Translations under genes and position numbers: made by a program
Part shown: positions 1 through 64,000 of the stretch, piece after piece
Position numbering within the stretch: the stretch's first letter is position 1
Layout of the letters: each line of letters opens with the position of its first letter
Assembly (NCBI GenBank): GCA_029378245.1
Contig: JARKIF010000009.1
Coordinates: 1-64,000 of the forward strand
Direction of reading: 5' to 3'
DNA from: Roridomyces roridus
Lineage: Eukaryota; Basidiomycota; Agaricomycetes; Agaricales; Mycenaceae
Length of the DNA: 64,000 nucleotides
The notes under the pieces: generated by a model
Told to the model about the DNA's origin: nothing
What the model saw: the letters and a program-made list of their open reading frames with translations, nothing else
Databases searched by the model: none

Positions 1-905
1 GATGGTCGGCAGCAGATACAACACGACGCGATGGGAGGTGAGACGGGGTGGGGATGGAATGGAGGCCTCGGGTCAGCCCACTGGCACAGCGTCAATATGT
101 GGCCAGAAATGGAAAGATCAGCCCGCCCCGGTCAAAGTCAGAGGACAAAAGGGCAGGGACGATGATATCCTCCGGCTCGTCAAAGTTCCCGCTCGTCTGC
201 TGCTCCTCAAGACAACACCCTCAGCTGGTCCTCCGCGCAAAGTAGACGGCAGGCTCAATGGCAAGACCCAGGGCGAGGTCAACGGGGAGTACTCCTTGTT
301 TGAGCGAAGACGACGCCTTGGCAATTGGAGGAAGAATGGTGGCTGAAGGAGTCAGCATCTGGAAAGAAAAGCGGGAGAGAAAGGGAAATGCAGCGCCAAG
401 TTCCACAAGGAGCTCTTGCAGCCTCGCGCGGGTTCCAAGGTCGGATCCCTTGCATGACAGAAGGAAATGTACTTACCATTCATGTGAATGGGGCCCGAGT
501 CCAGTCAGTGAGGGAGAGGGAAAGGAAGGGAGGACGTGAGGACAAAGAGACGGGATTTCGTAAGTGACGAGATTTCCGTAAGTCTATTGCTCCCGTGTCC
601 TGTACGTGACTTTGTTGATCATGTTCCCGTGTCTGCTCCCGTTGCCTGGATCTCGACTTGGCTATTTTCTCCTCACTTCCTGTCCATGTCCATCAGGCGC
701 TTCAAGGGTCGATTGCGGACATGGCAAGTCCTGGGCTCTACCACCGGCGTCGACGACTGCGCCCCCGCCCCACCAGTCAAGAAACTCCGTTGGGTCCCAT
801 GAAACTTGCCCAGTATCAAGACAATCGGGCCATACAGCGTAAGGAAACCTGGGATGATCAGTGGATGCAACGAAACGACAAGCTTTGGGCTGACGCTGGA
901 TAGTC
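1..905. other. No recognisable gene
   Basis: Several short overlapping open frames occur on both strands, but none shows a recognisable domain, a consistent exon pattern or similarity to another part of the window. This stretch may hold the 5' flank and promoter of the older KDZ element whose first visible exon starts at 906. I could not identify that element's outer terminal inverted repeat here. Confidence 0.4.
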
Positions 906-1222
906 ATGTCCACCACCAATCGTCAAAATCTTCTCGCCCTCCAAGAAATGGCCGCCGCCCCCGAATTCGATGCATCAAATGCACCAGATCTGCTGACGGT
1001 CGCAGGCGTGCTGGATGGGACACATGAAGCTCAAATCAGTCATGCTGGTGGGGACCATGGGGGTGAAACGTTGGAGGACATCATTGAGCTTACAGAACGG
1101 GCAAGGTGAGTTTCTTTCGCTGGAATAGCACACCAATCTAATAACTTGTGTCAGGACTCGATGCAAGGATACAAGAACCCGCCGTGACCGTACTCAGAAA
1201 AGGAACGATGCTTTTGCCGCGC
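906..1222 (+). pseudogene. KDZ transposase (older host copy), N-terminal segment
   Basis: First part of a KDZ-superfamily DNA transposase gene. It starts with ATG at 906, and an intron at about 1106-1154 splices 'LTERAR' to 'TRCKDTRTRRDRTQKRNDAF'. The basic run before '..DAFAA(Q)MPSML' is what I recall from N-termini of agaric KDZ proteins. The reading frame is cut at base 1222 by an LTR-like insertion and resumes at 2737. Skipping 1223-2736 gives an uninterrupted frame reading 'FAAQMPSMLKAY'. KDZ transposases are large nuclear proteins with an RNase-H-like DDE catalytic core. This copy is dead because it is interrupted twice and has a one-base deletion further on. Confidence 0.72.
1219..1222. 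repeat. Target-site duplication GCGC, left copy
   Basis: This 4-bp GCGC sits immediately before TGATGTATG. Its partner is at 2733-2736, immediately after CATCA. The boundary is supported by restoration of the host reading frame rather than by the length of the repeat alone. Confidence 0.55.
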
Positions 1223-2732
1223 TGATGTATGTGCTCTAAACTACTATAGAAATCAACCAACTCAAAACAACAAGACTAGATGAGTCTCGATACAGACGAA
1301 TCTATATCTAAACAACCCAATCACGAAGCTCGGAGCGAGTGACAACTATATTGACAGCAGGCGAAGGCGAGTATAAGTCCCTAGTACAGGGCCTTATGAA
1401 AGGTTGTAGGGATACTGTGATATTGTCTCGATATGATTGGTCGAGTTTTGTATTGCGAATCAAAATCCTTGATGAAAACCAAGGATGGCGATTCTAAAGC
1501 GTTTTGTAGATTTTAAAGCTTCACAAGCTAACACAAAAGATAGATTGAGTTTGGCTAAAGCCGGGTTTTTGCAATAAAGCAGGTATTGGGTCTCTCGATC
1601 CTTTTACACTGGTATCTGAAGACGACAGCGACCGATACAACACGGATTTCACAAATTCCAACAATTCCTGAACCAATTCCTGACACTGAACACACAACCA
1701 GACCCTAACTGACACACAAACCGTACCAAGCCGTAGCAAGCCTTCCAAAGCTGCCACTGAGCTGAAACCCTAATCACAATCCAACTGGCACTCGGACCAA
1801 CTATGCTTCAAACTCGATTCACACAACAGGAGCCAACAAACAACAATTTAGATTTCAAGGGCGATTGCTTATTCTACGCAATGCACCTTCGAAAGCCTCG
1901 GACAAATCCCGTAGTCGCAGCTGGTAGCTTGCTAGTGGGGGAAGTATCCGTTTTCTTCTTGGGTAACACTCTATCTACTTTATACATGTCCGGGAATCAT
2001 ATGATAGTACAAACGAATGGCGCAATAATGATGAATCTCCCACGTATCCTGAATAGAAACGACCTGATTGGTTGATCTGGCACTGGTGCTCAGTCAGCCA
2101 GAGCGCCAAGCATGATTCAGCATGTTATCTCGTGATTCCATCGCTGATCCATGACTCGGACAGTTTGGATATCTTGTATCCCTTCTTCCCCTCCAGAGTA
2201 TGGCCTCAAAACGTACTCCCACGTGTTGTAGGTTTCGAACGATACCCATATCTCCCACTCTTGGTCTCGGATACCAGCAGATACTTGACCAAAAGTCCGT
2301 ATCCAAGCCGGAATCCACTTGTTCCGACAGGTGATGGCTACTACGTCACTTCCATCGGACCCGTCTCGGCGGTCTGCTCATGTTTCAGGTCATTCGGCCG
2401 ACTTGCCTATCATTCCGTGAACTCCCGAACCTCCGAATTGCACTTGCACCAAGGTTCGAACTGCTGACAATCGTACAACGGTTAAGAACTGTTTAATTGG
2501 TGTATCCCATTGGTAAGGCAGGTATCCACACCTCCTACGTGTTTCGGAGTGAGTCCATCAGTCGTATCCAGGTAAATACCCTTCAACCTGTACAGTACTC
2601 TAAAGTATCCACCATACTGACTGTCTCTGGGCTCGACATCAGCTCTCGTATTGAGATCATATAGTATGGAAACCACATCTGAAATCGTGCAAAATACGCA
2701 TTTTCAAGGGCAGTCAAATTCCATGCTCATCA
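1223..2732 (+). mobile_element. LTR-like insertion (TGATG...CATCA), 1.5 kb, non-coding
   Basis: This segment starts TGATGTATG and ends GCTCATCA, so it has TG...CA termini with a short inverted TGATG/CATCA. It is bounded by the 4-bp direct repeat GCGC (1219-1222 and 2733-2736). Deleting it with one GCGC restores the host KDZ reading frame exactly. It holds a TATA-like TATAAG near 1371 and AATAAA near 1573, as expected of an LTR with U3-R-U5. Roughly its first 650 bp match a second, oppositely oriented copy at 20681-21483. No coding region and no second LTR are visible inside. A TGGTATC motif near 1610 resembles a primer-binding site, so an LTR plus leader remnant is an alternative. Family assignment is tentative. 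Confidence 0.6.
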
Positions 2733-2736
2733 GCGC

Positions 2737-3826
2737 AGATGCCCAGCATGCTCAAGGCGTACTCGGCTTTCCGTGCGCGCGGCAAGCCAGACAAAGGGGA
2801 CGAAGGCCAGCCAGAGCTTTACCAGGTCACGGTCATTGATCTTTTCAGTGCGTGCCTCGTTTCTTTCTTTTCATTTTCGATCTTACCAGAGGTCCAGCGG
2901 AGCAAAGTGAGACGCTATCTCTTCCCTGGGTTGTGGGGGTTTTTCAGCCGCCCTTCTTAGACTCGGCCTTGTGCCGTCTGTGCCGTGGACGCCCACTTTC
3001 GTCTTTACCATGGCCACCCTCGACTTCTATCGTGTCTCCCATGCCCGGTGTCCTCAGTTTTCGATATACGCCTTTACTAAAACCCTGGCTGATTTACACG
3101 GGGTGCGTGGGTTTTATTGCGCTCCCTCAGGCTGTTAGCTGACTTTTTTTTACAGGTTCCTGTTCGTTCGACCATGCATCAACACTTCTCCATCGCCCTC
3201 GACCTCTACCTCGACCTACGTCGACGTACGGAACTTCAAGTATTGACACACCTTGGCCACGAGGATCCCGCCTGGCGAATGAAGAATTGTTGTCCGGCGT
3301 GCAGCTACAGGAAGACGAGTTAATTTTCAGCATGCTGGTCACGATGGACGGGAATGACTCGTTGAAGCGGGTTCTACGACGCGGGCCCGGTGATGATGGC
3401 CCTGGGGAGACGAATGAGCGCTGGGATGATCGCGATGCAAGTGACGGGTATTACCTGCCGCGCGCGCAAGTCGATGAGTGGGCGAGGCGCCGTCTGGCCA
3501 ATATTTTGCCTTCGGATGACAATGTGAGTTTTTCATTTGATGAGTATTGTTTTGAAGGTTAATGGCTGGGCAGGGAGCGGAAAATCCGTGCAAGGAGCGT
3601 TGGAAGAATATGCTGAACGACGTGACAGCAAAAATGTGGGGCATCTTCGACGAGACGGGTCTGTTTCTATGCCTGTGTCGACACGGGTTTGCTCTGGTTA
3701 TGGTGGACATGCTGCGCAGCGGGGAGCTGTAAGTCTTTCTCCTCTTGAGCTTCAAATCTTACTGAATGACTTTGTCAGGTCTAAATATCCTCTGGCTGTG
3801 GTCGAGCACCTCCTCAAGCATTTCGG
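2737..3826 (+). pseudogene. KDZ transposase (older host copy), middle segment
   Basis: Continuation of the host KDZ gene. Successive exons give 'PSMLKAYSAFRARGK..YQVTVIDLF', 'LLRLGLVPSVPWTPTFVF..ATLDFYRVSHARCPQF', 'LADLHG' joined to 'VPVRSTMHQHFSIALDLYLDL', then 'HEDPAWRMKNCCPACSY', 'IFSMLVTMDGNDSLKR' and 'CKERWKNM', 'KMWGIFDETG', 'RHGFALVMVDMLRSGEL', 'SKYPLAVVEHLL'. These blocks match the KDZ pattern, including the 'MDGNDSLKR' block that carries a probable catalytic Asp. One base is missing near 3312, between 'CCPACSY' and 'EDELIFSM'. The segment stops inside 'KHFG' where the 15-kb element enters. Introns lie near 2846-2890, 2912-2951, 3102-3155, 3523-3577 and 3729-3778; the first two boundaries are least sure. 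Confidence 0.8.
3818..3826. repeat. 9-bp target-site duplication GCATTTCGG, left copy
   Basis: It directly precedes the AGCCGTAGCTGTA terminus of the 15-kb element. The partner at 18840-18848 follows the opposite terminus. Both lie in the host codons for 'KHFG'. Dropping the element plus one copy rejoins 'EHLLKHFG' to 'VDIGVGYDIGC' in frame. The real duplication may be 8 bp with one base shared by chance. Confidence 0.85.
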
Positions 3827-3922
3827 AGCCGTAGCTGTAATATGTAGCCAAAAACATGTGGCCGTAGCCATGATGCCAGATTACTTCAACACTGGAGCTA
3901 GCCATGCCCTGGCTACAGCCCT
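3827..3922 (+). repeat. Left terminal inverted repeat of the KDZ element
   Basis: It aligns imperfectly with the reverse complement of 18745-18839. Both begin with CCGTAGCTGTA after two bases, share TAGCCAT-ATGCC in the middle and end with GGCTACAGCCCT. Several GTAGCC/GGCTAC hexamers occur in both orientations, as expected of transposase-binding subterminal repeats. Confidence 0.75.
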
Positions 3923-4130
3923 CTGCTCAACCTCTATATACTGCCCCTACCCAGCGGCAAAATAGGCCGGTCTGGACCTGCTCCTGCCTCTTTTGTATAT
4001 TATTTACGGTTGGAATTTATTGCCCGCCCCATCAGCACACCAAATACACAAAAATTCTTGATGCATCAATCCTGTTTGCTGGCTACGCTGCCGCTCCCTG
4101 CCGCCCCTCGCTTGCCACGTCGCTTAATCG

Positions 4131-4190
4131 TGCCCGCCCTCGCGCCCCCGCCCTCGCGCCCCCGCCCTTGCGCCCCCGCCCTCGCGTTCC
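4131..4190. repeat. 14-bp GC-rich tandem repeat
   Basis: The unit CGCGCCCCCGCCCT is repeated about four times with small variations. It lies in the non-coding left arm of the KDZ element. Confidence 0.8.
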
Positions 4191-4274
4191 AGTTTACCGC
4201 GCTTGCACTACGCCTACCTCGCACGGTGCGTACAAACCTATTCGCTGCTCATTTCAATCCCTCCCCATCCTCAT

Positions 4275-4440
4275 GCCGCGCGCTGTAAACCGTCAGTCCG
4301 AGACTCGCCCCTGGGACTCCATGCTCCGTTTGCCGCTGCTATATATATTCTTGTTTTCATCTTTCCCCCTTCCATCCGACACCGCGTTCTGTAAACCGGC
4401 AGCAAGAGACCCGCCCCCTTGGGACTCCCATGCTCCGTAT
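4275..4440. repeat. Two diverged ~56-bp direct repeats
   Basis: Copies at about 4275-4330 and 4385-4440 share CTGTAAACCG, a run of GAGAC-CGCCCC and GGGACTCC followed by ATGCTCCGT. They are separated by a TATATA-containing spacer. Function unknown. Confidence 0.6.
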
Positions 4441-4879
4441 TCCGGCCTTTCCCTCCATCTGCTCCATTCTTTCTTTCCCTTCCCCTGCCTTCCCTTCCCT
4501 TCCCTTCCCTTCCTCCTTCCCTCGTTCCAGTATGCTGCTGATGAACGGGCGACCTACAGCTACACCCTTGCCACCGGGCAAAGCCTCATCCCACACGCCC
4601 ACGAGACGAACGTCCCGAACTCGAGGTTCATGCCGGCACCTCATCCCCGCCCTCCCTGTCCTCTCCCCGCTCGAAATACCGCCTTCATTTCGCCGCACAC
4701 CGTCAATTTCCTGCTCCAGACGCGTGCTTGAGACGCACTCCAGCGCCATCCCGACGCACTTCCTCCCCCGCCCCAGTCTCGTCTCGCTACAGCCATGTAC
4801 ATGTGTACTTACCCAATTTTTTTTCAAAAAAAACCTGTCCATCACGTCGACATGATGGACCCTCAGTAGTAACGTCTTA

Positions 4880-5001
4880 TCGCTAGTATGCCGTACTGGT
4901 AAATGGCATGACCTGACTCCGTTATCTTCCGTGGGAAGGCTGTGGGTTCGACTCCCGCTGGTAGCATTCATCAGTCCAATTCTCAACCTTTTTTTTTTTT
5001 T
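4880..5001 (+). ncRNA. tRNA-derived SINE-like Pol III unit
   Basis: A B-box-like GGTTCGACTCC at 4945-4955 forms a good T-arm (GTGGG and CCCGC flanking TTCGACT) and is followed by CTGGTAGCA, like a tRNA 3' half. A looser A-box-like TGCCGTACTGG lies about 50 bases upstream. A run of 13 T at 4989-5001 would terminate Pol III. The acceptor stem pairs poorly, so this is not a functional tRNA. A SINE head or tRNA relic inside the KDZ element's arm is the best reading. Confidence 0.5.
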
Positions 5002-5149
5002 CTCTCTTCAATTTACGCATTCAAGTCACTGTAGACAGCATTTACAAGTCCATTCCATTCGTACATTCACATAAAATTACAATCATAAGCGGTATCATAC
5101 GACATGAAGAGGAGACACAGAGATACGAAAAGAGGGCAAGAAAAAAAAA

Positions 5150-8100
5150 CTACGCCGAGCCCTGCGCAGCTGCACGAAGTCCATAGAACGCCATCTCGGC
5201 GTCATCCACCGCCTTTTCCCACTCTTTCGACAACCCACCGGCCTCCTTCTCCGCGCAACCCCACCAATACAATGCCGCCACCACACTGTAAACACCATTC
5301 AGCCCCGGCGCGACCAAGACCCCCCAATCCTGCAGCTTCTTATCCCCCCAGCCCGACGCGTCCTTCGAATGCTCCACACGCCACGCAGGCTGCATCGACT
5401 TCCACCACGCCCGCCACTGCTCTTTGAATCTCGCGAGGTCAGTGATCGTCCGGTTATTCTTGCGGCCACCGCCGATCCACTGCGCCACCTCGGTCGGACG
5501 ACCTCCAGAGGGCAGAGAAAGGTACCCACCCACCCTCATCACCTCGTACTCCGTTTCCAAGCTCCCCCATGCACGCAGCAAGAAGTCAAAACTCCGGCCC
5601 AAATCCTCGCCCGTGATCTTCTGAAGCTCAGCCTCAAAGAACGCCGGAGCATTCTCCGAGATTTCCACTCCAATACGATGATCAGCATCCTCGTCGGCAG
5701 AGTTGGGCGGTGAATCGACGACAGGGGTGTGAGGAGAGGGCTCATCGAGCTCGGGAGCAGATTGAGATTCGACGTGGGGAGTGGGAGGACGCAGATCTTC
5801 GAGGGCCGGTGCGCCATGGATATCGACGTTGGCAGCGGCAGGAGCGAGGTCTTCGAGGGAGGGTGCGCACTGCATCTCCACATCCGGATTGGGAGGAGGC
5901 AGCTCGTCGAGCGAGTGCTGCATTTCGACGTTGGAGGCAGCATCGACGACGAGAGCAGTCGTCTCCTCGAGAGCGGGCGCGGGTTCCATCTCGACATCGG
6001 AGGCAAGAGCTGGGGACTGCGAGGAGGTCTTCGTCGGTCGAATCAGCGCATCTGCAGCCAGCATCTCCTTGAGGGAGGGACGGCGCGGAGGCATAACGAC
6101 TTGGACGGGAACAACGGGCTGGATGGGGATGTTGGGCTGGATGGCGACGACAGGCGTCGTATCCGGAACAGGCGTCGCAGGTGTCGTTTGCTGGGGAGCA
6201 GACGGTGTAGACTCCATACTTGCCGCGGGTCCAACGGCTGGAGGAGCGGGAGGAGTTGTAGCAGCTGCGACGGGCGGCGAGCTGGTGGTGGTGCTGCGGG
6301 TAGAGGGGCGGCTGCCCGGTAATGGCCTTACAGGGCGAGGGCGAGGCGGCTCCTTCGCCTTCGCCTTCAGACCCAACGCCTTGGTCCCGGGGCCCAAACC
6401 CATTTTCTCCATCAACTCGCGATTCTGTTGGGCGCGAGCGAGGTGTTCGCGGTAAAGGTCGGGCTTGGGATTCGCTGCTCCTCCTCATCACTCCCATCCT
6501 CGTCTTCGTCTTCATCCTCATCCTCGTCGTAATCCTCCTCCTCTAGATCCTCCACTGCATGGGCAATCGTGTAAAGTGCGCCGGACAGGCCTGGGGTCGA
6601 GGCGGATGGTTGTCGGGGACTCGTGCCTGCCAAAGCAGCGTTGGCAGAGTCTTCCGCAGCTGGAAACGACTCATTAGCATGTCGTCGCCGTCTTCATGTA
6701 ACATGCACTTACTGTAGGCCGTCCCAAGATACTGTTTGTAGAACCCCGAGATGTTCGTCTGGAACTTCTGCTTCTGCCAAGCTGCGAAGGAGACGGGTAC
6801 CGTCGCGTTGTTGCGGCCTACTGCCAGACTACGCCGATTCGTTAGTTTACTCCAGAGCCAACAGGAAAAAAACGACTCACTGAACGGTACTGATTTCTCC
6901 TCCGTACTTGGGCATTGGACCACCCACGACGATGAACGCTTGACACCCAGTGTACTCCGTGATTCCTTTCATAATTGGCGTCAGGAAGCGGCCCAGATTG
7001 TTGATGCAGCTATGGCGTCGCATTAGCACCGAAGTTTTCAAGCTGCACCGAATATCACCTACTTCTGTTTGGCCTCGGGCGTCTGGGAAGGTCCATCCTT
7101 CAACGCCTTCAAGTACTCCGCCCTCTTCTTCGCACCCTCCTCTTTGGCACGCTTGGCGTATTCATCCTGCTCCACCTTGGGCAGCTTTTTGAAAGCGGTG
7201 CGAGCAACGTCGGCACGGAAGGCAGCTTTCGGAGTCTCCTCCAAGGCCACGGCGTCACCATCATGCAGCTCCTTCCAGGCGTCGGCGACGAGCGTGCGCT
7301 GTTCCTCCACCGTCTCGCGCTGGTATTGCTGATACGCCTGGCGCGACTTCGGGGGCATTTTCAGGCCGGACAACTTGGCAGTCAGCACATTGAAGGGGTT
7401 GAGGGCGTTGCCTTTCTTGGTGGCGGTCGGCGCGTTGACCTTGCGTGCACGGTACTTGAACCAACGAGTAATGCGCTGGAGGAGGAGATTCAGGTGAGAA
7501 GAGAGTCGGTGATGCTGAGGTAAGACACTTACATCATTCAAGACGTTGACGCGAGCGATCTTCTCCTCGCGTTCTTTCTCACTCAACTCTTCCTCGGGCA
7601 AGGGAACTGTGGGGTCGTACTCGGGGAGGGGAAGAGTTGGCTCCTCGTGATCAGCAAAACGCCAGTCGATTCGCGCATGGTACTCGGTCAAGACGCGGTG
7701 AAGGAAGTCCTGCTCAGCCCGGGAACCCTGGGCAAGCGCGTCCAAGTAGCCGTCTTGGTGAGGCGTTAAGACAGTCTCGCGAACACCCTCCGCCCAGTTC
7801 TTCAAATTTTGCTTGTCGATCTTGTCTTTCTTCCTCGACGCACGCTGTTTTGCCTTGATCTGGGCAGTGGTCTTCTCGGCGGGGGCGGAGGCGCTTTTGG
7901 TGGCACCGGTCTGATCGTCAGACACACTGTGCATGCGGGTAAGCGTCTATTTTTTTTGGAAGTAAGTAATAGCGTTCCAACTAACCTGTCAATGCCAGTC
8001 GCGGTCTTGGTATTCGCGGCGGGGGTGGAGGCGCTTTCGGTGGCACCGGTCTGATCGTCAGACACACTGTGCATGCGGGTAAGCGTCTATTTTTTTTGGA

Positions 8101-8532
8101 AGTAAGTAATAGCGTTCCAACTAACCTGTCAATGCCAGTCGCGGTCTTGGTATTCGCGGCGGGGGCGGAGGCGCTTTGCTTCTTTTTGGTGGGCTTGGTC
8201 GTCGATCTGTGCGTGACAGTGAGCCTCGAAATTTTCCCTGCCAGCAATAAAGCTCACCTGCTAGTGACACTCGCATTCCCAGAAGACGCGTCGTTCCCGG
8301 CTGTGTCGGTTTGACTTTCAGATGTGCTGTGCCCGACGGTGAGTCTCCAGTTTTTCCTGCAAGCAAGCCATAGCACTCACCTGCTGGTGACACTCGCAGG
8401 CGCCGAAGACGCGTCGTTCGCGGTCGAAGGGACTGTAGTGTCCCTAGTCGTGTTGTTGCCCGTCATTGGCGACGGGGTCGACTGCGCGGGAGTGGACACA
8501 AGTGCGGTGCTGCTGTCTTGACCCTCGGACAT
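5150..8532 (-). CDS. Conserved agaric KDZ-cargo protein of unknown function
   Basis: Multi-exon gene starting with ATG at 8532. The N-terminus is Ser/Thr-rich and built from repeated small exons. Next comes a basic stretch ('IKAKQRASRKKDKIDKQNLKNW'), a region with 'HHRLSSHLNLLLQRITRWFKYR' and 'NPFNVLTAKLSGLK', a charged helix, then exons giving 'FLTPIMKGITEYTG' and 'VVGGPMPKYGGEIST', 'FAAWQKQKFQTNISGFYKQYLG', an Asp/Glu tract and a proline-rich region. The last ~170 residues form a Trp-rich globular part ('TDLARFKEQWRAWWKSMQPAW'). I recall this architecture from agaric genomes, often near KDZ transposases, but know no function. A frame change near 6470-6500 may break the gene between the acidic tract and 'RELMEKMGLGPG'. 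Exon boundaries are approximate. Confidence 0.7.
7877..8170 (-). repeat. 140-bp tandem exon-intron duplication in the cargo gene
   Basis: The segment reading '..SVSDDQTGAT(K/E)SAS' plus its intron (with TATTTTTTTTGG and TTACTTACTTCC) occurs twice at exactly 140-bp spacing, for example TGGCACCGGTCTGATCG at 7901 and again at 8041. A third partial unit follows. The copies are almost identical, so the duplication is recent. Confidence 0.88.
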
Positions 8533-9477
8533 GATGCTGGTACAGAGTGGGTCTTTCTTCACGATAAATGGCGCGTTGGGACTTACCAATGGTTTTTTTG
8601 TTTAGACTGAGGTGAGGCGTGTAGTTGGAGGTAGTTGACAAGAAAATTTCAAAGACAGGTGAAGCGAACCAGCAATCTCTCTTTTAGAGCCGACGCCTAG
8701 ACCCTTGAAACCACCTGATTGTTTCGACGCGTTTCGGCGCCTTCAGAGGTATAACTTCCTCTTCCCCACTTTTTGCTTTTGTTCTGACCTCTTTCTCCGT
8801 CGTGTTCTCAGAATTCCTCCTCTTCCCCCTATAATGAACACTTGCTCAATTCAAATTTCCCCAATTCGGTGCCTGCGCTCCCACCCGATTCACCGGTAAA
8901 ATCTTAACCGCTTCCTTCTATCATATGACGCATTTCTAGGTCCACATGATAATTACATTCTTCGCCAGCCGCATTCTCCTACAAACCTGGTCCTGCCTAC
9001 TCAGCTCACGGCGCTCGACTCTCTGCGGTCCCGGCTGACATTATTACAAGACACCAAGAGCAGCAGGAGTCGGTAAGTTTACGCCAACCACATGCTCTTA
9101 TCATCGATTGATCATCCAGGTCCGAAGCGTCGCATGCCGCCCAATGCCCAGTTACTCCTGCTCGCGCCGCAATCCAACGCGCACACATTACATCTGTCTA
9201 CATGCTCCATTGGTCTCAAGACTCAAAAGCACTGGGTGCGTTGAGAGGCGACGCAGCGCGTTTTCTTATTCACTTTGGAATAGGGGTAGTAGGTACCTTC
9301 AAGCTCGGAAGCCTGGGCAGCGCTCGCAAAGCTGACCTGCGGGGATATCCGTCGGGATGAGATTTGGGTGCTTGCTACTTCCTTCCTTCCTTACTGTCAA
9401 ATGCAATACATGCATGTTTTGCCTTCATGGGATAAATGCCAATGAATTCAGTACCGAGCGATAAGATATATGGGTAA
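8533..9477. other. Intergenic within the KDZ element
   Basis: No supported gene. This probably holds the promoter and possibly a 5'-UTR intron of the minus-strand gene starting at 8532 (a donor-like ACTTACC lies near 8581 on the plus strand), and the 3' flank of the gene ending at 9478. Short open frames on both strands lack recognisable features. Confidence 0.5.
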
Positions 9478-10108
9478 TTATGCAGCGTCCTTGCAGCCAG
9501 CCCACTCGCGCTCCCGGCGTCGAAACTCCTCTGCATACTTGCGCATTTCCTCCTCCGCTGCTTCCCGCCGCTGCCTCTCCAACTTCTCGCACCGGTCAGC
9601 CCAAGCCTTGTGACCGTGCTTCTTTTCAAACGCGCTGCAAAACTAAGTCACCGGAGGAATAGGGGAGCGGGAGAGCCTACGACATGCGCCGGATACGCTG
9701 GCGATGTGCGAGAGTGTCGGCATGGCTGGAAAAGCAAGAGACCTTCAGTTCATCATGGGGTGGAGACGGAGGCTGGTGCACGCACGAGGCACGGTATTTG
9801 CGGCTGGCCTCGCGCGCGCGCGCGCGCTGAGCCTCCAGCAGCTCGGGTGCTTCAGATATCTTCTCTCGATGTCTAGATAGTGGAAGTTTTAGTGGACTTG
9901 CGGTCAGGGAATCGTACCGGCGCACGCACTTTTCCATACGCTCCCTAGCCTTCTCTCTCAATTCCTCTAAGTTTCTGGGCAAAGGTAAGGCTTCGTAGAC
10001 CTGGAGAAGTAGCTCAAACCCATACTTCTCCCGGTACTTGGCTGAGGCCTGCCGTAGTGCCAACTTGGTGGCCGCCGTTTTGGTGGGGATGCTTTGATCT
10101 TTGGCCAT
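9478..10108 (-). CDS. Small basic helical cargo protein
   Basis: Starts at ATG 10108 ('MAKDQSIPTKTAATKLALRQASAKYREKYGFE..') and ends '..RRRERAGCKDAA'-like at 9478. About three short introns join 'MEKCVRR' to 'HREKISEAPELLEAQRARAREASRKYRA', then 'HADTLAHRQRIRRMS', then 'AFEKKHGHKAWADRCEKLERQRREAAEEEMRKYAEEF'. The product is rich in Arg, Lys, Glu and Ala and should be mostly helical or coiled-coil. 'SRKYRA/SAKYRE' recurs. A CG dinucleotide run near 9809-9828 encodes alternating Ala-Arg. No catalytic motif is visible. Its position between other minus-strand genes inside the transposon marks it as cargo. A DNA- or protein-binding accessory role is only a guess. Confidence 0.55.
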
Positions 10109-10600
10109 GATTTCCGGCGGTCTGGAGAAACGAGGAGGACTAGAAACTTGAATGGGCAGAAGCCTGAGTTGCAGGCGCCAGAGAATGAGTGGAACGAGAG
10201 GAAACAGAGTGTGTCGAGGAGGAACAGTGGTGGTCGAGAAGCAAGTCTTGCTGTAAATATCAGTCAATTGGATGCCTCGCCCGGACTTCATCCTGGTATC
10301 ATTCTCATGTATCCTAAAAATCCCAAGAAAATTTGAGTGCAGGATGACATGAATATGAACAACTTTGTCTACTCAGTTTTTTGTTCCAAGTGGATGGGAC
10401 TCCAAAAATCGATGTTCGTTCCAGAAATTGGGCGACCGTCATTTCGTGATATACCCGTCGTCAGTTCGCGATATCCTAGACTTGCCGCGTTCTCACTCAA
10501 AATTCTTCGTCTCGGCCATATACCAGCTCTTATTCCACGCCGCATTGACATAAAACTCGTATGCGATTCAATTTTTTGTCAAGTACACGAAAGGCGCTGT
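10109..10600. other. Intergenic within the KDZ element
   Basis: No gene seen. It separates the basic cargo protein's start from the RING gene's stop. Moderately AT-rich, with no repeats noticed. Confidence 0.5.
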
Positions 10601-11552
10601 CTACGTGGAATGACGACGAGGGAAAACAAGCCCTCCCCAGGAGTAGTCCACCATGCTCCGGTCGTCCCAGCTGGGATAATCATTCCTCATTGAATCTTCC
10701 TCGCCATAATGGCGAAACGGGGGGTGCTGGATTACCTGCCGACAGAGCGGGCAGTCACCGCGTTTGTCGAGCCAAGCGCGAATGCAGACATAGCAATGGC
10801 TATGTCCGCAGGTGTATCTGTAAAACGGACGGGACGTCAGTGAGTATTCCAAAGGGACGGTGGGTGACGTACGACACGGGATGCGACTTGGGACCGAGGC
10901 AGATATCGCAGCGGTGGTGGTCCTTCAGCTCGGGGAGCTCGGGCGGCCGATCGAGCGTGAGCCAATACGAATTGCCCACATCGGATGGGACAGGCACGGG
11001 GGTGAGAGGTATGACGGGGATGGCGGGAATGACCGGGCTGTCCTCCTCGTCGTCGCTATCAGGACGAAGACGCCATCGCACCTTCCGAATCGGACCAGTC
11101 CCTCGGGATTGCACTTGACGCTGACACTCTGCCATGACACGAGCATCGTGCGCGCGCTTGGCACGCTCGGAGCGCTGCCGGGTGCGCTCCTCAGCCTCGG
11201 CATGGGCTTGACGCTCCTCAGCAGCAATGCGTGCCTGGATCGAGTCAAAGGCCGCGCGCGCCTTGGCTTTGCGTTCAGCCTTCTTCTTTTCGGTGGGGTC
11301 TTGTGCGCGAGCGACAGGCCGAACGTTGGCGTGCAGGCGTGAGGCGCGGATGGCTTTACCGATGCGGGTCTTGGACTTCGGGCTGAGCTGGATGATGCCG
11401 TCCGCATTCAGCTGGATGGGATGGCCTACAGCGTAGAGTCAGTTCTGGAGAGCATGAGCCGCGGAGAACGCACCTATCGCACGCACGACCTCCGTTGGCG
11501 TAATCGGCCATTGGCTGGGATCCTTGGTGAACGATTTTTTGCTGGACGACAT
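10601..11552 (-). CDS. RING-finger (C3HC4) cargo protein
   Basis: Minus-strand gene starting at ATG 11552 ('MSSSKKSFTKDPSQW..'). After one intron it enters a long Ala/Arg/Glu-rich helix ('AERKAKARAAFDSIQARIAAEERQ'), then a loop rich in Pro, Val and Ile. The C-terminal RING finger begins 'CDICLGPKSHPVSY' and, after an intron near 10820-10870, continues 'TCGHSHCYVCIRAWLDKRGDCPLC'. This gives the Cys/His spacing of a C3HC4 RING with CPLC as the last pair. RING domains usually recruit E2 enzymes for ubiquitin transfer. The substrate is unknown. It ends with 'YSWGGLVFPRRHST'. Its neighbours are other cargo genes on the same strand, so it travels with the transposon. Confidence 0.78.
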
Positions 11553-11658
11553 GATGGGCAAAGCCAAGACGCAATCGCGACAAGACAAGATCAGAGTGCA
11601 CATGGAACGAAGGTGATGGTGATGGATGTGAAACGGATGTATTTGCAAGTATTCGAGT

Positions 11659-13190
11659 CTAGATACGGAGTTTTTCGACGGTAGAGAAAACATGAGTGGC
11701 GTCAGGCCAGCTAGACCAAGTGGGAGGAGGCGCAAAGTATTGGGTGATGGAGAACCGTGTCTCCCCCGACCGAATCACGGCAATTGAGAAACGCATGAGG
11801 GGTGGGATGAGGAAGGTCGTCCCGGCTGGGAATTCCACCACCTTACCCATATCCCATAAAATGAGATGCCCCCCGCGTGTTGCGTCAAAGCTACCGAATG
11901 CGGTTAGCGCCAGCCAACACCACCGCGCAATGGGCGCGTCAGGTCGTCCTGGTGGGGTCACCGCCTGGGGTCCGAGGTCGAAAGTGATGTTGGTCCAAGG
12001 GCCTGGAGAGACGGGGTGAAGATGCGGGTAGCGAGCAAAGAGGCCGGCCTTGAGTTGCTGGGCAATGTCGTAGCCCTTGGGAGCCGACCGTTGGAAGGAG
12101 TCTGAAGCCAAGTAATGAGAGTAGGAAAGAGGAAAGCGGCGTGAGAGTCACCTCGGGCAAAGCGAAGCCAATCTCCGATGGTCTCGTTATTCATCAAAGA
12201 CTCGACCGTCATGAACTCCGCCATATCGTACTGGACGTTCTCAGGACGCTGAGGGAAATGTGAGTGAGAGCTTCAATTTGGACACATTACTGACCTCCAA
12301 ACCCTCTGGGTAGTGAATACCCGCCGTTATGGAAGACCGCCTTCCCTCAGGCAGATCCTCCGCGTACAAGCCCGCCAGAGAAAACGCTCGGTTCACGTCC
12401 GCAACCATGGTCTCCACCTTACGCTTCTGCGGCTTTCCGACACCCATGAGCATGACGAGCCCAGTGCGATCCTCGAATGGCAGAAGGTCACTTCAAATCA
12501 CAATCAACAGACGAACGAGAAAGAACTGAATACACCTACTTGCCAGGCCAGCAGACAAGCTCGAACTTCTCCCCAAGGACGACTTCCCTGTAGGTGTATA
12601 CTCGGTCGTACGGTGCCCATGTATCGTCCCAGATGTGGTCGCGCTGCGTCCAAGGCGGTCTTGGGCGGGGATCACGAGGAAACTCGGCAGCTCCGCCAAC
12701 GACTGGAGCCTCCCCGTGTTCACGCGCTGCATGTCCACGAAGGAGGCTGCCGAGCTCTTGGTCCTCTCCTTCATCCTCACCCGCGACCAATGCCAACTCG
12801 TACGCGGGGTCGTCCGAAGATGAAGACTCGTTTCCGGCAAACCTCTCACCGCGAGCAGCGCGCTCCTGAAGATTCTCCGTCCTCAAACGCTCGAAGATGT
12901 CGAAGGTTAACCTCGTGTTTGGGGGCAGTCCCAACAAAAGCAGGGGAAGTCTTCGACCATCCGGTCGGGCAACGCGGGCAGCTTTTGCGGCTATTGAAAC
13001 GGAGGTCAGTAGAATGCCATAGTCAGGGTAACGACTACTCACCTGAGAGTTGCATGATGTAGGCAACGAGCTCAAGGTCAAGTTCAAGGTCAAATCGAGC
13101 AGAAAAAAGGACGAGACGTATGGCGAAATGATGCCGCTTAATAGCATCAACTCGAAATCGTTTCTCCAATTTCTTGATGACGACCGCCAT
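11659..13190 (-). CDS. TET/JBP-like 2OG-dioxygenase-fold cargo protein, probably catalytically dead
   Basis: Minus-strand, about five exons. The start is uncertain (ATG 13190 gives 'MAVVIKKLEKRF'). The middle contains 'PWTQRDHIWDDTWAPYDRVYTYREVVLGEKFELVCWPG' and 'VMLMGVGKPQKRKVETMVADVNRAF'. The C-terminal ~150 residues match the KDZ-linked TET/JBP pattern I recall: '..NITFDLGPQAVT', 'WCWLALTAFGSFDATRGGHLILWDMGKVVEFPAGTTFLIPP', 'ETRFSITQY'. That family oxidises methylated bases or thymine using Fe(II) and 2-oxoglutarate, with an HxD pair and a distal His as iron ligands. Here the expected PHxD region reads 'TPPGRPD' and the expected 'LRHSN' reads 'LMRFSI'. Both His ligands are therefore absent, while the 'GGHLxLWD' core and the Arg before 'FSITQY' remain. 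The 5' end overlaps the divergent gene at 13174. Confidence 0.68.
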
Positions 13191-13775
13191 CTCAAAACCG
13201 GAGCAAGCACTCCCTGATGACTTACCTGAGCTGATCGAAGCGCCCGCCAGCGACGACGAGGACCAGGCTTCGAATGACAGCGACGACGACGAGCCGCCGC
13301 CGCTGGAGGATGCCGACACCACCAAGGATGCTCAACCCGACACCAAGAACCCTCCGCGGGTTTTTCAGCAAGCACGCGTGTTGTTGGGCGGCCCAACTGC
13401 GACCTTCAGAGGGGACCAAGGCGAGTCCAGTGTGGCCGTCGCTGTCTGTCAACTGACATCAATGCAGCTTACAATACGGACGCGTCCGTTGTGCCTTTCC
13501 TCCCTCGGACCTTCACGATCGCTCCCACCTCAAGCTACGACATCATGTGTCAATATCCCATTAAGTGCGTGCAGCATTATCTTTTTATCCGCTACTCTAA
13601 TGATTTTCTCAGCTTTCAAACGCACAAATCACCCCACAGCGACGCTCATATGAAGGAATGTAGTGTTCGTCTGAACGCTACGGTGGAAATGGGGCATCTG
13701 GGCTTGCCGATGGTCGGGGAACAGTGCGAGATGGTGTGGACTCAGTTCCAAGCGAAGCCTCGTGCCAAGCTCTGA
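13174..13775 (+). CDS. Small acidic protein at the head of the transposase arm
   Basis: Three exons. Exon 1 (13174 to ~13429) encodes 'MMTTAISKPEQ..' and a strongly acidic stretch with Asp/Glu runs. A very short intron (about 13430-13467) leads to 'YNTDASVVPFLPRTFTIAPTSSYDIMCQYPI'. A second intron (13565-13612) leads to 'FQTHKSPHSDAHMKECSVRLNATVEMGHLGLPMVGEQCEMVW' and the stop at 13773-13775. 'SSYDIMCQY' resembles the KDZ core motif 'SYDIACQW', so this may descend from a transposase fragment. The 38-bp first intron is unusually short and its boundary is uncertain. The start overlaps that of the opposite-strand TET/JBP-like gene, so one of the two start calls may be wrong. Function unknown. 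Confidence 0.5.
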
Positions 13776-13906
13776 GCTCCGAAGCCTCGGGCGCCGTTGG
13801 GATATGTTGCATATGTTATTCGTCTTCTACCCAATCAAGCACCCCAAAAACTCGTTTCAGATAAGCCGTTTGCCCCAAGCATTGCTCTTTACTAACCACC
13901 CCCATC

Positions 13907-14524
13907 ATGTCCCTCCCTCTCGACGACATCTTCCGCGCAGCTCCCGTCGTTGGCCACGGACGGGTCGTCGGCACGAACCCCCACTTTTTCGCAGACAATC
14001 TCCGCCAAGCTGCGCAAGACCCTCTGATTGTGCAGCTCGCCGAGCGGCGCTATCGGCAGCTAGCTGGCAACAGCGAGGCGCCCGTCTGCTGCGGCTGGTG
14101 CACGCGCTCGCTGCAGAATATGGGCAGCCTGTTTTTCTGCGAAGAACGGTGCTGTGGTGAGGTGCCTGCTTGCGCGCAGTGCATCTCGGTGTTGCATGAG
14201 CGAGCCCCGTTTCACACGCTGGAGGTGAGAACGCTCCTCTCGTCTCGCACTGTTTCTGGTTTTGATCTTCTTCAGGAGTGGATCTACGACGGCGAAGATT
14301 GGGATCCGGGAAACACCCTTTCCGCCTTCGACGTCGACTACGTCTATCAAATGGGGCATGAGGGTTTGCCGTGTCCCCGCCCCTCATCTAGGCTGACGCA
14401 GCGCGCCGTGACCCGCCCCGACGGCGGGTATCTTCTCTGGTGTCGGGGGTGCCGATGTAATGATGCGGCGGGGAATGCGCGGCAGAGCGCTCAGAATGCG
14501 GTGGGGTATGCGACGGGCCCATAG
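13907..14524 (+). CDS. Stand-alone CxC2-like cysteine-cluster protein
   Basis: Starts ATG 13907 ('MSLPLDDIFRAAPVVGHGRVVGTNPHFF'). An in-frame 51-bp intron (14225-14275) joins 'ERAPFHTLE' to 'EWIYDGEDWDPG'. Paired cysteines occur in 'CCGWCTRSLQNMGSLFFCEERCCGEVPACAQCISVLHE', then 'YQMGHEGLPCPRP' and 'LLWCRGCRCN'. This parallels the CxC2 cysteine cluster of the adjacent transposase ('CGPCGTAW..FRCVHCGEFLQCAECLRQRH', 'EWTGTHWTDAQL', 'YQLGHGGFPCQKP', 'LCYCGC'), but the protein stops before the RNase-H-like core. It lies about 170 bp upstream of that transposase on the same strand. A zinc-binding accessory or competitor of the transposase is plausible but unproven. Confidence 0.7.
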   Translation: MSLPLDDIFRAAPVVGHGRVVGTNPHFFADNLRQAAQDPLIVQLAERRYRQLAGNSEAPVCCGWCTRSLQNMGSLFFCEERCCGEVPACAQCISVLHERAPFHTLEVRTLLSSRTVSGFDLLQEWIYDGEDWDPGNTLSAFDVDYVYQMGHEGLPCPRPSSRLTQRAVTRPDGGYLLWCRGCRCNDAAGNARQSAQNAVGYATGP

Positions 14525-14695
14525 TTTCGTTTTTTTTTTTTGTACCTACATCCCTACATCGAAAATGCGTCGTTTTTTGTTTTTTGCCATCTTGTCCCAA
14601 TTGGGAAGGTTGATACCATCAGCCGCCATCAGTCTTTGCTCTCCCGACCATGCGACGAATGGCTCGGCTACTGCTCCCTCTTGGCTCTCCTCCAC

Positions 14696-17600
14696 ATGCC
14701 TGGCCGGCGCCGCGATGATACAGTGCACTTCGACGCCGACGTTCCCGACTTTGTCGCCGACACCGTCATCGAGGTCTCCACAGACGGCCAGCGAAATTTC
14801 ACCTCGTACACCGATGTTCGCCCTCAGAAACGACCCCGGAACCCGGTACCCGAGGACCTAGACGACTTTTATGCAGGCTGGACCCCCGTTCTGGATGAAG
14901 AAAGCACGGTGGAAGCGTTGGCAGACACCATCTCTTCCCTGGACATTGAGGTCGAGGAGGTTGACACAGGCAAGCGCAAACGCTACGAAAACTCCGTGAG
15001 TGGGCTCTCTCCGACTTCTAGCCACCTTCCTGACCCTGGTTTCGTTCCAGGACGACCCAATGGGTGCCTGGCGTCCGCACGCCCAGTCCTTTCTCGACCG
15101 AATGATGAGGCGACACTACATAGGGCGCATCCCCAAGTGCGGCCCTTGTGGAACTGCTTGGGAGAGTGGCCAGCGTATTTTTCGCTGCGTTCATTGCGGA
15201 GAGTTTTTGCAATGTGCGGAATGTCTGCGACAACGTCATGCGCTCACCCCGCTGCACCACATCAAGGCAAGTACTATTCAATTTACTGGTGTGCGATGCT
15301 CAACGAGACTCCAGGAGTGGACTGGGACCCATTGGACCGATGCTCAGTTGTCAGGGCCGCAGAATTCGACGGAACGCCGCACTGCAGCGGAACGAAGTCG
15401 AGGTCGATTGTCCGGGGTAGGACTCGTCTACCAGCTCGGGCACGGTGGCTTTCCTTGCCAGAAGCCCGGCTCGATCCAGCCCATGGTCGTTGTCGACACT
15501 ACGGGCGTGTTCACCCTGGACCTATGCTACTGTGGATGTCGTCCTTGGGAAGGGACGAGTACCGTCAACCAACTCATCGACAATGCCTGGTATCCCGCTA
15601 CTGTCGTCGAGCCCGCGACGTGTGCAACGTTCCGGGTGCTTGAAGAATTTTGCTTGCTGAATGTTGTCGGCAATGTGAGCGTCAACGATTACATCGGTAC
15701 TCTGGAAAGAATGTCCGACCCCTTGATGTCTGGTGATCTGCCGGTGAGTTTCTCAGATTGCTAGGCGCACGAGACGTAGCTGACACTTCGCAGGATCGTT
15801 ACAAAGCCTTTGGTCGAATGACCCGGCAGTACGACTTCCTCCAAAGGGCCGCGAGGACCGGCTGGGCGCAGACGGACAATGGCCTGTCCATGATCACCCC
15901 GGGTGGTATGGCAGTCCTCTGCTGGTCGTGTCCCCATCGCGATATGAATCTCCCGGAAGGCTGGCAAGATGTGCCTCCGAAATACCGGTAAGCATTCACC
16001 TTGCCTGGAACACGGATGGCTGACGACGTCCCCAGTTTTCTTTACATGATAATCCTCGCCCTTGACGCCAATTTTCGCCTCAAGAATCGATTGCGCGCAA
16101 ACGAAAGGCATAACCCCTCGCTGGCACCGGGCAAGTCTTATTTCGTCGAAACGGACCCTTACAAGGCGCACTTGAAGAACTACGTGGCCGAGAAGGATGT
16201 ACGTGATTTCGATTCTTTTCTTGTCGGCATCTCATTGACGTGCTCGCAAGGTCAGTTCTTGCATCGCCTTCGCTGCCTTACTCCAAAAGGACACCCGCGT
16301 TACCAAAGGCTTGCGTGTTTCGGGAGTCGGGGGGTGCGTTTGTGCACGACATGGGGTGGTGCGCCCGTTGGGGATGGGGGATTTGCAGAAAGGAGAACGG
16401 TACGCCTCTGATCTACCCAATTTTGATGCAATGACTGAAACGATACAGCTACGCTAATATGGACTATATACTCCTTTCAGCTCTCACGGGCGTGGCCGTG
16501 CTCTGCGTGGCCATCTCCTACGATATTGCTTGCCAATGGAAAATCCATCTGGCCACGCGCGCGGAGAGTATCACCGAGACAACGCAAGTAACGACCAACC
16601 TTCAAGATTTCGAAATTCAGTATGGCCTGCCCGTGTGGCACGCAGCCGCTCACGAGATCAATTGCCAAATGAATAATTCCCTGAGCTACGCGGTGGGAGT
16701 GGGTCGTACCGATGGGGAGGGAATCGAGCGCACTTGGGCGGTTCTGAATCCCGCGGGGTATGCGACCAAGGAGATGGGCGAGGGCGCACGGCACGACTCC
16801 CTCGAGACGAAGGTGGACCATATCAACTTCGAGAAGAACATCAAAGAAGGTGAGCTATACTCGTTCTTCTGGTGACCAGTTTCTGACGGATTGCTATCCA
16901 GGCGATTTGTTATCGCGCAAGCTCATTGTCGCGATCGCCGAGCGCAACAAGCAAGTGGAAAACTTCAAGGAGGTCAATTCGACGCTGGAGCCCGACTTGC
17001 GTAAGAAGTGGCGGATGGAGATCGAGGAGTGGCAGCAGGATCATTCCCAGCGCAATCCATACGTGCTGGCGATACCGAGCGGTGGGTTATTCCTCTGGAG
17101 TCAGCGCAAGAACGAAACTTACAGTACATAGGAGGGATCAGTGAGGGAGCGGTGCTGCGGGAGCTGAAGGAGCAGGATGCGGCGGAGGCAGCGGAGGGTA
17201 ATACGCCGGCAAGCGCGACCCAAATGACGGCCCCTGCATTCCTCAAGGCTGGGCTTCAGATCGAAGATGCTCAGTATGTGTATGTTTTCGACTGCAGGGC
17301 GTTAACTAAGGACGGTGTTACAGGCGTCGTATCAAATCTGAGCTCAAGGGCGTCACTATCGTCTCCGCTGACCGGTCAAGTCAAATCCAAGAACTCCGAT
17401 TGGCGCTCCTCCGCAAGTTCCGGACGTACGAAACGTTACAGGACGTTTACATGCCCGGGGTCGCGCTGCTGCGGCGCGAGGCTGAGGCGTTACGGGACTG
17501 GGATGCGCCGCCGCCAAAGGCAGAAGACCTGAAGCTTTGGCTACCGTCGGAGCTCAGCGAGGAGCAGCGGCGTAGCGCGTGCCGCGCGGGACTGGGTGCG

Positions 17601-18539
17601 ATGGAAGCGCGGTTACGGGAGGGTCAATGTGCGGATGCCCTGAAGGATCTTCGGGCGCGTTTGCACACGCAGCGCTTTCTCGTGACGTGGCGCAACGCCA
17701 ACGCGGTGGGGCAGAAGGGGTCAACACGCTCCGCTACGCTGATTGGTTGGGTGGGGGATCGTATTCAGCGAGTGGCGATGAAGTATCGCCAGGCGAGATC
17801 GTCTCTGATCGCGGTGAAGGGGGAGGGCTATGCTCCGCATTACAAAGAGCTGCGGCAGGAGGACCTGAGCATCGGTGTGGAGGAGGAGAGCGACTCTTCG
17901 GCGCGCAAGCAGCTGGCTCGTTTGGGCTCGAGAAAGTCCCGGAATGAGCCCGCGGCGCTGAAGAAGCACTTCTCCTGGATTTGGACTGTGGCGGGTGGAC
18001 CCAACGAGGACGACGAGGCAGCTTTGCATGATTGTAAGCGTCGCCGCGCGTTTTATACACTTGGGAATGCTAACAACACGATTTCAGCGGTACAGGTGGA
18101 ATGGTCGAAGGCGCGCGCCCGGCGGGATCGTTGGGTGGAGGAGGTGGAGCTTTTGCGGGAGGAGATGCGTAGGACGATGCGCATGCTCCGCTACATTCAG
18201 GAGAAGTGGGGTCATGCGTTGGACCTGCGACCGGATGCGAATGTCGAGGTGGCAGCGGGTGCTCGCGCGTATGGTCAGCTGCAGATTGCTGTCCATCACC
18301 AGATCGCGGAGGCTTTTTTTACTGGGTGGAATCGGTCAATGGCGACGGCGGTGAAAGACGTCATTCGGCAGGACGGGACTGTGTACCGGGAGATCTTGGA
18401 TGGGCATGGAATGGACAACGCGCCGAGTGTTGGGCTGGAAGATTTGGAGGAGGCGGAGGCGGGGACAGGGACAGGGGCATCCGCTGCCAGCGTGGCAACG
18501 CGCACCCGCAGTCGGGCAGCACAAGCGAGGGGCGGGTGA
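14696..18539 (+). CDS. KDZ transposase with CxC2 cysteine cluster, apparently intact
   Basis: ATG 14696 ('MPGRRRDDTVHFDADVPDFV'). Exons assemble into a protein of roughly 1,000 residues. The N-terminal third holds the CxC2 cluster (CGPC, CVHC, CAEC, GGFPC, CYCGC), then 'CATFRVLEEFCLL', 'YDFLQRAARTGW' and 'LCWSCPHRDMNLPEGW'. The core has 'FLYMIILALDANFRLKNR' (first Asp), 'GMGDLQKGERYANMDYI', 'AISYDIACQWKIHL' (second Asp), 'PVWHAAAHEINCQMNNSLSYAVGVG' and 'RTDGEGIERTWAVLNP' (probable catalytic Glu), then 'RHDSLETKVDHINFEKN'. The C-terminus is helical and ends 'RTRSRAAQARGG'. Introns lie near 14996-15050, 15266-15312 (GC donor), 15744-15793, 15988-16034, 16199-16251, 16399-16447, 16850-16900, 17081-17131, 17275-17322 and 18035-18088. 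I see no frameshift or internal stop. It should excise and insert the 15-kb element. Confidence 0.85.
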
Positions 18540-18744
18540 TGGTGTATCAATACGGCGTTGTGTCGAGTACAATTGTTCTCGAGTAAAATGATTGCATTAT
18601 TTGATGTATCCTCATTCGGAATTAAAAGAATTGATCTTGAGATGATTGAATTCACGAGAAGTGATCAACAGGAGCGGAATACAAAGGTACATACAGGCTG
18701 GTAGGCGTAGGGCAGCATAGGGACAGGCTAGGGGGAGTGAGGAA
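18540..18744. other. Right arm of the KDZ element, non-coding
   Basis: About 200 bp between the transposase stop and the right inverted repeat. AT-rich, with ATTAAAAG near 18621, probably the 3' UTR and poly(A) region. No gene. Confidence 0.5.
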
Positions 18745-18839
18745 AGGGCTGTAGCCATGCCCTGGCTAGAGTCGGTGCAGAAGACATGCGGCATTATGGC
18801 TAGATCCATACCCATAGGCTTTAGGCTACAGCTACGGGT
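18745..18839 (-). repeat. Right terminal inverted repeat of the KDZ element
   Basis: Reverse complement matches the left end: ACCCGTAGCTGTAGCC at the outer edge, CTAGCCATAATGCC in the middle and GGCTACAGCCCT at the inner edge. The match is imperfect but collinear over about 95 bp. The base after it begins the second GCATTTCGG copy. Confidence 0.75.
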
Positions 18840-18848
18840 GCATTTCGG
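18840..18848. repeat. 9-bp target-site duplication GCATTTCGG, right copy
   Basis: Identical to 3818-3826. It is followed directly by GGTCGATATTGG, which continues the host KDZ gene in the same frame that was interrupted at 3826. Confidence 0.85.
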
Positions 18849-20629
18849 GGTCGATATTGGGGTCGGCTACGATATCGGGTGCCACTTCTGCACCACTCTC
18901 GACAAGAGCGAGCTGGGACCCAAGGCGCGCGAGGCTCGACTGCGGTGCCTTGTCGGATCGTTCCACGGGCACGCCCACAATCGACTCTGTCAAGTCTGCT
19001 TCTTGGCGTTATACGTCAAGGGGCTTGGGATTGAGGATCTGGAGGGGTGTGAGCGCCGCTTCTCCAGAAGCAATGCACTGGCGGGTTGTTCTCGCCGTGC
19101 GAGTCGGTTCCATCGTCAGCAGGAGATCACCGGGTATTTCAAGCACATGGACGACTACGACGTGTACGCTTCCCTCGGTATGTCGACTTCTCTCTCTCGC
19201 TGCGACATGAACGCTGATCTCATTGCTTAGCGACATTCCTCTGCTCCAATTATGAGCAGTCTTTGAAGATCTTGGACGACGAACCGATTGTTAGGCAGAT
19301 GATGAGGGACGAGGATGTTGTGGATGGAGAGGAGTTTGTCCAGGCGCTTGCGGACGAGACGGTATATTTGCAGGAGCTGTGGAAGAGCTCCAAGAAGGCG
19401 GAGGATACTCCCGAAACCCGCTACGTTGCTTGCCTGGTAGCAGAGAGCGCTGACTTGTGAGTCTTCAGCCCATCTCTTCTGCCTGTATCTGACACGGGTG
19501 TGCAGAGCCAAAGTCACGGCTTGCAGGGCAGCCGTTCGCCAATCGCGGTCGGACGATGCAGCTTTCACGCCCGGCAAGACCAAGGCAGACATGGCGCTTC
19601 GGCATGCGTTGGAGAAGAGGGAGCGGAGCGCGATGGCGCTGGCGGATATCGAGCAGGAGCTTGGAATCACAACGCGCTGGACCCCGACGAGCCCAAGTTA
19701 CATTGCCGCCAAGGAGGAGGCGCGCTCGCTGGAGTATCAGCGTGCCCTTGATCGACTGGAGCTCCTCGTCGTGGAGCGTCTGTTCGAGCTCACCAAGATG
19801 AATCAATCCGGCACCGGTGAGTTTCATTCTATTCCTTCTATTCCTCTTGCTGATTTCAATCCTAGGCTACAAGATGCGAAAACACATTGCAAAATCTCTA
19901 CAGGCTCGCTCCAAGGCTGTCCGATCCGCGGTCGCAAAGTACAACGCCGCTGCCGCTGCTGTCACCCCACCTCGGGATCATGTCGACATCGAGCAGGTCC
20001 TCGAATATGCGTTCCTCGCCGATTTCGACCTACTCCGTCACAGCCATCACGAAGTCCACCGCCAATACTGGGCCCGCCCTGCATATCGCGCCGTTATGAA
20101 CCGCTGGTTCCGCCTGGAGCGTGCACGAGAGGAGATCAAGCGACTAGATGTCGAAATCCGACGTTTTGTCACCTGGATGCGGGACGAGAGCGTGTTCCTC
20201 CATAAACGGGAGAGGGAGCTGCGGTGGACGGAGGGGAAGACGGAGCAGCAGGTGGAGGATGACCACGCCTTGGCCGTCCATCTTGCAGAGTACCGGGAGC
20301 GGAGGGGTAGGTTTGAGCAGTCGCACATGATGCGGCTGCACACGTTGAAACGAAGGTGGGGCACACGGTGTACTGCGTCCTTGACACCCGGCGTCCCGCT
20401 GCAGTCCGTTTCGCCCGACGAGGATGAGGAGGACCAGATGCTGGTGGACGCGGAGCGGGAGGTGGGGATGGCGGGAGGGGAGGAGCCCACGCGGCAAGCA
20501 GATGATGATGAGGACCACTCGGAGGGCGAGGATGATGAAGCGCATGATGAGCAGGTTTCGGACTTGCTCTTCAAGATCGCCGGCCTTGGGATTGATGCGG
20601 AGGAACGCGGAGAGAGTATCACAGAGTAA
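18849..20629 (+). pseudogene. KDZ transposase (older host copy), C-terminal segment
   Basis: The rest of the host gene after the 15-kb insertion. It opens with 'VDIGVGYDIGCHFCTTL' (second catalytic Asp region) and continues 'LVGSFHGHAHNRLCQVCFLALYVKGLGIEDLEGCERRFSRSNALAG' (probable catalytic Glu), 'RFHRQQEITGYFKHMDDYDVYASL', 'TFLCSNYEQSLKIL', 'LADIEQELGITTRW', 'YQRALDRLELLVVERLFELTKMNQSGTGYKMRKHIAKSLQARSKAVRSAVAKYN' and 'AFLADFDLLRH', ending in an acidic tail at 20627-20629. Introns lie near 19177-19230, 19456-19505 and 19815-19864. This half has no visible frame break, so inactivation comes from the insertions and the single deletion upstream. It belongs to a KDZ branch distinct from the CxC2 transposase inside it. 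Confidence 0.82.
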
Positions 20630-20680
20630 AATGTAGTTATTCAAAGAATTTCCTTTTTGAGCTAAGATCATGATGCGGGA

Positions 20681-21483
20681 TCAGTCGGCACGACTTTATT
20701 GCGACTCTACTACATGGGACTTGTACTTGGTAAGTCCATACTGGTATATCGCGACTTTATTGCAGCATTTGTCGCGCTCTTTATCGCGCCATAGGGAACC
20801 GGCCTCTATCCCCTCCAATTAGAATGGACACCGCCATGGAATGTCCTCTCCTATTAGAGGGCATATATAGGTCCCAGAGGTGGCGTAGTTAAGCAATCGC
20901 TATTGAAAATCTAAATGTTTGTTTGTTGGCTATTGTGTGTGTGACTTGAGTGTGAATCAGTGTGTTGGAATCAGTATCTGTTGGATTGTGTCGTACCGTG
21001 TGTCTGTCAAGGGTCATTTGTGTGTTCAGAGTTGTGAAGTGTTGGAATCTACGAAATCCGTGTTGTATCGGTCGCTGTCGTCTTCGGATACCAGTGTAAA
21101 AAGGGATCGAGAGACCCAAAAACCTGCTTTATTGCAAAACCCGGCTTTAGCCAAACTCAATCTATCTTTTGTGTTAGCTGTGAAGCTTTACCATCTACAA
21201 AACGCTTTAGAATCGTCATTCTTGGTTCATATCAAGGATCTCAATTCACAATACTTTGTTTCGACATCGTATCCGAGACTATATCACCCAATTCCCTACA
21301 ACCTTTACAAGGCCCTGTACTAGGGACTTATACTCGCCACATTCCCGCTATTCAATAGTTGTCACTCGCCCCGGAGCTTCGTGATTGGGTTAGTTGGATA
21401 TAGATTCGTCTGTCTCTCGACTCATCTGGTTAGATTCTTCGAGTGTTGTCGATTTCTATAGTAGGTTTAGAGCACATACATCA
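20681..21483 (-). mobile_element. Second, inverted copy of the LTR-like repeat, 0.8 kb
   Basis: On the minus strand it begins TGATGTATGTGCTC, like the insertion at 1223, and matches it over roughly 650 bp, including the TATAAG and AATAAA motifs and 'CTGGTATCCGAAGACGACAGCGACCG'. The remaining part differs from the first copy. GCGGGA flanks it on both sides (20675-20680 and 21484-21489), a likely 5-6-bp target duplication distinct from GCGC of the first copy. No coding sequence. It lies just downstream of the host KDZ stop codon. Confidence 0.6.
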
Positions 21484-21489
21484 GCGGGA

Positions 21490-22019
21490 CAGAACGACTT
21501 CCAAACCTGAGGGTCCTCCAGTGCCAGTCACTCAACCCACACACATCCTACATTCCCGGCGACCCAGACGTCCCAACATCTCTCTCTCCATACTTTGACA
21601 ATTCCATCCTTTGTCCCTCCTGACAGTCCTCAAGCAATAGAAAGAAGCCAGACTGCGCCGAGGAAAGAGCAAGAAGGTCGTTGTTTGGCTCTGCTTTGAT
21701 TCGTGATCGACGTCTTGATCTGCATCACTGATTTACCACGGTTGACATCTTGGTTGAATTCAAGCATTTCAATTTGCAAAGAGTACGTATCAATTCTGCC
21801 GAGGTATATGTAGTCAAAACAATTGCAGACGCCATTGCAGACCATCACGTACCCAGAACAATGCCACTTCAAACAAGTGTCCGCATTGAGCACAAGGGTC
21901 TTGACATCGAACGCCGGTACGTAAGTATGCCGGATGCTATTGTTGCCAGTTGTTGGCGACGTGTGAATGCATTTAAGATTGCCGGCTACAATCCCCCAGC
22001 TTCCTCCCTCTCCTCCATC
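21490..22019. other. Upstream region of the first seven-TM gene
   Basis: No supported gene. The antisense open frame here overlaps the real first exon at 22020 and has no features. Presumably promoter and 5' UTR. Confidence 0.4.
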
Positions 22020-23419
22020 ATGAGCACGAATTACACCGTCGACGCTGAGGAGTTCGAGTTTGTCGCCGAGCAATTCCTGAGCCTCATGGTTGAAACATGC
22101 GTGCGTGCATCACCTTCAATTCCGTGTTGCCTCTTTATCTTACGGTCGTCAAGGCTTCATTCGTTCTCTACGGCGAGTCCTGAATCGCTTTCTCACCAAG
22201 CCTGGGCAGCGGCCTAATCGGCCTCGCAGGATTCTATGTTCATTACTTCCTCTCCACCATCAGCAACCTTTCCCGACGCGTCCTTAATGGCCGACTACCA
22301 CTCCTAATAGCCATCTGGCTAATGCTCCTCTTTGCGACGACACACACCGTGCTGGGATTCACCCGGGATATTCTGTACTTTCGCTTTTTACAGGCGGTGG
22401 TGCGAGCTTCGCCCGGCGTGGATCAGACTTTCGAAAAGTCCCTGGCGCAGGGGCAGAATATTTTGTTTGCTGTGAATAAGTGGGTCGAGTTATGAAGCTG
22501 CCGACGACTTGAACCGACCATGTGTATTTCAGTTTGTTAACTGACACTTTCCTGCTCTACCGCTGTTATCTCGTCTGGAATCGTCGTATCTGGGTCACCA
22601 TCCTACCTGGAATGCTGATGATAGCAGCCTTCGGTGCGTGTATCCTTCTCCTCGTGCACTCATTTCAACCTTGCCCCTCCACAGTACCCGCGGTCCTCCA
22701 AAGCCTCGACCTCGCGTGGCAGTTCTCTCTCGCGGAGGACGTCGCCACCTTCGGCCTGGCCACTCTCACGAATATGATTCTCACAGGCCTCATCGGTGAG
22801 TGCTTCTTCACACTTGAATTTGAGCATCCCGTTGAACGCACAATGACAGCGGGCCGTATATGGTGGATGAGCCGCGAGGTATCGAACTATACCGAGACGT
22901 ATAGCAGCGTCTTCCAGAGGCGGTATGGTATTGCTATGCGGATCATGTACGTCTGCCTCTCGGTCCTTTCTATCGCCACCCAACTGAATTACCCGCAGCC
23001 TCGAATCGGGCGCCCTCTACTGCCTTTTTTCACTTACCCTCACTATAACCTCGCCATTCATGAGCGTAGCGGCGGGGTACGTCCGCAGTATCACCTTTGC
23101 TTTGGGATGGCAGATCTTGGTCAGTTCCTCAGCGACACCCGATGCTGACACCCCGTTGATTCATTCAAAGAACATAATCCCAACCGTTGCTCTTGTCCGC
23201 GGGGTACAACAACCCGACGACTGCGAGTCCGAGTCCGAATGTCTCGATATCGAGGCATCGCCGTCCTCGGCCTCCCATGGAATGCGCCCCCGAGGTGCAG
23301 CCGTTGTCGATCACAAAATGGTGTTCGCCCCAGCTTCGAGACCTCGGCTTGGAGCCCAGCCTTCGGACGTTTCTTCGCAGGTGATATACATTGGGAGGAA
23401 GTCCGAGGAGAGCGCCTAG
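22020..23419 (+). CDS. Seven-transmembrane protein, agaric-expanded family (copy 1)
   Basis: ATG 22020 ('MSTNYTVDAEEFEFVAEQFLSLMVET'). Exons then encode hydrophobic helices: 'SFVLYG'+'FYVHYFLSTI', 'RLPLLIAIWLMLLFATTHTVLGF', 'DTFLLYRCYLVWNRRIWVTILPGMLMIAAFG', 'LAWQFSLAEDVATFGLATLTNMILTGLI', 'AGRIWWMSREVSNYTETYSSVFQRRYGIAMRII' and 'LESGALYCLFSLTLTITSPFM', with a cytosolic-looking tail ending 'VSSQVIYIGRKSEESA'. The 'LLYRCYLVW' and 'AGRIWW' blocks are typical of a large agaricomycete membrane-protein family of unknown function. One intron (donor near 22167) seems to use GC instead of GT; paralogue 2 has GT there. It probably sits in the plasma membrane as a sensor or receptor, but no ligand is known. 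It faces a paralogue tail to tail. Confidence 0.75.
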
Positions 23420-23725
23420 CACTTAGTCTGGTGGTTGAATCAAAGAATCGCGGGTTCAATTTGTATCGATATTATTGTAATATAGGAAGAATGGAAGCGA
23501 TTGGGAGCCATATCGAATTTCGGATGCCACGGACTTAAGGCGTAGAAATAGGTGAAACTGGACACACGTGGATTCGACACTTGATGGCACGGATTTAAAT
23601 GCTATTTGCGGGTGTACAGAGCACGCTGCCCGTCAGACTGCTGAATGAAAGAAAATTCAACCAGAACCGCTATTCAAGTGATCTCTAATTATACAGACAT
23701 TACATTTTCTTTTCGTCGCTACTCC

Positions 23726-25134
23726 CTACACGGCGCTCTCCCCTGATTTCCTCCTTATATAGATGACCTCCGACGACACGTCTGAAGGTTGAGTGCTATT
23801 TGCATTGGCTGATCTAGGGCCTAGGTTGACGAAAACCAGAGGGTGATCGCCTTCCTCACCCGGTGAGGATTCGCCATCTTCAGAATGTTGAGTCCCCCGG
23901 ACAAGGGCTACAGTTGGTATTATGTTCTGGGGAGTGTTCATCGTTATGTCAGGGTGAAAAGACAGGAAACTGACGACAATCTGCCATCCCAGCGCGAAGA
24001 GAATGCTGTGGAAGTACCATCCGCCCCCAGTGGTCAGCGGTGTAGTCACTGTGAGCAAGATGGAAGTGACGCAGTAAAGAGCGCCGGATTCTAAGCTGTG
24101 GAGTAACTCAAGAGTCAGCAACGACTGGGGAGGTTTGAGCAAGCCATACATTATTTTCATAGCCGTCCCGTAACGCGTTCGGAAAACGCTATCATAGGTT
24201 TCGGTGTAATGTGATACCTCGTGCTTCATCCACCATACTCGGCCCGCTGTCGACAAATTTCTCGTTACAACAACGTTACGCAGGGAGTCGAGGAACTGCA
24301 CCCACCAATGAGCCCAGTGAGAAGCACGTTTGTCACGGTTGCCATCAGAAAGGTGGAGAGACTCTCCAGGAGTGAGAAATGATAGTTCAGGACTAGGCTT
24401 TGTAGAAGTCCCGGTACTGGCGAGAGGAGGCAAGAGTCAGATGTATATTTGAACATGCAAATTGAGGCTCACCGAAGGCAGCTATCATGAGCATCCCGGG
24501 GATAAGGATGACCCGTACACGACAGTTCCAGATTAGATAGCAGCGGTAGAGCTATGACTCTCAGCTCCAGTTGGTCGTACTCCAACGAATCAACTCACCA
24601 GAAAAGTGTCTGTTAGCAAGCTGGGTATTGTCAGTGAAACTCAGAGGCGTACTATTCAACTCAACTCACTTGTTGGCAGCAAAGAGAATATTCTGTGTCA
24701 TCGCCAGAATGTTGTATTTGCGGAAAAGCGGATCTTCTGACCACGGGATGTACGCCCGCACCAACTTTTGAATATAGCGGAAATACAGGATGTCCCGTGT
24801 GAAGCCGAGGACGGCGTGCGTCGTGCCGAGGAGAAGCATAACCCAAATTGCTATCAAGAGAGGGATTTGTGCCTTGGTTATACGGCGCGAAAGGGGGCGG
24901 ATTGTGGAGAAGAAGTAGTGAACATAGAATCCTGTGTATCGATTCATCAGGCTGCCGTGGTGTAGTGGTTACCCATACCATAGAGAATGAATGAGGCCTG
25001 GAGACGAGTCAGCCTTGGATGACTTTCAACATTAAGGCAAATTCACGTACAGATGTTTCAATCATCAAGCCAAAAAATTGCTCGCAGACGAAATCAAACC
25101 GAACAGCATCGATTGTATAGTTCGTATCACTCAT
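23726..25134 (-). CDS. Seven-transmembrane protein, agaric-expanded family (copy 2)
   Basis: ATG 25134 on the minus strand ('MSDTNYTIDAVRFDFVCEQFFGLMIETS'). The exon order matches copy 1: 'FYVHYFFSTIRPLSRRITKAQIPLLIAIWVMLLLGTTHAVLGFTRDILYFRYIQKLVRAY', 'NILFAANK', then a helix containing 'LLYRCYLIWNCRVRVILIPGMLMIAAF', 'LLQSLVLNYHFSLLESLSTFLMATVTNVLLTGLI', 'AGRVWWMKHEVSHYTETYDSVFRTRYGTAMKIM', 'LESGALYCVTSILLTVTTPL' and 'ILFALGWQIV'. The tail ends 'VSSEVIYIRRKSGESAV'. About six short introns. Similarity to copy 1 runs the whole length, so the pair arose by inverted duplication. Function unknown beyond membrane location. Confidence 0.75.
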
Positions 25135-26060
25135 GGGCGGAAATGAGGCAAGGAGAGACAGCTGGGAGCTCGAAGCGGAGAGTATAAGTAACAGTCCTCA
25201 AACAGTGTGCTCGCTGTCGCGACGCCACGGTCGACGTGCGTTCTTTTCGGATCTGCACCCGACGTCCCTTGTATTTCCTTGTACTTGATGTGGCATTGTT
25301 CTCCGTTCGAAATGAGTCGTAAGAATGAATTGTACCCGTCAACCCTGGAGTCCTCACTTTGAAGGGTTGCTCTTTGAGCCGTGGGAATTGCGCCGGGCCG
25401 GATCACTGACGCGATCTATTCAAAAAGTGTTCCGAGTCAGACCCTCAGTCTCCTTGATGCTTGTGGAGGGTTTCGTGAGTGCAAAATCCATCGGAGACGA
25501 GATGCCATCTCATCTTGAAGTTGTCAACAAGTTGCGCAGATTCATGCCGGAGCGATTTTCAAAGGAGGTTTTAGGTAGGCACGCTGGGCATGAGTCTAAG
25601 GCGAGAGGACCCTAGTAAGTAATTCACGGCCAGACGCCATTAGCTGGAATGTATCTTGTTGCAACTCTCAGTCCCCTACTCTGTCAAGAGGAGGGGTCTG
25701 TGGGGCTGAATATGTGATCTCCAGCCAAAGTTTCCGATCAAATCACATAATCCGGATGAGGTCAACAGGCTTCACACGAGAGCACCTGACCCCGATATCA
25801 TTGACCCACATTGATCCCCGGACATTTCTAACTGGCCGATCATGATCACATCACACCTCCCAGGCCGGCCAGCCGGCAGGGCTCGGCATAAAATTAGCCA
25901 GCTCCCGGTTGAGTCCCGACTCCCGACTCCTGGCCTCTCACTGAAATTGAATGCAAGAAATCAGATACATCAGAGTAGGGGAACGGCGCTCGCGCCGCTA
26001 TGGATTAAGTACTGCCGACACAATCAATTGATTCTGTACGGGCTGACGAAGACTTTTTTC
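25135..26060. other. Intergenic
   Basis: No supported gene. Open frames at 25325-25615 and 25842-26120 carry no recognisable motif and lack homologues in the window. Confidence 0.45.
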
Positions 26061-26061
26061 T

Positions 26062-27700
26062 CTTCCACCGCTCCGTCAATGCTGTCGATGCAGCGTGGCC
26101 TCCAAGTCCCGAGCTTGTGAACCTACTTTGCTCTCATCTTTACGAGGTCAAATCTCCATACTTTCACCGGAGTCCCGAGCTCGGCTCCTCGGACGGACTC
26201 GGGTTCGAAGATCTTTTCCAAGCACGCGCTCGCGCTGATGTGGAACTTGGCGACCTTTGAAATCCTCTTGTCCTGTCTCCCCTCGGACTGCTACAAGGTA
26301 TCCACGTACCATGTCAGTAACCTCACGACCAACACCCACGAGACGAGACTGATCGTGGTATGTACTCGTTGACATCCAGTCCTGGTCAGCGAATGATGAT
26401 TTTCAGAGCTTGAAACGCCCTTTGGATGACTCGGACTTCGACCGTATTCGCTTCTACGCTCCGTTCATCCGAAATCTGTGGTGTGGTTATCAATCGTCTC
26501 TTTCGTTCAGCTCCAGCTTCCTTGGTTTCACGAAAACCCACTCCCGAATCTTCGGGGTCTCTACTGGGTGCACGGAGACCATGACTTCCACCAGATAGAA
26601 TTCTTCCTCTCCCCCCACCTCACGACATTCCACATCGCCCCCCCTTCACTCGCCGCCCTGACATTTATATTGGCACTTCCTCGACGGGTGCCCCAGTTGG
26701 CAAATTTGGCTCTCTTCACCGAGTTGGACGGTGTTCCGCCTCTGGAGATCTCCGCCGTCCCCACTGTGTCGGCGTGCCTGCGCGGCTTGCGTGCTATCGA
26801 GAGTCTGACTCTGGCCACAGACACGCTCGACGCACCGGCGCTCGAACATCTTGCCAGACTCCCGAGCCTCCGTCGTCTGGACTTGTCCGGTGTCCCGGCG
26901 GATTTGAAGCCGTTGGGCGGCGAGACGGCTTATTTTACATCGCTGAAAACGCTGCACTTCGCATCCGATATCCTATCTCCAAGCCGTTTCCTTGAATGGT
27001 GCCCCAAAAAGCTCCCGCGTGCGAAGTTCTCCGCCGAGATCTCAAAAGCTGCCACAGCGCAGGAAGTCCAGCATATGCTTTCCGTGGCTGTGGATGGAAT
27101 CGTGGATTCCTCCTTGAGGGACTTCTCCCTCCACAACGCCAACATCACCGGATTGGACCAAGCAATACATCTCATCTCATCCTTATCCCTCCGCACCCTG
27201 TTCGTTTTCACGAACATTACATCCCTTGTCATTGTGTCGGTCTTCGGGATCGACCTCGACGAGGCCAGTGACCGACATGGCTCGTTCCTGGCCTCGAAGC
27301 AAAAGGTCGGAGCTTCGATCCTACCGCGGCACGCCCGCTTCCCGTGCAACGCTCCAGTGTCTAGAGGTTAGTAAAAGAGTGCCCGCATCTCACTCACCTC
27401 GGTATCGCCTTCGATGCGAGCTCTGTTCCAAAACTACAGGTCGGAGTGCGAGGCAATGGTTCTTCCACCATTACGAGTACGAGTCTGAGGCACCTCGATG
27501 TCGGCGCCTCACCAATCTCACGTCCGACCTCCGTCGCCAAATGGATGAAGCATGTTTTCCCTAGGTTGGTGGGTATCAAGAGGCTCACTGAGGGGTTGGG
27601 GAAAGGGCAGACTGAGGCGAGCGAGGGATTGGTGGACGGGGCGGTTAGGTATGGTCGGCATTGGAAGGTGCTGAGTATCTTGACCGATCGTAAATTGAGA
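26062..27700 (+). pseudogene. F-box/LRR-type protein, frameshifted copy
   Basis: Related to the F-box genes at 27.7 and 59.9 kb. The N-terminal F-box part reads 'VNAVDAAWPPSPELVNLLCSHLYEVKSP', then in another frame 'SKIFSKHALALMWNLATFEILLSCLPSDCYK'. After an intron, 'LKRPLDDSDFDRIRFYAPFIRNL' continues in a shifted frame as 'PWFHENPLPNLRGLYWVHGDHDFHQIEFFLSP', then leucine-rich blocks ('VSACLRGLRAIESLTLA', 'LARLPSLRRLDLSGVPADL'). Near 27260 the frame shifts again ('VTDMARSW..'), and the C-terminal 'SLRHLDVGASPISRPTSVAKWMKHVFPRLVGIKRL' lies in yet another frame. At least three frame changes make a functional product unlikely. It converges on the minus-strand paralogue ending at 27735. Confidence 0.7.
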
Positions 27701-27734
27701 GTTCAATTTAACCTAGACGACAATCAAATTTTCA

Positions 27735-29492
27735 TTACACCCGCGCCCTATGTTCCGCAAATGACTGTAAAAGAGACTTGACCTCCCTCCAAACATGGAC
27801 ACTGGGGTAGGCTCTCTCCCATCCCTTGACATTATACTCGAAGACCGCATCACCCGCAGCTGTGGCACTAACATGCTTCAAGCTCGGAAAGATGGCCGCC
27901 ATGAACTCGGCAATGGGCTGAGCCGACTCGGCCTCGCGATGGGTGGGCGAGGTTGCGACGATAAGCGACTCCAAGCTCTTTTGGCGAACGTCGAGGGGAG
28001 CTGGACCGGGACTTGGACTGAGCCTCGCGTCGAACGTCATGCAGAGCCAGACGAGATTCGGGCAGTACTCGGCAAACGCCCGGAGACAGCCAACGCTCGC
28101 CCGGGGTGCGCGATTGCCAGAATGCGCCAGCAACTCGAGGCGCTCGATACGACGCCATGAACGTGCCATATCTTCCACAGTATTGTCGTCCAAATCGACC
28201 CCGGTATCCGACTGGATGGTCACGCGCGTGATGTTGGCGAAACAGAAGAGTTGGCGGAGGGACGGGGCGCGGATGGACTGCGTGGCGTGGTCGGGGTGGT
28301 GATTCGGGTGGGTTTCGAACCCGCCGTAGAAACTAAAGCTACGCATTGAGGTATGGGATAAACCGCCGGCAGCGGCGACGAACAAACGGTGTGTTTCGTC
28401 TGGTGTGGAACGGATGCAGTAGATGAACAATTTGGTAAGGGGGATGTCGATACACCATTCGAGCAAGCAGGACGCCTGGTCGGTTCCAGAGTTAAAATGG
28501 AGTGTCTGTAAGGAGGGAAAGAACGGTTGGTCGTGTGTGGGGATGTTGGAAGGGATCTTGTCTACCCGCAAAGAGCGGAGACTCGGAATTCCAGACACAT
28601 GTCTGAAAGCTTCGTGGTCAAGCTCGTGGACCACCAATGTCTGAAGAAAATGCAGACCGCGCAGGCACGCCGAGACGGCGGAGTTCATTTGCTCCATAGC
28701 CCCCTCAGGGTCATTGGGCCCGGGAAGATTGGTAGTGGGAAATGTCACGTCCCTCAACTGCGGGAAGCGATTGGCCAGGCTGTACGGATATTCGAGGTCG
28801 CTGAGAGACAGGTAGGGGATGCTAATCATGGTGAGCTCGGGGGAGAGAAAGTCCTCGATGTAGGGAAACTGGTCGTGGAAGTGCTCCCAGCAGATTCCTC
28901 GCAGATTCGGTAGCTTGTTCCGCGAGAACCAGGAGCTACTATCTCCTGCGACTTGGAAAACGGAAGCGAAATCGAGACCGCCAACGAAAGAGGAGAGGAA
29001 TTTGATGTGTGGCGCATAGAAAAGGATACGCTCGAAATCCTCGTCGCGCAGGGGGCGCAGCACTTTCTGCGAATAGTGTGAGTGCTAATTGTTTGATCTA
29101 GTACATGGTACTACATACCAGGGTGAATTCGCGGCTTTGGAAGAGGTTATGGCCGAAAGAGTCTGCTGGGAGACCACCCCGGAGGATGTCCTGAGAATAG
29201 CCAGCAGGGTCAATACTAATGGTTTGATTTAATAGATAGTACTACATACGATCACGAATTCCTGGAATTCGGTTGTTTCGAAAGAGTCTGCTGGGAGACA
29301 ACCTTGGAGGAGATTCTCCAGAGTCACGGAACTCCAAATGAGGGAGATTGCGTGGCTGAAGACCGACGAAGTTCTGGCCAGGGTAACGAGCTCTTTGGCG
29401 TTCTTGGTCGGTTCCCATTCAGTCCGTCGCTCGATGTTAACATGGGAGCACAAAAGTTCCACAAGCTCCGGTATCTGGAAGAAACGATGCAT
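27735..29492 (-). CDS. F-box/LRR-type protein with a duplicated exon
   Basis: ATG 29492 in an ACCACC-ATG context. Exon 1 gives the F-box-like 'MHRFFQIPELVELLCSHVNIERRTEW..LVTLARTSSVFSHAISLIWSSVTLENLLQGCLPADSFETT'. A 72-nt exon follows ('DILRGGLPADSFGHNLFQSREFTL'), repeating the end of exon 1. The main exon starts 'KVLRPLRDEDFERILFYAPHIKFL' and carries leucine-rich segments such as 'LPNLRGICWEHFHDQFPYIEDFLSPELTMISIPYLSL', 'VSACLRGLHFLQTLVV', 'IPSLRSLRVDKIPSN', 'LRQLFCFANITRVTI' and 'CLRAFAEYCPNLVWLCMTFDARL', ending 'AEHRARV'. F-box proteins link substrates to Skp1-Cullin ubiquitin ligases; the target is unknown. Frame intact; about 500 residues. Confidence 0.78.
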
Positions 29493-29589
29493 GGTGGTAA
29501 GAGTGCGAGAAGGAACAAACAAGATGCAACAGGGACGCGGAACAATGATCCGATTTGTTTCGCAACTTACATAGACCGCTTCGCCACGG

Positions 29590-29950
29590 TGAAAGTTGGC
29601 ATGGACCGCGTCCGCCCCTCGTTCTCTGAGATTTTGGTCCTGACCGCGGCACGCCCGCTCCAGTTTCAAGAGGTACTAGCGAAAGAGTGCCCGCATCTCG
29701 GCCCGAGCTCTGTTCCGAATTGCGCGTCGACGTCGGTGACAGTGCTGTGGGCGAGGTTGCCACGATAAGGGATTCCAAGTTCTTTTGGACATCGGCGACT
29801 CGTCGAGGGGAGCTGGACCGGGACTTGGACTGAACCTCGCGTCGAACGTAATACAGAGCCAGACGAGGTTCGGGCAGTACTCGGCAAACGCCCGGAGGCA
29901 GCCCTGAGCCAACGCTCGCCCGGGGTGCGGGATTGCCAAATTGAAATACT
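29590..29950. pseudogene. Chimeric F-box fragment
   Basis: Two scraps in opposite senses lie side by side. At about 29640-29730 (plus) GCGGCACGCCCGCT..GAAAGAGTGCCCGCATCTC..CGAGCTCTGTTCC matches 27330-27430 of the broken plus-strand copy. At about 29740-29940 (minus) 'GCLRAFAEYCPNLVWLCITFDARFSPSPGPAPLD' matches the C-terminal part of the 27.7-kb gene. No start, F-box or continuous frame, so it is a rearrangement remnant. Confidence 0.6.
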
Positions 29951-30299
29951 ACTGGTGTTTACCTTCGTCATCAGTTTGCAAAAGGCTGTTCCGTTGGCTA
30001 GGTATCCAACCAAGGTCCCAAAATCCCATTGTTCTCCTGTGAGGCAGTACTTCGTCGCCAGGATACACCATCGAGCCCACCTCGGGCATCCCTCGGGCAT
30101 CCTTGTTCCTCCATCTCATTGGTTTCTGCCTTAGCAACGAGACTCCCGGTCGTATACACCGCCTTCAACCTTGACCGAGATCCCCGAAATGAGCTAGGTA
30201 AGCCTCACATACAAGGTAGACGCGTCTGGCAGAAGTACGCGACGCGTTGCGTTGTCGTTGTTTGGTCTGATCCGTATCAGCCCCGCGCCCTCGCAATCT
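29951..30299. other. Upstream region of the MYND gene
   Basis: No independent gene recognised. A donor-like GTAAGC near 30200 and an acceptor-like CTCTCAG near 30309 suggest an untranslated or short first exon of the MYND gene lies here. Confidence 0.4.
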
Positions 30300-31334
30300 T
30301 TCTCTCAGTGCACGCTAGAAATTCGTGAATTTGGCCATCTGGCCGTTTTCCTCGCCCGCCTGTGTCACCCGTGCTTCAACTCCGTCTTGGTCGAACTTCG
30401 ATCGGCACTCGACGATATGTATGCACATATGGATCAAACCCGAGCTCAAGATTGCGAAGCGTGGGATGCTTGGCAGAGCTTTATGAGCACGTCTGATCTG
30501 TTCTTATCAATGCTGGAGGCCCACGAGTCCGGAGATCGGTTACCTATGCCGGCCTGCGACAACGTCGAGGTGAGTAAAGCTGGTCTGCTTAATCTGGACC
30601 AACTGACCCGTTCTTAGTGCGACAAGTTCGTGTCTGCGAACGGAGACTTGAAACGCTGTTCGTGCTGTGAGAGTGTGTATTACTGCTCCGCGGATTGTCA
30701 ACGCCTCGATTGGAGGAGGGGCCATCGGAAAACCTGTGCTGCGATCCGATCTCACTCTCTTGGTGCGCTCTGTTCTTGTGGTTTAATAATCAAACTGAAC
30801 GTGGTGCATACTGCAGAGAATCCCGATTTCCTCACCTCTCGGGATCGATCTTTCCTCCGCACCATAGTACACAAAATATACAAGACGCAGGCCTTGAACA
30901 TCTTCTTGGTGCAACTAGGCGTCATGAAAGAGTCTCTGATTCTCCCAACGGAGTGTGTCACCATCTTGAAGTACACGGGCGCAAATTTCGACATCACGTC
31001 GTCACCGGCGAATCCTGAACTTTACCTCCATAATAGTGCCATCCCCGTTGGACCGATGTGGCAAGACCAATTATCCCGTGCTCTGGCCAGCAATCATCGA
31101 ATTCATCTGCATGTCATTGTGTTCCCTCGGGCTCAGGAACAGATGCTGGCCAAGATTGTTCCGGTGCGCAGACCCAATGCGGCAGTGTGGGACGGGCTTC
31201 ATGCCTTGGTGCAAGAAATGCCGGAAGGCAAAGAGCCACACAAAGGGCGACGCGAGTGGAGTGCGGGCCCTGAAATAGTTGCCAAGGTCGAGGCACTTAT
31301 TCGTGCCACTATTGCAAAGGACGAAGTGTACTAG
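30300..31334 (+). CDS. MYND-type zinc-finger protein
   Basis: The 5' end is uncertain: the frame is open from about 30310 ('CTLEIREFGHLAVFLARLCHPCFNSVLVELRSALDD'), and the first ATG in it is 30417. An intron (30570-30617) joins 'PACDNVE' to 'CDKFVSANGDLKRCSCCESVYYCSADCQRLDWRRGHRKTC', a MYND finger with the CxxC, CxxC, YYCSxxCQ, WxxGHxxxC pattern. A further in-frame intron (about 30763-30816) is likely before 'ENPDFLTSRDRSFLR'. The C-terminal ~170 residues ('IFLVQLGVMKESLILPTECVTILKYTG', 'ALASNHRIHLHVIVFPRAQEQ') form a globular domain I do not recognise. MYND fingers mediate protein-protein contacts, often with proline-rich partners. It ends at 31334. Confidence 0.75.
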
Positions 31335-31689
31335 GTAACCTGCATCTTCTGTGAAATTACAAAGGTGATTAATCCACGACACAGTTGGACCGGGGCATAC
31401 AACGAATCTACCAAGAAGCCATTACTTTTGAATGTATCTTGATTTTCTGGAACGGCGAGGAATGGACCCAGCTGGTTGACTTGTTTTCGAGTCAACCATC
31501 CCCGATCGAACGCCTCGGCTGCCAGGTCGATTTAAACTGATGAGTACGCAGGTCTTGTTGAAGACGTCCTATGGCCAGAGGGTGCTACTTCTACCTCGGA
31601 ACTATAACACACTGACGAGGTGCGAGTTGATTTGCTAGTCAGCGTCTGTAAGAGACTACCTCGGAACTGCCTCTTGCGGTCTTGGTTTC
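31335..31689. other. Short intergenic stretch, partly Helitron remnant
   Basis: Mostly nothing recognisable. The last ~100 bp are probably degenerate sequence continuous with the helicase scrap that follows. Confidence 0.35.
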
Positions 31690-32110
31690 TTGCAAAGATT
31701 ACACGGGCCCACGCTGTGGCAAACGGAACCTCGTCCTGGCTTTCCCGAAGGCATCCCAGTTGTTCCTGTCCCTCCAGTTAAATCGCTGTTCGATGTCGGC
31801 GATCAAGATCTCAGTCGAACTCAAGTTCCCCTCCGTTTGGCATGGGCTGTGACCGTTCACAAGTCGCAGGGCTTGACGTTGCCGAAAATTAAGCTTAGGA
31901 AAACGAGAATTCGCCGTTGGTGCCACCTTTGTCGGGCTATCAAAGCTTTTTCAGATATTGCATTGGACGGTGCTTTCGACTATTCCAGGGTCAGAAATCT
32001 GGGTGGCAACTTAATGTTACAGACACACACTGCGCAGCGAGCACCATGTCTGGGTGCTCCATTACGACGATACATCGAATGTCGTGACTATCTTGACAAG
32101 AAACCGCTCC
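31690..32110 (+). pseudogene. Helitron (PIF1-like) helicase fragment
   Basis: The fragment includes 'GPTLWQTEPRPGFPEGIPVVPVPPV' and 'RTQVPLRLAWAVTVHKSQGLTLPKIKL', the C-terminal helicase motif of Helitron Rep-Hel proteins ('LAWAxTxHKSQGLTL'). It then gives 'KAFSDIALDGAFDYSRVRNLGGNLMLQ'. Between these, about 16 residues are in the wrong frame ('LGKREFAVGATFVGLS' is readable in another frame), so two indels flank the segment. No Rep domain, helicase N-terminus or clear Helitron ends nearby. This is a truncated remnant. Confidence 0.7.
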
Positions 32111-32326
32111 GAAAACTCAATAAGCATTTCACACGTTGGCCGGCAGATCAAGTTTTATATCCTCCCTTCCGCGACCACAGAGCGCTCTCCAGTAGCTCAA
32201 TAGATAAAAGAGATTCAATTGCCAAGAAGACGTAATATAGACGAGGGCGTCGACCATTGGTACATACAATATTCAGCCACGGGAAGTCCACCTGGGACCC
32301 CATTCCCTCCATTCTCGATACGTTCG

Positions 32327-33205
32327 TCAAAAGGTCAACCGCCGCATATTGCCCATGAGATCATCCATGGCATTCTGTACGACCCGGAACTTCGACACCC
32401 CACACCGCTCACTCTCAATATGCTGGCACAGCCCGCTGAGAGTGGAAAAGGGGGCGCGGCACGTATTGAGGGGGCACACGTATATCTTCTCCTGATGACG
32501 CGGGCTCGCAAGATGCTGATTGAGCGCGGCAAGAGTGCGGAAGCCGGCGTGGCAGAGGTAGCACTCGTATTCAGAGCCGTTCCACGTCGCGTGTGTCGCG
32601 GTCCAAGTGGTGGTGTTGGAGTTGGAGTCGGTGCCCGAGGTGAGGAGGCGCGCGGGATCGGTGATGATGTTATTCCTGTCGTATTGGCGAACGTAGGTGT
32701 CGATGGCGCTGCGTGTGGCACCCGAGGGACAGCGCCCCGCCTCGAGGTGAAGGATCATCGCAGAGCGGGAGATGAAGAACTCGCCGCAGCCCCTGCTGGG
32801 GCATGGGACGTCCTTCGGACGGTGGGTGGACGAGTTGAGGTGGGAGTTGAGGTTGCTGGCGGATTGGAAGAGGCGCCGACAGGGTCCACAGTAGTGGTGT
32901 GCCGCGGACTGCCTGTAGTGCTCGTGTAATCCGACATCGTTCTGGAACGTTCTGCCACAAGGAGAACAGTAGTGGTGGGTGTTTTCCAAGTGCGCTAGGA
33001 GCGCAGATGCGTTGGAAAAGTGCTCGGAGCAGCGCTGACAATAGTGGTGGACAGGGCTCTGCACAAAGTGCTCCGTGAGACCGTGTGCGGAGGTGAAGTC
33101 CCTATCGCAATGGTAGCAGATGTGGTGATAAGGAGAGTTCTCCTCGTGCTGGCGGAGCGCGGGGCCATGCACGAAGCCGCGGTCGCATCGATCGCAGTAG
33201 GCCAT
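32327..33205 (-). CDS. C2H2 multi-zinc-finger protein
   Basis: Single-exon minus-strand gene. I chose ATG 33205 ('MAYCDRCDRGF'), since the frame upstream has no ATG. Successive short fingers read 'YCDRCDRGFVHGPALRQHEENSPYH', 'ICYHCDRDFTSAHGLTEHFVQSPVH', 'YCQRCSEHFSNASALLAHLENTH', 'YCSPCGRTFQNDVGLHEHYRQSAAH', 'YCGPCRRLFQSASNLNSHLNSSTH', then variant fingers ('CPSRGCGEFFISRSAMILHLEAGRC', 'CYLCHAGFRTLAALNQHLASPRH', 'CPLNTCRAPFSTLSGLCQHIES'). The 'xYCxxC...F....L..H......H' repeat is common in agaric expanded C2H2 families. Likely nuclear and nucleic-acid- or protein-binding; no target inferred. About 292 residues. Confidence 0.85.
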   Translation of the reverse strand: MAYCDRCDRGFVHGPALRQHEENSPYHHICYHCDRDFTSAHGLTEHFVQSPVHHYCQRCSEHFSNASALLAHLENTHHYCSPCGRTFQNDVGLHEHYRQSAAHHYCGPCRRLFQSASNLNSHLNSSTHRPKDVPCPSRGCGEFFISRSAMILHLEAGRCPSGATRSAIDTYVRQYDRNNIITDPARLLTSGTDSNSNTTTWTATHATWNGSEYECYLCHAGFRTLAALNQHLASPRHQEKIYVCPLNTCRAPFSTLSGLCQHIESERCGVSKFRVVQNAMDDLMGNMRRLTF

Positions 33206-33803
33206 TTCGTTGGCAGATGTGGCTCGGTGGAAAGGAGAATAGATGGTGGTGGCCGTCTTCAAAGAGTCTTTTGTTATAGGATGTTTGTATCACTCGGTTA
33301 TCTCGGATACAAATCAAATCAGCAGGGCTTGGCACTTGGAACAGGGGTGGTTTGTGGGTGAAAAATGCTGCAGGGAGTCCGTATTTACACTTACCCGCAG
33401 CCAGGTATGAGTCATGAAAATATGACTCAATTGTGACTCGAGTTTTGTCGGTACCGGACTATATAAGGGCTCGAGTCCAGACAGTCCACAAGCCGTGGCC
33501 CGTGGGATTTGAGCAGTTGAGTATTGGCCGCAAGAAGCCGCATAGATCCGTGTCTGTGTCCGATCGATGCCAGCAATGCCGTATTTCGACGGATCAATTT
33601 TGGATCAAATGACCCTCTTCTTCTCCTCCGCTTTCATCTCCTCTGCTACCTGCGCCACTTCTGGGTCCGACGTTCGTCGTACTATCTCAGTGGCTCCGGA
33701 CCCCCCCGCTTGATGCACCAATCAACCGCAGCGGACGCGCAGTCCAGACTCCAGGGTCCGGACTAGTCTCCCTTCGGCTACGTTCTGACTCGTTCTGACC
33801 ACT
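33206..33803. other. Intergenic, upstream part of a duplicated block
   Basis: No gene. GCCGC(A/G)TAGATCCGTGT and CCAGCAATGCCGT..TTCGACGGATCAA near 33535-33600 recur near 36725-36792. CTTCTCCTCCGCTTTC..CTGCTACCTGC.CCACTT..GTCCGACGTTCGT near 33618-33680 recurs near 37070-37125. The region is one end of a tandem segmental duplication. Confidence 0.55.
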
Positions 33804-34430
33804 TTGATAAAGCTCAGCGCGCAGGCATTCACCGGATTGGAATTGAGCATATTCACCGAACCGCGGCTGGCGACGCAGGGAGTTTTGTTGTCGTCGGCTC
33901 GGGAACGCGACGACGCTTTAAAAATTTCGATGGTGGTCGAGCCGTACCTCTGCACCCTTGGGGTGTACGGTGAGCATGTTCTTCAATCTTGTTCAAAGAA
34001 AATGTATTGAATGTGGTCTACAGATCCCCCGAATCTGGCCGTGGGCTGTGGCTTACCCGCTGAGGCATCGGTTTGGGACAACCACGTCGATGCGCCAATG
34101 ATCCCCGAGCAGGGGTTGTCCAATATGCAAGTGCGGGTCAACACGTTCTACGAGCACCCGAATATTGTCTTGGGGGAAGCAAGCGGTTTGACCTGGACGC
34201 AACCCACCGGCACCGACAAAACACCGACAGTCGATTCATTCACTGCGGAAGAGAGGGCGACATATTGCGATCCGGCAGGTGCGATGAGTGATATGCCTAC
34301 GTGAGTCCAATTCCGCTCGTTTCAAACAGGCCGTAGCTTTTTGAATACATAGAGTCGCCCAATATTCAGAACGATACAGGGATCAGACACGCGGCGCTGC
34401 TCGACGAGGCTACCGTTTCCATCCTCTGCT
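33804..34430 (+). pseudogene. Alpha/beta-hydrolase relic (copy A)
   Basis: Degraded C-terminal half of the family found intact at 35.1 kb. 'DPPNLAVGCGLPAEASVWDNHVDAPMIPEQGLSNMQVRVNTFYEHPNIVLGEASGLTWTQPTGTDKTPTVDSFTAEERATYCDPAG' aligns with 'DPPTVALGYPMPPDTQ..AIAVWVSAFYDHPDLGSGEPTGVHWAKPSEV..ATIDCYSAEERAKF'. After an intron-like gap, 'NIQNDTGIRHAALLDEATVS' matches 'FQPKMQALLQTQTHAALFEENTVS'. The N-terminal nucleophile region and the C-terminal His exon are missing. Confidence 0.65.
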
Positions 34431-35091
34431 ATCTACTGGCGCCACTTCTGGGTCCGACGTTCGTGGAATTACTATCTTGCAACTCTGAGCCATGAGCCAG
34501 CATCATAGGCAGCACCGGCCCTCGGGATGACGTGTCTCTTGAGTGTCAACGGGCGACACTATGCCGCTACGCAGCGGATATCAGCCCCCATCCATCCAAC
34601 TGTTTACTCAGTTGCAGTTGGAAGCAAACTGGCCTCCATTCCCCTTCTAGGCATTGACCCGAATTTGGAAGACTCACTACACCCAACTTCCCGAGGAGAT
34701 CGAACGTGCCATATTCTATATTGACCGGTTGGAAGCCCCGTACAAGAACAGGGCTTACCTGTTGAAATGCACTCTTTTTATAACAACAGAGGAGCGATGC
34801 TTTCCGCCCGGCCCCAACTGGTCGCTTTGCTACTCACCGACTTGCCACTTGGTGGTGCACATTTCCTGATGGAGCCGTGCACAAGGGAATCTTATGTCTG
34901 TTTCAAGTCGCCGAGCCAGGCGGGCTTTACCTGGGGCCAGCCTGGGAACTCTTCGCTCTCAAATTGCCAACTCTGGTACGCGGCACGCCCATTCCCATGA
35001 CAAAATGCACATATACCCGCCGGGCCCCTCCTACCCAATTATCGCCTCCTTCCAACCTCGCTTCTTCCTCAGATCCCAACCCAACCCCTTC
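34431..35091. other. Intergenic, duplicated block
   Basis: No supported gene. Short matches to the 37.3-37.8 kb interval (for example TGTTTACTCAGTTGCAGTTGGAAGC near 34608 against TGTTTGTTGAGTGCCAGTGGGAAGC near 37315) mark it as part of the tandem duplication upstream of hydrolase copy B. Confidence 0.5.
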
Positions 35092-36390
35092 ATGCATACC
35101 GAGCATACTCTCCGACTTCCCGACGGGACAGACATTTTCTACACGGATAGCGGGGCACCAGACACGTTGGACTATACCACCGTCGTTGTCGTTCACGGGA
35201 TAGTATTCAACGGATGTGCGTTCCTCAGTAAAACCTCTCTCAACACACAGTGATATTTTCGAACAGATGTCTTCGAACGACTCCACGAGTGGGCGCCCAA
35301 GTATAACGCTCGACTCGTCCTCATGAACCGGCGCGGTTACCACGGCTCCACGCCCTTCACCGATGCGGAAGTCGAGGAAATGCATCAAGGGAGGAAGCAC
35401 TTCCAAGACCGACTGGCGTTGCAACTGGCTTGTTTCTTGAAGCATTTTATTGAAAAGGAGAGTGCGCCTCCGGTGAACCCAGATCGTTCCACAGGAGGGC
35501 TTGTCCTGGTGGGCTGGAGTCTCGCAAACGCTACGACGCTGTCGCTCCTGGCGAATCCAACGGTCGTTGGCAGAGAGCTTTACGAGGCGATTGAACCGTG
35601 CCTCCGAACGCTGGTTATGTACGGTAAAGTATATTCCCCTAGGTATAAGCATCTATTGGCTGAATCTTGCTCCTCCAGACCCACCGACCGTAGCCTTGGG
35701 ATATCCAATGCCCCCTGACACTCAAGTATACTACCCACTCGCAGTGGACCCAACGGTCGATCCAGAAGAGCGGCATTCTGCCATAGCGGTGTGGGTCAGT
35801 GCGTTTTACGACCATCCCGATCTTGGCTCGGGGGAACCGACCGGTGTACACTGGGCGAAACCCTCTGAAGTAGTCGACCCAGCCGACACCGCGACTATCG
35901 ATTGCTACTCCGCGGAGGAAAGAGCGAAATTCTCCACACCCTTCCCCGTTGTACTTGCCACCGATTTTCCCCTGTGCGTAGAACCTGAGATAGTCGCTTG
36001 AAAACATATACTCACTCAATCGTATTTAGCTTTCAACCCAAGATGCAAGCTCTGCTTCAAACCCAGACGCACGCGGCGCTATTCGAGGAGAACACAGTAT
36101 CATCTTACTTCCCCCGTCTGAACGTCGTACATATTTCAGGGACCCGGACGATAGCTGTTTGCATCTGGGCGTACACGAAGACGCTGCGGATGTACACTGA
36201 CGCCCGCGCGAGTGGTAAAGCCATTCGGCCAGTCAAATTTGTGCTGGTGCCTGGTGCGAATCATTTGGTGGGTGATAATTACAACCAGCAACTTGGTTTT
36301 GCGCGGGGCTGAAAACGAGTTCAGATTCATTACCATATGCCGGATCTTTTCATGCGGGAGATTTTGGATGGGTTTACCCAAGTACTGTAA
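35092..36390 (+). CDS. Alpha/beta-hydrolase fold protein (copy B, intact)
   Basis: ATG 35092 ('MHTEHTLRLPDGTDIFYTDSGAP'). Exons give 'YTTVVVVHGIVFNGC' (oxyanion-loop HG), 'LHEWAPKYNARLVLMNRRGYHGST', the nucleophile elbow 'GGLVLVGWSLANATTLSLL' (G-W-S-L-A, so GxSxA), 'DPPTVALGYPMPPDTQ', 'YSAEERAKF' and 'TRTIAVCIWAYTKTL', then 'RPVKFVLVPGANHL'. A last intron (donor GTGGGTGAT near 36267, acceptor TTCAG near 36325) leads to 'IHYHMPDLFMREILDGFTQVL' and a stop ending at 36390. This gives a His near the catalytic position. Copy C splices the same way, which supports the final exon. Substrate unknown; an esterase- or epoxide-hydrolase-like activity is the family expectation. Confidence 0.72.
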
Positions 36391-37808
36391 CCAATTCAAG
36401 TTAGCCCATTTCTGCGCATGGATCATGTTCGTCGATCAAAAGTAAAACGACGCCATAGGGCCGCCGCCAATTCATGACTAAAATTTGAGAATAAGGTAGC
36501 GTCGGGCGGTGTCCGACGGTCCAAGTGAAAAGCAATACATTTCCTGCGTTTACCGCAGTGAAGGAAATATATTTTGCCTTGAACTGTGCTGCTGATGAGG
36601 TCAAAAATTCTTTCCTGGAGAATCAATGGAGAATGGTTATATTTATTGAGCTGAAAATTCTGTCGGGGTGAGGTTATCAAAACCGCCAAGATTGAGGCAG
36701 CGACGCGTTGGCCGTAACGTGAGAAGCCGCGTAGATCCGTGTGTGTGTCTGATCATTGCCATTGCCAGCAATGCCGTGTTTCGACGGATCAAACGACTCT
36801 CCTTTGTTTTGAAGTTTGTGTGTTTACACTGATATCCAATTAATGAGAATAAGATTTACACGGTGGCCGTGAGGCCGGGTGGTACAAGCTCGTGAGGAAC
36901 TCCCTCTGTAACTACCGTATATATACTATCCTGTGAGTCAAGTCATGAGTCATATGAGAAATATTCTTACTAAGTGTTCCATAATTCTGAGTCGAGGTGA
37001 GTCGAAGGTTACTAATTACCCGAGGCATCGCCGAGGCGGCTATGTGCCGAATGCTCATTTCCCAACATCCTTCTCCTCCGCTTTCGTCTCTGCTACTACC
37101 TGCTCCACTTGTGAGTCCGACGTTCGTGGTAGTATCTCATTGGCACTGAAGCCCGTGCGTTATGCAAGTGTCGAACGCGGCATCCCGGACCCGGCTCGGA
37201 ATGACGTGTCTCAAAATTCAAATCTTCCGTCATTGTCGCCCGCTTCGGTACAAAGCTACCGACAACCAGCAACCTTCGCGGCCAGGAGCGGATATTAGTT
37301 CCCATCTATCCAGCTGTTTGTTGAGTGCCAGTGGGAAGCGAAATGGCCTTCGATACCCCTCTTTGACTCGAATTTGACAGACCCACCCCGAGGGGATCCA
37401 ACGTTCCTCGTCTCAGATAGCGGCACGCCGAAGTACTGGGATATTTTGGATGTCCACAATTTACATGAGCCGGCGGGAAGCCCGACACCATGTCGGGCTT
37501 ACATTCGCTTCTGTTGAAGTGCACCCTGGACACGACAGAGGAGCGGTCTTTGCGCTGTGAACCCCTTTGCCCGCGATGCACACCTACTTCAGGCTCTTCA
37601 TCTTCGCTTCAACCTCATACTCGCCGACTTGGTCCACTGGAGCCGTTCACAAGGAAATATTACGTCTGCGCATCGATCGATTAGCAAATCCCACTTGGCC
37701 GCTCTGACCTGGCAACTCTTCGTTCTCGAAGTGCCAACTCTGGGACGCCTTTCGTGTTCCCCTTTTATACCAGATACGGGCAAGGGGTTGACTTTTGGGC
37801 CCGACTTC
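36391..37808. other. Intergenic, second copy of the duplicated block
   Basis: No supported gene. It contains the diverged partners of the 33.5-33.7 kb and 34.6 kb segments. Open frames such as 36933-37298 and 37557-38042 are not conserved between the two blocks and are treated as spurious upstream of 37809. Confidence 0.5.
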
Positions 37809-39101
37809 ATGCGTACCGAGCATACTCTGCGACTTCCCGACGGGAGAGACATTTTCTACACGGATAGCGGGGCACCAAACACGTTGGACTATACCACCGT
37901 CGTCCTCATCCACGGGATTTCATTCAACGGATGTGCGTTCCTCAGTAAAACTCTCTCAACACACAGTGATATTTTCGAACAGATGTCTTCGAACGACTCC
38001 ACGAGTGGGCGCCCAAGTATAACGCTCGACTCGTCCTCATGAACCGGCGCGGTTACCACGGCTCCACTCCCTTCACCGATGCGGAAGTCGAGCATATGCA
38101 TCAAGGGAGGAAGGACTTCCAAGACCGACTTGCGTTGCAACTGGCTTGGTTCTTGAAGCATTTCATTGAATAGGAGAGTGCGCCTCCGGTGAGCCCAGAT
38201 CGTTCGAAAGGAGGGCTCGTCCTCGTAGGCTGGAGTCTTGCAAACGCGACGACGTTGTCGCTTCTGGCGGATCCGAAGGTAGTAAGCGGACAGCTTTACA
38301 GGGCGATTGAACAGTACCTCCGGACTCTGGTTATGTACGGTAAGGTTTATTCTGTCCTAGGCATAAGGCTCTAGCTGAGTCCTGACTCTTGCTCCTCCAG
38401 ACCCACCCACGGTAGCCTTGGGCTATCCAATGCCCCCTGACACTCAAGTATATAACCCGCTCTTAGACCCAAAGATCGATCCAGAAGAGAGGCAATCTGC
38501 CATAGCGGTGTGGGTCAGTGCGTTCTACGACCATCCCGATTTCGGCTCGGGGGAAGCGAGCGGCGTTCATTGGGGAAAGCCCTCGGAAGTAGTCGAACCA
38601 GCCGACACCCCGACTATCGACTGCTATTCCGCGGAGGAAAGTGCGAAATTCTGCACACCCTTCCCCGTTGTACGTGCCGCCGATATTCCCCTGTGCGTAG
38701 AACCTTCTGCTTGCTTGAAATATATACTTACTCCATTATATTCTAGCCTTCAACCCAACATGCAAGCCCTCCTTGAAACCCAGGCGCACGCAGCGCTATT
38801 CGACGAGAACAGAGTATCCTCCTACTTCCCCCGGCTGAAAGTCGTATATATGTCAGGGACCCAGACGATGGCTGTTTGCATCTGGGCGTACACGAAGACG
38901 CTGCAAATACACATGGCCGCGCGCGCGAGTGGTAAAGCCGTTCGGCCAGTCAAGTTTGTGCTGGTGCCGGGTGCCAATCATTTGGTGGGTGATAACTTAT
39001 CAAGTTGCTTTTGCGCCGGCTGAAAATAGATTCAGATTCATTACCATCGGTCGGAACTTGTCATGCGGGAGATATTGGGTGGGTTTACCCAAGTACTGTA
39101 A
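37809..39101 (+). pseudogene. Alpha/beta-hydrolase fold protein (copy C, nonsense mutation)
   Basis: Nearly the same gene as copy B: 'MRTEHTLRLPDGRDIFYTDSGAPNTLDYTTVVLIHGISFNGC', 'RLVLMNRRGYHGSTPFTDAEVE', 'GGLVLVGWSLANATTLSLLADPKVV', 'DPPTVALGYPMPPDTQVYNPLLDPKIDPEERQSAIAVWVSAFYDHPDFGSGE', 'PVKFVLVPGANHL' and the last exon 'IHYHRSELVMREILGGFTQVL', ending at 39101. In the exon before the nucleophile, the codon that is AAG (Lys) in copy B is TAG at 38171-38173 ('HFIE*ESAPP'). The nucleophile and His lie downstream of this stop, so any product would be inactive. The rest of the frame is well kept, so the mutation looks recent. Confidence 0.75.
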
Positions 39102-39639
39102 CCAATCCAAGTTAGCACTGCTGCCCATAGATCATGTCCGTCGGTTAGAAGTACAACGACGCCATAGGGCCAGTCATGACGAGAATTTGAGTAAAGGGAG
39201 GCCCGTACGCGACACGCCTCGGCGTCCGCCATCGAGATTACATAAGTAGTACCAATCTCATTTGGACCTGGCAGACATTGTGCCTTGTGCCTCGGGCTGG
39301 ATTTCACATCGCACGGAAGAACAAGGCGCAGGTGACGAAATTGTGGAATAATTTCAACTTCCGGCGCCACCAACCCGACCGTGACGTCGGCAAGCAACAT
39401 GTCAGTGATATGCCGGCATGGCACGGAGGTTAAGTCCCCGGGCACTCCCTACAGGCTACTACTTAGTAGGTCGGGATACAGTAAATCAGGAGGCCCAAAC
39501 TGGCCCGGGATATAGTGCAAATAAAAGTCCGACGGCGCTGGGCGCTAGGCCGCTCACCCATAGAGCAAATTGGGCAGGAGCCGGAGAAAGTTTTTCTGCA
39601 TCCGAACTGTGATCTCACAGCTTGTCCCGAACGTCCACC
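39102..39639. other. Intergenic
   Basis: No gene recognised. It contains the promoter side of the F-box gene at 39640. Confidence 0.45.
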
Positions 39640-41004
39640 ATGGCTACCACCGCCACACAAGAGTTCCTCAACAGCTCCGCCGCAGCCCTTCGTGCGCGTC
39701 TCGCAGCACTTGGGCACGAGATGGCCGGGCTCGAGTCTAGACTACGGCTCCTCACAGCGGAGCGTGACGTCGTCGTCTATGGACTCGGAGCTATCGTCTA
39801 CCCCGTCCTCACCCTTCCCCCCGAAATCATGGGCGAAATCTTCTCGCACTACGTCGAAAACCCACATATAGGCTACACCCAGGATCCCGGCCGCGGACCC
39901 TTGCTGCTAGCGAGTGTATGCAGGAGTTGGAGAGAGATATGTCTCTCGATACATCCTTTCTGGTCCAATCTGCGCATCTTCCCACCGAGAGTTGGTCTAG
40001 ATGCCTTCTTGAGCCGCACCGAGTGCTGGCTGTCGCGCGCTGGCGACGAGCCACTGGACCTGGAAATATCCAGATCTGCATCAACCCAGGCCGTGCTCTC
40101 CTTCCTTTCCCGCCGATCCACACAGTTGCGGACCCTCAAACTCGCACTGGACGCGACGCTCGCGAACGCCGAAATGGCGGGTCGTCTGCCTCTTTTGGAG
40201 AAACTGTCCATCGGAACGTCCATGGACCACCAACACGACTGGCCGATCATGACCTGCTTTCGCGACACCCCCAGCCTTCGCGAGGTGCAGCTTTCTATAG
40301 CCTCCCCGAGGTGGATATCTCTGCCTTGGAGCCAACTGCTCTCGTTGGAGCTCACGACCACGAATTTATTCAATGGTCTCGAGGTCCTGAGACAAACGCA
40401 GGATCTCCGGGCTCTGACCGTGTACCTCACCAATCGCACGATTTACACCTCGCGAGATGACCCGCGACCACTCATTCTCGCGCATCTCCGCACGCTGAAT
40501 TTCCTCTACTCGGGAGACGGCCTTCTCCTCGACCACCTGACTCTCCCCGCACTGGAAAGCCTGCAGTGTTCCTACCTCAACGACGAGGGTGCGAACCGAC
40601 TCATGTCCCTCGCGTCCCGCTCCTCCTGGCCACTCCGTCGCATCCGCCTGGCCAACACCCTAGCCCGCGCGTACATCCCTTGCCTGCGGTACACCCCGTC
40701 CGTGGAGGAGGTCGAGATCTACCACCGCCAATACACAGCCCGTCAGCTGTTTGAGCTGCTCGCGACCGACACGGAGGAATTCCTTCCTGCCCTCCGTGCG
40801 CTGACGATTGCGGATGGAACGGCTGATATCTCGTATTTGAATATCCCGGAGATGGTGAGGGCGAGAAAGAGGGGGCCGATGCGATGCTTTGGGTACTCTT
40901 TCACGGGGCATTCTGATCTCAACAAGGCAGCGGTGGAGGGTATCCGGGATCGGTTGCGCTCCTTGGTCGGGGAGGAGCTGAAGGTTGAGCTGACCGAATA
41001 CTGA
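39640..41004 (+). CDS. F-box domain protein (agaric type), single exon
   Basis: I chose ATG 39640 because it has a strong CCACC-ATG-G context and the frame upstream lacks an ATG. The N-terminus is a short coiled coil ('AALRARLAALGHEMAGLESRLRLLTAERDVV'), followed by the F-box-like 'YPVLTLPPEIMGEIFSHYVE..LLLASVCRSWREICLSIHPFWSNLRIF' (LPPEI...VCRxW). Then come leucine-rich segments ('LLEKLSIG', 'LREVQLSIASPRWISLPWSQLLSLELT', 'LRALTVYL', 'LRTLNFLYSGDGLLLDHLTLPALESLQC') and 'LPALRALTIADGTADISYLNIPEMVRARK'. This coiled-coil/F-box/LRR layout is typical of expanded agaric families that act as SCF ubiquitin-ligase adaptors. It is unrelated in detail to the F-box genes at 27.7 and 59.9 kb. 454 residues; frame intact. 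Confidence 0.85.
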   Translation: MATTATQEFLNSSAAALRARLAALGHEMAGLESRLRLLTAERDVVVYGLGAIVYPVLTLPPEIMGEIFSHYVENPHIGYTQDPGRGPLLLASVCRSWREICLSIHPFWSNLRIFPPRVGLDAFLSRTECWLSRAGDEPLDLEISRSASTQAVLSFLSRRSTQLRTLKLALDATLANAEMAGRLPLLEKLSIGTSMDHQHDWPIMTCFRDTPSLREVQLSIASPRWISLPWSQLLSLELTTTNLFNGLEVLRQTQDLRALTVYLTNRTIYTSRDDPRPLILAHLRTLNFLYSGDGLLLDHLTLPALESLQCSYLNDEGANRLMSLASRSSWPLRRIRLANTLARAYIPCLRYTPSVEEVEIYHRQYTARQLFELLATDTEEFLPALRALTIADGTADISYLNIPEMVRARKRGPMRCFGYSFTGHSDLNKAAVEGIRDRLRSLVGEELKVELTEY

Positions 41005-41072
41005 GGAGAGCGCTCCTCGTTCTCTCTTCAGGGGAGATTGTATTCTACACCCGGAACAACTTGTAACATCAT

Positions 41073-44000
41073 CTAATTCGCATTCGCCATCCCGTATGGT
41101 TTCTCTCTGTCGCGTGACTCGTCCACCATCGCCCGCAATTTGCCCCCTTCGATCTTGAGTAACTTTTTCGGGCTGTCGAACTCGACCTTGGGACACACTC
41201 AGGAATCAAATGTCAACCCGCTCGGAGAGAACACTCACAATATGTCCGGCGTCCAACACCATCTACGTTTATCAGCGGGGGTACAAGAAAAATCAGAGCC
41301 CGAAGACTCACAATTCTATCAGCATCCATGACAGTCTGCAAACGATGCGCGACTGTGAGCAGAGAAACGCCGTGTAGCTCTTGCCTAAGCGAATTCTGGA
41401 TGATCGAATCAGTTCTGTAGTCAATCGCAGAGGTTGCTTCGTCGAGAATCAATATCTTGCTCTTCCGCACGATGGCACTGCGTCAAGTTCAAAACCTATA
41501 GTGCGTGGAGAAGAGGGGAAGCGCACCGTGCAAGGGCGAGTATCTGCCGTTGTCCCACAGAGAGGTTGTTTCCGCCGACAGAGATGACGCTGTCCAAAGT
41601 GATAGCATTCCGAGCTTCCGTTTCGCTCTGCAGTGCGAAAAGACCGGCGGAGCGGAGCGCGGCGTTCAGATCGGCGTCGTCGTACTGCCCGAAAGGGTCG
41701 AGGTTGGTTCGCAATGTGCCACTGAGCAATTCGGGCTGGTGGGGACTTGAGAATCAGCATGATGACCGAGTGGGTACACGTTAACAAACCACTTGGGGGA
41801 TAATGGTGATACTGGAACGCAGGGCGTCTAGGTTCAATTCTGCGGTATCGATTCCGTCATAGACCATGCAGCCTTCCGTTAGTATGCATCGAAGGAGGGA
41901 GAGAGTCAAGGAGCTCTGTATATATCGTCAGTAAACGGATTGTAGTGCACAAGTACTGAAGCAGGATATATACCTTCCCACTTCCCGTGCGACCAACTTT
42001 ATATGTATTAGTACAACCTCGGCATCATGCAGAAGAAAACCCACCTATGCCGATCCGTTCGCCTGATTTCACATTGAACGAAAGTCCATGTAAAATTTCG
42101 GGGCTATCCTCCGAGTATCGGGCGGTGAGATTCTCTACTCGAAGGTCCCCGCTGGCAGGCCAATACGCCGGCGGCTTGCCCGTTTCCGTCGCAGGTTTCT
42201 CGTGTTCAATGTCGATGTATGCCTGGATTCGTTCGAGACTGTTGCCTGTTTTTATACTGTCACCAAGGAATGCAACGGATGAGGGCAGTCCACTTACATT
42301 GAACTTCAAACCGGTTCCAAGTGCGGACCTGCGGGTGAACGTTTCAGCGCAGTTGTTCCTGGAGCAAAGAGGGAGAGCACAGACAGTGAAGAGAAGCATG
42401 GAAGTGAATGCTATTGCCATGTTTATCGAAAACCCTGTATCGCCCGCCGAAATAGGTTTAACGTATACAAGGTACGCAGCAAGCCCCGCAGAGAAAAGGG
42501 CACCCAGGACATCAATGCGGATGGAAACCCATCTGGTGTTGATGTTGGTCAGCAGGGGATGTGACCACAGAAGCCGCACCAAACCTATTGAAGTCGTAGA
42601 AATTGCGAGCAGCGCGAGTGTACCTGTCGATCCTCGACAATGACTCGAGGCCGAATTTGGATTGCGCTCCGAAAGCGCGAATTGAGACTGATGATGGGAT
42701 TGATCAGCGGAGTTTTAGTGTATAGCAGAGTCACCACGAACCCAATCCTGAAATCGCTGCCCCGAAGCTGCAATTGAACCTCATTCAGAGTACAATTGCA
42801 AACAGGAAAAGGACCAAGTACTCACTGAGCGAGAACCGGCGCTCGGTTATTCGACATGAATCGCTTGACCGGCAACTGTGCTAGACTCGAGGACCAGTCT
42901 GTCTATGAGATGTCGATAGACACGACAAGTCATAGACAGACCAGCTCTGGTCTACAACTGTGCCGAAATGTACACTTGTCCGATGTAGACGCCGATAACG
43001 CCAACCGCAACGCCGGGAAAGAAAAATGCCGGCGCGTATATGACGATCGCTATTAGTCGGACGAGCATGGCTGTGAGCAAAGCTACAAGGGGCCAGAGAT
43101 GTTCTGCCACGGCCTCGTCGACACTGGGTGGACATCAGCGTCTTCGGCTTGCCACATGGAAAGATGAGAACTCACGCCCGGATATCATTGGTGACCCGAG
43201 CTACTATCCGCGAAGTCGGAGTCGTGTCCAGCCATCGCAAGGGGGCGCGCAGAACAGAGTCGATGAGTCTTGTATGTATCACCTTGGAGCCTCTGATTTG
43301 CCCGTATAGAAAGAAGATAAACACCACGGAAATCGCAATGGAAGAGGTAAATGTGATTGCCACTACGAGCCGAGTGAGTCAAAGGAGCTGGGGAGGGAAG
43401 GCAAGACCCACCGAATACCGAGAGGTTGCTGCGGAATCGTCTTAGTTTCCTTCCCGTGGTAGGTAAGCTGCAACTTACGAGACAACATTCACATCTTCCG
43501 GAGCCCGCTCATCGTACTGCCGCGCCCAATATCCCAGTTGCCACGTCTCCAGCGAAACAAAACACTGGCTCAGAAAGAGTCCTCCCACAAGACAGGTGAA
43601 GAAGAGGATTGGGTTGTCGTTCGACAAGGCGTTGAAGTACATTTTGACTGTAAAAGAAAAAGAAAGTGAGTACATAATGCTTCAGGTCGGGAAGACGCAC
43701 ATGAACGGGCGCTGACATGCCCCAGTTGGACTTCCTCTGCGACGATGAGTTTCCCATCGGTGGTCGCCGTCTCCGAATCGAGTTCTTTATCTCGTTTTTG
43801 CTGATCTTTCTCCGTGTCTAGAGTCCCACTTTTGAGAATTTCTGAAACAGAGCCCTGTGTTTGAACTGTGCCGTCGGCGCCAAAGGTAACCACAAAGTCG
43901 GCTATCGGTTGGGTCAAAGCGATGTTGTGTGTCTAGGGAACGATGCAAGTCGGGGCCGGGATCGGCACTGGATTATGGACCGACTCACGACTAGAATGAC

Positions 44001-47000
44001 GGTTCGTCCTTGAATCAAGTCTCCCCGGAAACACTTGTCGACGATCCACTGCGCAGTATGGACACTAACATATAGTTAGCAAGGGGAACGAGGGAAAGAA
44101 AAGGATGATATACTCCAGAGCAGCGAGAACATCATCCAGTAAAAGGATCTCGGCTGTAGAGTACTTGAACCGAAATCAACAATCATGCTCATGAAAAAAG
44201 GGGTGCTTACCACAGCGCGAGCAAGTGTTAATCTTGCGCGCTGACCTCCCGAAAGCGTCAACCCTTGCTCACCAACTTCAGTCTGGTCCCCAGCCTGAAA
44301 CAACGACAGATCTTGCTCCAACGCACACTGGTACAAAACCTTCCTGTACCGCTCCTCGTCAAACGGCGTGTCGAACGTGATGTTTTCGCGAATAGTCACG
44401 TTGAGGATCCACGACTCCTGCGCCGCGTATGCGATACCGCCCGCCCGCGGGAGATTATACCACGAGTCGGGGGACGACGGGATACAGTGCATCTCACCTT
44501 GAAAGACGGTCAAGGGAGTTCTTCAATTTATCCAGCAGACTTGGAAGACTCACCCAGCAGAGCCATGAGAAGTGAGGTTTTGCCTGATCCAGTGGGTCCG
44601 ATGACAAGGTTCACACGCCCGCGTTGGAATATCACTTGGCCTTTGATCTTCAGCCTAAAATCGCGAGTGTCGTCAGTCTCCTTGGACCACGCGAACGTGG
44701 TATTGCGGAATCCAATTTGTTCCTGTTCCACTGAAGGAACAGGAACAGCTTTCTCATCAAATACGTCCAACAATTCAGTCTGCAAGTATTGCCATCAGGA
44801 AACCAGTTTCGCCGATGCCAACAAGTTGAAGTGAAATACCTTGGTAAGAAACTCGTCGATTCGGTCCATACTGACTCTGGCAGTCGCCAAAGTATTGAGC
44901 CACTCGGTCATCTGAGAAATGTTGAGAAAAATCTGAGAACAACTTGCGGTTGTAGCACCCACCTGGGAGATGGACTCTCTCAGGGTGTCGAAAATCGTCA
45001 TGGTGGAAAACACTTTGCTTGCGTTGAGAGGCTGTTTCATTACCAGCGTCTATCTCCGTAATCAGTTTTGAAAGACATAATTCAAAGCAGGTGAACTGAC
45101 GCTATGCCCAGTGAGTGTCCGGTACAGTAAAGAGGTAAAGGATCGTACTATGTTCCATACGTGGCACACATGGTGGCCACGGGTATCAGGAACTGCAATA
45201 TTCTTCATGAATTTTGAGCGGAAGAGCAAGAAAAATGCGTACATTGACCAGGTTGGATGCGAGATCTATGATGCGGCGCTTGCGGATCCAGACGAGCTCG
45301 TCGGCCCTCTGCCCAGCTTCATTTTCCTCAACAAATTCATGAGAGCTAAGGACTCACCTTGTCGTCAATTCTATCCTTCATCTTTACTTCCCATCCGAAC
45401 ATCTTGATCTGCATGGTGTCAGTGGGATACTTCACCGGCATGAAGGTACTCACCATCCGGAGGACGTTGACGGCTTGCCCAGACGATTCACTCAATGAGC
45501 ACCTAACAAGGGGACACGCGTACCTTCACTGACGCTCTGAACCCGGCCATCCGTTCGTTTCAGCCGTTCACGCTGGATAGTCTGCACGAGGCCGGCCACT
45601 GTAGTATGTATAAGCGCTCGTAATCTTCAGCAATGAAAATGTACAGACTATAGCCAGGTACGGGCGCGAGAAGCCTACAGAGTCATTTCAGTGGAGAGGC
45701 GCAGTAAGACCAGTCGAACTCACACGATAGACGCCAACCCCACCCAGGCAGCCCATCCCAACACCGCATACAAGAACCAGATTCCCAACGCCAGCTGAAA
45801 CGGGACGTAGATCAGGAGGATCATGAGGTCCTTGATGTCCGCTTTCGAGTTGATGTTAGCACCGGAGGAGGAGGATTCGGGCTGGAAAACTGACATATGT
45901 TGCCTGTACAGGAAGAATTCATAAGCCGAAGGAATTGAGATCTCGTGCATCTTACTTACCCAGATCCGTCGTTACCAAGTTATTTATCGTGCCCAGCATA
46001 GCCGTGCCCTGTCTGGTATCGGACTTGGTCGTCTCTGCTTTCTTCCCAGCATCGGACGTGGCAGCCGAATGCTCACTCGAAGAGGAGCTCGCTTGTATCG
46101 TCGTACTATCGTCATCCTCAGGCGAAACAGCAACAGCGTCGGGCTCCTCGCCCTCTGTAGCCGCCCCCTCCGCCTTGAGTCTCACTCGCAAACTACCAAG
46201 AGTCAGGCTAGCAAGGTGAATAGAATGCACTCCCACCTATGCGTAAACACAAGCTGCGTAATAATGGCTTCGAACTGCACGTTGGCTCTCGCCTGTTGCG
46301 ACGTTGAAGACGATATGAAAGAAAGCAAAACAGAGGCTGGCACGTACCGCAACAGAAATGTAGAGTTGAAAGAGCACCGCAGAGATGACCGGCCCGAAGA
46401 ACAAGGCGCCGATCCAAACCCAGGGGCGGACGACCGCATCTTGGCCTTGAGTTTCGATGTATTGGAGGAGCCGGTTCATCGCGACGGGGCTTACGGAGCA
46501 TATGAACGTAATTCTCACGGGAGAGACAAATACTCACCTAGAATAGTTGGCGATGACGCGGAGAAATAGCAAAAAGCCCATCATGAGGTATTCCCAGTAA
46601 AATACGCGCATCAGCCCGAAGAAGAGGTGTCGGTGACGTTGGCCGTTGCGTCCTTGAAAACTGTCCAGATGCTGCCATCTGATTAAAGGAATCTGAGAGG
46701 CGAATCTGGGCATGTACTCACTGGAAAACTTCTGGATACGAGGTGCATAGCGTAATCCGAGTCGCAAAGAGGGTGCATCTCGTCTTCGTCGAGACTAGAC
46801 TTGCTGTACGCCAAAAGGATGATGCGGTCCAAGTACGAGAAAGAAAAGAAGGAGAGTATGGACGCTGTCTGCTCCGGGTGGATGTCCTTTTGTGGATTCT
46901 AAACCGAATGAGGCACTTTGCAAGGAACGGATTCATAGTAGACTCACGGCAGGGTCCAGAGGGATATATTGGTTAGGCGTGCAGATGGGAATCACGACTG

Positions 47001-47745
47001 CGGTGAAGAAGAGAAGTGCAATTTGGGCCCATAGGAAGACGCCTTCGTGGGTGTCTTGCGGCATACGGGTGAAGGTGCCGAGAGGCAGAATGTCCCGGTA
47101 TCCGTACACACAGAGAGTGGTGAATAGAACAAAATTGACATGTCCTACGAGGTCGTTGCGTGCTTTGCGAGGATTCACGGTCAAGGCAGCTAGCGCCGTG
47201 GCGTAGATCTACTTCTTGTGAGGAATCCGTAGACTAAAACCGACGGGACACGTACATATGGCAAAATGAGGATGCCCTCGCGCGTCGAAAATCTCCTTCT
47301 CGAAGAGGCCATCGAGAGCGCGATGAGACCAATACAGCAGAGCAGACGCGCCACTCTGTAGCGTAAAATGGAGAGCCCGATTCCCGAGGAGGAAACTGGA
47401 GGCGTGCCACTCGGTCCGAGCACCCTCACGAGAGTTTTGAGAGCGAGAAGCGATGCTGAAACCGCCGTTGCTGAGGCAGCAGGAATGAGGAAAAGGTCAT
47501 GGGGAGCCATGAGAGCGTCAAGAGTCGGTGGAGATGACTGGTCGTGCACTCCAGCGGGAAGGCGAGAACAGACAGATATAACCAGGCTGCGCACGCAGCG
47601 CTGCGTAGGTGGCGTTGGGCGCAGCGGTGACTGTTCGTCGGAAATCTAAGACCGCAAAATCGGACCGCCCCGCTCCAAAGATAAGACGCCGTTTTCCCAC
47701 ACTTGGACGCGACCACGTTGCCGAGGTTTGGCCGAAAGCTGCCAT
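41073..47745 (-). CDS. ABCC-type (MRP/YOR1-like) ABC transporter
   Basis: Large, intron-rich minus-strand gene. The stop is at 41073-41075, after '..DSPKKLLKIEGGKLRAMVDESRDREKPYGMANAN'. The proposed start at 47745 is uncertain. Membrane helices fill 47.6-44.8 kb ('MNRLLQYIETQGQDAVVRPWVWIGALFFGPVIS', 'LILLIYVPFQLALGIWFLYAVLGWAAWVGLAS'). NBD1 has Walker A 'GPTGSGKTSLLMALLGE', Q-loop 'AYAAQESWILNVTIRENITF', signature 'LSGGQRARLTLARAV' and Walker B 'AEILLLDDVLAALD'. TMD2 follows at 43.9-42.2 kb. NBD2 has Walker A 'GRTGSGKSSLTL' split over a 23-nt exon, 'LSVGQRQILALARC' and 'SKILILDEATSAIDYRTD', 'TVAHRLQTVMDADRI'. NBD1 precedes TMD2 as in all full ABCC proteins. Such pumps export conjugates or drugs at plasma or vacuolar membranes. 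No inactivating change seen, though exon joins were not all checked. Confidence 0.85.
41974..41996 (-). other. 23-nt micro-exon encoding the NBD2 Walker A
   Basis: On the minus strand an acceptor AAAG precedes TTGGTCGCACGGG..., and a donor GTATATAT follows AGTGGGAAG. Joining the preceding exon ('GERIGI') to these 23 nt and the next exon ('SSLTLSLLRC') reads 'GERIGIVGRTGSGKSSLTL', a canonical P-loop. Without it the transporter would lack its second ATP site and shift frame. Confidence 0.72.
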
Positions 47746-49180
47746 GGCGCGGTCACGTGCACCATTAGTTTAATTAGTTTATCGCACCGTTTCTTCTTCA
47801 CGCACCCATACGAGTCGAGAACATAACTTCTTCGAAATAAAGCACCGTGTTCTTGAAGCTTCGACCTAGTAGTAATTCAAAACCACCCTGTACTTACTCA
47901 ACTCAAGTCAAAGAGAGAAAGAAACGCATGCGCACCTCAAATCAACGTCTTTGGACCGAAACGTGGACACCCCATTTTTTCGCGATTCCCGCCTAAGAAA
48001 CGCCCGGATAGCGCCCATAGGCTCCGAGTCGTTGCCGAGTCGTTCATCCATCCAAAAGTCGTTCGGATGGAGAGGGCCGAGGAGTCCATCGTGAAACGCG
48101 CGACGAGGTCGGATTCCTGTCAAGATTCGATTCACTGAGGGTTGAAAAAAATTGTATCTCGTACCAACTTGAAAATTCACGGCAAGCCCCTCTGCCAGCG
48201 GCCGCTTCGAATGCCTGAGTTGTGCGACTGCAACCAAAGCGTGCTTGTCAAGAAGCTCAAAGTGAAAGCTCACGCGGTCCCGCTTGAGGAACGGGCGGGT
48301 CATGGCACGGTAGGAGTATGATATCCATTCTGACGATCGAAGTCGGAAGCAGTGGTAGCAAGATTGCTCCCCACACCCACTCCGCACATCCGTCGGCGAT
48401 GGCTTGAAGTGAGAGTGAGTACGATGAACCCTCAAGACACAGAGTCAGGCAAACAACGGTCTTGGAAAGTAGAGCTAGCGACGCAAGAGCCATCGGATGC
48501 CCAGGTGGCCGGCGGCGGCACGAGATTTTCAGGGAGGACATCTTTCTTTGACGGGTAGATGATCCCGCATGGGGCGCCCTGGTACTTATGTTCATTGCGC
48601 CGAATCCGTACCACTGTGGCCGTGATGCCTGTTAGAAAACGTACCACGAACGTAGGCGATATTGTGATTGATCGGAGATTTAGAATGATCGGCTCCCGCT
48701 CTCTTGACTCCGCACCACCGCGACGCCGGCCGGCCAGTATTTTGACTCGTTGCCTAGTCGTCGTCGATCTTTTGTTGCCTCAGGGATGGCACTCCCTGGC
48801 ATGCACTCTCTAGATCCAAGGCTGTCGCCAGTGGATTTGGAGTGCACCATCTTCGCAATCTCGCAGTCATGCTACTGTGTCCTGACTCCTCTCATTCAAT
48901 CCTCGGCACCGCATCACCGATTTCCGCCCTGTAACACCTTCTCCGTCTGCGGAGCTTACTCCTGTGTATAGCGCGGGTTTCACCGGAATGAACAGATATG
49001 CTTGGCGTCACTGCCCCGGTCTCGCTTCCTCATAGCGACGTTTTTCGGACTCCTTGTTTATTCCGTATTCATCGCAAAGGCCTTCCGGTGTGTGCGGCCT
49101 ATAGCAGTATTCTACTCGCTCCAGGACCAGTATTTAGAGGCACCATGCTGCCAGCTGGGTTCAAACCTGCAGCCTAACTC
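47746..49180. other. Intergenic with one copy of a direct repeat
   Basis: No supported gene. About 48345-48545 is a diverged duplicate of 51461-51655. Minus-strand frames in both repeats give related peptides ('HPMALASLALLSKT' and 'HPMAAASLVPLSKT'), which may be remnants of a small gene. Confidence 0.5.
48345..48545. repeat. Direct repeat flanking the acyltransferase gene, left copy
   Basis: Shares GTGGTAGCAAGATTGCTCCCC, a region around CAGGCAAAC, GAGCTAGCGACGCA, GCCATCGGATGC, CAGGTGGC and TTTTCAGGGAGGACATCTTT with 51461-51655, in the same order and orientation. The two copies lie on either side of the BAHD-like gene. Confidence 0.65.
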
Positions 49181-50994
49181 ATGGAGGGCGAGAGCTCAGC
49201 TTCACAGGGACTGACCGGTGCGCGCTCACAGCACAACTGGCAAACTCTCATCAATTTTATTTTGCTTCTACTAGTATGGGTTCTCCCTCACAAGGCGGAC
49301 AATGCCAAGCTGTTTCCACTGCCTCTGGCTGGAATCGATCGGATCACGAATTTCCCAGTCGGTACCGTTTAGCTCAACCCGTGAAAACCAAGCTTGAATA
49401 AATATCCCAGATTGATGTGTCGCACTTTGGCCCCGGCAGGTTCGACAACGAGCGTTTGATTGCAGCGCTTCGCGACACGCTGGACTATTGCCCACATGTT
49501 ACCGCGAGATTGAGGATTAAAGGCGATGATTGGTGGGTATGTACCAACCTTTGTGCCCTATTCTCGCAGTGTCGAATGATTCCCATTCCACAGCTCGATG
49601 CCGGCAAGCGGGGTATTCCAGTCCGTTTTCAGACAACTGAAGAACCACTGAATCTCCACCCCGACCTCTCTTTCACGCCGACCGAGATCATTGATCCAGT
49701 TTCCAACGATCTTTCGCGTGCGGGGGAGCCTGATTGGGACGAGCCTTTGGTGAAGATCAAGGTCACCTATTGCTCCGAGACAAATGAGTCTGTGATTGGG
49801 TTATCATACAGTCACATTCTAGGTTGGTTTCAGCATCCAACTACTCAGTGGATGTTCATGGTTGTACAGGTGACGGAGATTTGATCACACAGCTTATCGG
49901 TGCCTGGTCTCAATACTATCAAGGCAAGGAGCCCTCCATAGGTCGACCGACATACGAAAAATATCAAATCCCACAACCTCCCGCCGAATTCAACGACAAC
50001 CCCGATACCGATACGTTCATGACGCGTCATGTGGACTTTCTCAAGGAGATATCCCGAGAACGACGTGCCAAGATCGATATTGCCGCGCGGGAATTGACGA
50101 CTTGCGTGGATTTATACTTCAGTTCAGAGCAGCTCGAACAGCTGTGCCATGTTACGGACGCGTGGGCGGGTCAGTCCGGAGGCTCTACAAAGCGCACTAC
50201 CCCACAGGACGCTTTCGGCGCTTATTTGGTCACAACCATGAACCGCTGCCTTGCTGTGCCTATCACGCGTGTAATCAGCATTGTTACTGTAAGCCATCCT
50301 TCTTTTTGGCATCCATAAGCTACCAACTGCCTTCAGTCTCGCGGCATAAAGAACCCCGACTATCTCAAACCCGGCGACTGGCGTGCTCCGGGCTATTCTG
50401 CCGCTGGCAACAATGTCCTTCACGTCTGCACACCGGCTCTTTCGACACAGGAAGCCTGTTCGATCGGCGCGGTAGCTGCTGCAATGCAAAAGTCCGTCAA
50501 AGAGGGTAGACAGTACGAACACGCCAAACGTTTCTACGCAATTTGCAATCCCATATCGCTCCGCATAGCCAAAGAACAAACATTTGAACAAACATTTTAC
50601 AAATCCTGGGACGACGGTGTCTTTCGCTGGAACGCCATGGGCCGTGGCAGGTGCGTGCACCACATACTCTTCCAATTCGAAAATAGCATCATGGTTTTTC
50701 AGGGGGGACGGAGATGTGTTCCACTTTGGGTTCGGTCACGCACGGTCCAACACATATGGAAGTCGCGCTGGCACTGTACGCTGTTTTCAAGCGCCGACGG
50801 TACGCCAACTTGACGGGTCGTGGGTTAAAAAGGCCGACGGTTTGATCATGTGGGTGCCCATTCCGACCAAAATCCATCAACAATTCTTGGCCATGATTGC
50901 GGCTGATTTAAATTCAACCGCACTCCCCAACAATATTGCTGCAAGGGAGCGGATGGCGCAGGAGAAGATTCGTGCTGAAAAAGCTCGTCTGTAA
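49181..50994 (+). CDS. BAHD-type acyltransferase (transferase family)
   Basis: The start is uncertain. ATG 49181 is in frame with 'VLPHKADNAKLFPLPLAGIDRITNFPV', the expected N-terminal block. An intron then leads to 'IDVSHFGPGRFDNERLIAALRDTLDYCPHVTARLRIKGDDWW'. The catalytic HxxxD motif is 'SYSHILGDGDLITQLIGAW', split by an intron at about 49822-49871. The middle region has 'DLYFSSEQLEQLCHVTDAWAG..TPQDAFGAYLVTTMNRCL'. The C-terminal 'DVFHFGFGHARSNTYGSRAG' occupies the place of the structural DFGWG motif. The family moves acyl groups from acyl-CoA to hydroxyl or amine acceptors in specialised metabolism. Acceptor and donor cannot be read from sequence. Further introns lie near 50289-50339 and 50650-50701. 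Frame appears intact to TAA 50994. Confidence 0.78.
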
Positions 50995-50999
50995 TAACA

Positions 51000-52080
51000 T
51001 GTACATAGTATTTTTTGGAATGGCCTTATCCTACTTACATTGGGTTCAAAAAGTGTCATCGCCATGCACTTCTTACATTCCTTTCACGCCAGGATCTAGA
51101 TGCGATACACCTACAAGGTGGGTATAGACACGGTAAGACACCGCTTCGTTTGCGGCACAACGTCTTCCTCCCATTCCTCATCGTCCACCGCATCCGCCAG
51201 CGTGTCGAAGGTGCACTCCGCATTGATATGTATATAACGGGCCTCGCGGCACAAGCCTTCCTTTATTTATCTGAAGAACGGGTGAGTCATGGAACAGTGG
51301 AATTTGCCAAGAAGCCAGCCAGTGAGCACTGCATCTACATCCGGAGAAAGACAGGGCAGACGTACTTCCATAAATCGCCCCGGGGATACTTAGGGTATCT
51401 TCGAATTCTTGAGCCCTTTGACTAGGACTCAGGAAATCCATTCCGCCGATAGAAGAAGGCCCCCGTGGTGGCAAGATTGCTCCCCGGACAGCTTGAGCAG
51501 CGGACTCCGAGTACAATAGGGAAGCCGAAGAGACAGAGCAAGGCAAACACTGTCACTGGTCTTAGAAAGTGGAACTAGCGACGCAGCAGCCATCGGATGC
51601 TCCAGGTGGCGAGCGGCGGCACGAGAATTTCCAGGGAGGACATCTTTGAAAGTAGAGATTTCCGCCCATGGCACTTTTATTGACTGCGGCGTTATTTCGC
51701 TCTGGCTCTAGGCCACCGTTTTGACTTGACTCAGTGGATTGAGGAGCCGGCGCGCGTGGGACATACCAACCGCTCGGTCGCTACCAACAATTTCAAAGGA
51801 GCTGCGGGCTTGCTTCGCTTTCAACGTCAGGGTTGGCGGCGTTGTATTGCGTTCAACGCCACATCCCTCCCGACGTCCGCTGGCTCAGCATAACGGCGAC
51901 GATGCATCCTGCCGAACTACAAGACAATTGCAGAGCCGATACGGAAGCGGACGAGGCACCAGTGTCGGACAGGTGACCAGCAGTATTCCGCGGGGAAATA
52001 GAGAAGATGAGTGGATTCCAGATATGAGTACATTATATACATTACTTGGCGCTTCCGCTTCCAATATTCCACCTAGGGAC
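51000..52080. other. Intergenic with the right direct-repeat copy
   Basis: No supported gene. The repeat partner lies at 51461-51655. Short open frames elsewhere are not convincing. Confidence 0.45.
51461..51655. repeat. Direct repeat flanking the acyltransferase gene, right copy
   Basis: Diverged copy of 48345-48545, with several small indels and substitutions but the same block order: GTGGCAAGATTGCTCCCC, AAGGCAAAC, AACTAGCGACGCAGCAGCCATCGG, CAGGTGGC, TTTCCAGGGAGGACATCTTT. Confidence 0.65.
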
Positions 52081-52599
52081 CTAGAACGCTCCGATGAGCG
52101 ATTCCACGGTCTTCAAATACCCGTCGATAAGTTCCTGCGTCATTGCAGCTGCGTGGGCGCAGCTGTCAGGATCCGTCGCCATTGATAATGAGTAGGGAGA
52201 CTCAAGCTCGGCCCACAACCGAGTAGAGTCTAGGCTGTCACGCTCGGTCTTGCACGGGGATATGGGTACGGGTGCATGCAGCGTACGAGGCGGTGTGTGA
52301 ATGGGAGAGAAAGCCTCGGAGTCGAGGGTATACGTGGGCGTGATATCGGTGTGGGACTGAGGCAGCCTGACACCGAGGGAAGGGGAGCGCGTCTCTTCGC
52401 GCTTGATAGTGAAGCTGACGGTGGTGACGTGGCTATGGGTCCGCCGGCGCTTGCGTGCGGGCGGGCTAATGTCGGTGGAGGAGGAGGCGGAGCTAGTGGG
52501 CAAGTCCGTTTGTGGGTCCCATGACGATGACGATCTCTTCTTCGTCGTCGAGCCCGCAGGGGAGGGTGGTGGGGATGGCGCTGGAGGGACTGCTGGCAT
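52081..52599 (-). CDS. Hypothetical Ser/Pro-rich protein
   Basis: Open on the minus strand to the stop at 52081. The region is proline/serine-rich with a basic nuclear-localisation-like cluster ('PPARKRRRTHSH'), then 'SFTIKREETRSPSLGVRLPQSHTDITPTYTLDSEAFSPIHTPPRTLHAPVPISP' and a helical C-terminus 'AHAAAMTQELIDGYLKTVESLIGAF'. The first in-frame ATG is 52599, but TTCATGCCAG there could be a splice acceptor. A donor-like GCGGTGAGT lies near 52640, so an upstream exon ('PLLCDYPGCRLATYVL..' region) is possible. No family recognised. Possibly a small nuclear regulatory protein, from composition only. Confidence 0.5.
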   Translation of the reverse strand: MPAVPPAPSPPPSPAGSTTKKRSSSSWDPQTDLPTSSASSSTDISPPARKRRRTHSHVTTVSFTIKREETRSPSLGVRLPQSHTDITPTYTLDSEAFSPIHTPPRTLHAPVPISPCKTERDSLDSTRLWAELESPYSLSMATDPDSCAHAAAMTQELIDGYLKTVESLIGAF

Positions 52600-52881
52600 G
52601 AAGCGAGAAGAGAAGAGGGTGGAGAGCGGTAGCACTCACCGCATTTTATTAGTGCGGGCGCCAATACGTACGTGGCTAGACGACAGCCGGGATAATCGCA
52701 CAGCAGCGGGTGATGGCGGTCTGGAGCGCGCTCGGCAAGCCCTCGGCTCGAGACGATCACACCGCTTACGCTCTTTTGCTTTTGACCACCACCGTCGACT
52801 ACAGCCGTCCGTCCATCCAACTGTGTTTTCCATCGACAAATGTACTTACCCGCGTACACGCCATTATGGATGCTGTCACAT

Positions 52882-53790
52882 CGTGGAGTTTGGTTCCACG
52901 CGATGCGGCACAAGACCTCAGGAAGCGTCTACAGGCGCCCATTTATGATGACTACTGGACCCTGCATGGCTTCGAGCTGTTCTTGATGCTGTAGAGCTGT
53001 GACACTGCGAACGAACGGAACTTTTTACTCGGACTGCAATCTTCGCGAACATTCAAAGATGCAAAGACGCAGATGTGGGCCCGCATGCTGTGAATCTGAT
53101 ATCGTCTTCCTCCTCAGTGCTGTACTGCCGCCGATCTGTACCGGATATCGCACCGCAACACGAGCACTATTACGTCTCTGCGCCATCCACAGTTTTTATT
53201 AGGTCAATGACCTGACCTCGTTTGTGTCAGTCCAGAGTAAATGCATCTCATCTCTGATACATCACACCGGCCTGGCCTGCAGACTGCGCAGTTCATCAAG
53301 TGTATCATATAATATCAAGGTACAGCGTCTGCCAATTTTGAACGCTGTCTCGAATCGACGATCTCAGTCCCCTTGATTCAGATGCACTGGAGATGTATGT
53401 ATTCTTATGAAGCGGTCTGGTCTTCAGTCGGGTCTGCGGAGTTTGGACACGGGCATTACGGGATTGGTTTCTTTGACGCCGGCAGGGTCATCAGCGCAGC
53501 CCTCTCATACACCGATCCACACCTCGTATGTACTGCTCTTTCTCTGATGACCCACTGAAATACATTCAGTTCCCTTTACTCCGAGTATGCGAAGCCCATT
53601 CCTCAAAGCTCCTTTTATTATCGCTCACTGCCACTCAGGTTTCCAAGACGGCGTTTTGTAACTTGTTACCCCATACAGCCTCCTTGCCCTTCCCGCCGCT
53701 GCCGCAGAGTGTCAATCAATTCCTTGTAGGCGGCCTCGGTCGGGACGCTCCACTCGTCTGCCAGTGTCTCCCCTCCCTCCCCTCCTGGCT
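52882..53790 (+). repeat. Dispersed duplicate of 61898-62790
   Basis: The two intervals share many blocks in the same order, including GTGGAGT.TG.TTCCAC.CGATGC, GAGCTGTGACACTGCGAACGAACG, TGAATCTGATATCGTC, TTCCTCCTCAGTGCTGTA and GCCGCCGATCTGTA, and a CCTCCTTG stretch near the end. No intact coding frame in either copy. It may be a decayed F-box-associated segment, because the 61.9-kb copy is preceded by an F-box relic. Confidence 0.6.
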
Positions 53791-54299
53791 TTCCACTGCC
53801 ACTCCTCCCTCACATGGAGATAAATGCCTAACCCGTCGCCCTCGTCCGCTATTGGCAATACTACTGCCGCGGCGGAATTGGATTATTACGTCACTACCCT
53901 TGCACTCCACGTTTTTCCGTTCGCTCGTGGTCTTGGGCCTGCACGCTACTTGCTATTTCCGAGGACAAGTATTTAGTACTGATTTCTTCACGATAATACA
54001 CAATCCGGGGCGTCGGTGTTACGACTCACGGATGGTCAGCGCTTTGAATGTTGATCAGAGTCGACTCCGATTCCCGAATGCCGGCGATGTGACTAGAATG
54101 ATCTACATATGTGGTTTTTGGTCGGGTCCGCCGTGGGGTGCCCTTTGGCCATCATTGAACGTTGAAGCAAGCGGCGACGCCTCGTTGAGGTGCAGAGAGC
54201 AAAGAACAAAGGGAACGAGGACCATTGTTCTCGGACATCCATTGTTGTTGCCGAACAAAGAAAGGCTGGGCAAGTGCCATAATTACCTCATGACGTTGC

Positions 54300-54307
54300 T
54301 ATAAAAG
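54300..54307 (+). promoter_or_regulatory. TATA box
   Basis: TATAAAAG about 118 bp upstream of the ATG at 54418, followed by a pyrimidine-rich CT stretch as often seen around fungal transcription starts. No other gene on this strand competes for it. Confidence 0.6.
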
Positions 54308-54417
54308 CCAGCTGTCTCCCCTCGCGCGATCAATCCCCCCCATCACCTTCAGTGCCACCCATAAAGTGCCTTCATCTAGATCGACAATCATCTCTTCTCT
54401 TCCTTTCACTCCATCCA

Positions 54418-54990
54418 ATGCCCACTCGCACCTCTCCCCGCCTCTCCGCTCGCACAGCCTCGGCTGCCCGCCCAGGCCCGTCTAAGCTGCGCCGCCGCCG
54501 CGCCCTCCCACCGCCCTCCCCGGAGTCTGCGTACGACGTGGAGATGGATGACCACGACTCTAACTCTGACGCCGCGGACGAGAACATCGCCGCTCTCGCC
54601 CGTTACGCCCCACGCCACCTTGACGAACCATGGGCGTATGTATTCCAGGTAAATTCCTTTGTTTCTTCCCTTTGTCTGACGAACAATGAAATTCACATCG
54701 CTACAGCCCAATGACCGTGTGTGGATTCGGAACCACGAGAAGTGGATCCACGGACGCATATTCCCGCGCTCAGTCCCCAAGCTCGGCTCGCACGATGTTC
54801 GTCTTTTTCAAATTCTACAGATCCTCATATTCAACTCATTAAATAATTCAAGAATCTAACGTACTACAACGTCCTTTACCAAGACTCTTTCGGCCACAAG
54901 CTACGCAAGTACTTTTCGCCCCTCCTTGGCGAACTCAAACCCGACACGTCGGCAGTCCGCAGTCTGCTCAAGGACGCGCATTGGATTTGA
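54418..54990 (+). CDS. Small agaric-expanded protein of unknown function
   Basis: ATG 54418 ('MPTRTSPRLSARTASAARPGPSKLRRRRALPPPSPESAYDVEMDDHD'). The N-terminus is basic then acidic and disordered. Two introns (about 54650-54707 and 54797-54852) join 'HLDEPWAYVFQ' to 'PNDRVWIRNHEKWIHGRIFPRSVPKLGSHD' and to 'NLTYYNVLYQDSFGHKLRKYFSPLLGELKPDTSAVRSLLKDAHWI'. The 'VW(I/V)R...W..G(R/K)' plus 'Y.V.Y......RKYF.P' pattern resembles a small beta-barrel (Tudor/PWWP-like), which I recall as frequent in agaric genomes. That structural idea is inference. A paralogue with the same C-terminus and 3' flank runs off the right edge of the window (63974-64000). Confidence 0.7.
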
Positions 54991-55029
54991 TTTGTGATGA
55001 CGTCTGAGTGAGCGAGTCTAGTGGAGTCA

Positions 55030-55205
55030 GTCGGATTCGCCAGCATCACCTTTGCTTTGGATTTCGGTCAGTCTTGTTCTTGTTCTCTTCGTTCCCTGCC
55101 TCCACTCCTTCCCTCGAGCTCCTTGTTGACACATCTGTGTTTGATTTCCAGAGCGAGTCCAAACGTACTGATATCGAAACATCGCCGTCCCCGCTGCCAC
55201 GGAAG
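55030..55205 (+). pseudogene. Relic of the seven-TM family C-terminus
   Basis: AGCATCACCTTTGCTTTGG..TGGTCAGT-like sequence, then GAGCGAGTCCAAACGTACTGATATCGAAACATCGCCGTCC, resembles 23085-23275 of the seven-TM gene ('SITFALGWQIL' exon, then the tail exon). Only the last two exons are recognisable and the frame is not kept. It lies just downstream of the small protein gene. Confidence 0.4.
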
Positions 55206-55642
55206 TCAAGTACACAGTCCACAGCTATAGCAGTACCGCATATACCCAGCAGTCCCAGAAACGGAGGCTGCACGCGGTTGTCGGCACGCGGGTTCGATTC
55301 GATTCCTTGCCGCGTATTTCAGGGATTGCCAGGATATCTTCTTTTTGGACAAGAATGTCTTTTGTTAAATGCCACACTGCTTGGTACCCTTCACTTCAAG
55401 TATGTACGAGCCACACAGAGGTCGGAATCAAGCAAAGCGCTGGATCGCGAGTGTTCACCAACCGGTTGTGGTACTGCCGCCAACAGTTGAAGTCCATCGT
55501 AGATCCGGAGGGGTTTGATTCCTGACGTTGATTTCCATGGTTGCATGCCCTCCTTTTGGAACAGAGATACAAATGTTCGGCTAACACGAACCTCGCAAGA
55601 TATTTTTTTCAACATGATTCATCCTCAGAATTTTTCTAAACT

Positions 55643-56525
55643 CTACCACGCAAGCTCGTCGGCATCAATATCCCAGGGGTTGCTCCCAGACGAGCGCGCG
55701 TAGTTGAAGAACTTGCCACTGCTCTTCTCCCTCGTCGCCCCATCAATCCTATTCAAAATCCCCTTGACCGAATCCCCCACGGCGACCGGGGCTTGTTCCA
55801 TGCCGAAGGCCCTGGCCCCACCATTTCCCATATCCGTAGCCACCCACCCAGGGTGAATGGCCATCGCAACGATGTTGGGGTTCTCCGCGTCAATGGCCTT
55901 GATGATGAAGTTGGCAGCAGCCTCGGAGGAGCCGTACGCGCTGACGGTGCCGTTGAAGTAGTTGGAGGTGGAGGCGAGGCCAGTGGTTATGAGTGCGAAG
56001 ATCGGTGTACCGGTGGGCGAGGCGAGGAGAAGCTTGTGGGCGGCTTGGAAAAGGACGACGACGCCGAGGGTGTTGACTTCCCAGTGGTCCCTAAACTGGG
56101 AGATTGAGGTATCGACGAGTTTGCCGTGGAAGTTCGAGATGCCTGCGGCATTCAAGTTGTGAGGTTAAAATTAGGACACGGCACAGGAGCAACGGACAGA
56201 CCTGCGTTGGCGATCACGACGTCCAGTTGACCGGCAGTCTTTTCAATCTCAGCGATGACAGCGTCGTTGCTCTCCTTGTCCGCCGCAACCCACTTGACTG
56301 GGTGTACGTTGGGGTGGCTCGCAACGAGGTCCTTGAGTGACTGAGCGGCGGGATCGCGAGCAGCCGCGAAGACGAGGGTGTCAGGGCGCGCGGCGATCGT
56401 CTCGGTGAGGCGGAGGCCAATGCCACGGGTGGCTCCAGTGACTGCACACGATGCCAGCAGTGAGAATCATTACACAGAAGAAGTGAGTTCGCCAACGCAC
56501 TGAGATAAACTGTTTTGCTAGACAT
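55643..56525 (-). CDS. Short-chain dehydrogenase (C-factor-like SDR) with Lys-to-Glu change
   Basis: ATG 56525 ('MSSKTVYL'), an intron, then the Rossmann motif 'ITGATRGIGLRLTETI' (TGxxxGIG). 'DTLVFAAARDP' and 'VHPVKWVAADKESNDAVIAEIEKTAGQLDVVIANAG' follow, and a second intron leads to 'GISNFHGKLVDTSISQFRDHWEVNTLGVVVLFQAAHKLL'. The active-site region reads 'FALITTGLASTSNYFNGTVSAYGSSEAAANFIIKAID', and the end 'IVAMAIHPGWVATDMGNGGA' matches C-factor/sniffer-type SDRs. The usual YxxxK pair (YGSSK) is YGSSE here: Tyr is kept but the catalytic Lys is Glu (codon GAG). Lys normally positions NAD(P)H and lowers the Tyr pKa, so reductase activity is doubtful. Cytosolic; substrate unknown. Otherwise full length. 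Confidence 0.82.
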
Positions 56526-56880
56526 GAACTTGAAGGGATTACTTTGGAGGAGATGAATGGATTCCTCGGACGGTGGGCGCGTCTTTTTAAACAGCCAACC
56601 TTATTACCAAGCGACCCGTGTCACCAGATCTCGGAATCGGAATGCATCGCTTCGCAGGCAGCTGACAGAAAATGTATGACTCTACCCAGTCCTGCGAATG
56701 CATCCAAGGGACACCCGTGGACAGCACAACCAACACTCAGCCAAGGAAGCCCCTGCATGCTCGAAAGCCATGCATGAGACTATCGCACCAAAGTTCTCTA
56801 TCCAACTTTATCTTGTCTCGCAAACACGGCGATCGGATTACACATCGATGATTGGCAAATATACACTATGAAGCTGCATC

Positions 56881-58390
56881 ACGTTGAAACTCAACGTAAT
56901 TCCTAGTGAATACCAACTATCAACGTATTTTCCGTTGACTTCCGGTGATTTTGATTCACTGCTGAATTTACGTTGAATTCTGATTCAACCCGTTCTACGT
57001 TGAATTTCACGGCACTTCATTAACATGCCCAGGTTTCAACCCAACAAAGGTGAAGCCAATTGCCCTCGGCTCCACTCGGTACGTGTCCATCTTGGGACCG
57101 AACCGAACTCACAATTTTCCGTCGAGACCTGATCACGACAGTTGTTTCAAGTCCTTCAAACTCCGACCGGATCAGTGACCGAGTACCGATATTGCGCCAT
57201 TGATTGCGACGTGGCGTGATTTCCGTACTTTTTTTCTTCCTTTCCTCCATGTCGCCCGTCCTCACGCAAGCCTCGACTTCCCCCAGCTACCACCACCTCG
57301 TCCACGCCGCCGTCACGGGATGTCATACCGCTCACATCCGACCCGGCGAGCCCCAGACCACTTTCTTGAATGCCACCCTCACCCTCAGGACGTCGTCTCA
57401 GATCTCCCGCTCGCTCCCATGCCCATGCCCACCTGCACCCTCTCTGCGTCCGCAGCCGCTGATCGCTGCACGTCTCAAGCCTACCACGTGCCGCCCACAG
57501 GCTGTCTGCCTTTCCCACCCCTCCACGTCCCTTCGTCCGCAGACCCTCGTCCGCAGCCCATCGTGCTTCCCGTAGCCGCCGGCCCTTGGTGACGGTGCCG
57601 TTATCCACTCACCGGTGTTACCGGCTATCGCAACGTACCAACAACGCCGTCTGTCAACGAATCGCAAGATGAAGCTCAAGCCCCACGGTTCCTCAAATCA
57701 CGCCGACCACCATGTCAACGCCAATGTCGCCGCTCGCTGCTCTGCCGTAGTCTTCAAGTTGCATGCTGCTCATATTTGAAGACCTCCGTTCCTGCTGCTT
57801 CCTGCTTCACTCTGCCAATCCCATACAAGATGTTTCGCCACACGCTCAACTCAAATCCTTGGCTTCCGACTTCGTCAAGTTTCTCTTCTCAAGTCCGAAT
57901 CTGCATCAGTCTGTACAGCACTCAAGTTCAAGTTGTTGCCGCTGCTTGCTCCCCCGTTGCCTTTTCACCATCCTCACGCCTGTTCCCACTGCTGTCGTCC
58001 CTAGCATGTCCCGCCGTCCTCGCGGGCCTCGCCTTCGTATACGGGTCGGTCGGCCTCGACGATTGCGTCTGTAACTAGTTAGTTTAGCTGTAATATTCAT
58101 TCAATGCACTTGTTTTTTGCCTTTTTAATTGCCTGAATGGAGGGTTTAGTGAGAGTGTGTATGGGGCGCTGCAGTGCTGGCAATTTTACCCAATTCAACG
58201 TAAATCATGTCGAGATTCACTGGGAACCTCATGTGGGAGGAGCAGTGATTTTGGCCATATCACGTTGATTATCGACGTAAATTTCAACGTAATCTGGAGG
58301 TGAAAATCAACGTAGGCCCAGTGAAAATCGACGTAGGCTTCAGTGAAACTCGACGTACTGCGTGGTTAAAAATAGGTTGAAATTCAACAT
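56881..58390. mobile_element. Non-autonomous DNA-transposon-like element with ACGTTGA-rich ends
   Basis: Both ends consist of clustered octamers TCAACGTA / TACGTTGA and the variant TCGACGTA, in direct and inverted orientation (56881-57010 and 58195-58390). The outermost bases are an inverted pair: ACGTTGAAACTCAACGT at the left and, on the reverse strand, ATGTTGAATTTCAACCT at the right. The interior (57.0-58.2 kb) has no convincing gene. No clear target duplication was found. It interrupts or abuts a LINE-like fragment that begins at about 58421. Confidence 0.6.
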
Positions 58391-58420
58391 ACCCTACCCC
58401 CCCAGAGTATATTTCCATTT

Positions 58421-58981
58421 TTGCAGGAATGTGTCGACTCGACAGACAAGCTTTACTTGCTCCACGGGCGGCTTGAACCGCAGAAGGACAAGGCACCAGC
58501 AAGGATTACTCTCCAAATGAGGCATTATTTAACGATGGTTCACACGCAGACGCATCGAGAGGCACTGACCTCCGTTTTGCTCTCCACCCATCAACTGGCC
58601 CTGGAAATCCTACGCTATGCTGACCACGATTTGCCGCCACTACCTCGTCATGAGAGACTGTGCAGATTTTGTGAAAGACGAGTTGAAACCCCGGAACACG
58701 CGCTGTTTGAATGCATATCATCCGACGCCCTGATACCACTGCGGGCAATTTTTCAACGACAACTATTCACAAACTCACCTGAGATGCAGCCGCTCAGGTA
58801 CAGTCAGTCAGATGTCGAGTTCTTCAAAACAGTGCTATACTCTCGGAGAAACATTGCGCTGTTGGCAAAATTCGTGTATGATGTCCTTCAAGTGTTCTAC
58901 GAGAAGCCCGTACGGCGACCAAGAAATGCTTGTAATAGAGGTAATCCGTCCAGTCGTGCTTACTTCTCCAGGGTTCCTTAG
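58421..58981 (+). pseudogene. LINE-like reverse-transcriptase C-terminal fragment
   Basis: The open frame contains 'RITLQMRHYLTMVHTQTHREALTSVLLSTHQLALEILRYADHDLPPLPRHERLCRFCERRVETPEHALFECISSDAL'. The CxxC...HxxxxC arrangement in 'CRFCERRVETPEHALFEC' is the zinc-knuckle tail seen after reverse transcriptase in fungal non-LTR elements. The catalytic domain is not present upstream. Only the tail survives, ending 'SSRAYFSRVP'. It is adjacent to the ACGTTGA element. Confidence 0.6.
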
Positions 58982-59867
58982 TTCTACAGCGGTGGGTCGA
59001 GAGACTGCGGCCGTGAGCTCGGCTAAGGGGTTTTGGAGGAGTCCGGGAACCGTAGTGTACAATATGTGCCTGTACACTCAGATACTTCCCGGGCCCCGGC
59101 GTTCCTAAGTGGGACCGTGCCGTGTAATCTTCCTTCCTTCCTTCCGTGTATCCGCAACCGCGGAAATCAGAGAGAGAGAACAGAACAGTCAGAAGCGATG
59201 CATACTCCAGAGCGGCAAGCTGTTGGCCGAAGGAGATCGCACAAGTCGGTGTGGCCCAATTGAGTGCAAAAAATCGTTCCAATGTCTGATTGTCATAGGC
59301 CATCGACCGCCTCTCGTTGAGTTTGCTGGAGTCTGAGGAAGCGGAGACGGCGGTGTTGAACGAGGCACAATGAAAAGTGCGTGGACGAGAGTGAGAGTAA
59401 CATGGACGAAAGGCCAAAAAGTCCAAAGGGAAGGAGTCTGGATTGCTGGATAGATATATACACCTGGACCGCATGCATACAATAGGTATATCTCCACAGC
59501 CTGACTCCCAAAATTCCGAATCCAACCTCGTTCATTTTCATGCCTCTGAAAAATGCGACGGATCTTCTAATATCTTGGGCAAAGTACTACGATTGTACAA
59601 TGCCGAGCACATCACCGAGCCACAAGCCAAGAAGTGAGATTTCGAGTAGTCGGACTTGGGCGCGGATGGAGCCAGATGAAGGCAAAGGGGCGCGGAGAAC
59701 ACCAGTATTCGACTGTGGCATAATGAGCCCGAGGAAAACGCGAGAAGCCGACCTTGGACCTTGGAAGACCGGTTGGCACAGGTGTGAGTCTGAAGAGGTC
59801 CGAAGTCAACATGACGGTTGATCGTGATGGATGGTAGTCCTACCACGCCATAAACGCAATCACATTC
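58982..59867. other. Intergenic
   Basis: No supported gene. A 233-residue minus-strand frame (58824-59525) overlaps the reverse-transcriptase fragment antisense and shows no domain. Confidence 0.45.
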
Positions 59868-61461
59868 TCAACAAAAGAGACTTGACCTCCCTCCAACCAC
59901 GAAAGTTAGGGTAGGCTCTCTCCCATTCCTGGATGACATATTCCGAGGCCCCATCGCCCGGCTCCCAGGCATGATACGGACATCCTTCAAGCTCGGGAAG
60001 ACGCCCGCCATGAACTCGGCAATGGACTGCGCCGACTCGACCTCAATGGGCGAGGTTGCGACGATAAGGGATTCCAAGCTCTTTTGGATGATCGGCGACT
60101 CGTCGAGGGAAGGTGGAATTACTCTGGCGTCGAACGTCATATAGAGCCCGACGAGGTTCGGGCAGTACTTGACAAAAGCTCGGAGGCAGCCAACACTCGC
60201 CCGGGGTGCGGGATTGCCAAACTGGGCCTGCAACTCGAGGCGCTCGACACGACGCCATGAACGCGCCATAGCTTCAACGGTATCATCGTCCAGATCAACC
60301 CCGGTAACCAAATGGATGATCACGCTCGTCATGTTGGCAAAACAAAACAGTTGACGGATGGACGAGGCGCGGATGGACTGCGTGGCGTGGTTGGGCTGGT
60401 GATTCGGGTCGGGTTCGAGCCTGCAGTAGAAGCTGAAGCTACGCATTGATGTATGGCATATGCCGCTCGCAGCGGCGACGAACAAGCGGTGTGCTTCATC
60501 TGGTGTAGGACGGATGTGGAAAATGAAGAATTTGGCAAGGGGGATGTCGATACACCTTTCGAGCAAGCGGGTCGGCTGGTCGGTTTGGGACGAGAGATGG
60601 AGTGTCTGTAAGGAGGGAAACAACGGTTGGTGGTGCGTGAGGATGCTGGAAGGGATCTTGTCTACCCGCAAAGAGCGGAGACTCGGAATTCGAGACACAT
60701 GTCTGAAGGCTTCGTGGTCAAGCTCGTGGACCACCAATGTCTCGAGGAAATGCAGACCGCGCAGGCACGCCGAGACGGCTGAATTCATTTGCTCCACAGC
60801 CCCCTCAAACTCATGGGGAAGATTGTCAGTGGGAAATGTCACGTCTCTCAACTGCGGGCAGCGATTGGCCAGGCTGTAAGGATAATCAAGGTCGCCGAGA
60901 GACAGGTAGGGGATGTTGATCATGGTGAGCTCGGGGAAGAGAAAGTCCTCGATGTAGGGAAACTCGTTGTGGAAGTGCTCCCAGCAGATTCCCCGCAGGT
61001 TCGGCAGCTTGTTCCGCGAGAACCAGGAACTGCCATCTACTGCGAGTCGGAAAACGGGAGGGAAAATCGAGACCGCCAACGGAAGAGGAAAGGAATTTGA
61101 TGTGTGGTGCGTAGAAAGGATACGCTCGAAATCCTCGTCGCGCAAGGGGCGCAGCACTTTCTGCGGAGAGGGTGAGTACTAGCCGTTTGATCCAGTGCCT
61201 AGTAGTACATACCAGGAGAAATTCCCGCATGGGAATCACTGCGTAATCGAAAGAGTCTGCTGGGAGACAACCTCGTAGGAGATTCTCAAGAGTTACAGAA
61301 CTCCAAATGAGGGGAATTGTGTGGCTGAAGAAGACCGAGGAAGTCCTTGCCAGCGCAGCGAGTTCGGGGTTCTTGGTCGTTTCCCATTCAGTGGGCCGCT
61401 CCACTTCCAGATGCGAGCATAAAAGTTCCACGAGCTCCGATATTTGGAAGAAACGATGCAT
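59868..61461 (-). CDS. F-box/LRR-type protein with compensating frameshifts
   Basis: Paralogue of the 27.7-kb gene. ATG 61461 ('MHRFFQISELVELLCSHLEVERPTEW..LAALARTSSVFFSHTIPLIWSSVTLENLLRGCLPADSFDYAVIPMREFLL'). One intron (about 61160-61213) leads to 'KVLRPLRDEDFERIL'. There is only one 'LPADSF' exon here. After 'ERIL' the frame differs from the paralogue for about 20 residues ('STHHTSNSFPLPLAVSIF' instead of 'FYAPHIKFLSSFVGGLDF') and then returns ('VFRLAVDGSSWFSRNKLPNLRG'). Leucine-rich segments follow ('VSACLRGLHFLETLVV', 'IPSLRSLRVDKIPSS', 'LRAFVKYCPNLVGLYMTFDAR'), ending 'VVGGRSSLFC'. The open frame is full length, so it may be expressed with a scrambled stretch. It may also be an early pseudogene. 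Confidence 0.7.
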
Positions 61462-61724
61462 GGTGGTGGTAAGAGTCAAAGAGAGAATAAACAAGGTGCA
61501 ACAGGGACGCTGCCAAACATACTCGCCGGCCGATGTTAGCCGATTGATCACATCAGTCCGGCACGATCCGCCTGACTCCTTCCCACTTCCCACCAGCTTC
61601 GGGTTCACCGCTAAGCACTATGCATCGCTGCCTTCGAGTCCCAGCGCTCGTGGGTGAGATATGCTCTCACCTTATGTAATGTCCGGGACCCCCGTGGCTC
61701 ATGGCAACCGACCGTCGAAAGCGT

Positions 61725-61870
61725 GGAGACCTCGGCAACCTTAGGAATGTTCTCCATGCCCTTCCGTTGGTCTGGAACACTGTGGCTCTGGTCAATCTCC
61801 TTCGTTGTCTCCCAGCGGACTCGTTTGATGTCAGGGTACTTAACCGATATCGATGGAGTGTCCATCCAGC
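61725..61870 (+). pseudogene. F-box exon relic
   Basis: 'NLRNVLHALPLVWNTVALVNLLRCLPADSFD' resembles exon 1 of the F-box/LRR genes ('SHTIPLIWSSVTLENLLRGCLPADSFD') on the opposite strand nearby. No start, no continuing LRR frame. Confidence 0.5.
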
Positions 61871-61897
61871 CATCCAGCGACAGATCTACTGCCCGCA

Positions 61898-62790
61898 GTC
61901 GTGGAGTCTGTTTCCACACGATGCTGCACAACTTACAAGACCTCGGGAGGCGTCTACAGACGTCCATTTCCTACCGTGACTGCTGGTTGACTTCGAGCTG
62001 TCGTTTGAAGCTGTAGCGTGTGTAGTAGAGCTGTGGCACTGCGAACGAACGATCCTTTTTGCTCGCACGATGTTCTCGCCAAAGCAAGGAATCTTTGCCA
62101 ACATTCAAAGATGCAAAGACGCAGATTTAGGTCCGCGATGCTGTGAATCTGATATCGTCTTCCTCCTCAGTGCTGTATTGCCGCCGATCTGTATGGGATA
62201 TCGCACCGCAAGCCAAGCACCGTGACGTCTTTGCGCCATCCATCCACGGGTTTTCTTAGGTCAATGACCTCGTCGGAGTCGTTTGTGTTAGTCCAAGGTA
62301 AGTACATCTCATCTCTGATATATCACCCTGGACCCCGCCTGCAGTTCATCAAGTATATGATCCAGCCGCTCCCCATGCCTTCAAGTTGCCCGTCTACTCT
62401 CAAGATAATATCAGGGTACAGCGTCTGCCGCCAATGCCAATGCCAATTTGGAACGCTGCCCTGGCGATCTCATTCTGATGCTAGATATGTGTGTATTCTT
62501 ATTACGCTTGAAGATGTGGAGGTCACCTCTTGCGGAGTTTGGACAAGGGCATTACGGGTTTCTTTGACGCCGGCTGGTTCATCAGCGCAGCTCGCTGGCG
62601 ACCCACTGAACCTAGTGAAATACATCGAATATGCAAAGCGCCGTTCCCCAAAGCTCCTTTCACTGTCGCTTGGTTTGCCAATGTTTCTGCTTCCCCATAG
62701 AGCCTCCTTGGCCTTCCCCCGCTGAGTGTCAATCAACTCCTTGTAGGTCCCCGGCCTCGCTCGGGTCTGGTTGCCTTCCTCCTGCATAAT
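61898..62790 (+). repeat. Dispersed duplicate of 52882-53790
   Basis: Collinear blocks shared with the 52.9-kb copy, with scattered substitutions and small indels. GAATCTGATATCGTCTTCCTCCTCAGTGCTGTA is the best-conserved part. Non-coding in both places as far as I can see. Confidence 0.6.
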
Positions 62791-63973
62791 AACCCTTTCT
62801 CAATGATCCGCATCTGAGGTCCAGCCGTCAAGTTCATCCATCGATGTGCCGCCATGTGCGCAATAAAAAATCGACTCAGCATTGAATTTGAAGGTCCAAG
62901 GAGCATCTTTTCTTTTCCGCTGGGGGAATTCGAAATGGGCAGTATTCAAACGAGAACGACACGGATTCTGTGACTGGACAGATTTCTCGTGCTGCGTTCA
63001 TTCGGCCCGCGGTCTTTGCTGCTCCAGTTAGGATCTACTCCGAATCGTCTGTGTGCAGCAGCATGAGCCTGACAATTTTCGCATGATGGAAAACCTTGCG
63101 CACCATGGCCATCCTCCGAAATATCCAACGTCGTCCAAAGGCGCCGGAGGCCATTGCTGTAATGCAGTAATGCACCTCATGCGCCCGCCTCGCCGCGCCT
63201 AAAGACGAGTGAACACGACGTCGTTCCAATTCCAAAGCCGTGGTATGGCATGGCGAGATATGACATATCTGCGAGGTGAGCCAGTCACGAAACACAATTG
63301 CAACGCTCAGTATCTGCAGACGCACCCGTTCTCCAGCCTTCTCGTCATCCGGAAGCCCCTCATTCCTGAGGCTGTAAGCGGTCCCGACTCCTGGCCGTGG
63401 CCAGAAGAATCATGTACAGCAGGCCGATAAGGATAAGTAGGCTGTGTCTTGTCGGCGCGACCCGCTCCCGCCCCGCCCGATGCTGACAGTGATAAACCTC
63501 CGCAGTCGGTTCCGCAGCACTGGCGATGCAGAGCGGCAAGTTCCTCGGATGTGAGCCTGTGCGCCCGCCAAAGACGGATGCGCGATTGCAGGTCGATCGA
63601 GGGAGGGAGCGAAGTTCAAAGCCCTCCTCCACGCTCCACGCTAATTTAGGTGTTAACGCCCTGGGCAGAGTCCCATGACCTTACCCGTGTCGATGAAAAG
63701 CTGTAGGCTAAAAAAGATAGGCGCGTGGGCTTCCTCAGCCTGGCGGACGTAAAGAGGATGTTAAAAGAACGTGGTGCGCTCGACCGTATGATCATGAAGC
63801 AAAAAGCATGCCTAGCTTAGGGAATATACAAAATGCTGTGGAGATAAAACCGACCGTGAGCTCTCTCTCTCTCTAAAGCTGCCTGTCCTCCCTGCTGCGA
63901 GTCGGATGGACTGACTCCACTAGACTCGCTCGCTCGCTCAGATGATTCAATCGCCGAGTCAGATCAAGTCAAA
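62791..63973. other. Intergenic, nothing recognised
   Basis: No supported gene. A short CT microsatellite lies near 63860-63876. From about 63905 to 63973 the reverse strand matches the 3' flank of the small gene at 54.4 kb (GCGAGTCTAGTGGAGTCAGTC), so the duplication extends beyond the coding part. Confidence 0.5.
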
Positions 63974-64000
63974 TCAAATCCAGTGCGCGTCCTTGAGCAG
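63974..64000 (-). CDS. 3' end of a second copy of the small agaric protein (partial)
   Basis: Read on the minus strand from the window edge: 'LLKDAHWI' and stop at 63974-63976, identical to the C-terminus of the gene ending at 54990. The downstream flank is also shared. The rest of the gene lies outside the window. Confidence 0.6.
   Translation of the reverse strand: MLKDAHWI

Follow-up and report, generated by a model that had tools for sequence, protein, structure and literature searches.

TET+ Kyakuja transposons of Agaricomycetes carry a TET/JBP gene inside defined ends (Kojima 2025, PMC12730594). In the sections of that report consulted here, two Laccaria Kyakuja families have 5'-CA..TG-3' ends and no terminal inverted repeats, the metal triad is described as conserved, and 46 Kyakuja-associated TET genes, 32 of them likely active, are reported from Coprinopsis cinerea. 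The same sections give His326 and Asp328 as the metal-binding residues of CcTet, an active oxygenase, and state that mushroom transposon-borne TET genes are thought to remove silencing marks. The Cryptococcus neoformans elements KDZ1-KDZ3, as presented in the consulted part of PMC12810828, are ~9-11 kb long, have CxC1 and terminal inverted repeats of 139-241 bp, and are flanked by duplications of 8 bp (KDZ1) or 4-8 bp (KDZ2, KDZ3).

The window analysed here comprises 64,000 nucleotides at the start of a 2.44-Mb contig of Roridomyces roridus (JARKIF010000009.1, C491). It contains an element at 3826-18840 which, like Kyakuja as described in PMC12730594, has a KDZ transposase, a TET/JBP gene within its ends, 7-bp duplications and an Agaricomycete host. 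Its ends are of another type than those described for Laccaria Kyakuja (5'-GA..TG-3', with ~95-bp inverted repeats). It has also lost the metal triad and additionally carries RING and A genes. The KDZ transposase and the long terminal inverted repeats are shared with KDZ1-KDZ3, but the cysteine cluster is CxC2 instead of CxC1, and the consulted part of PMC12810828 mentions no TET or RING gene. Starships of Pezizomycotina are likewise boundary-defined fungal elements with several genes. Unlike them, this element has a KDZ transposase, and its six-frame Pfam scan at E 0.01 returned KDZ, CxC2 and RING families only, without a recombinase family such as the Starship captain tyrosine recombinase. 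The features are as follows.

1..3825, plus strand: host KDZ element, left part; the contig begins inside the host element, which carries its own ~1.5-kb insertion
3819..3825, no strand: left target-site duplication CATTTCG (7 bp); register from seven of seven elements, single copy at empty sites
3826..3921 (inner edge approximate), plus strand: left terminal inverted repeat, 5'-GAGCCGTAGCTGTA..., from the alignment of ends
5150..7934, minus strand: gene A, no family assigned
9478..10291, minus strand: gene D, small charged region; model uncertain, joined to gene C in the NCBI model
10601..11552, minus strand: gene C, RING-finger protein; part of P0007, FB45DRAFT_1027397
11659..13055, minus strand: gene B, TET/JBP-fold protein without Fe ligands; P0002, FB45DRAFT_1027398
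13865..14740 (right edge approximate), plus strand: region E, CxC2-like cysteine module
14740..18539 (start approximate), plus strand: gene F, CxC2-KDZ transposase; CxC2 at 15408-15719, KDZ at 16043-16827
18745..18840 (inner edge approximate), minus strand: right terminal inverted repeat, ...TACAGCTACGGGTG-3', from the alignment of ends
18841..18847, no strand: right target-site duplication CATTTCG
18848..20882, plus strand: host KDZ element, right part; terminates ...CCCAGAGGTG at 20882

We consider it likely that a joint account holds for this locus: a multi-gene, cut-and-paste KDZ family, nested in another KDZ element and carrying a metal-less but constrained gene B. A cut-and-paste family of Roridomyces with 7-bp duplications and its own near-fixed gene set is shown by the order of the genes, by the ends with their duplications and by the empty sites. 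Mobility was deduced from the ends and empty sites alone.

Aligned locally, the 200-bp ends scored 97, whereas 300 shuffles reached at most 38, and the outermost base is G at both. A preliminary description had set the limits at 3827-18839 with a 9-bp duplication. Both were corrected, as the true ends lie one base further out on each side and a comparison of seven elements leaves 7 bp shared. The 9-mer GCATTTCGG occurs in the window at 3818-3826 and 18840-18848 and nowhere else; two or more matches were also obtained in 21 of 100 shuffles, so that by itself it is weak proof. All seven elements having both ends start and finish with G and are flanked by a 7-bp duplication: CATTTCG (window element, W), ATTCCGG (C1a), CCGCGAT (C449), GTGGTCT (C113), CCGGTGT (C334), AGATTTA (C1b) and GTCCTGA (C485). 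An eighth duplicated base, as in the 8-bp duplications of Zisupton, fails in five of the seven on one side and in six on the other. The joined flanks of W, C1a, C449 and C1b revealed no common target sequence. Four further 13-mer end matches (C7, C91, C146 and C334:1285798) were attributed to chance, the DNA past the 13-mer not being family-like.

TAGCCA/TGGCTA boxes lie ~38, 72 and 83 bp from the end in the left inverted repeat, and such boxes number 2-5 per 260 bp at the ends versus 0.05-0.10 in the interior. The CxC2-KDZ transposase probably acts on the ~95-bp ends with their three repeated TAGCCA-type boxes, which it would bind.

The element landed inside a member of a different KDZ family, one that was amplified recently, and broke the host transposase. 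Once rejoined, the flanks give an open KDZ frame, and the uninterrupted junction (20+20 bp, exact) was found at five sites in the genome (two in C301 and one each in C151, C124 and C56). A sixth uninterrupted copy, in C90, has a small deletion; it sits just upstream of the junction, and we therefore rejected it as an excision footprint. These empty sites are paralogous sites of the same genome, as opposed to alleles of a sister strain, and they share one breakpoint; a different breakpoint had been named beforehand as evidence against the element. The alignment of ends, the rejoined frame and the empty sites thus bear out the KDZ transposon with exact boundaries proposed in the preliminary description, and its proposal that the interior arrived as one unit is supported as well. 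Exact ends, seven delimited insertions and same-genome empty sites make this a ready system to measure KDZ mobility.

The element has the KDZ domain, the CxC cluster, the terminal inverted repeats and the 7-8-bp duplications (here 7 bp) by which KDZ transposons are recognised. The KDZ transposase domain (PF18758) was detected in two frames, corresponding to exons (E 7.7e-32 and 2e-15), together with CxC2 (E 7e-27). Region E shows homology to the transposase's CxC2 portion, scoring 128 where 500 shuffles reached at most 55, and Pfam CxC2 gave no match in it at E 0.01. The model of the E/F border is uncertain, and region E could be a gene of its own or belong to F as its N-terminal part. Of the contents listed previously, the transposase, the CxC2-like module and accessory genes (at least three further genes) were recovered, the CxC2-like module being the one described there as a "mini-protein".

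Genes A, D, C and B lie on the minus strand and E and F on the plus strand, in keeping with the two-armed layout noted before. Opposite-strand models were also built over the same regions by the gene-model script, and the choice of strand followed Pfam, the NCBI models and conserved long frames. Genes A and D have uncertain models. Gene A forms a single continuous frame across the linker in C1a, C449 and C1b. It had no standout match in Pfam or PDB (best E 0.15, scattered), and its single-sequence structure model was poor (pLDDT 52). Relative to C1a, the window copy of gene A is frameshifted by a deletion near 6475, and the window element is therefore probably not fully autonomous.

Nine family transposase loci were found in the genome, with gene B at eight. 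Eight of the nine have identical gene order and strands, C24 being rearranged. Further copies that share the ends and the order of genes, for which the preliminary description had proposed to look, do exist. Interior genes were undetected at one locus with a recognised left end (C73), the only one of the nine; ends without interior genes at many loci would have spoken against the element. The RING gene was below detection in C113, C223, C334 and C485. The family transposases are separated from five other KDZ copies in the tree (UFBoot 99), and several have stops or split frames. Between W and C1a, dN/dS was 0.15 for C, 0.13 for F, 0.37 and 0.39 for A, and 0.37 for E, values that average across old lineages, with dS saturated beyond C1a.

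Gene B seems to be a TET/JBP-fold protein whose fold is apparently kept and whose metal-binding residues are lost. Its sequence is related to fungal TET/JBP-like proteins (P0004-P0006, E about 1e-14). Gene B itself had no Pfam match, its best-placed relatives had sub-threshold matches only (2OG-FeII_Oxy_3, E 0.025; Tet_JBP, E 0.018), and profile A1 had no match among PDB sequences. CcTet, NgTET1 and TET2 head the structure list of a low-confidence predicted model (mean pLDDT 56.7, the half from about residue 146 better yet uneven), built on a five-sequence alignment in which three sequences have an intact metal site. The HxD/E...H triad is missing in all eight family gene B loci. HxD is kept in 11 of 11 compared non-family loci, seven of which have a KDZ transposase detected no more than 15 kb away, and in three of three foreign proteins; the distal His is present in 10 of the 11 and in all three. 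Unlike CcTet of Coprinopsis cinerea (PDB 8jkk, 7w5p, 7vpn), gene B has no His/Asp at the matching positions. Profile search A2 added at least three proteins among 8000 candidates, each with HxD and the distal His. Titles and abstract openings of the literature searched contained no TET lineage without a metal site. Family B is split from the remaining sequences in the tree (UFBoot 100); with the alignment and dN/dS, this indicates that loss of the iron site preceded the diversification of the family and that the gene has mostly remained constrained.

Gene B could merely be decaying, with the metal site lost first, the remainder drifting and the transposase carrying the gene along. The frameshifted gene A, the stops and split frames among family transposases, and the last exon of B, which lies in two frames in C449, fit such decay, and inactive Kyakuja-associated TET genes are not rare in Coprinopsis cinerea according to the consulted sections of PMC12730594. 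We nevertheless regard decay as unlikely, since the loss is common to all eight loci while the last exon is open in seven, Arg368 is present in 23 of 23 alignment rows, and comparison of B with C1a and C449 gives dN/dS values of 0.22 and 0.33, the latter with saturated dS. Gene B most likely acts in a way that needs no oxidation: it might hold or shield methylated DNA of the element, or aid the transposase. For the RING protein, the probable role would be to tag a silencing factor of the host. A more far-reaching reading, possible but somewhat less likely than not, is that the lineage turned its anti-silencing TET enzyme into a non-catalytic protein, which selection retains to read or shield DNA modifications or as a cofactor of transposition, and that its RING partner targets the silencing machinery of the host. 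A TET fold kept without its metal site separates oxidation from binding as possible roles and makes the question testable.

The preliminary description called the interior genes cargo, and several non-transposase genes do lie inside the exact boundaries, as would be expected of captured, Starship-like host genes benefiting the fungus. This is very improbable: genes A and C have almost no genome matches beyond the family at the search sensitivity used, order and strand recur even in relatives whose proteins are no more than about 35-60% identical, and of the 63 other copies of the B-type gene family, 39 have a detected KDZ transposase no further than 15 kb away. With A and C near-confined to the family and the order recurring, the interior genes look like integral element genes. 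An assembly artefact affecting the beginning of C491 is less credible still. The ends of contigs C453 and C235 overlap C491:1-7658, with indels as the main differences from it (C453: 19 mismatches and 77 gap openings; C235: 24 and 72), and at the host element their left flanks are not the same; we rejected as unsafe their use as independent or allelic filled copies. The NCBI proteins are not independent of the C491 assembly. However, the overlap stops short of the right end and of most of the interior, which are located within the 2.44-Mb contig, and six more two-ended elements lie inside five other contigs.

The window is the beginning of contig C491 (2.44 Mb, in an assembly of 90.8 Mb). Both ends of the KDZ transposon family were found for seven elements in the R. 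roridus genome: the one in the window (W) and six on other contigs.

Elements of the W family with both ends found, with coordinates and length.
W, window 3826-18840; 15,015 bp
C1a, C1:2350965-2377025; 26,061 bp
C1b, C1:1596344-1612098; 15,755 bp
C113 element, 829681-844335; 14,655 bp
C334 element, 1765705-1779729; 14,025 bp
C449 element, 243424-257971; 14,548 bp
C485 element, 37865-70215; 32,351 bp

The preliminary description had placed W at 3827-18839, with inverted-repeat ends flanked by an identical 9-mer. The inverted repeats were confirmed (200 bp from each end, alignment score 97 against a maximum of 38 in 300 shuffles), and the 9-mer GCATTTCGG is indeed present on both sides. However, all seven elements showed a perfect 7-bp duplication in a single register, and each element starts with GAGCCGTAGC and finishes with CTACGGGTG; one change deeper in the 13-mer was seen at the C485 left end and the C1b right end. 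A terminal G was present in 9/9 family-type left ends read (the seven elements, C24 and C73) and in 8/8 right ends (the seven elements and C223). Because this register and the terminal G are common to the family ends, W is 3826-18840 with the target site duplication CATTTCG; a host G flanking the target on either side accounts for the 9-mer.

The 13-mer end motif alone was no commoner in the genome than its reversed control (21 versus 23 matches), so the evidence for the ends is their pairing around transposases, together with the duplications. The 19-mer left end was found with up to 2 mismatches at 12 places, all of them family elements, two contig-end overlaps or C73. Three mismatches added 19 places, two of which were right ends (C223, C485); the others are probably chance matches. 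The reversed control gave 85 matches. At C73:38952, the family-type left end with terminal G stands on a contig with no interior gene detected. Measured inwards from the left end, the terminal repeats carry TAGCCA/TGGCTA boxes at ~38, 72 and 83 bp; the distances at the right end are ~43, 77 and 88 bp. W, C1a and C449 have the full set at each end, and C1b has two of three at each end. Box density was 2-5 per 260 bp in the terminal regions versus 0.05-0.10 in the interior, and the boxes look like putative transposase binding sites.

A six-frame Pfam scan of W detected CxC2 (E 7e-27), KDZ in two frames (E 7.7e-32 and 2e-15) and RING (E 6.9e-7). Comparison with C1a, C449 and C1b predicted genes A, D (small, charged), C (RING) and B (TET/JBP fold, Fe ligands lost) on the minus strand; on the plus strand it predicted transposase F and the CxC2-like region E. 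Opposite-strand models were also produced by the gene-model script, and strands were picked by Pfam, by the longest frames that are conserved, and by the NCBI models P0002 and P0007. The R. roridus protein FB45DRAFT_1027398 is encoded within the window. Region E is similar to the CxC2 portion of F (score 128, shuffled maximum 55, n = 500). Gene A of W lacks 73 bp relative to C1a, causing a frameshift; its linker is open in C1a, C449 and C1b.

Genome searches were done by exon, and all locus counts are lower bounds. The last transposase exon was found at at least nine loci with 57-100% identity by piece (at least 79 matches); among the matches listed, the remainder had at most 40% identity, except a 48-residue fragment on C2 (60%). 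The last exon of gene B was detected at 8/9 family loci (at least 118.5 bits; at least 72 matches) and not at C24, the next-best match reaching 73.9 bits among at least 63 further matches. As a separate observation, 39/63 non-family TET/JBP-like exons had a detected KDZ transposase no more than 15 kb away. The first exon of gene A (at least 18 matches) occurred at 9/9 family loci, in the C235 and C453 overlaps and in one relic (C1:2199346). The RING gene was present at W, C1a, C1b, C449 and C24, with one weak match elsewhere (at least 6 matches); its database relatives are multicopy in Mycena (37 matches, 3 in R. roridus and 16 in M. galericulata). Loci lacking a RING match, four in all, cluster in the transposase tree (UFBoot 88) within the RING-bearing loci, which suggests a single loss on a weak rooting (57). 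Gene order and strands were consistent in 8/9 loci; C24 has A and RING, with the transposase oriented differently. From the genome distribution of F, B, A and RING and from this order, we conclude that the interior genes are element genes. The preliminary description had called them cargo, which is not supported if captured genes are meant; the shared interior order that it proposed looking for in other copies was seen at 8/9 loci.

Between W and C1a, dN/dS (NG86) was 0.37 and 0.39 for A, 0.22 for B, 0.15 for C, 0.37 for E and 0.13 for F, the last including one exon possibly belonging to E; the values for A leave out a 40-codon middle piece. Values for W against C449 and C1b were 0.12-0.45 with saturated dS; gene B against C1b gave 0.08 at a saturated dS of 4.8. 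Gene B is probably constrained in a non-oxidising role; less probably, it is simply drifting after loss of its metal site. Since it is broken in C449, drift gains weight and the constrained reading is slightly lowered. dS between W and C1a was 0.11-0.14 for A, versus 0.49 for C, 0.68 for F and 1.16 for B. Left of ~7.8 kb, DNA identity in 500-bp bins was 85-96%, apart from one bin at 76%; to the right it was 67-88% where aligned, with the break separating the gene A arm (window 3826-7900) from 7900-18840. The lower dS in A and higher left-bin identity show that the left arm has a younger common ancestor than the rest, as expected if elements had recombined.

The W family is a real multi-gene KDZ transposon family with exact bounds, and a variant within already known KDZ transposons. 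TET-carrying transposons with defined ends were described by Kojima 2025 (PMC12730594): Kyakuja families of Laccaria make 7-bp duplications and have CA..TG ends that lack inverted repeats, Dileera and Zisupton have 8-bp duplications, and the H, D/E, H triad of such TETs is conserved. Kyakuja and the W family have the 7-bp duplication in common and differ in end structure. Also cited by Kojima are 46 TET genes associated with Kyakuja in Coprinopsis cinerea, 32 of them likely active, so inactive single TET copies are already known. Cryptococcus KDZ1-3 have inverted repeats of 139-241 bp and duplications of 8 bp or 4-8 bp (PMC12810828), and CxC2 precedes intact KDZ genes in Pleurotus (PMC7641404). 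The chief interest is that the whole family has lost the metal site of an otherwise mostly retained TET-like gene, not the cargo itself.

W interrupts another KDZ element (window 1..3825 and 18848..20882), which is multicopy (41 matches, near-identical and diverged). The preliminary description proposed looking for empty sites in related strains; within this genome, the exact junction without insert was found at five near-identical places (C301 twice, C151, C124, C56), and at a sixth, C90, with a small deletion nearby. All are paralogous sites in the same genome; an allelic empty site was not found in the assembly. C453 and C235 (L010, L011) both stop inside the element at the point equivalent to window 7658 and overlap C491:1-7658 with many small differences, mostly indels. 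As their left flanks at the host element also differ, they were treated as contig-end overlaps and not counted as allelic. The host family has CA..TG ends, 5'-CACCTCTGGG...CCCAGAGGTG-3' (window 18848-20882 and L026); aligning its right end in the window with its left end on C235 gives an inverted repeat of ~233 bp. The C301 copy of this host family carries a TET-like gene with HRD and the distal His.

Further features were noted in and around these elements. A ~1.5-kb insertion (window 1228-2732), flanked by a near-9-bp repeat, lies within the host element's left part and is missing from six other near-identical places compared. Window 20883-21487 is a repeat of at least ~605 bp with at least 38 more places; C224:138108-139523 matches only the DNA past it (96%) and could represent an allele that lacks the nested insertions. 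C1a is inserted into a long open frame whose start is Cys-rich (L013, L015), and contains ~11.6 kb of extra DNA (C1:2360864-2372471; L014, L015) that holds a tandem array with a period of ~173 bp.
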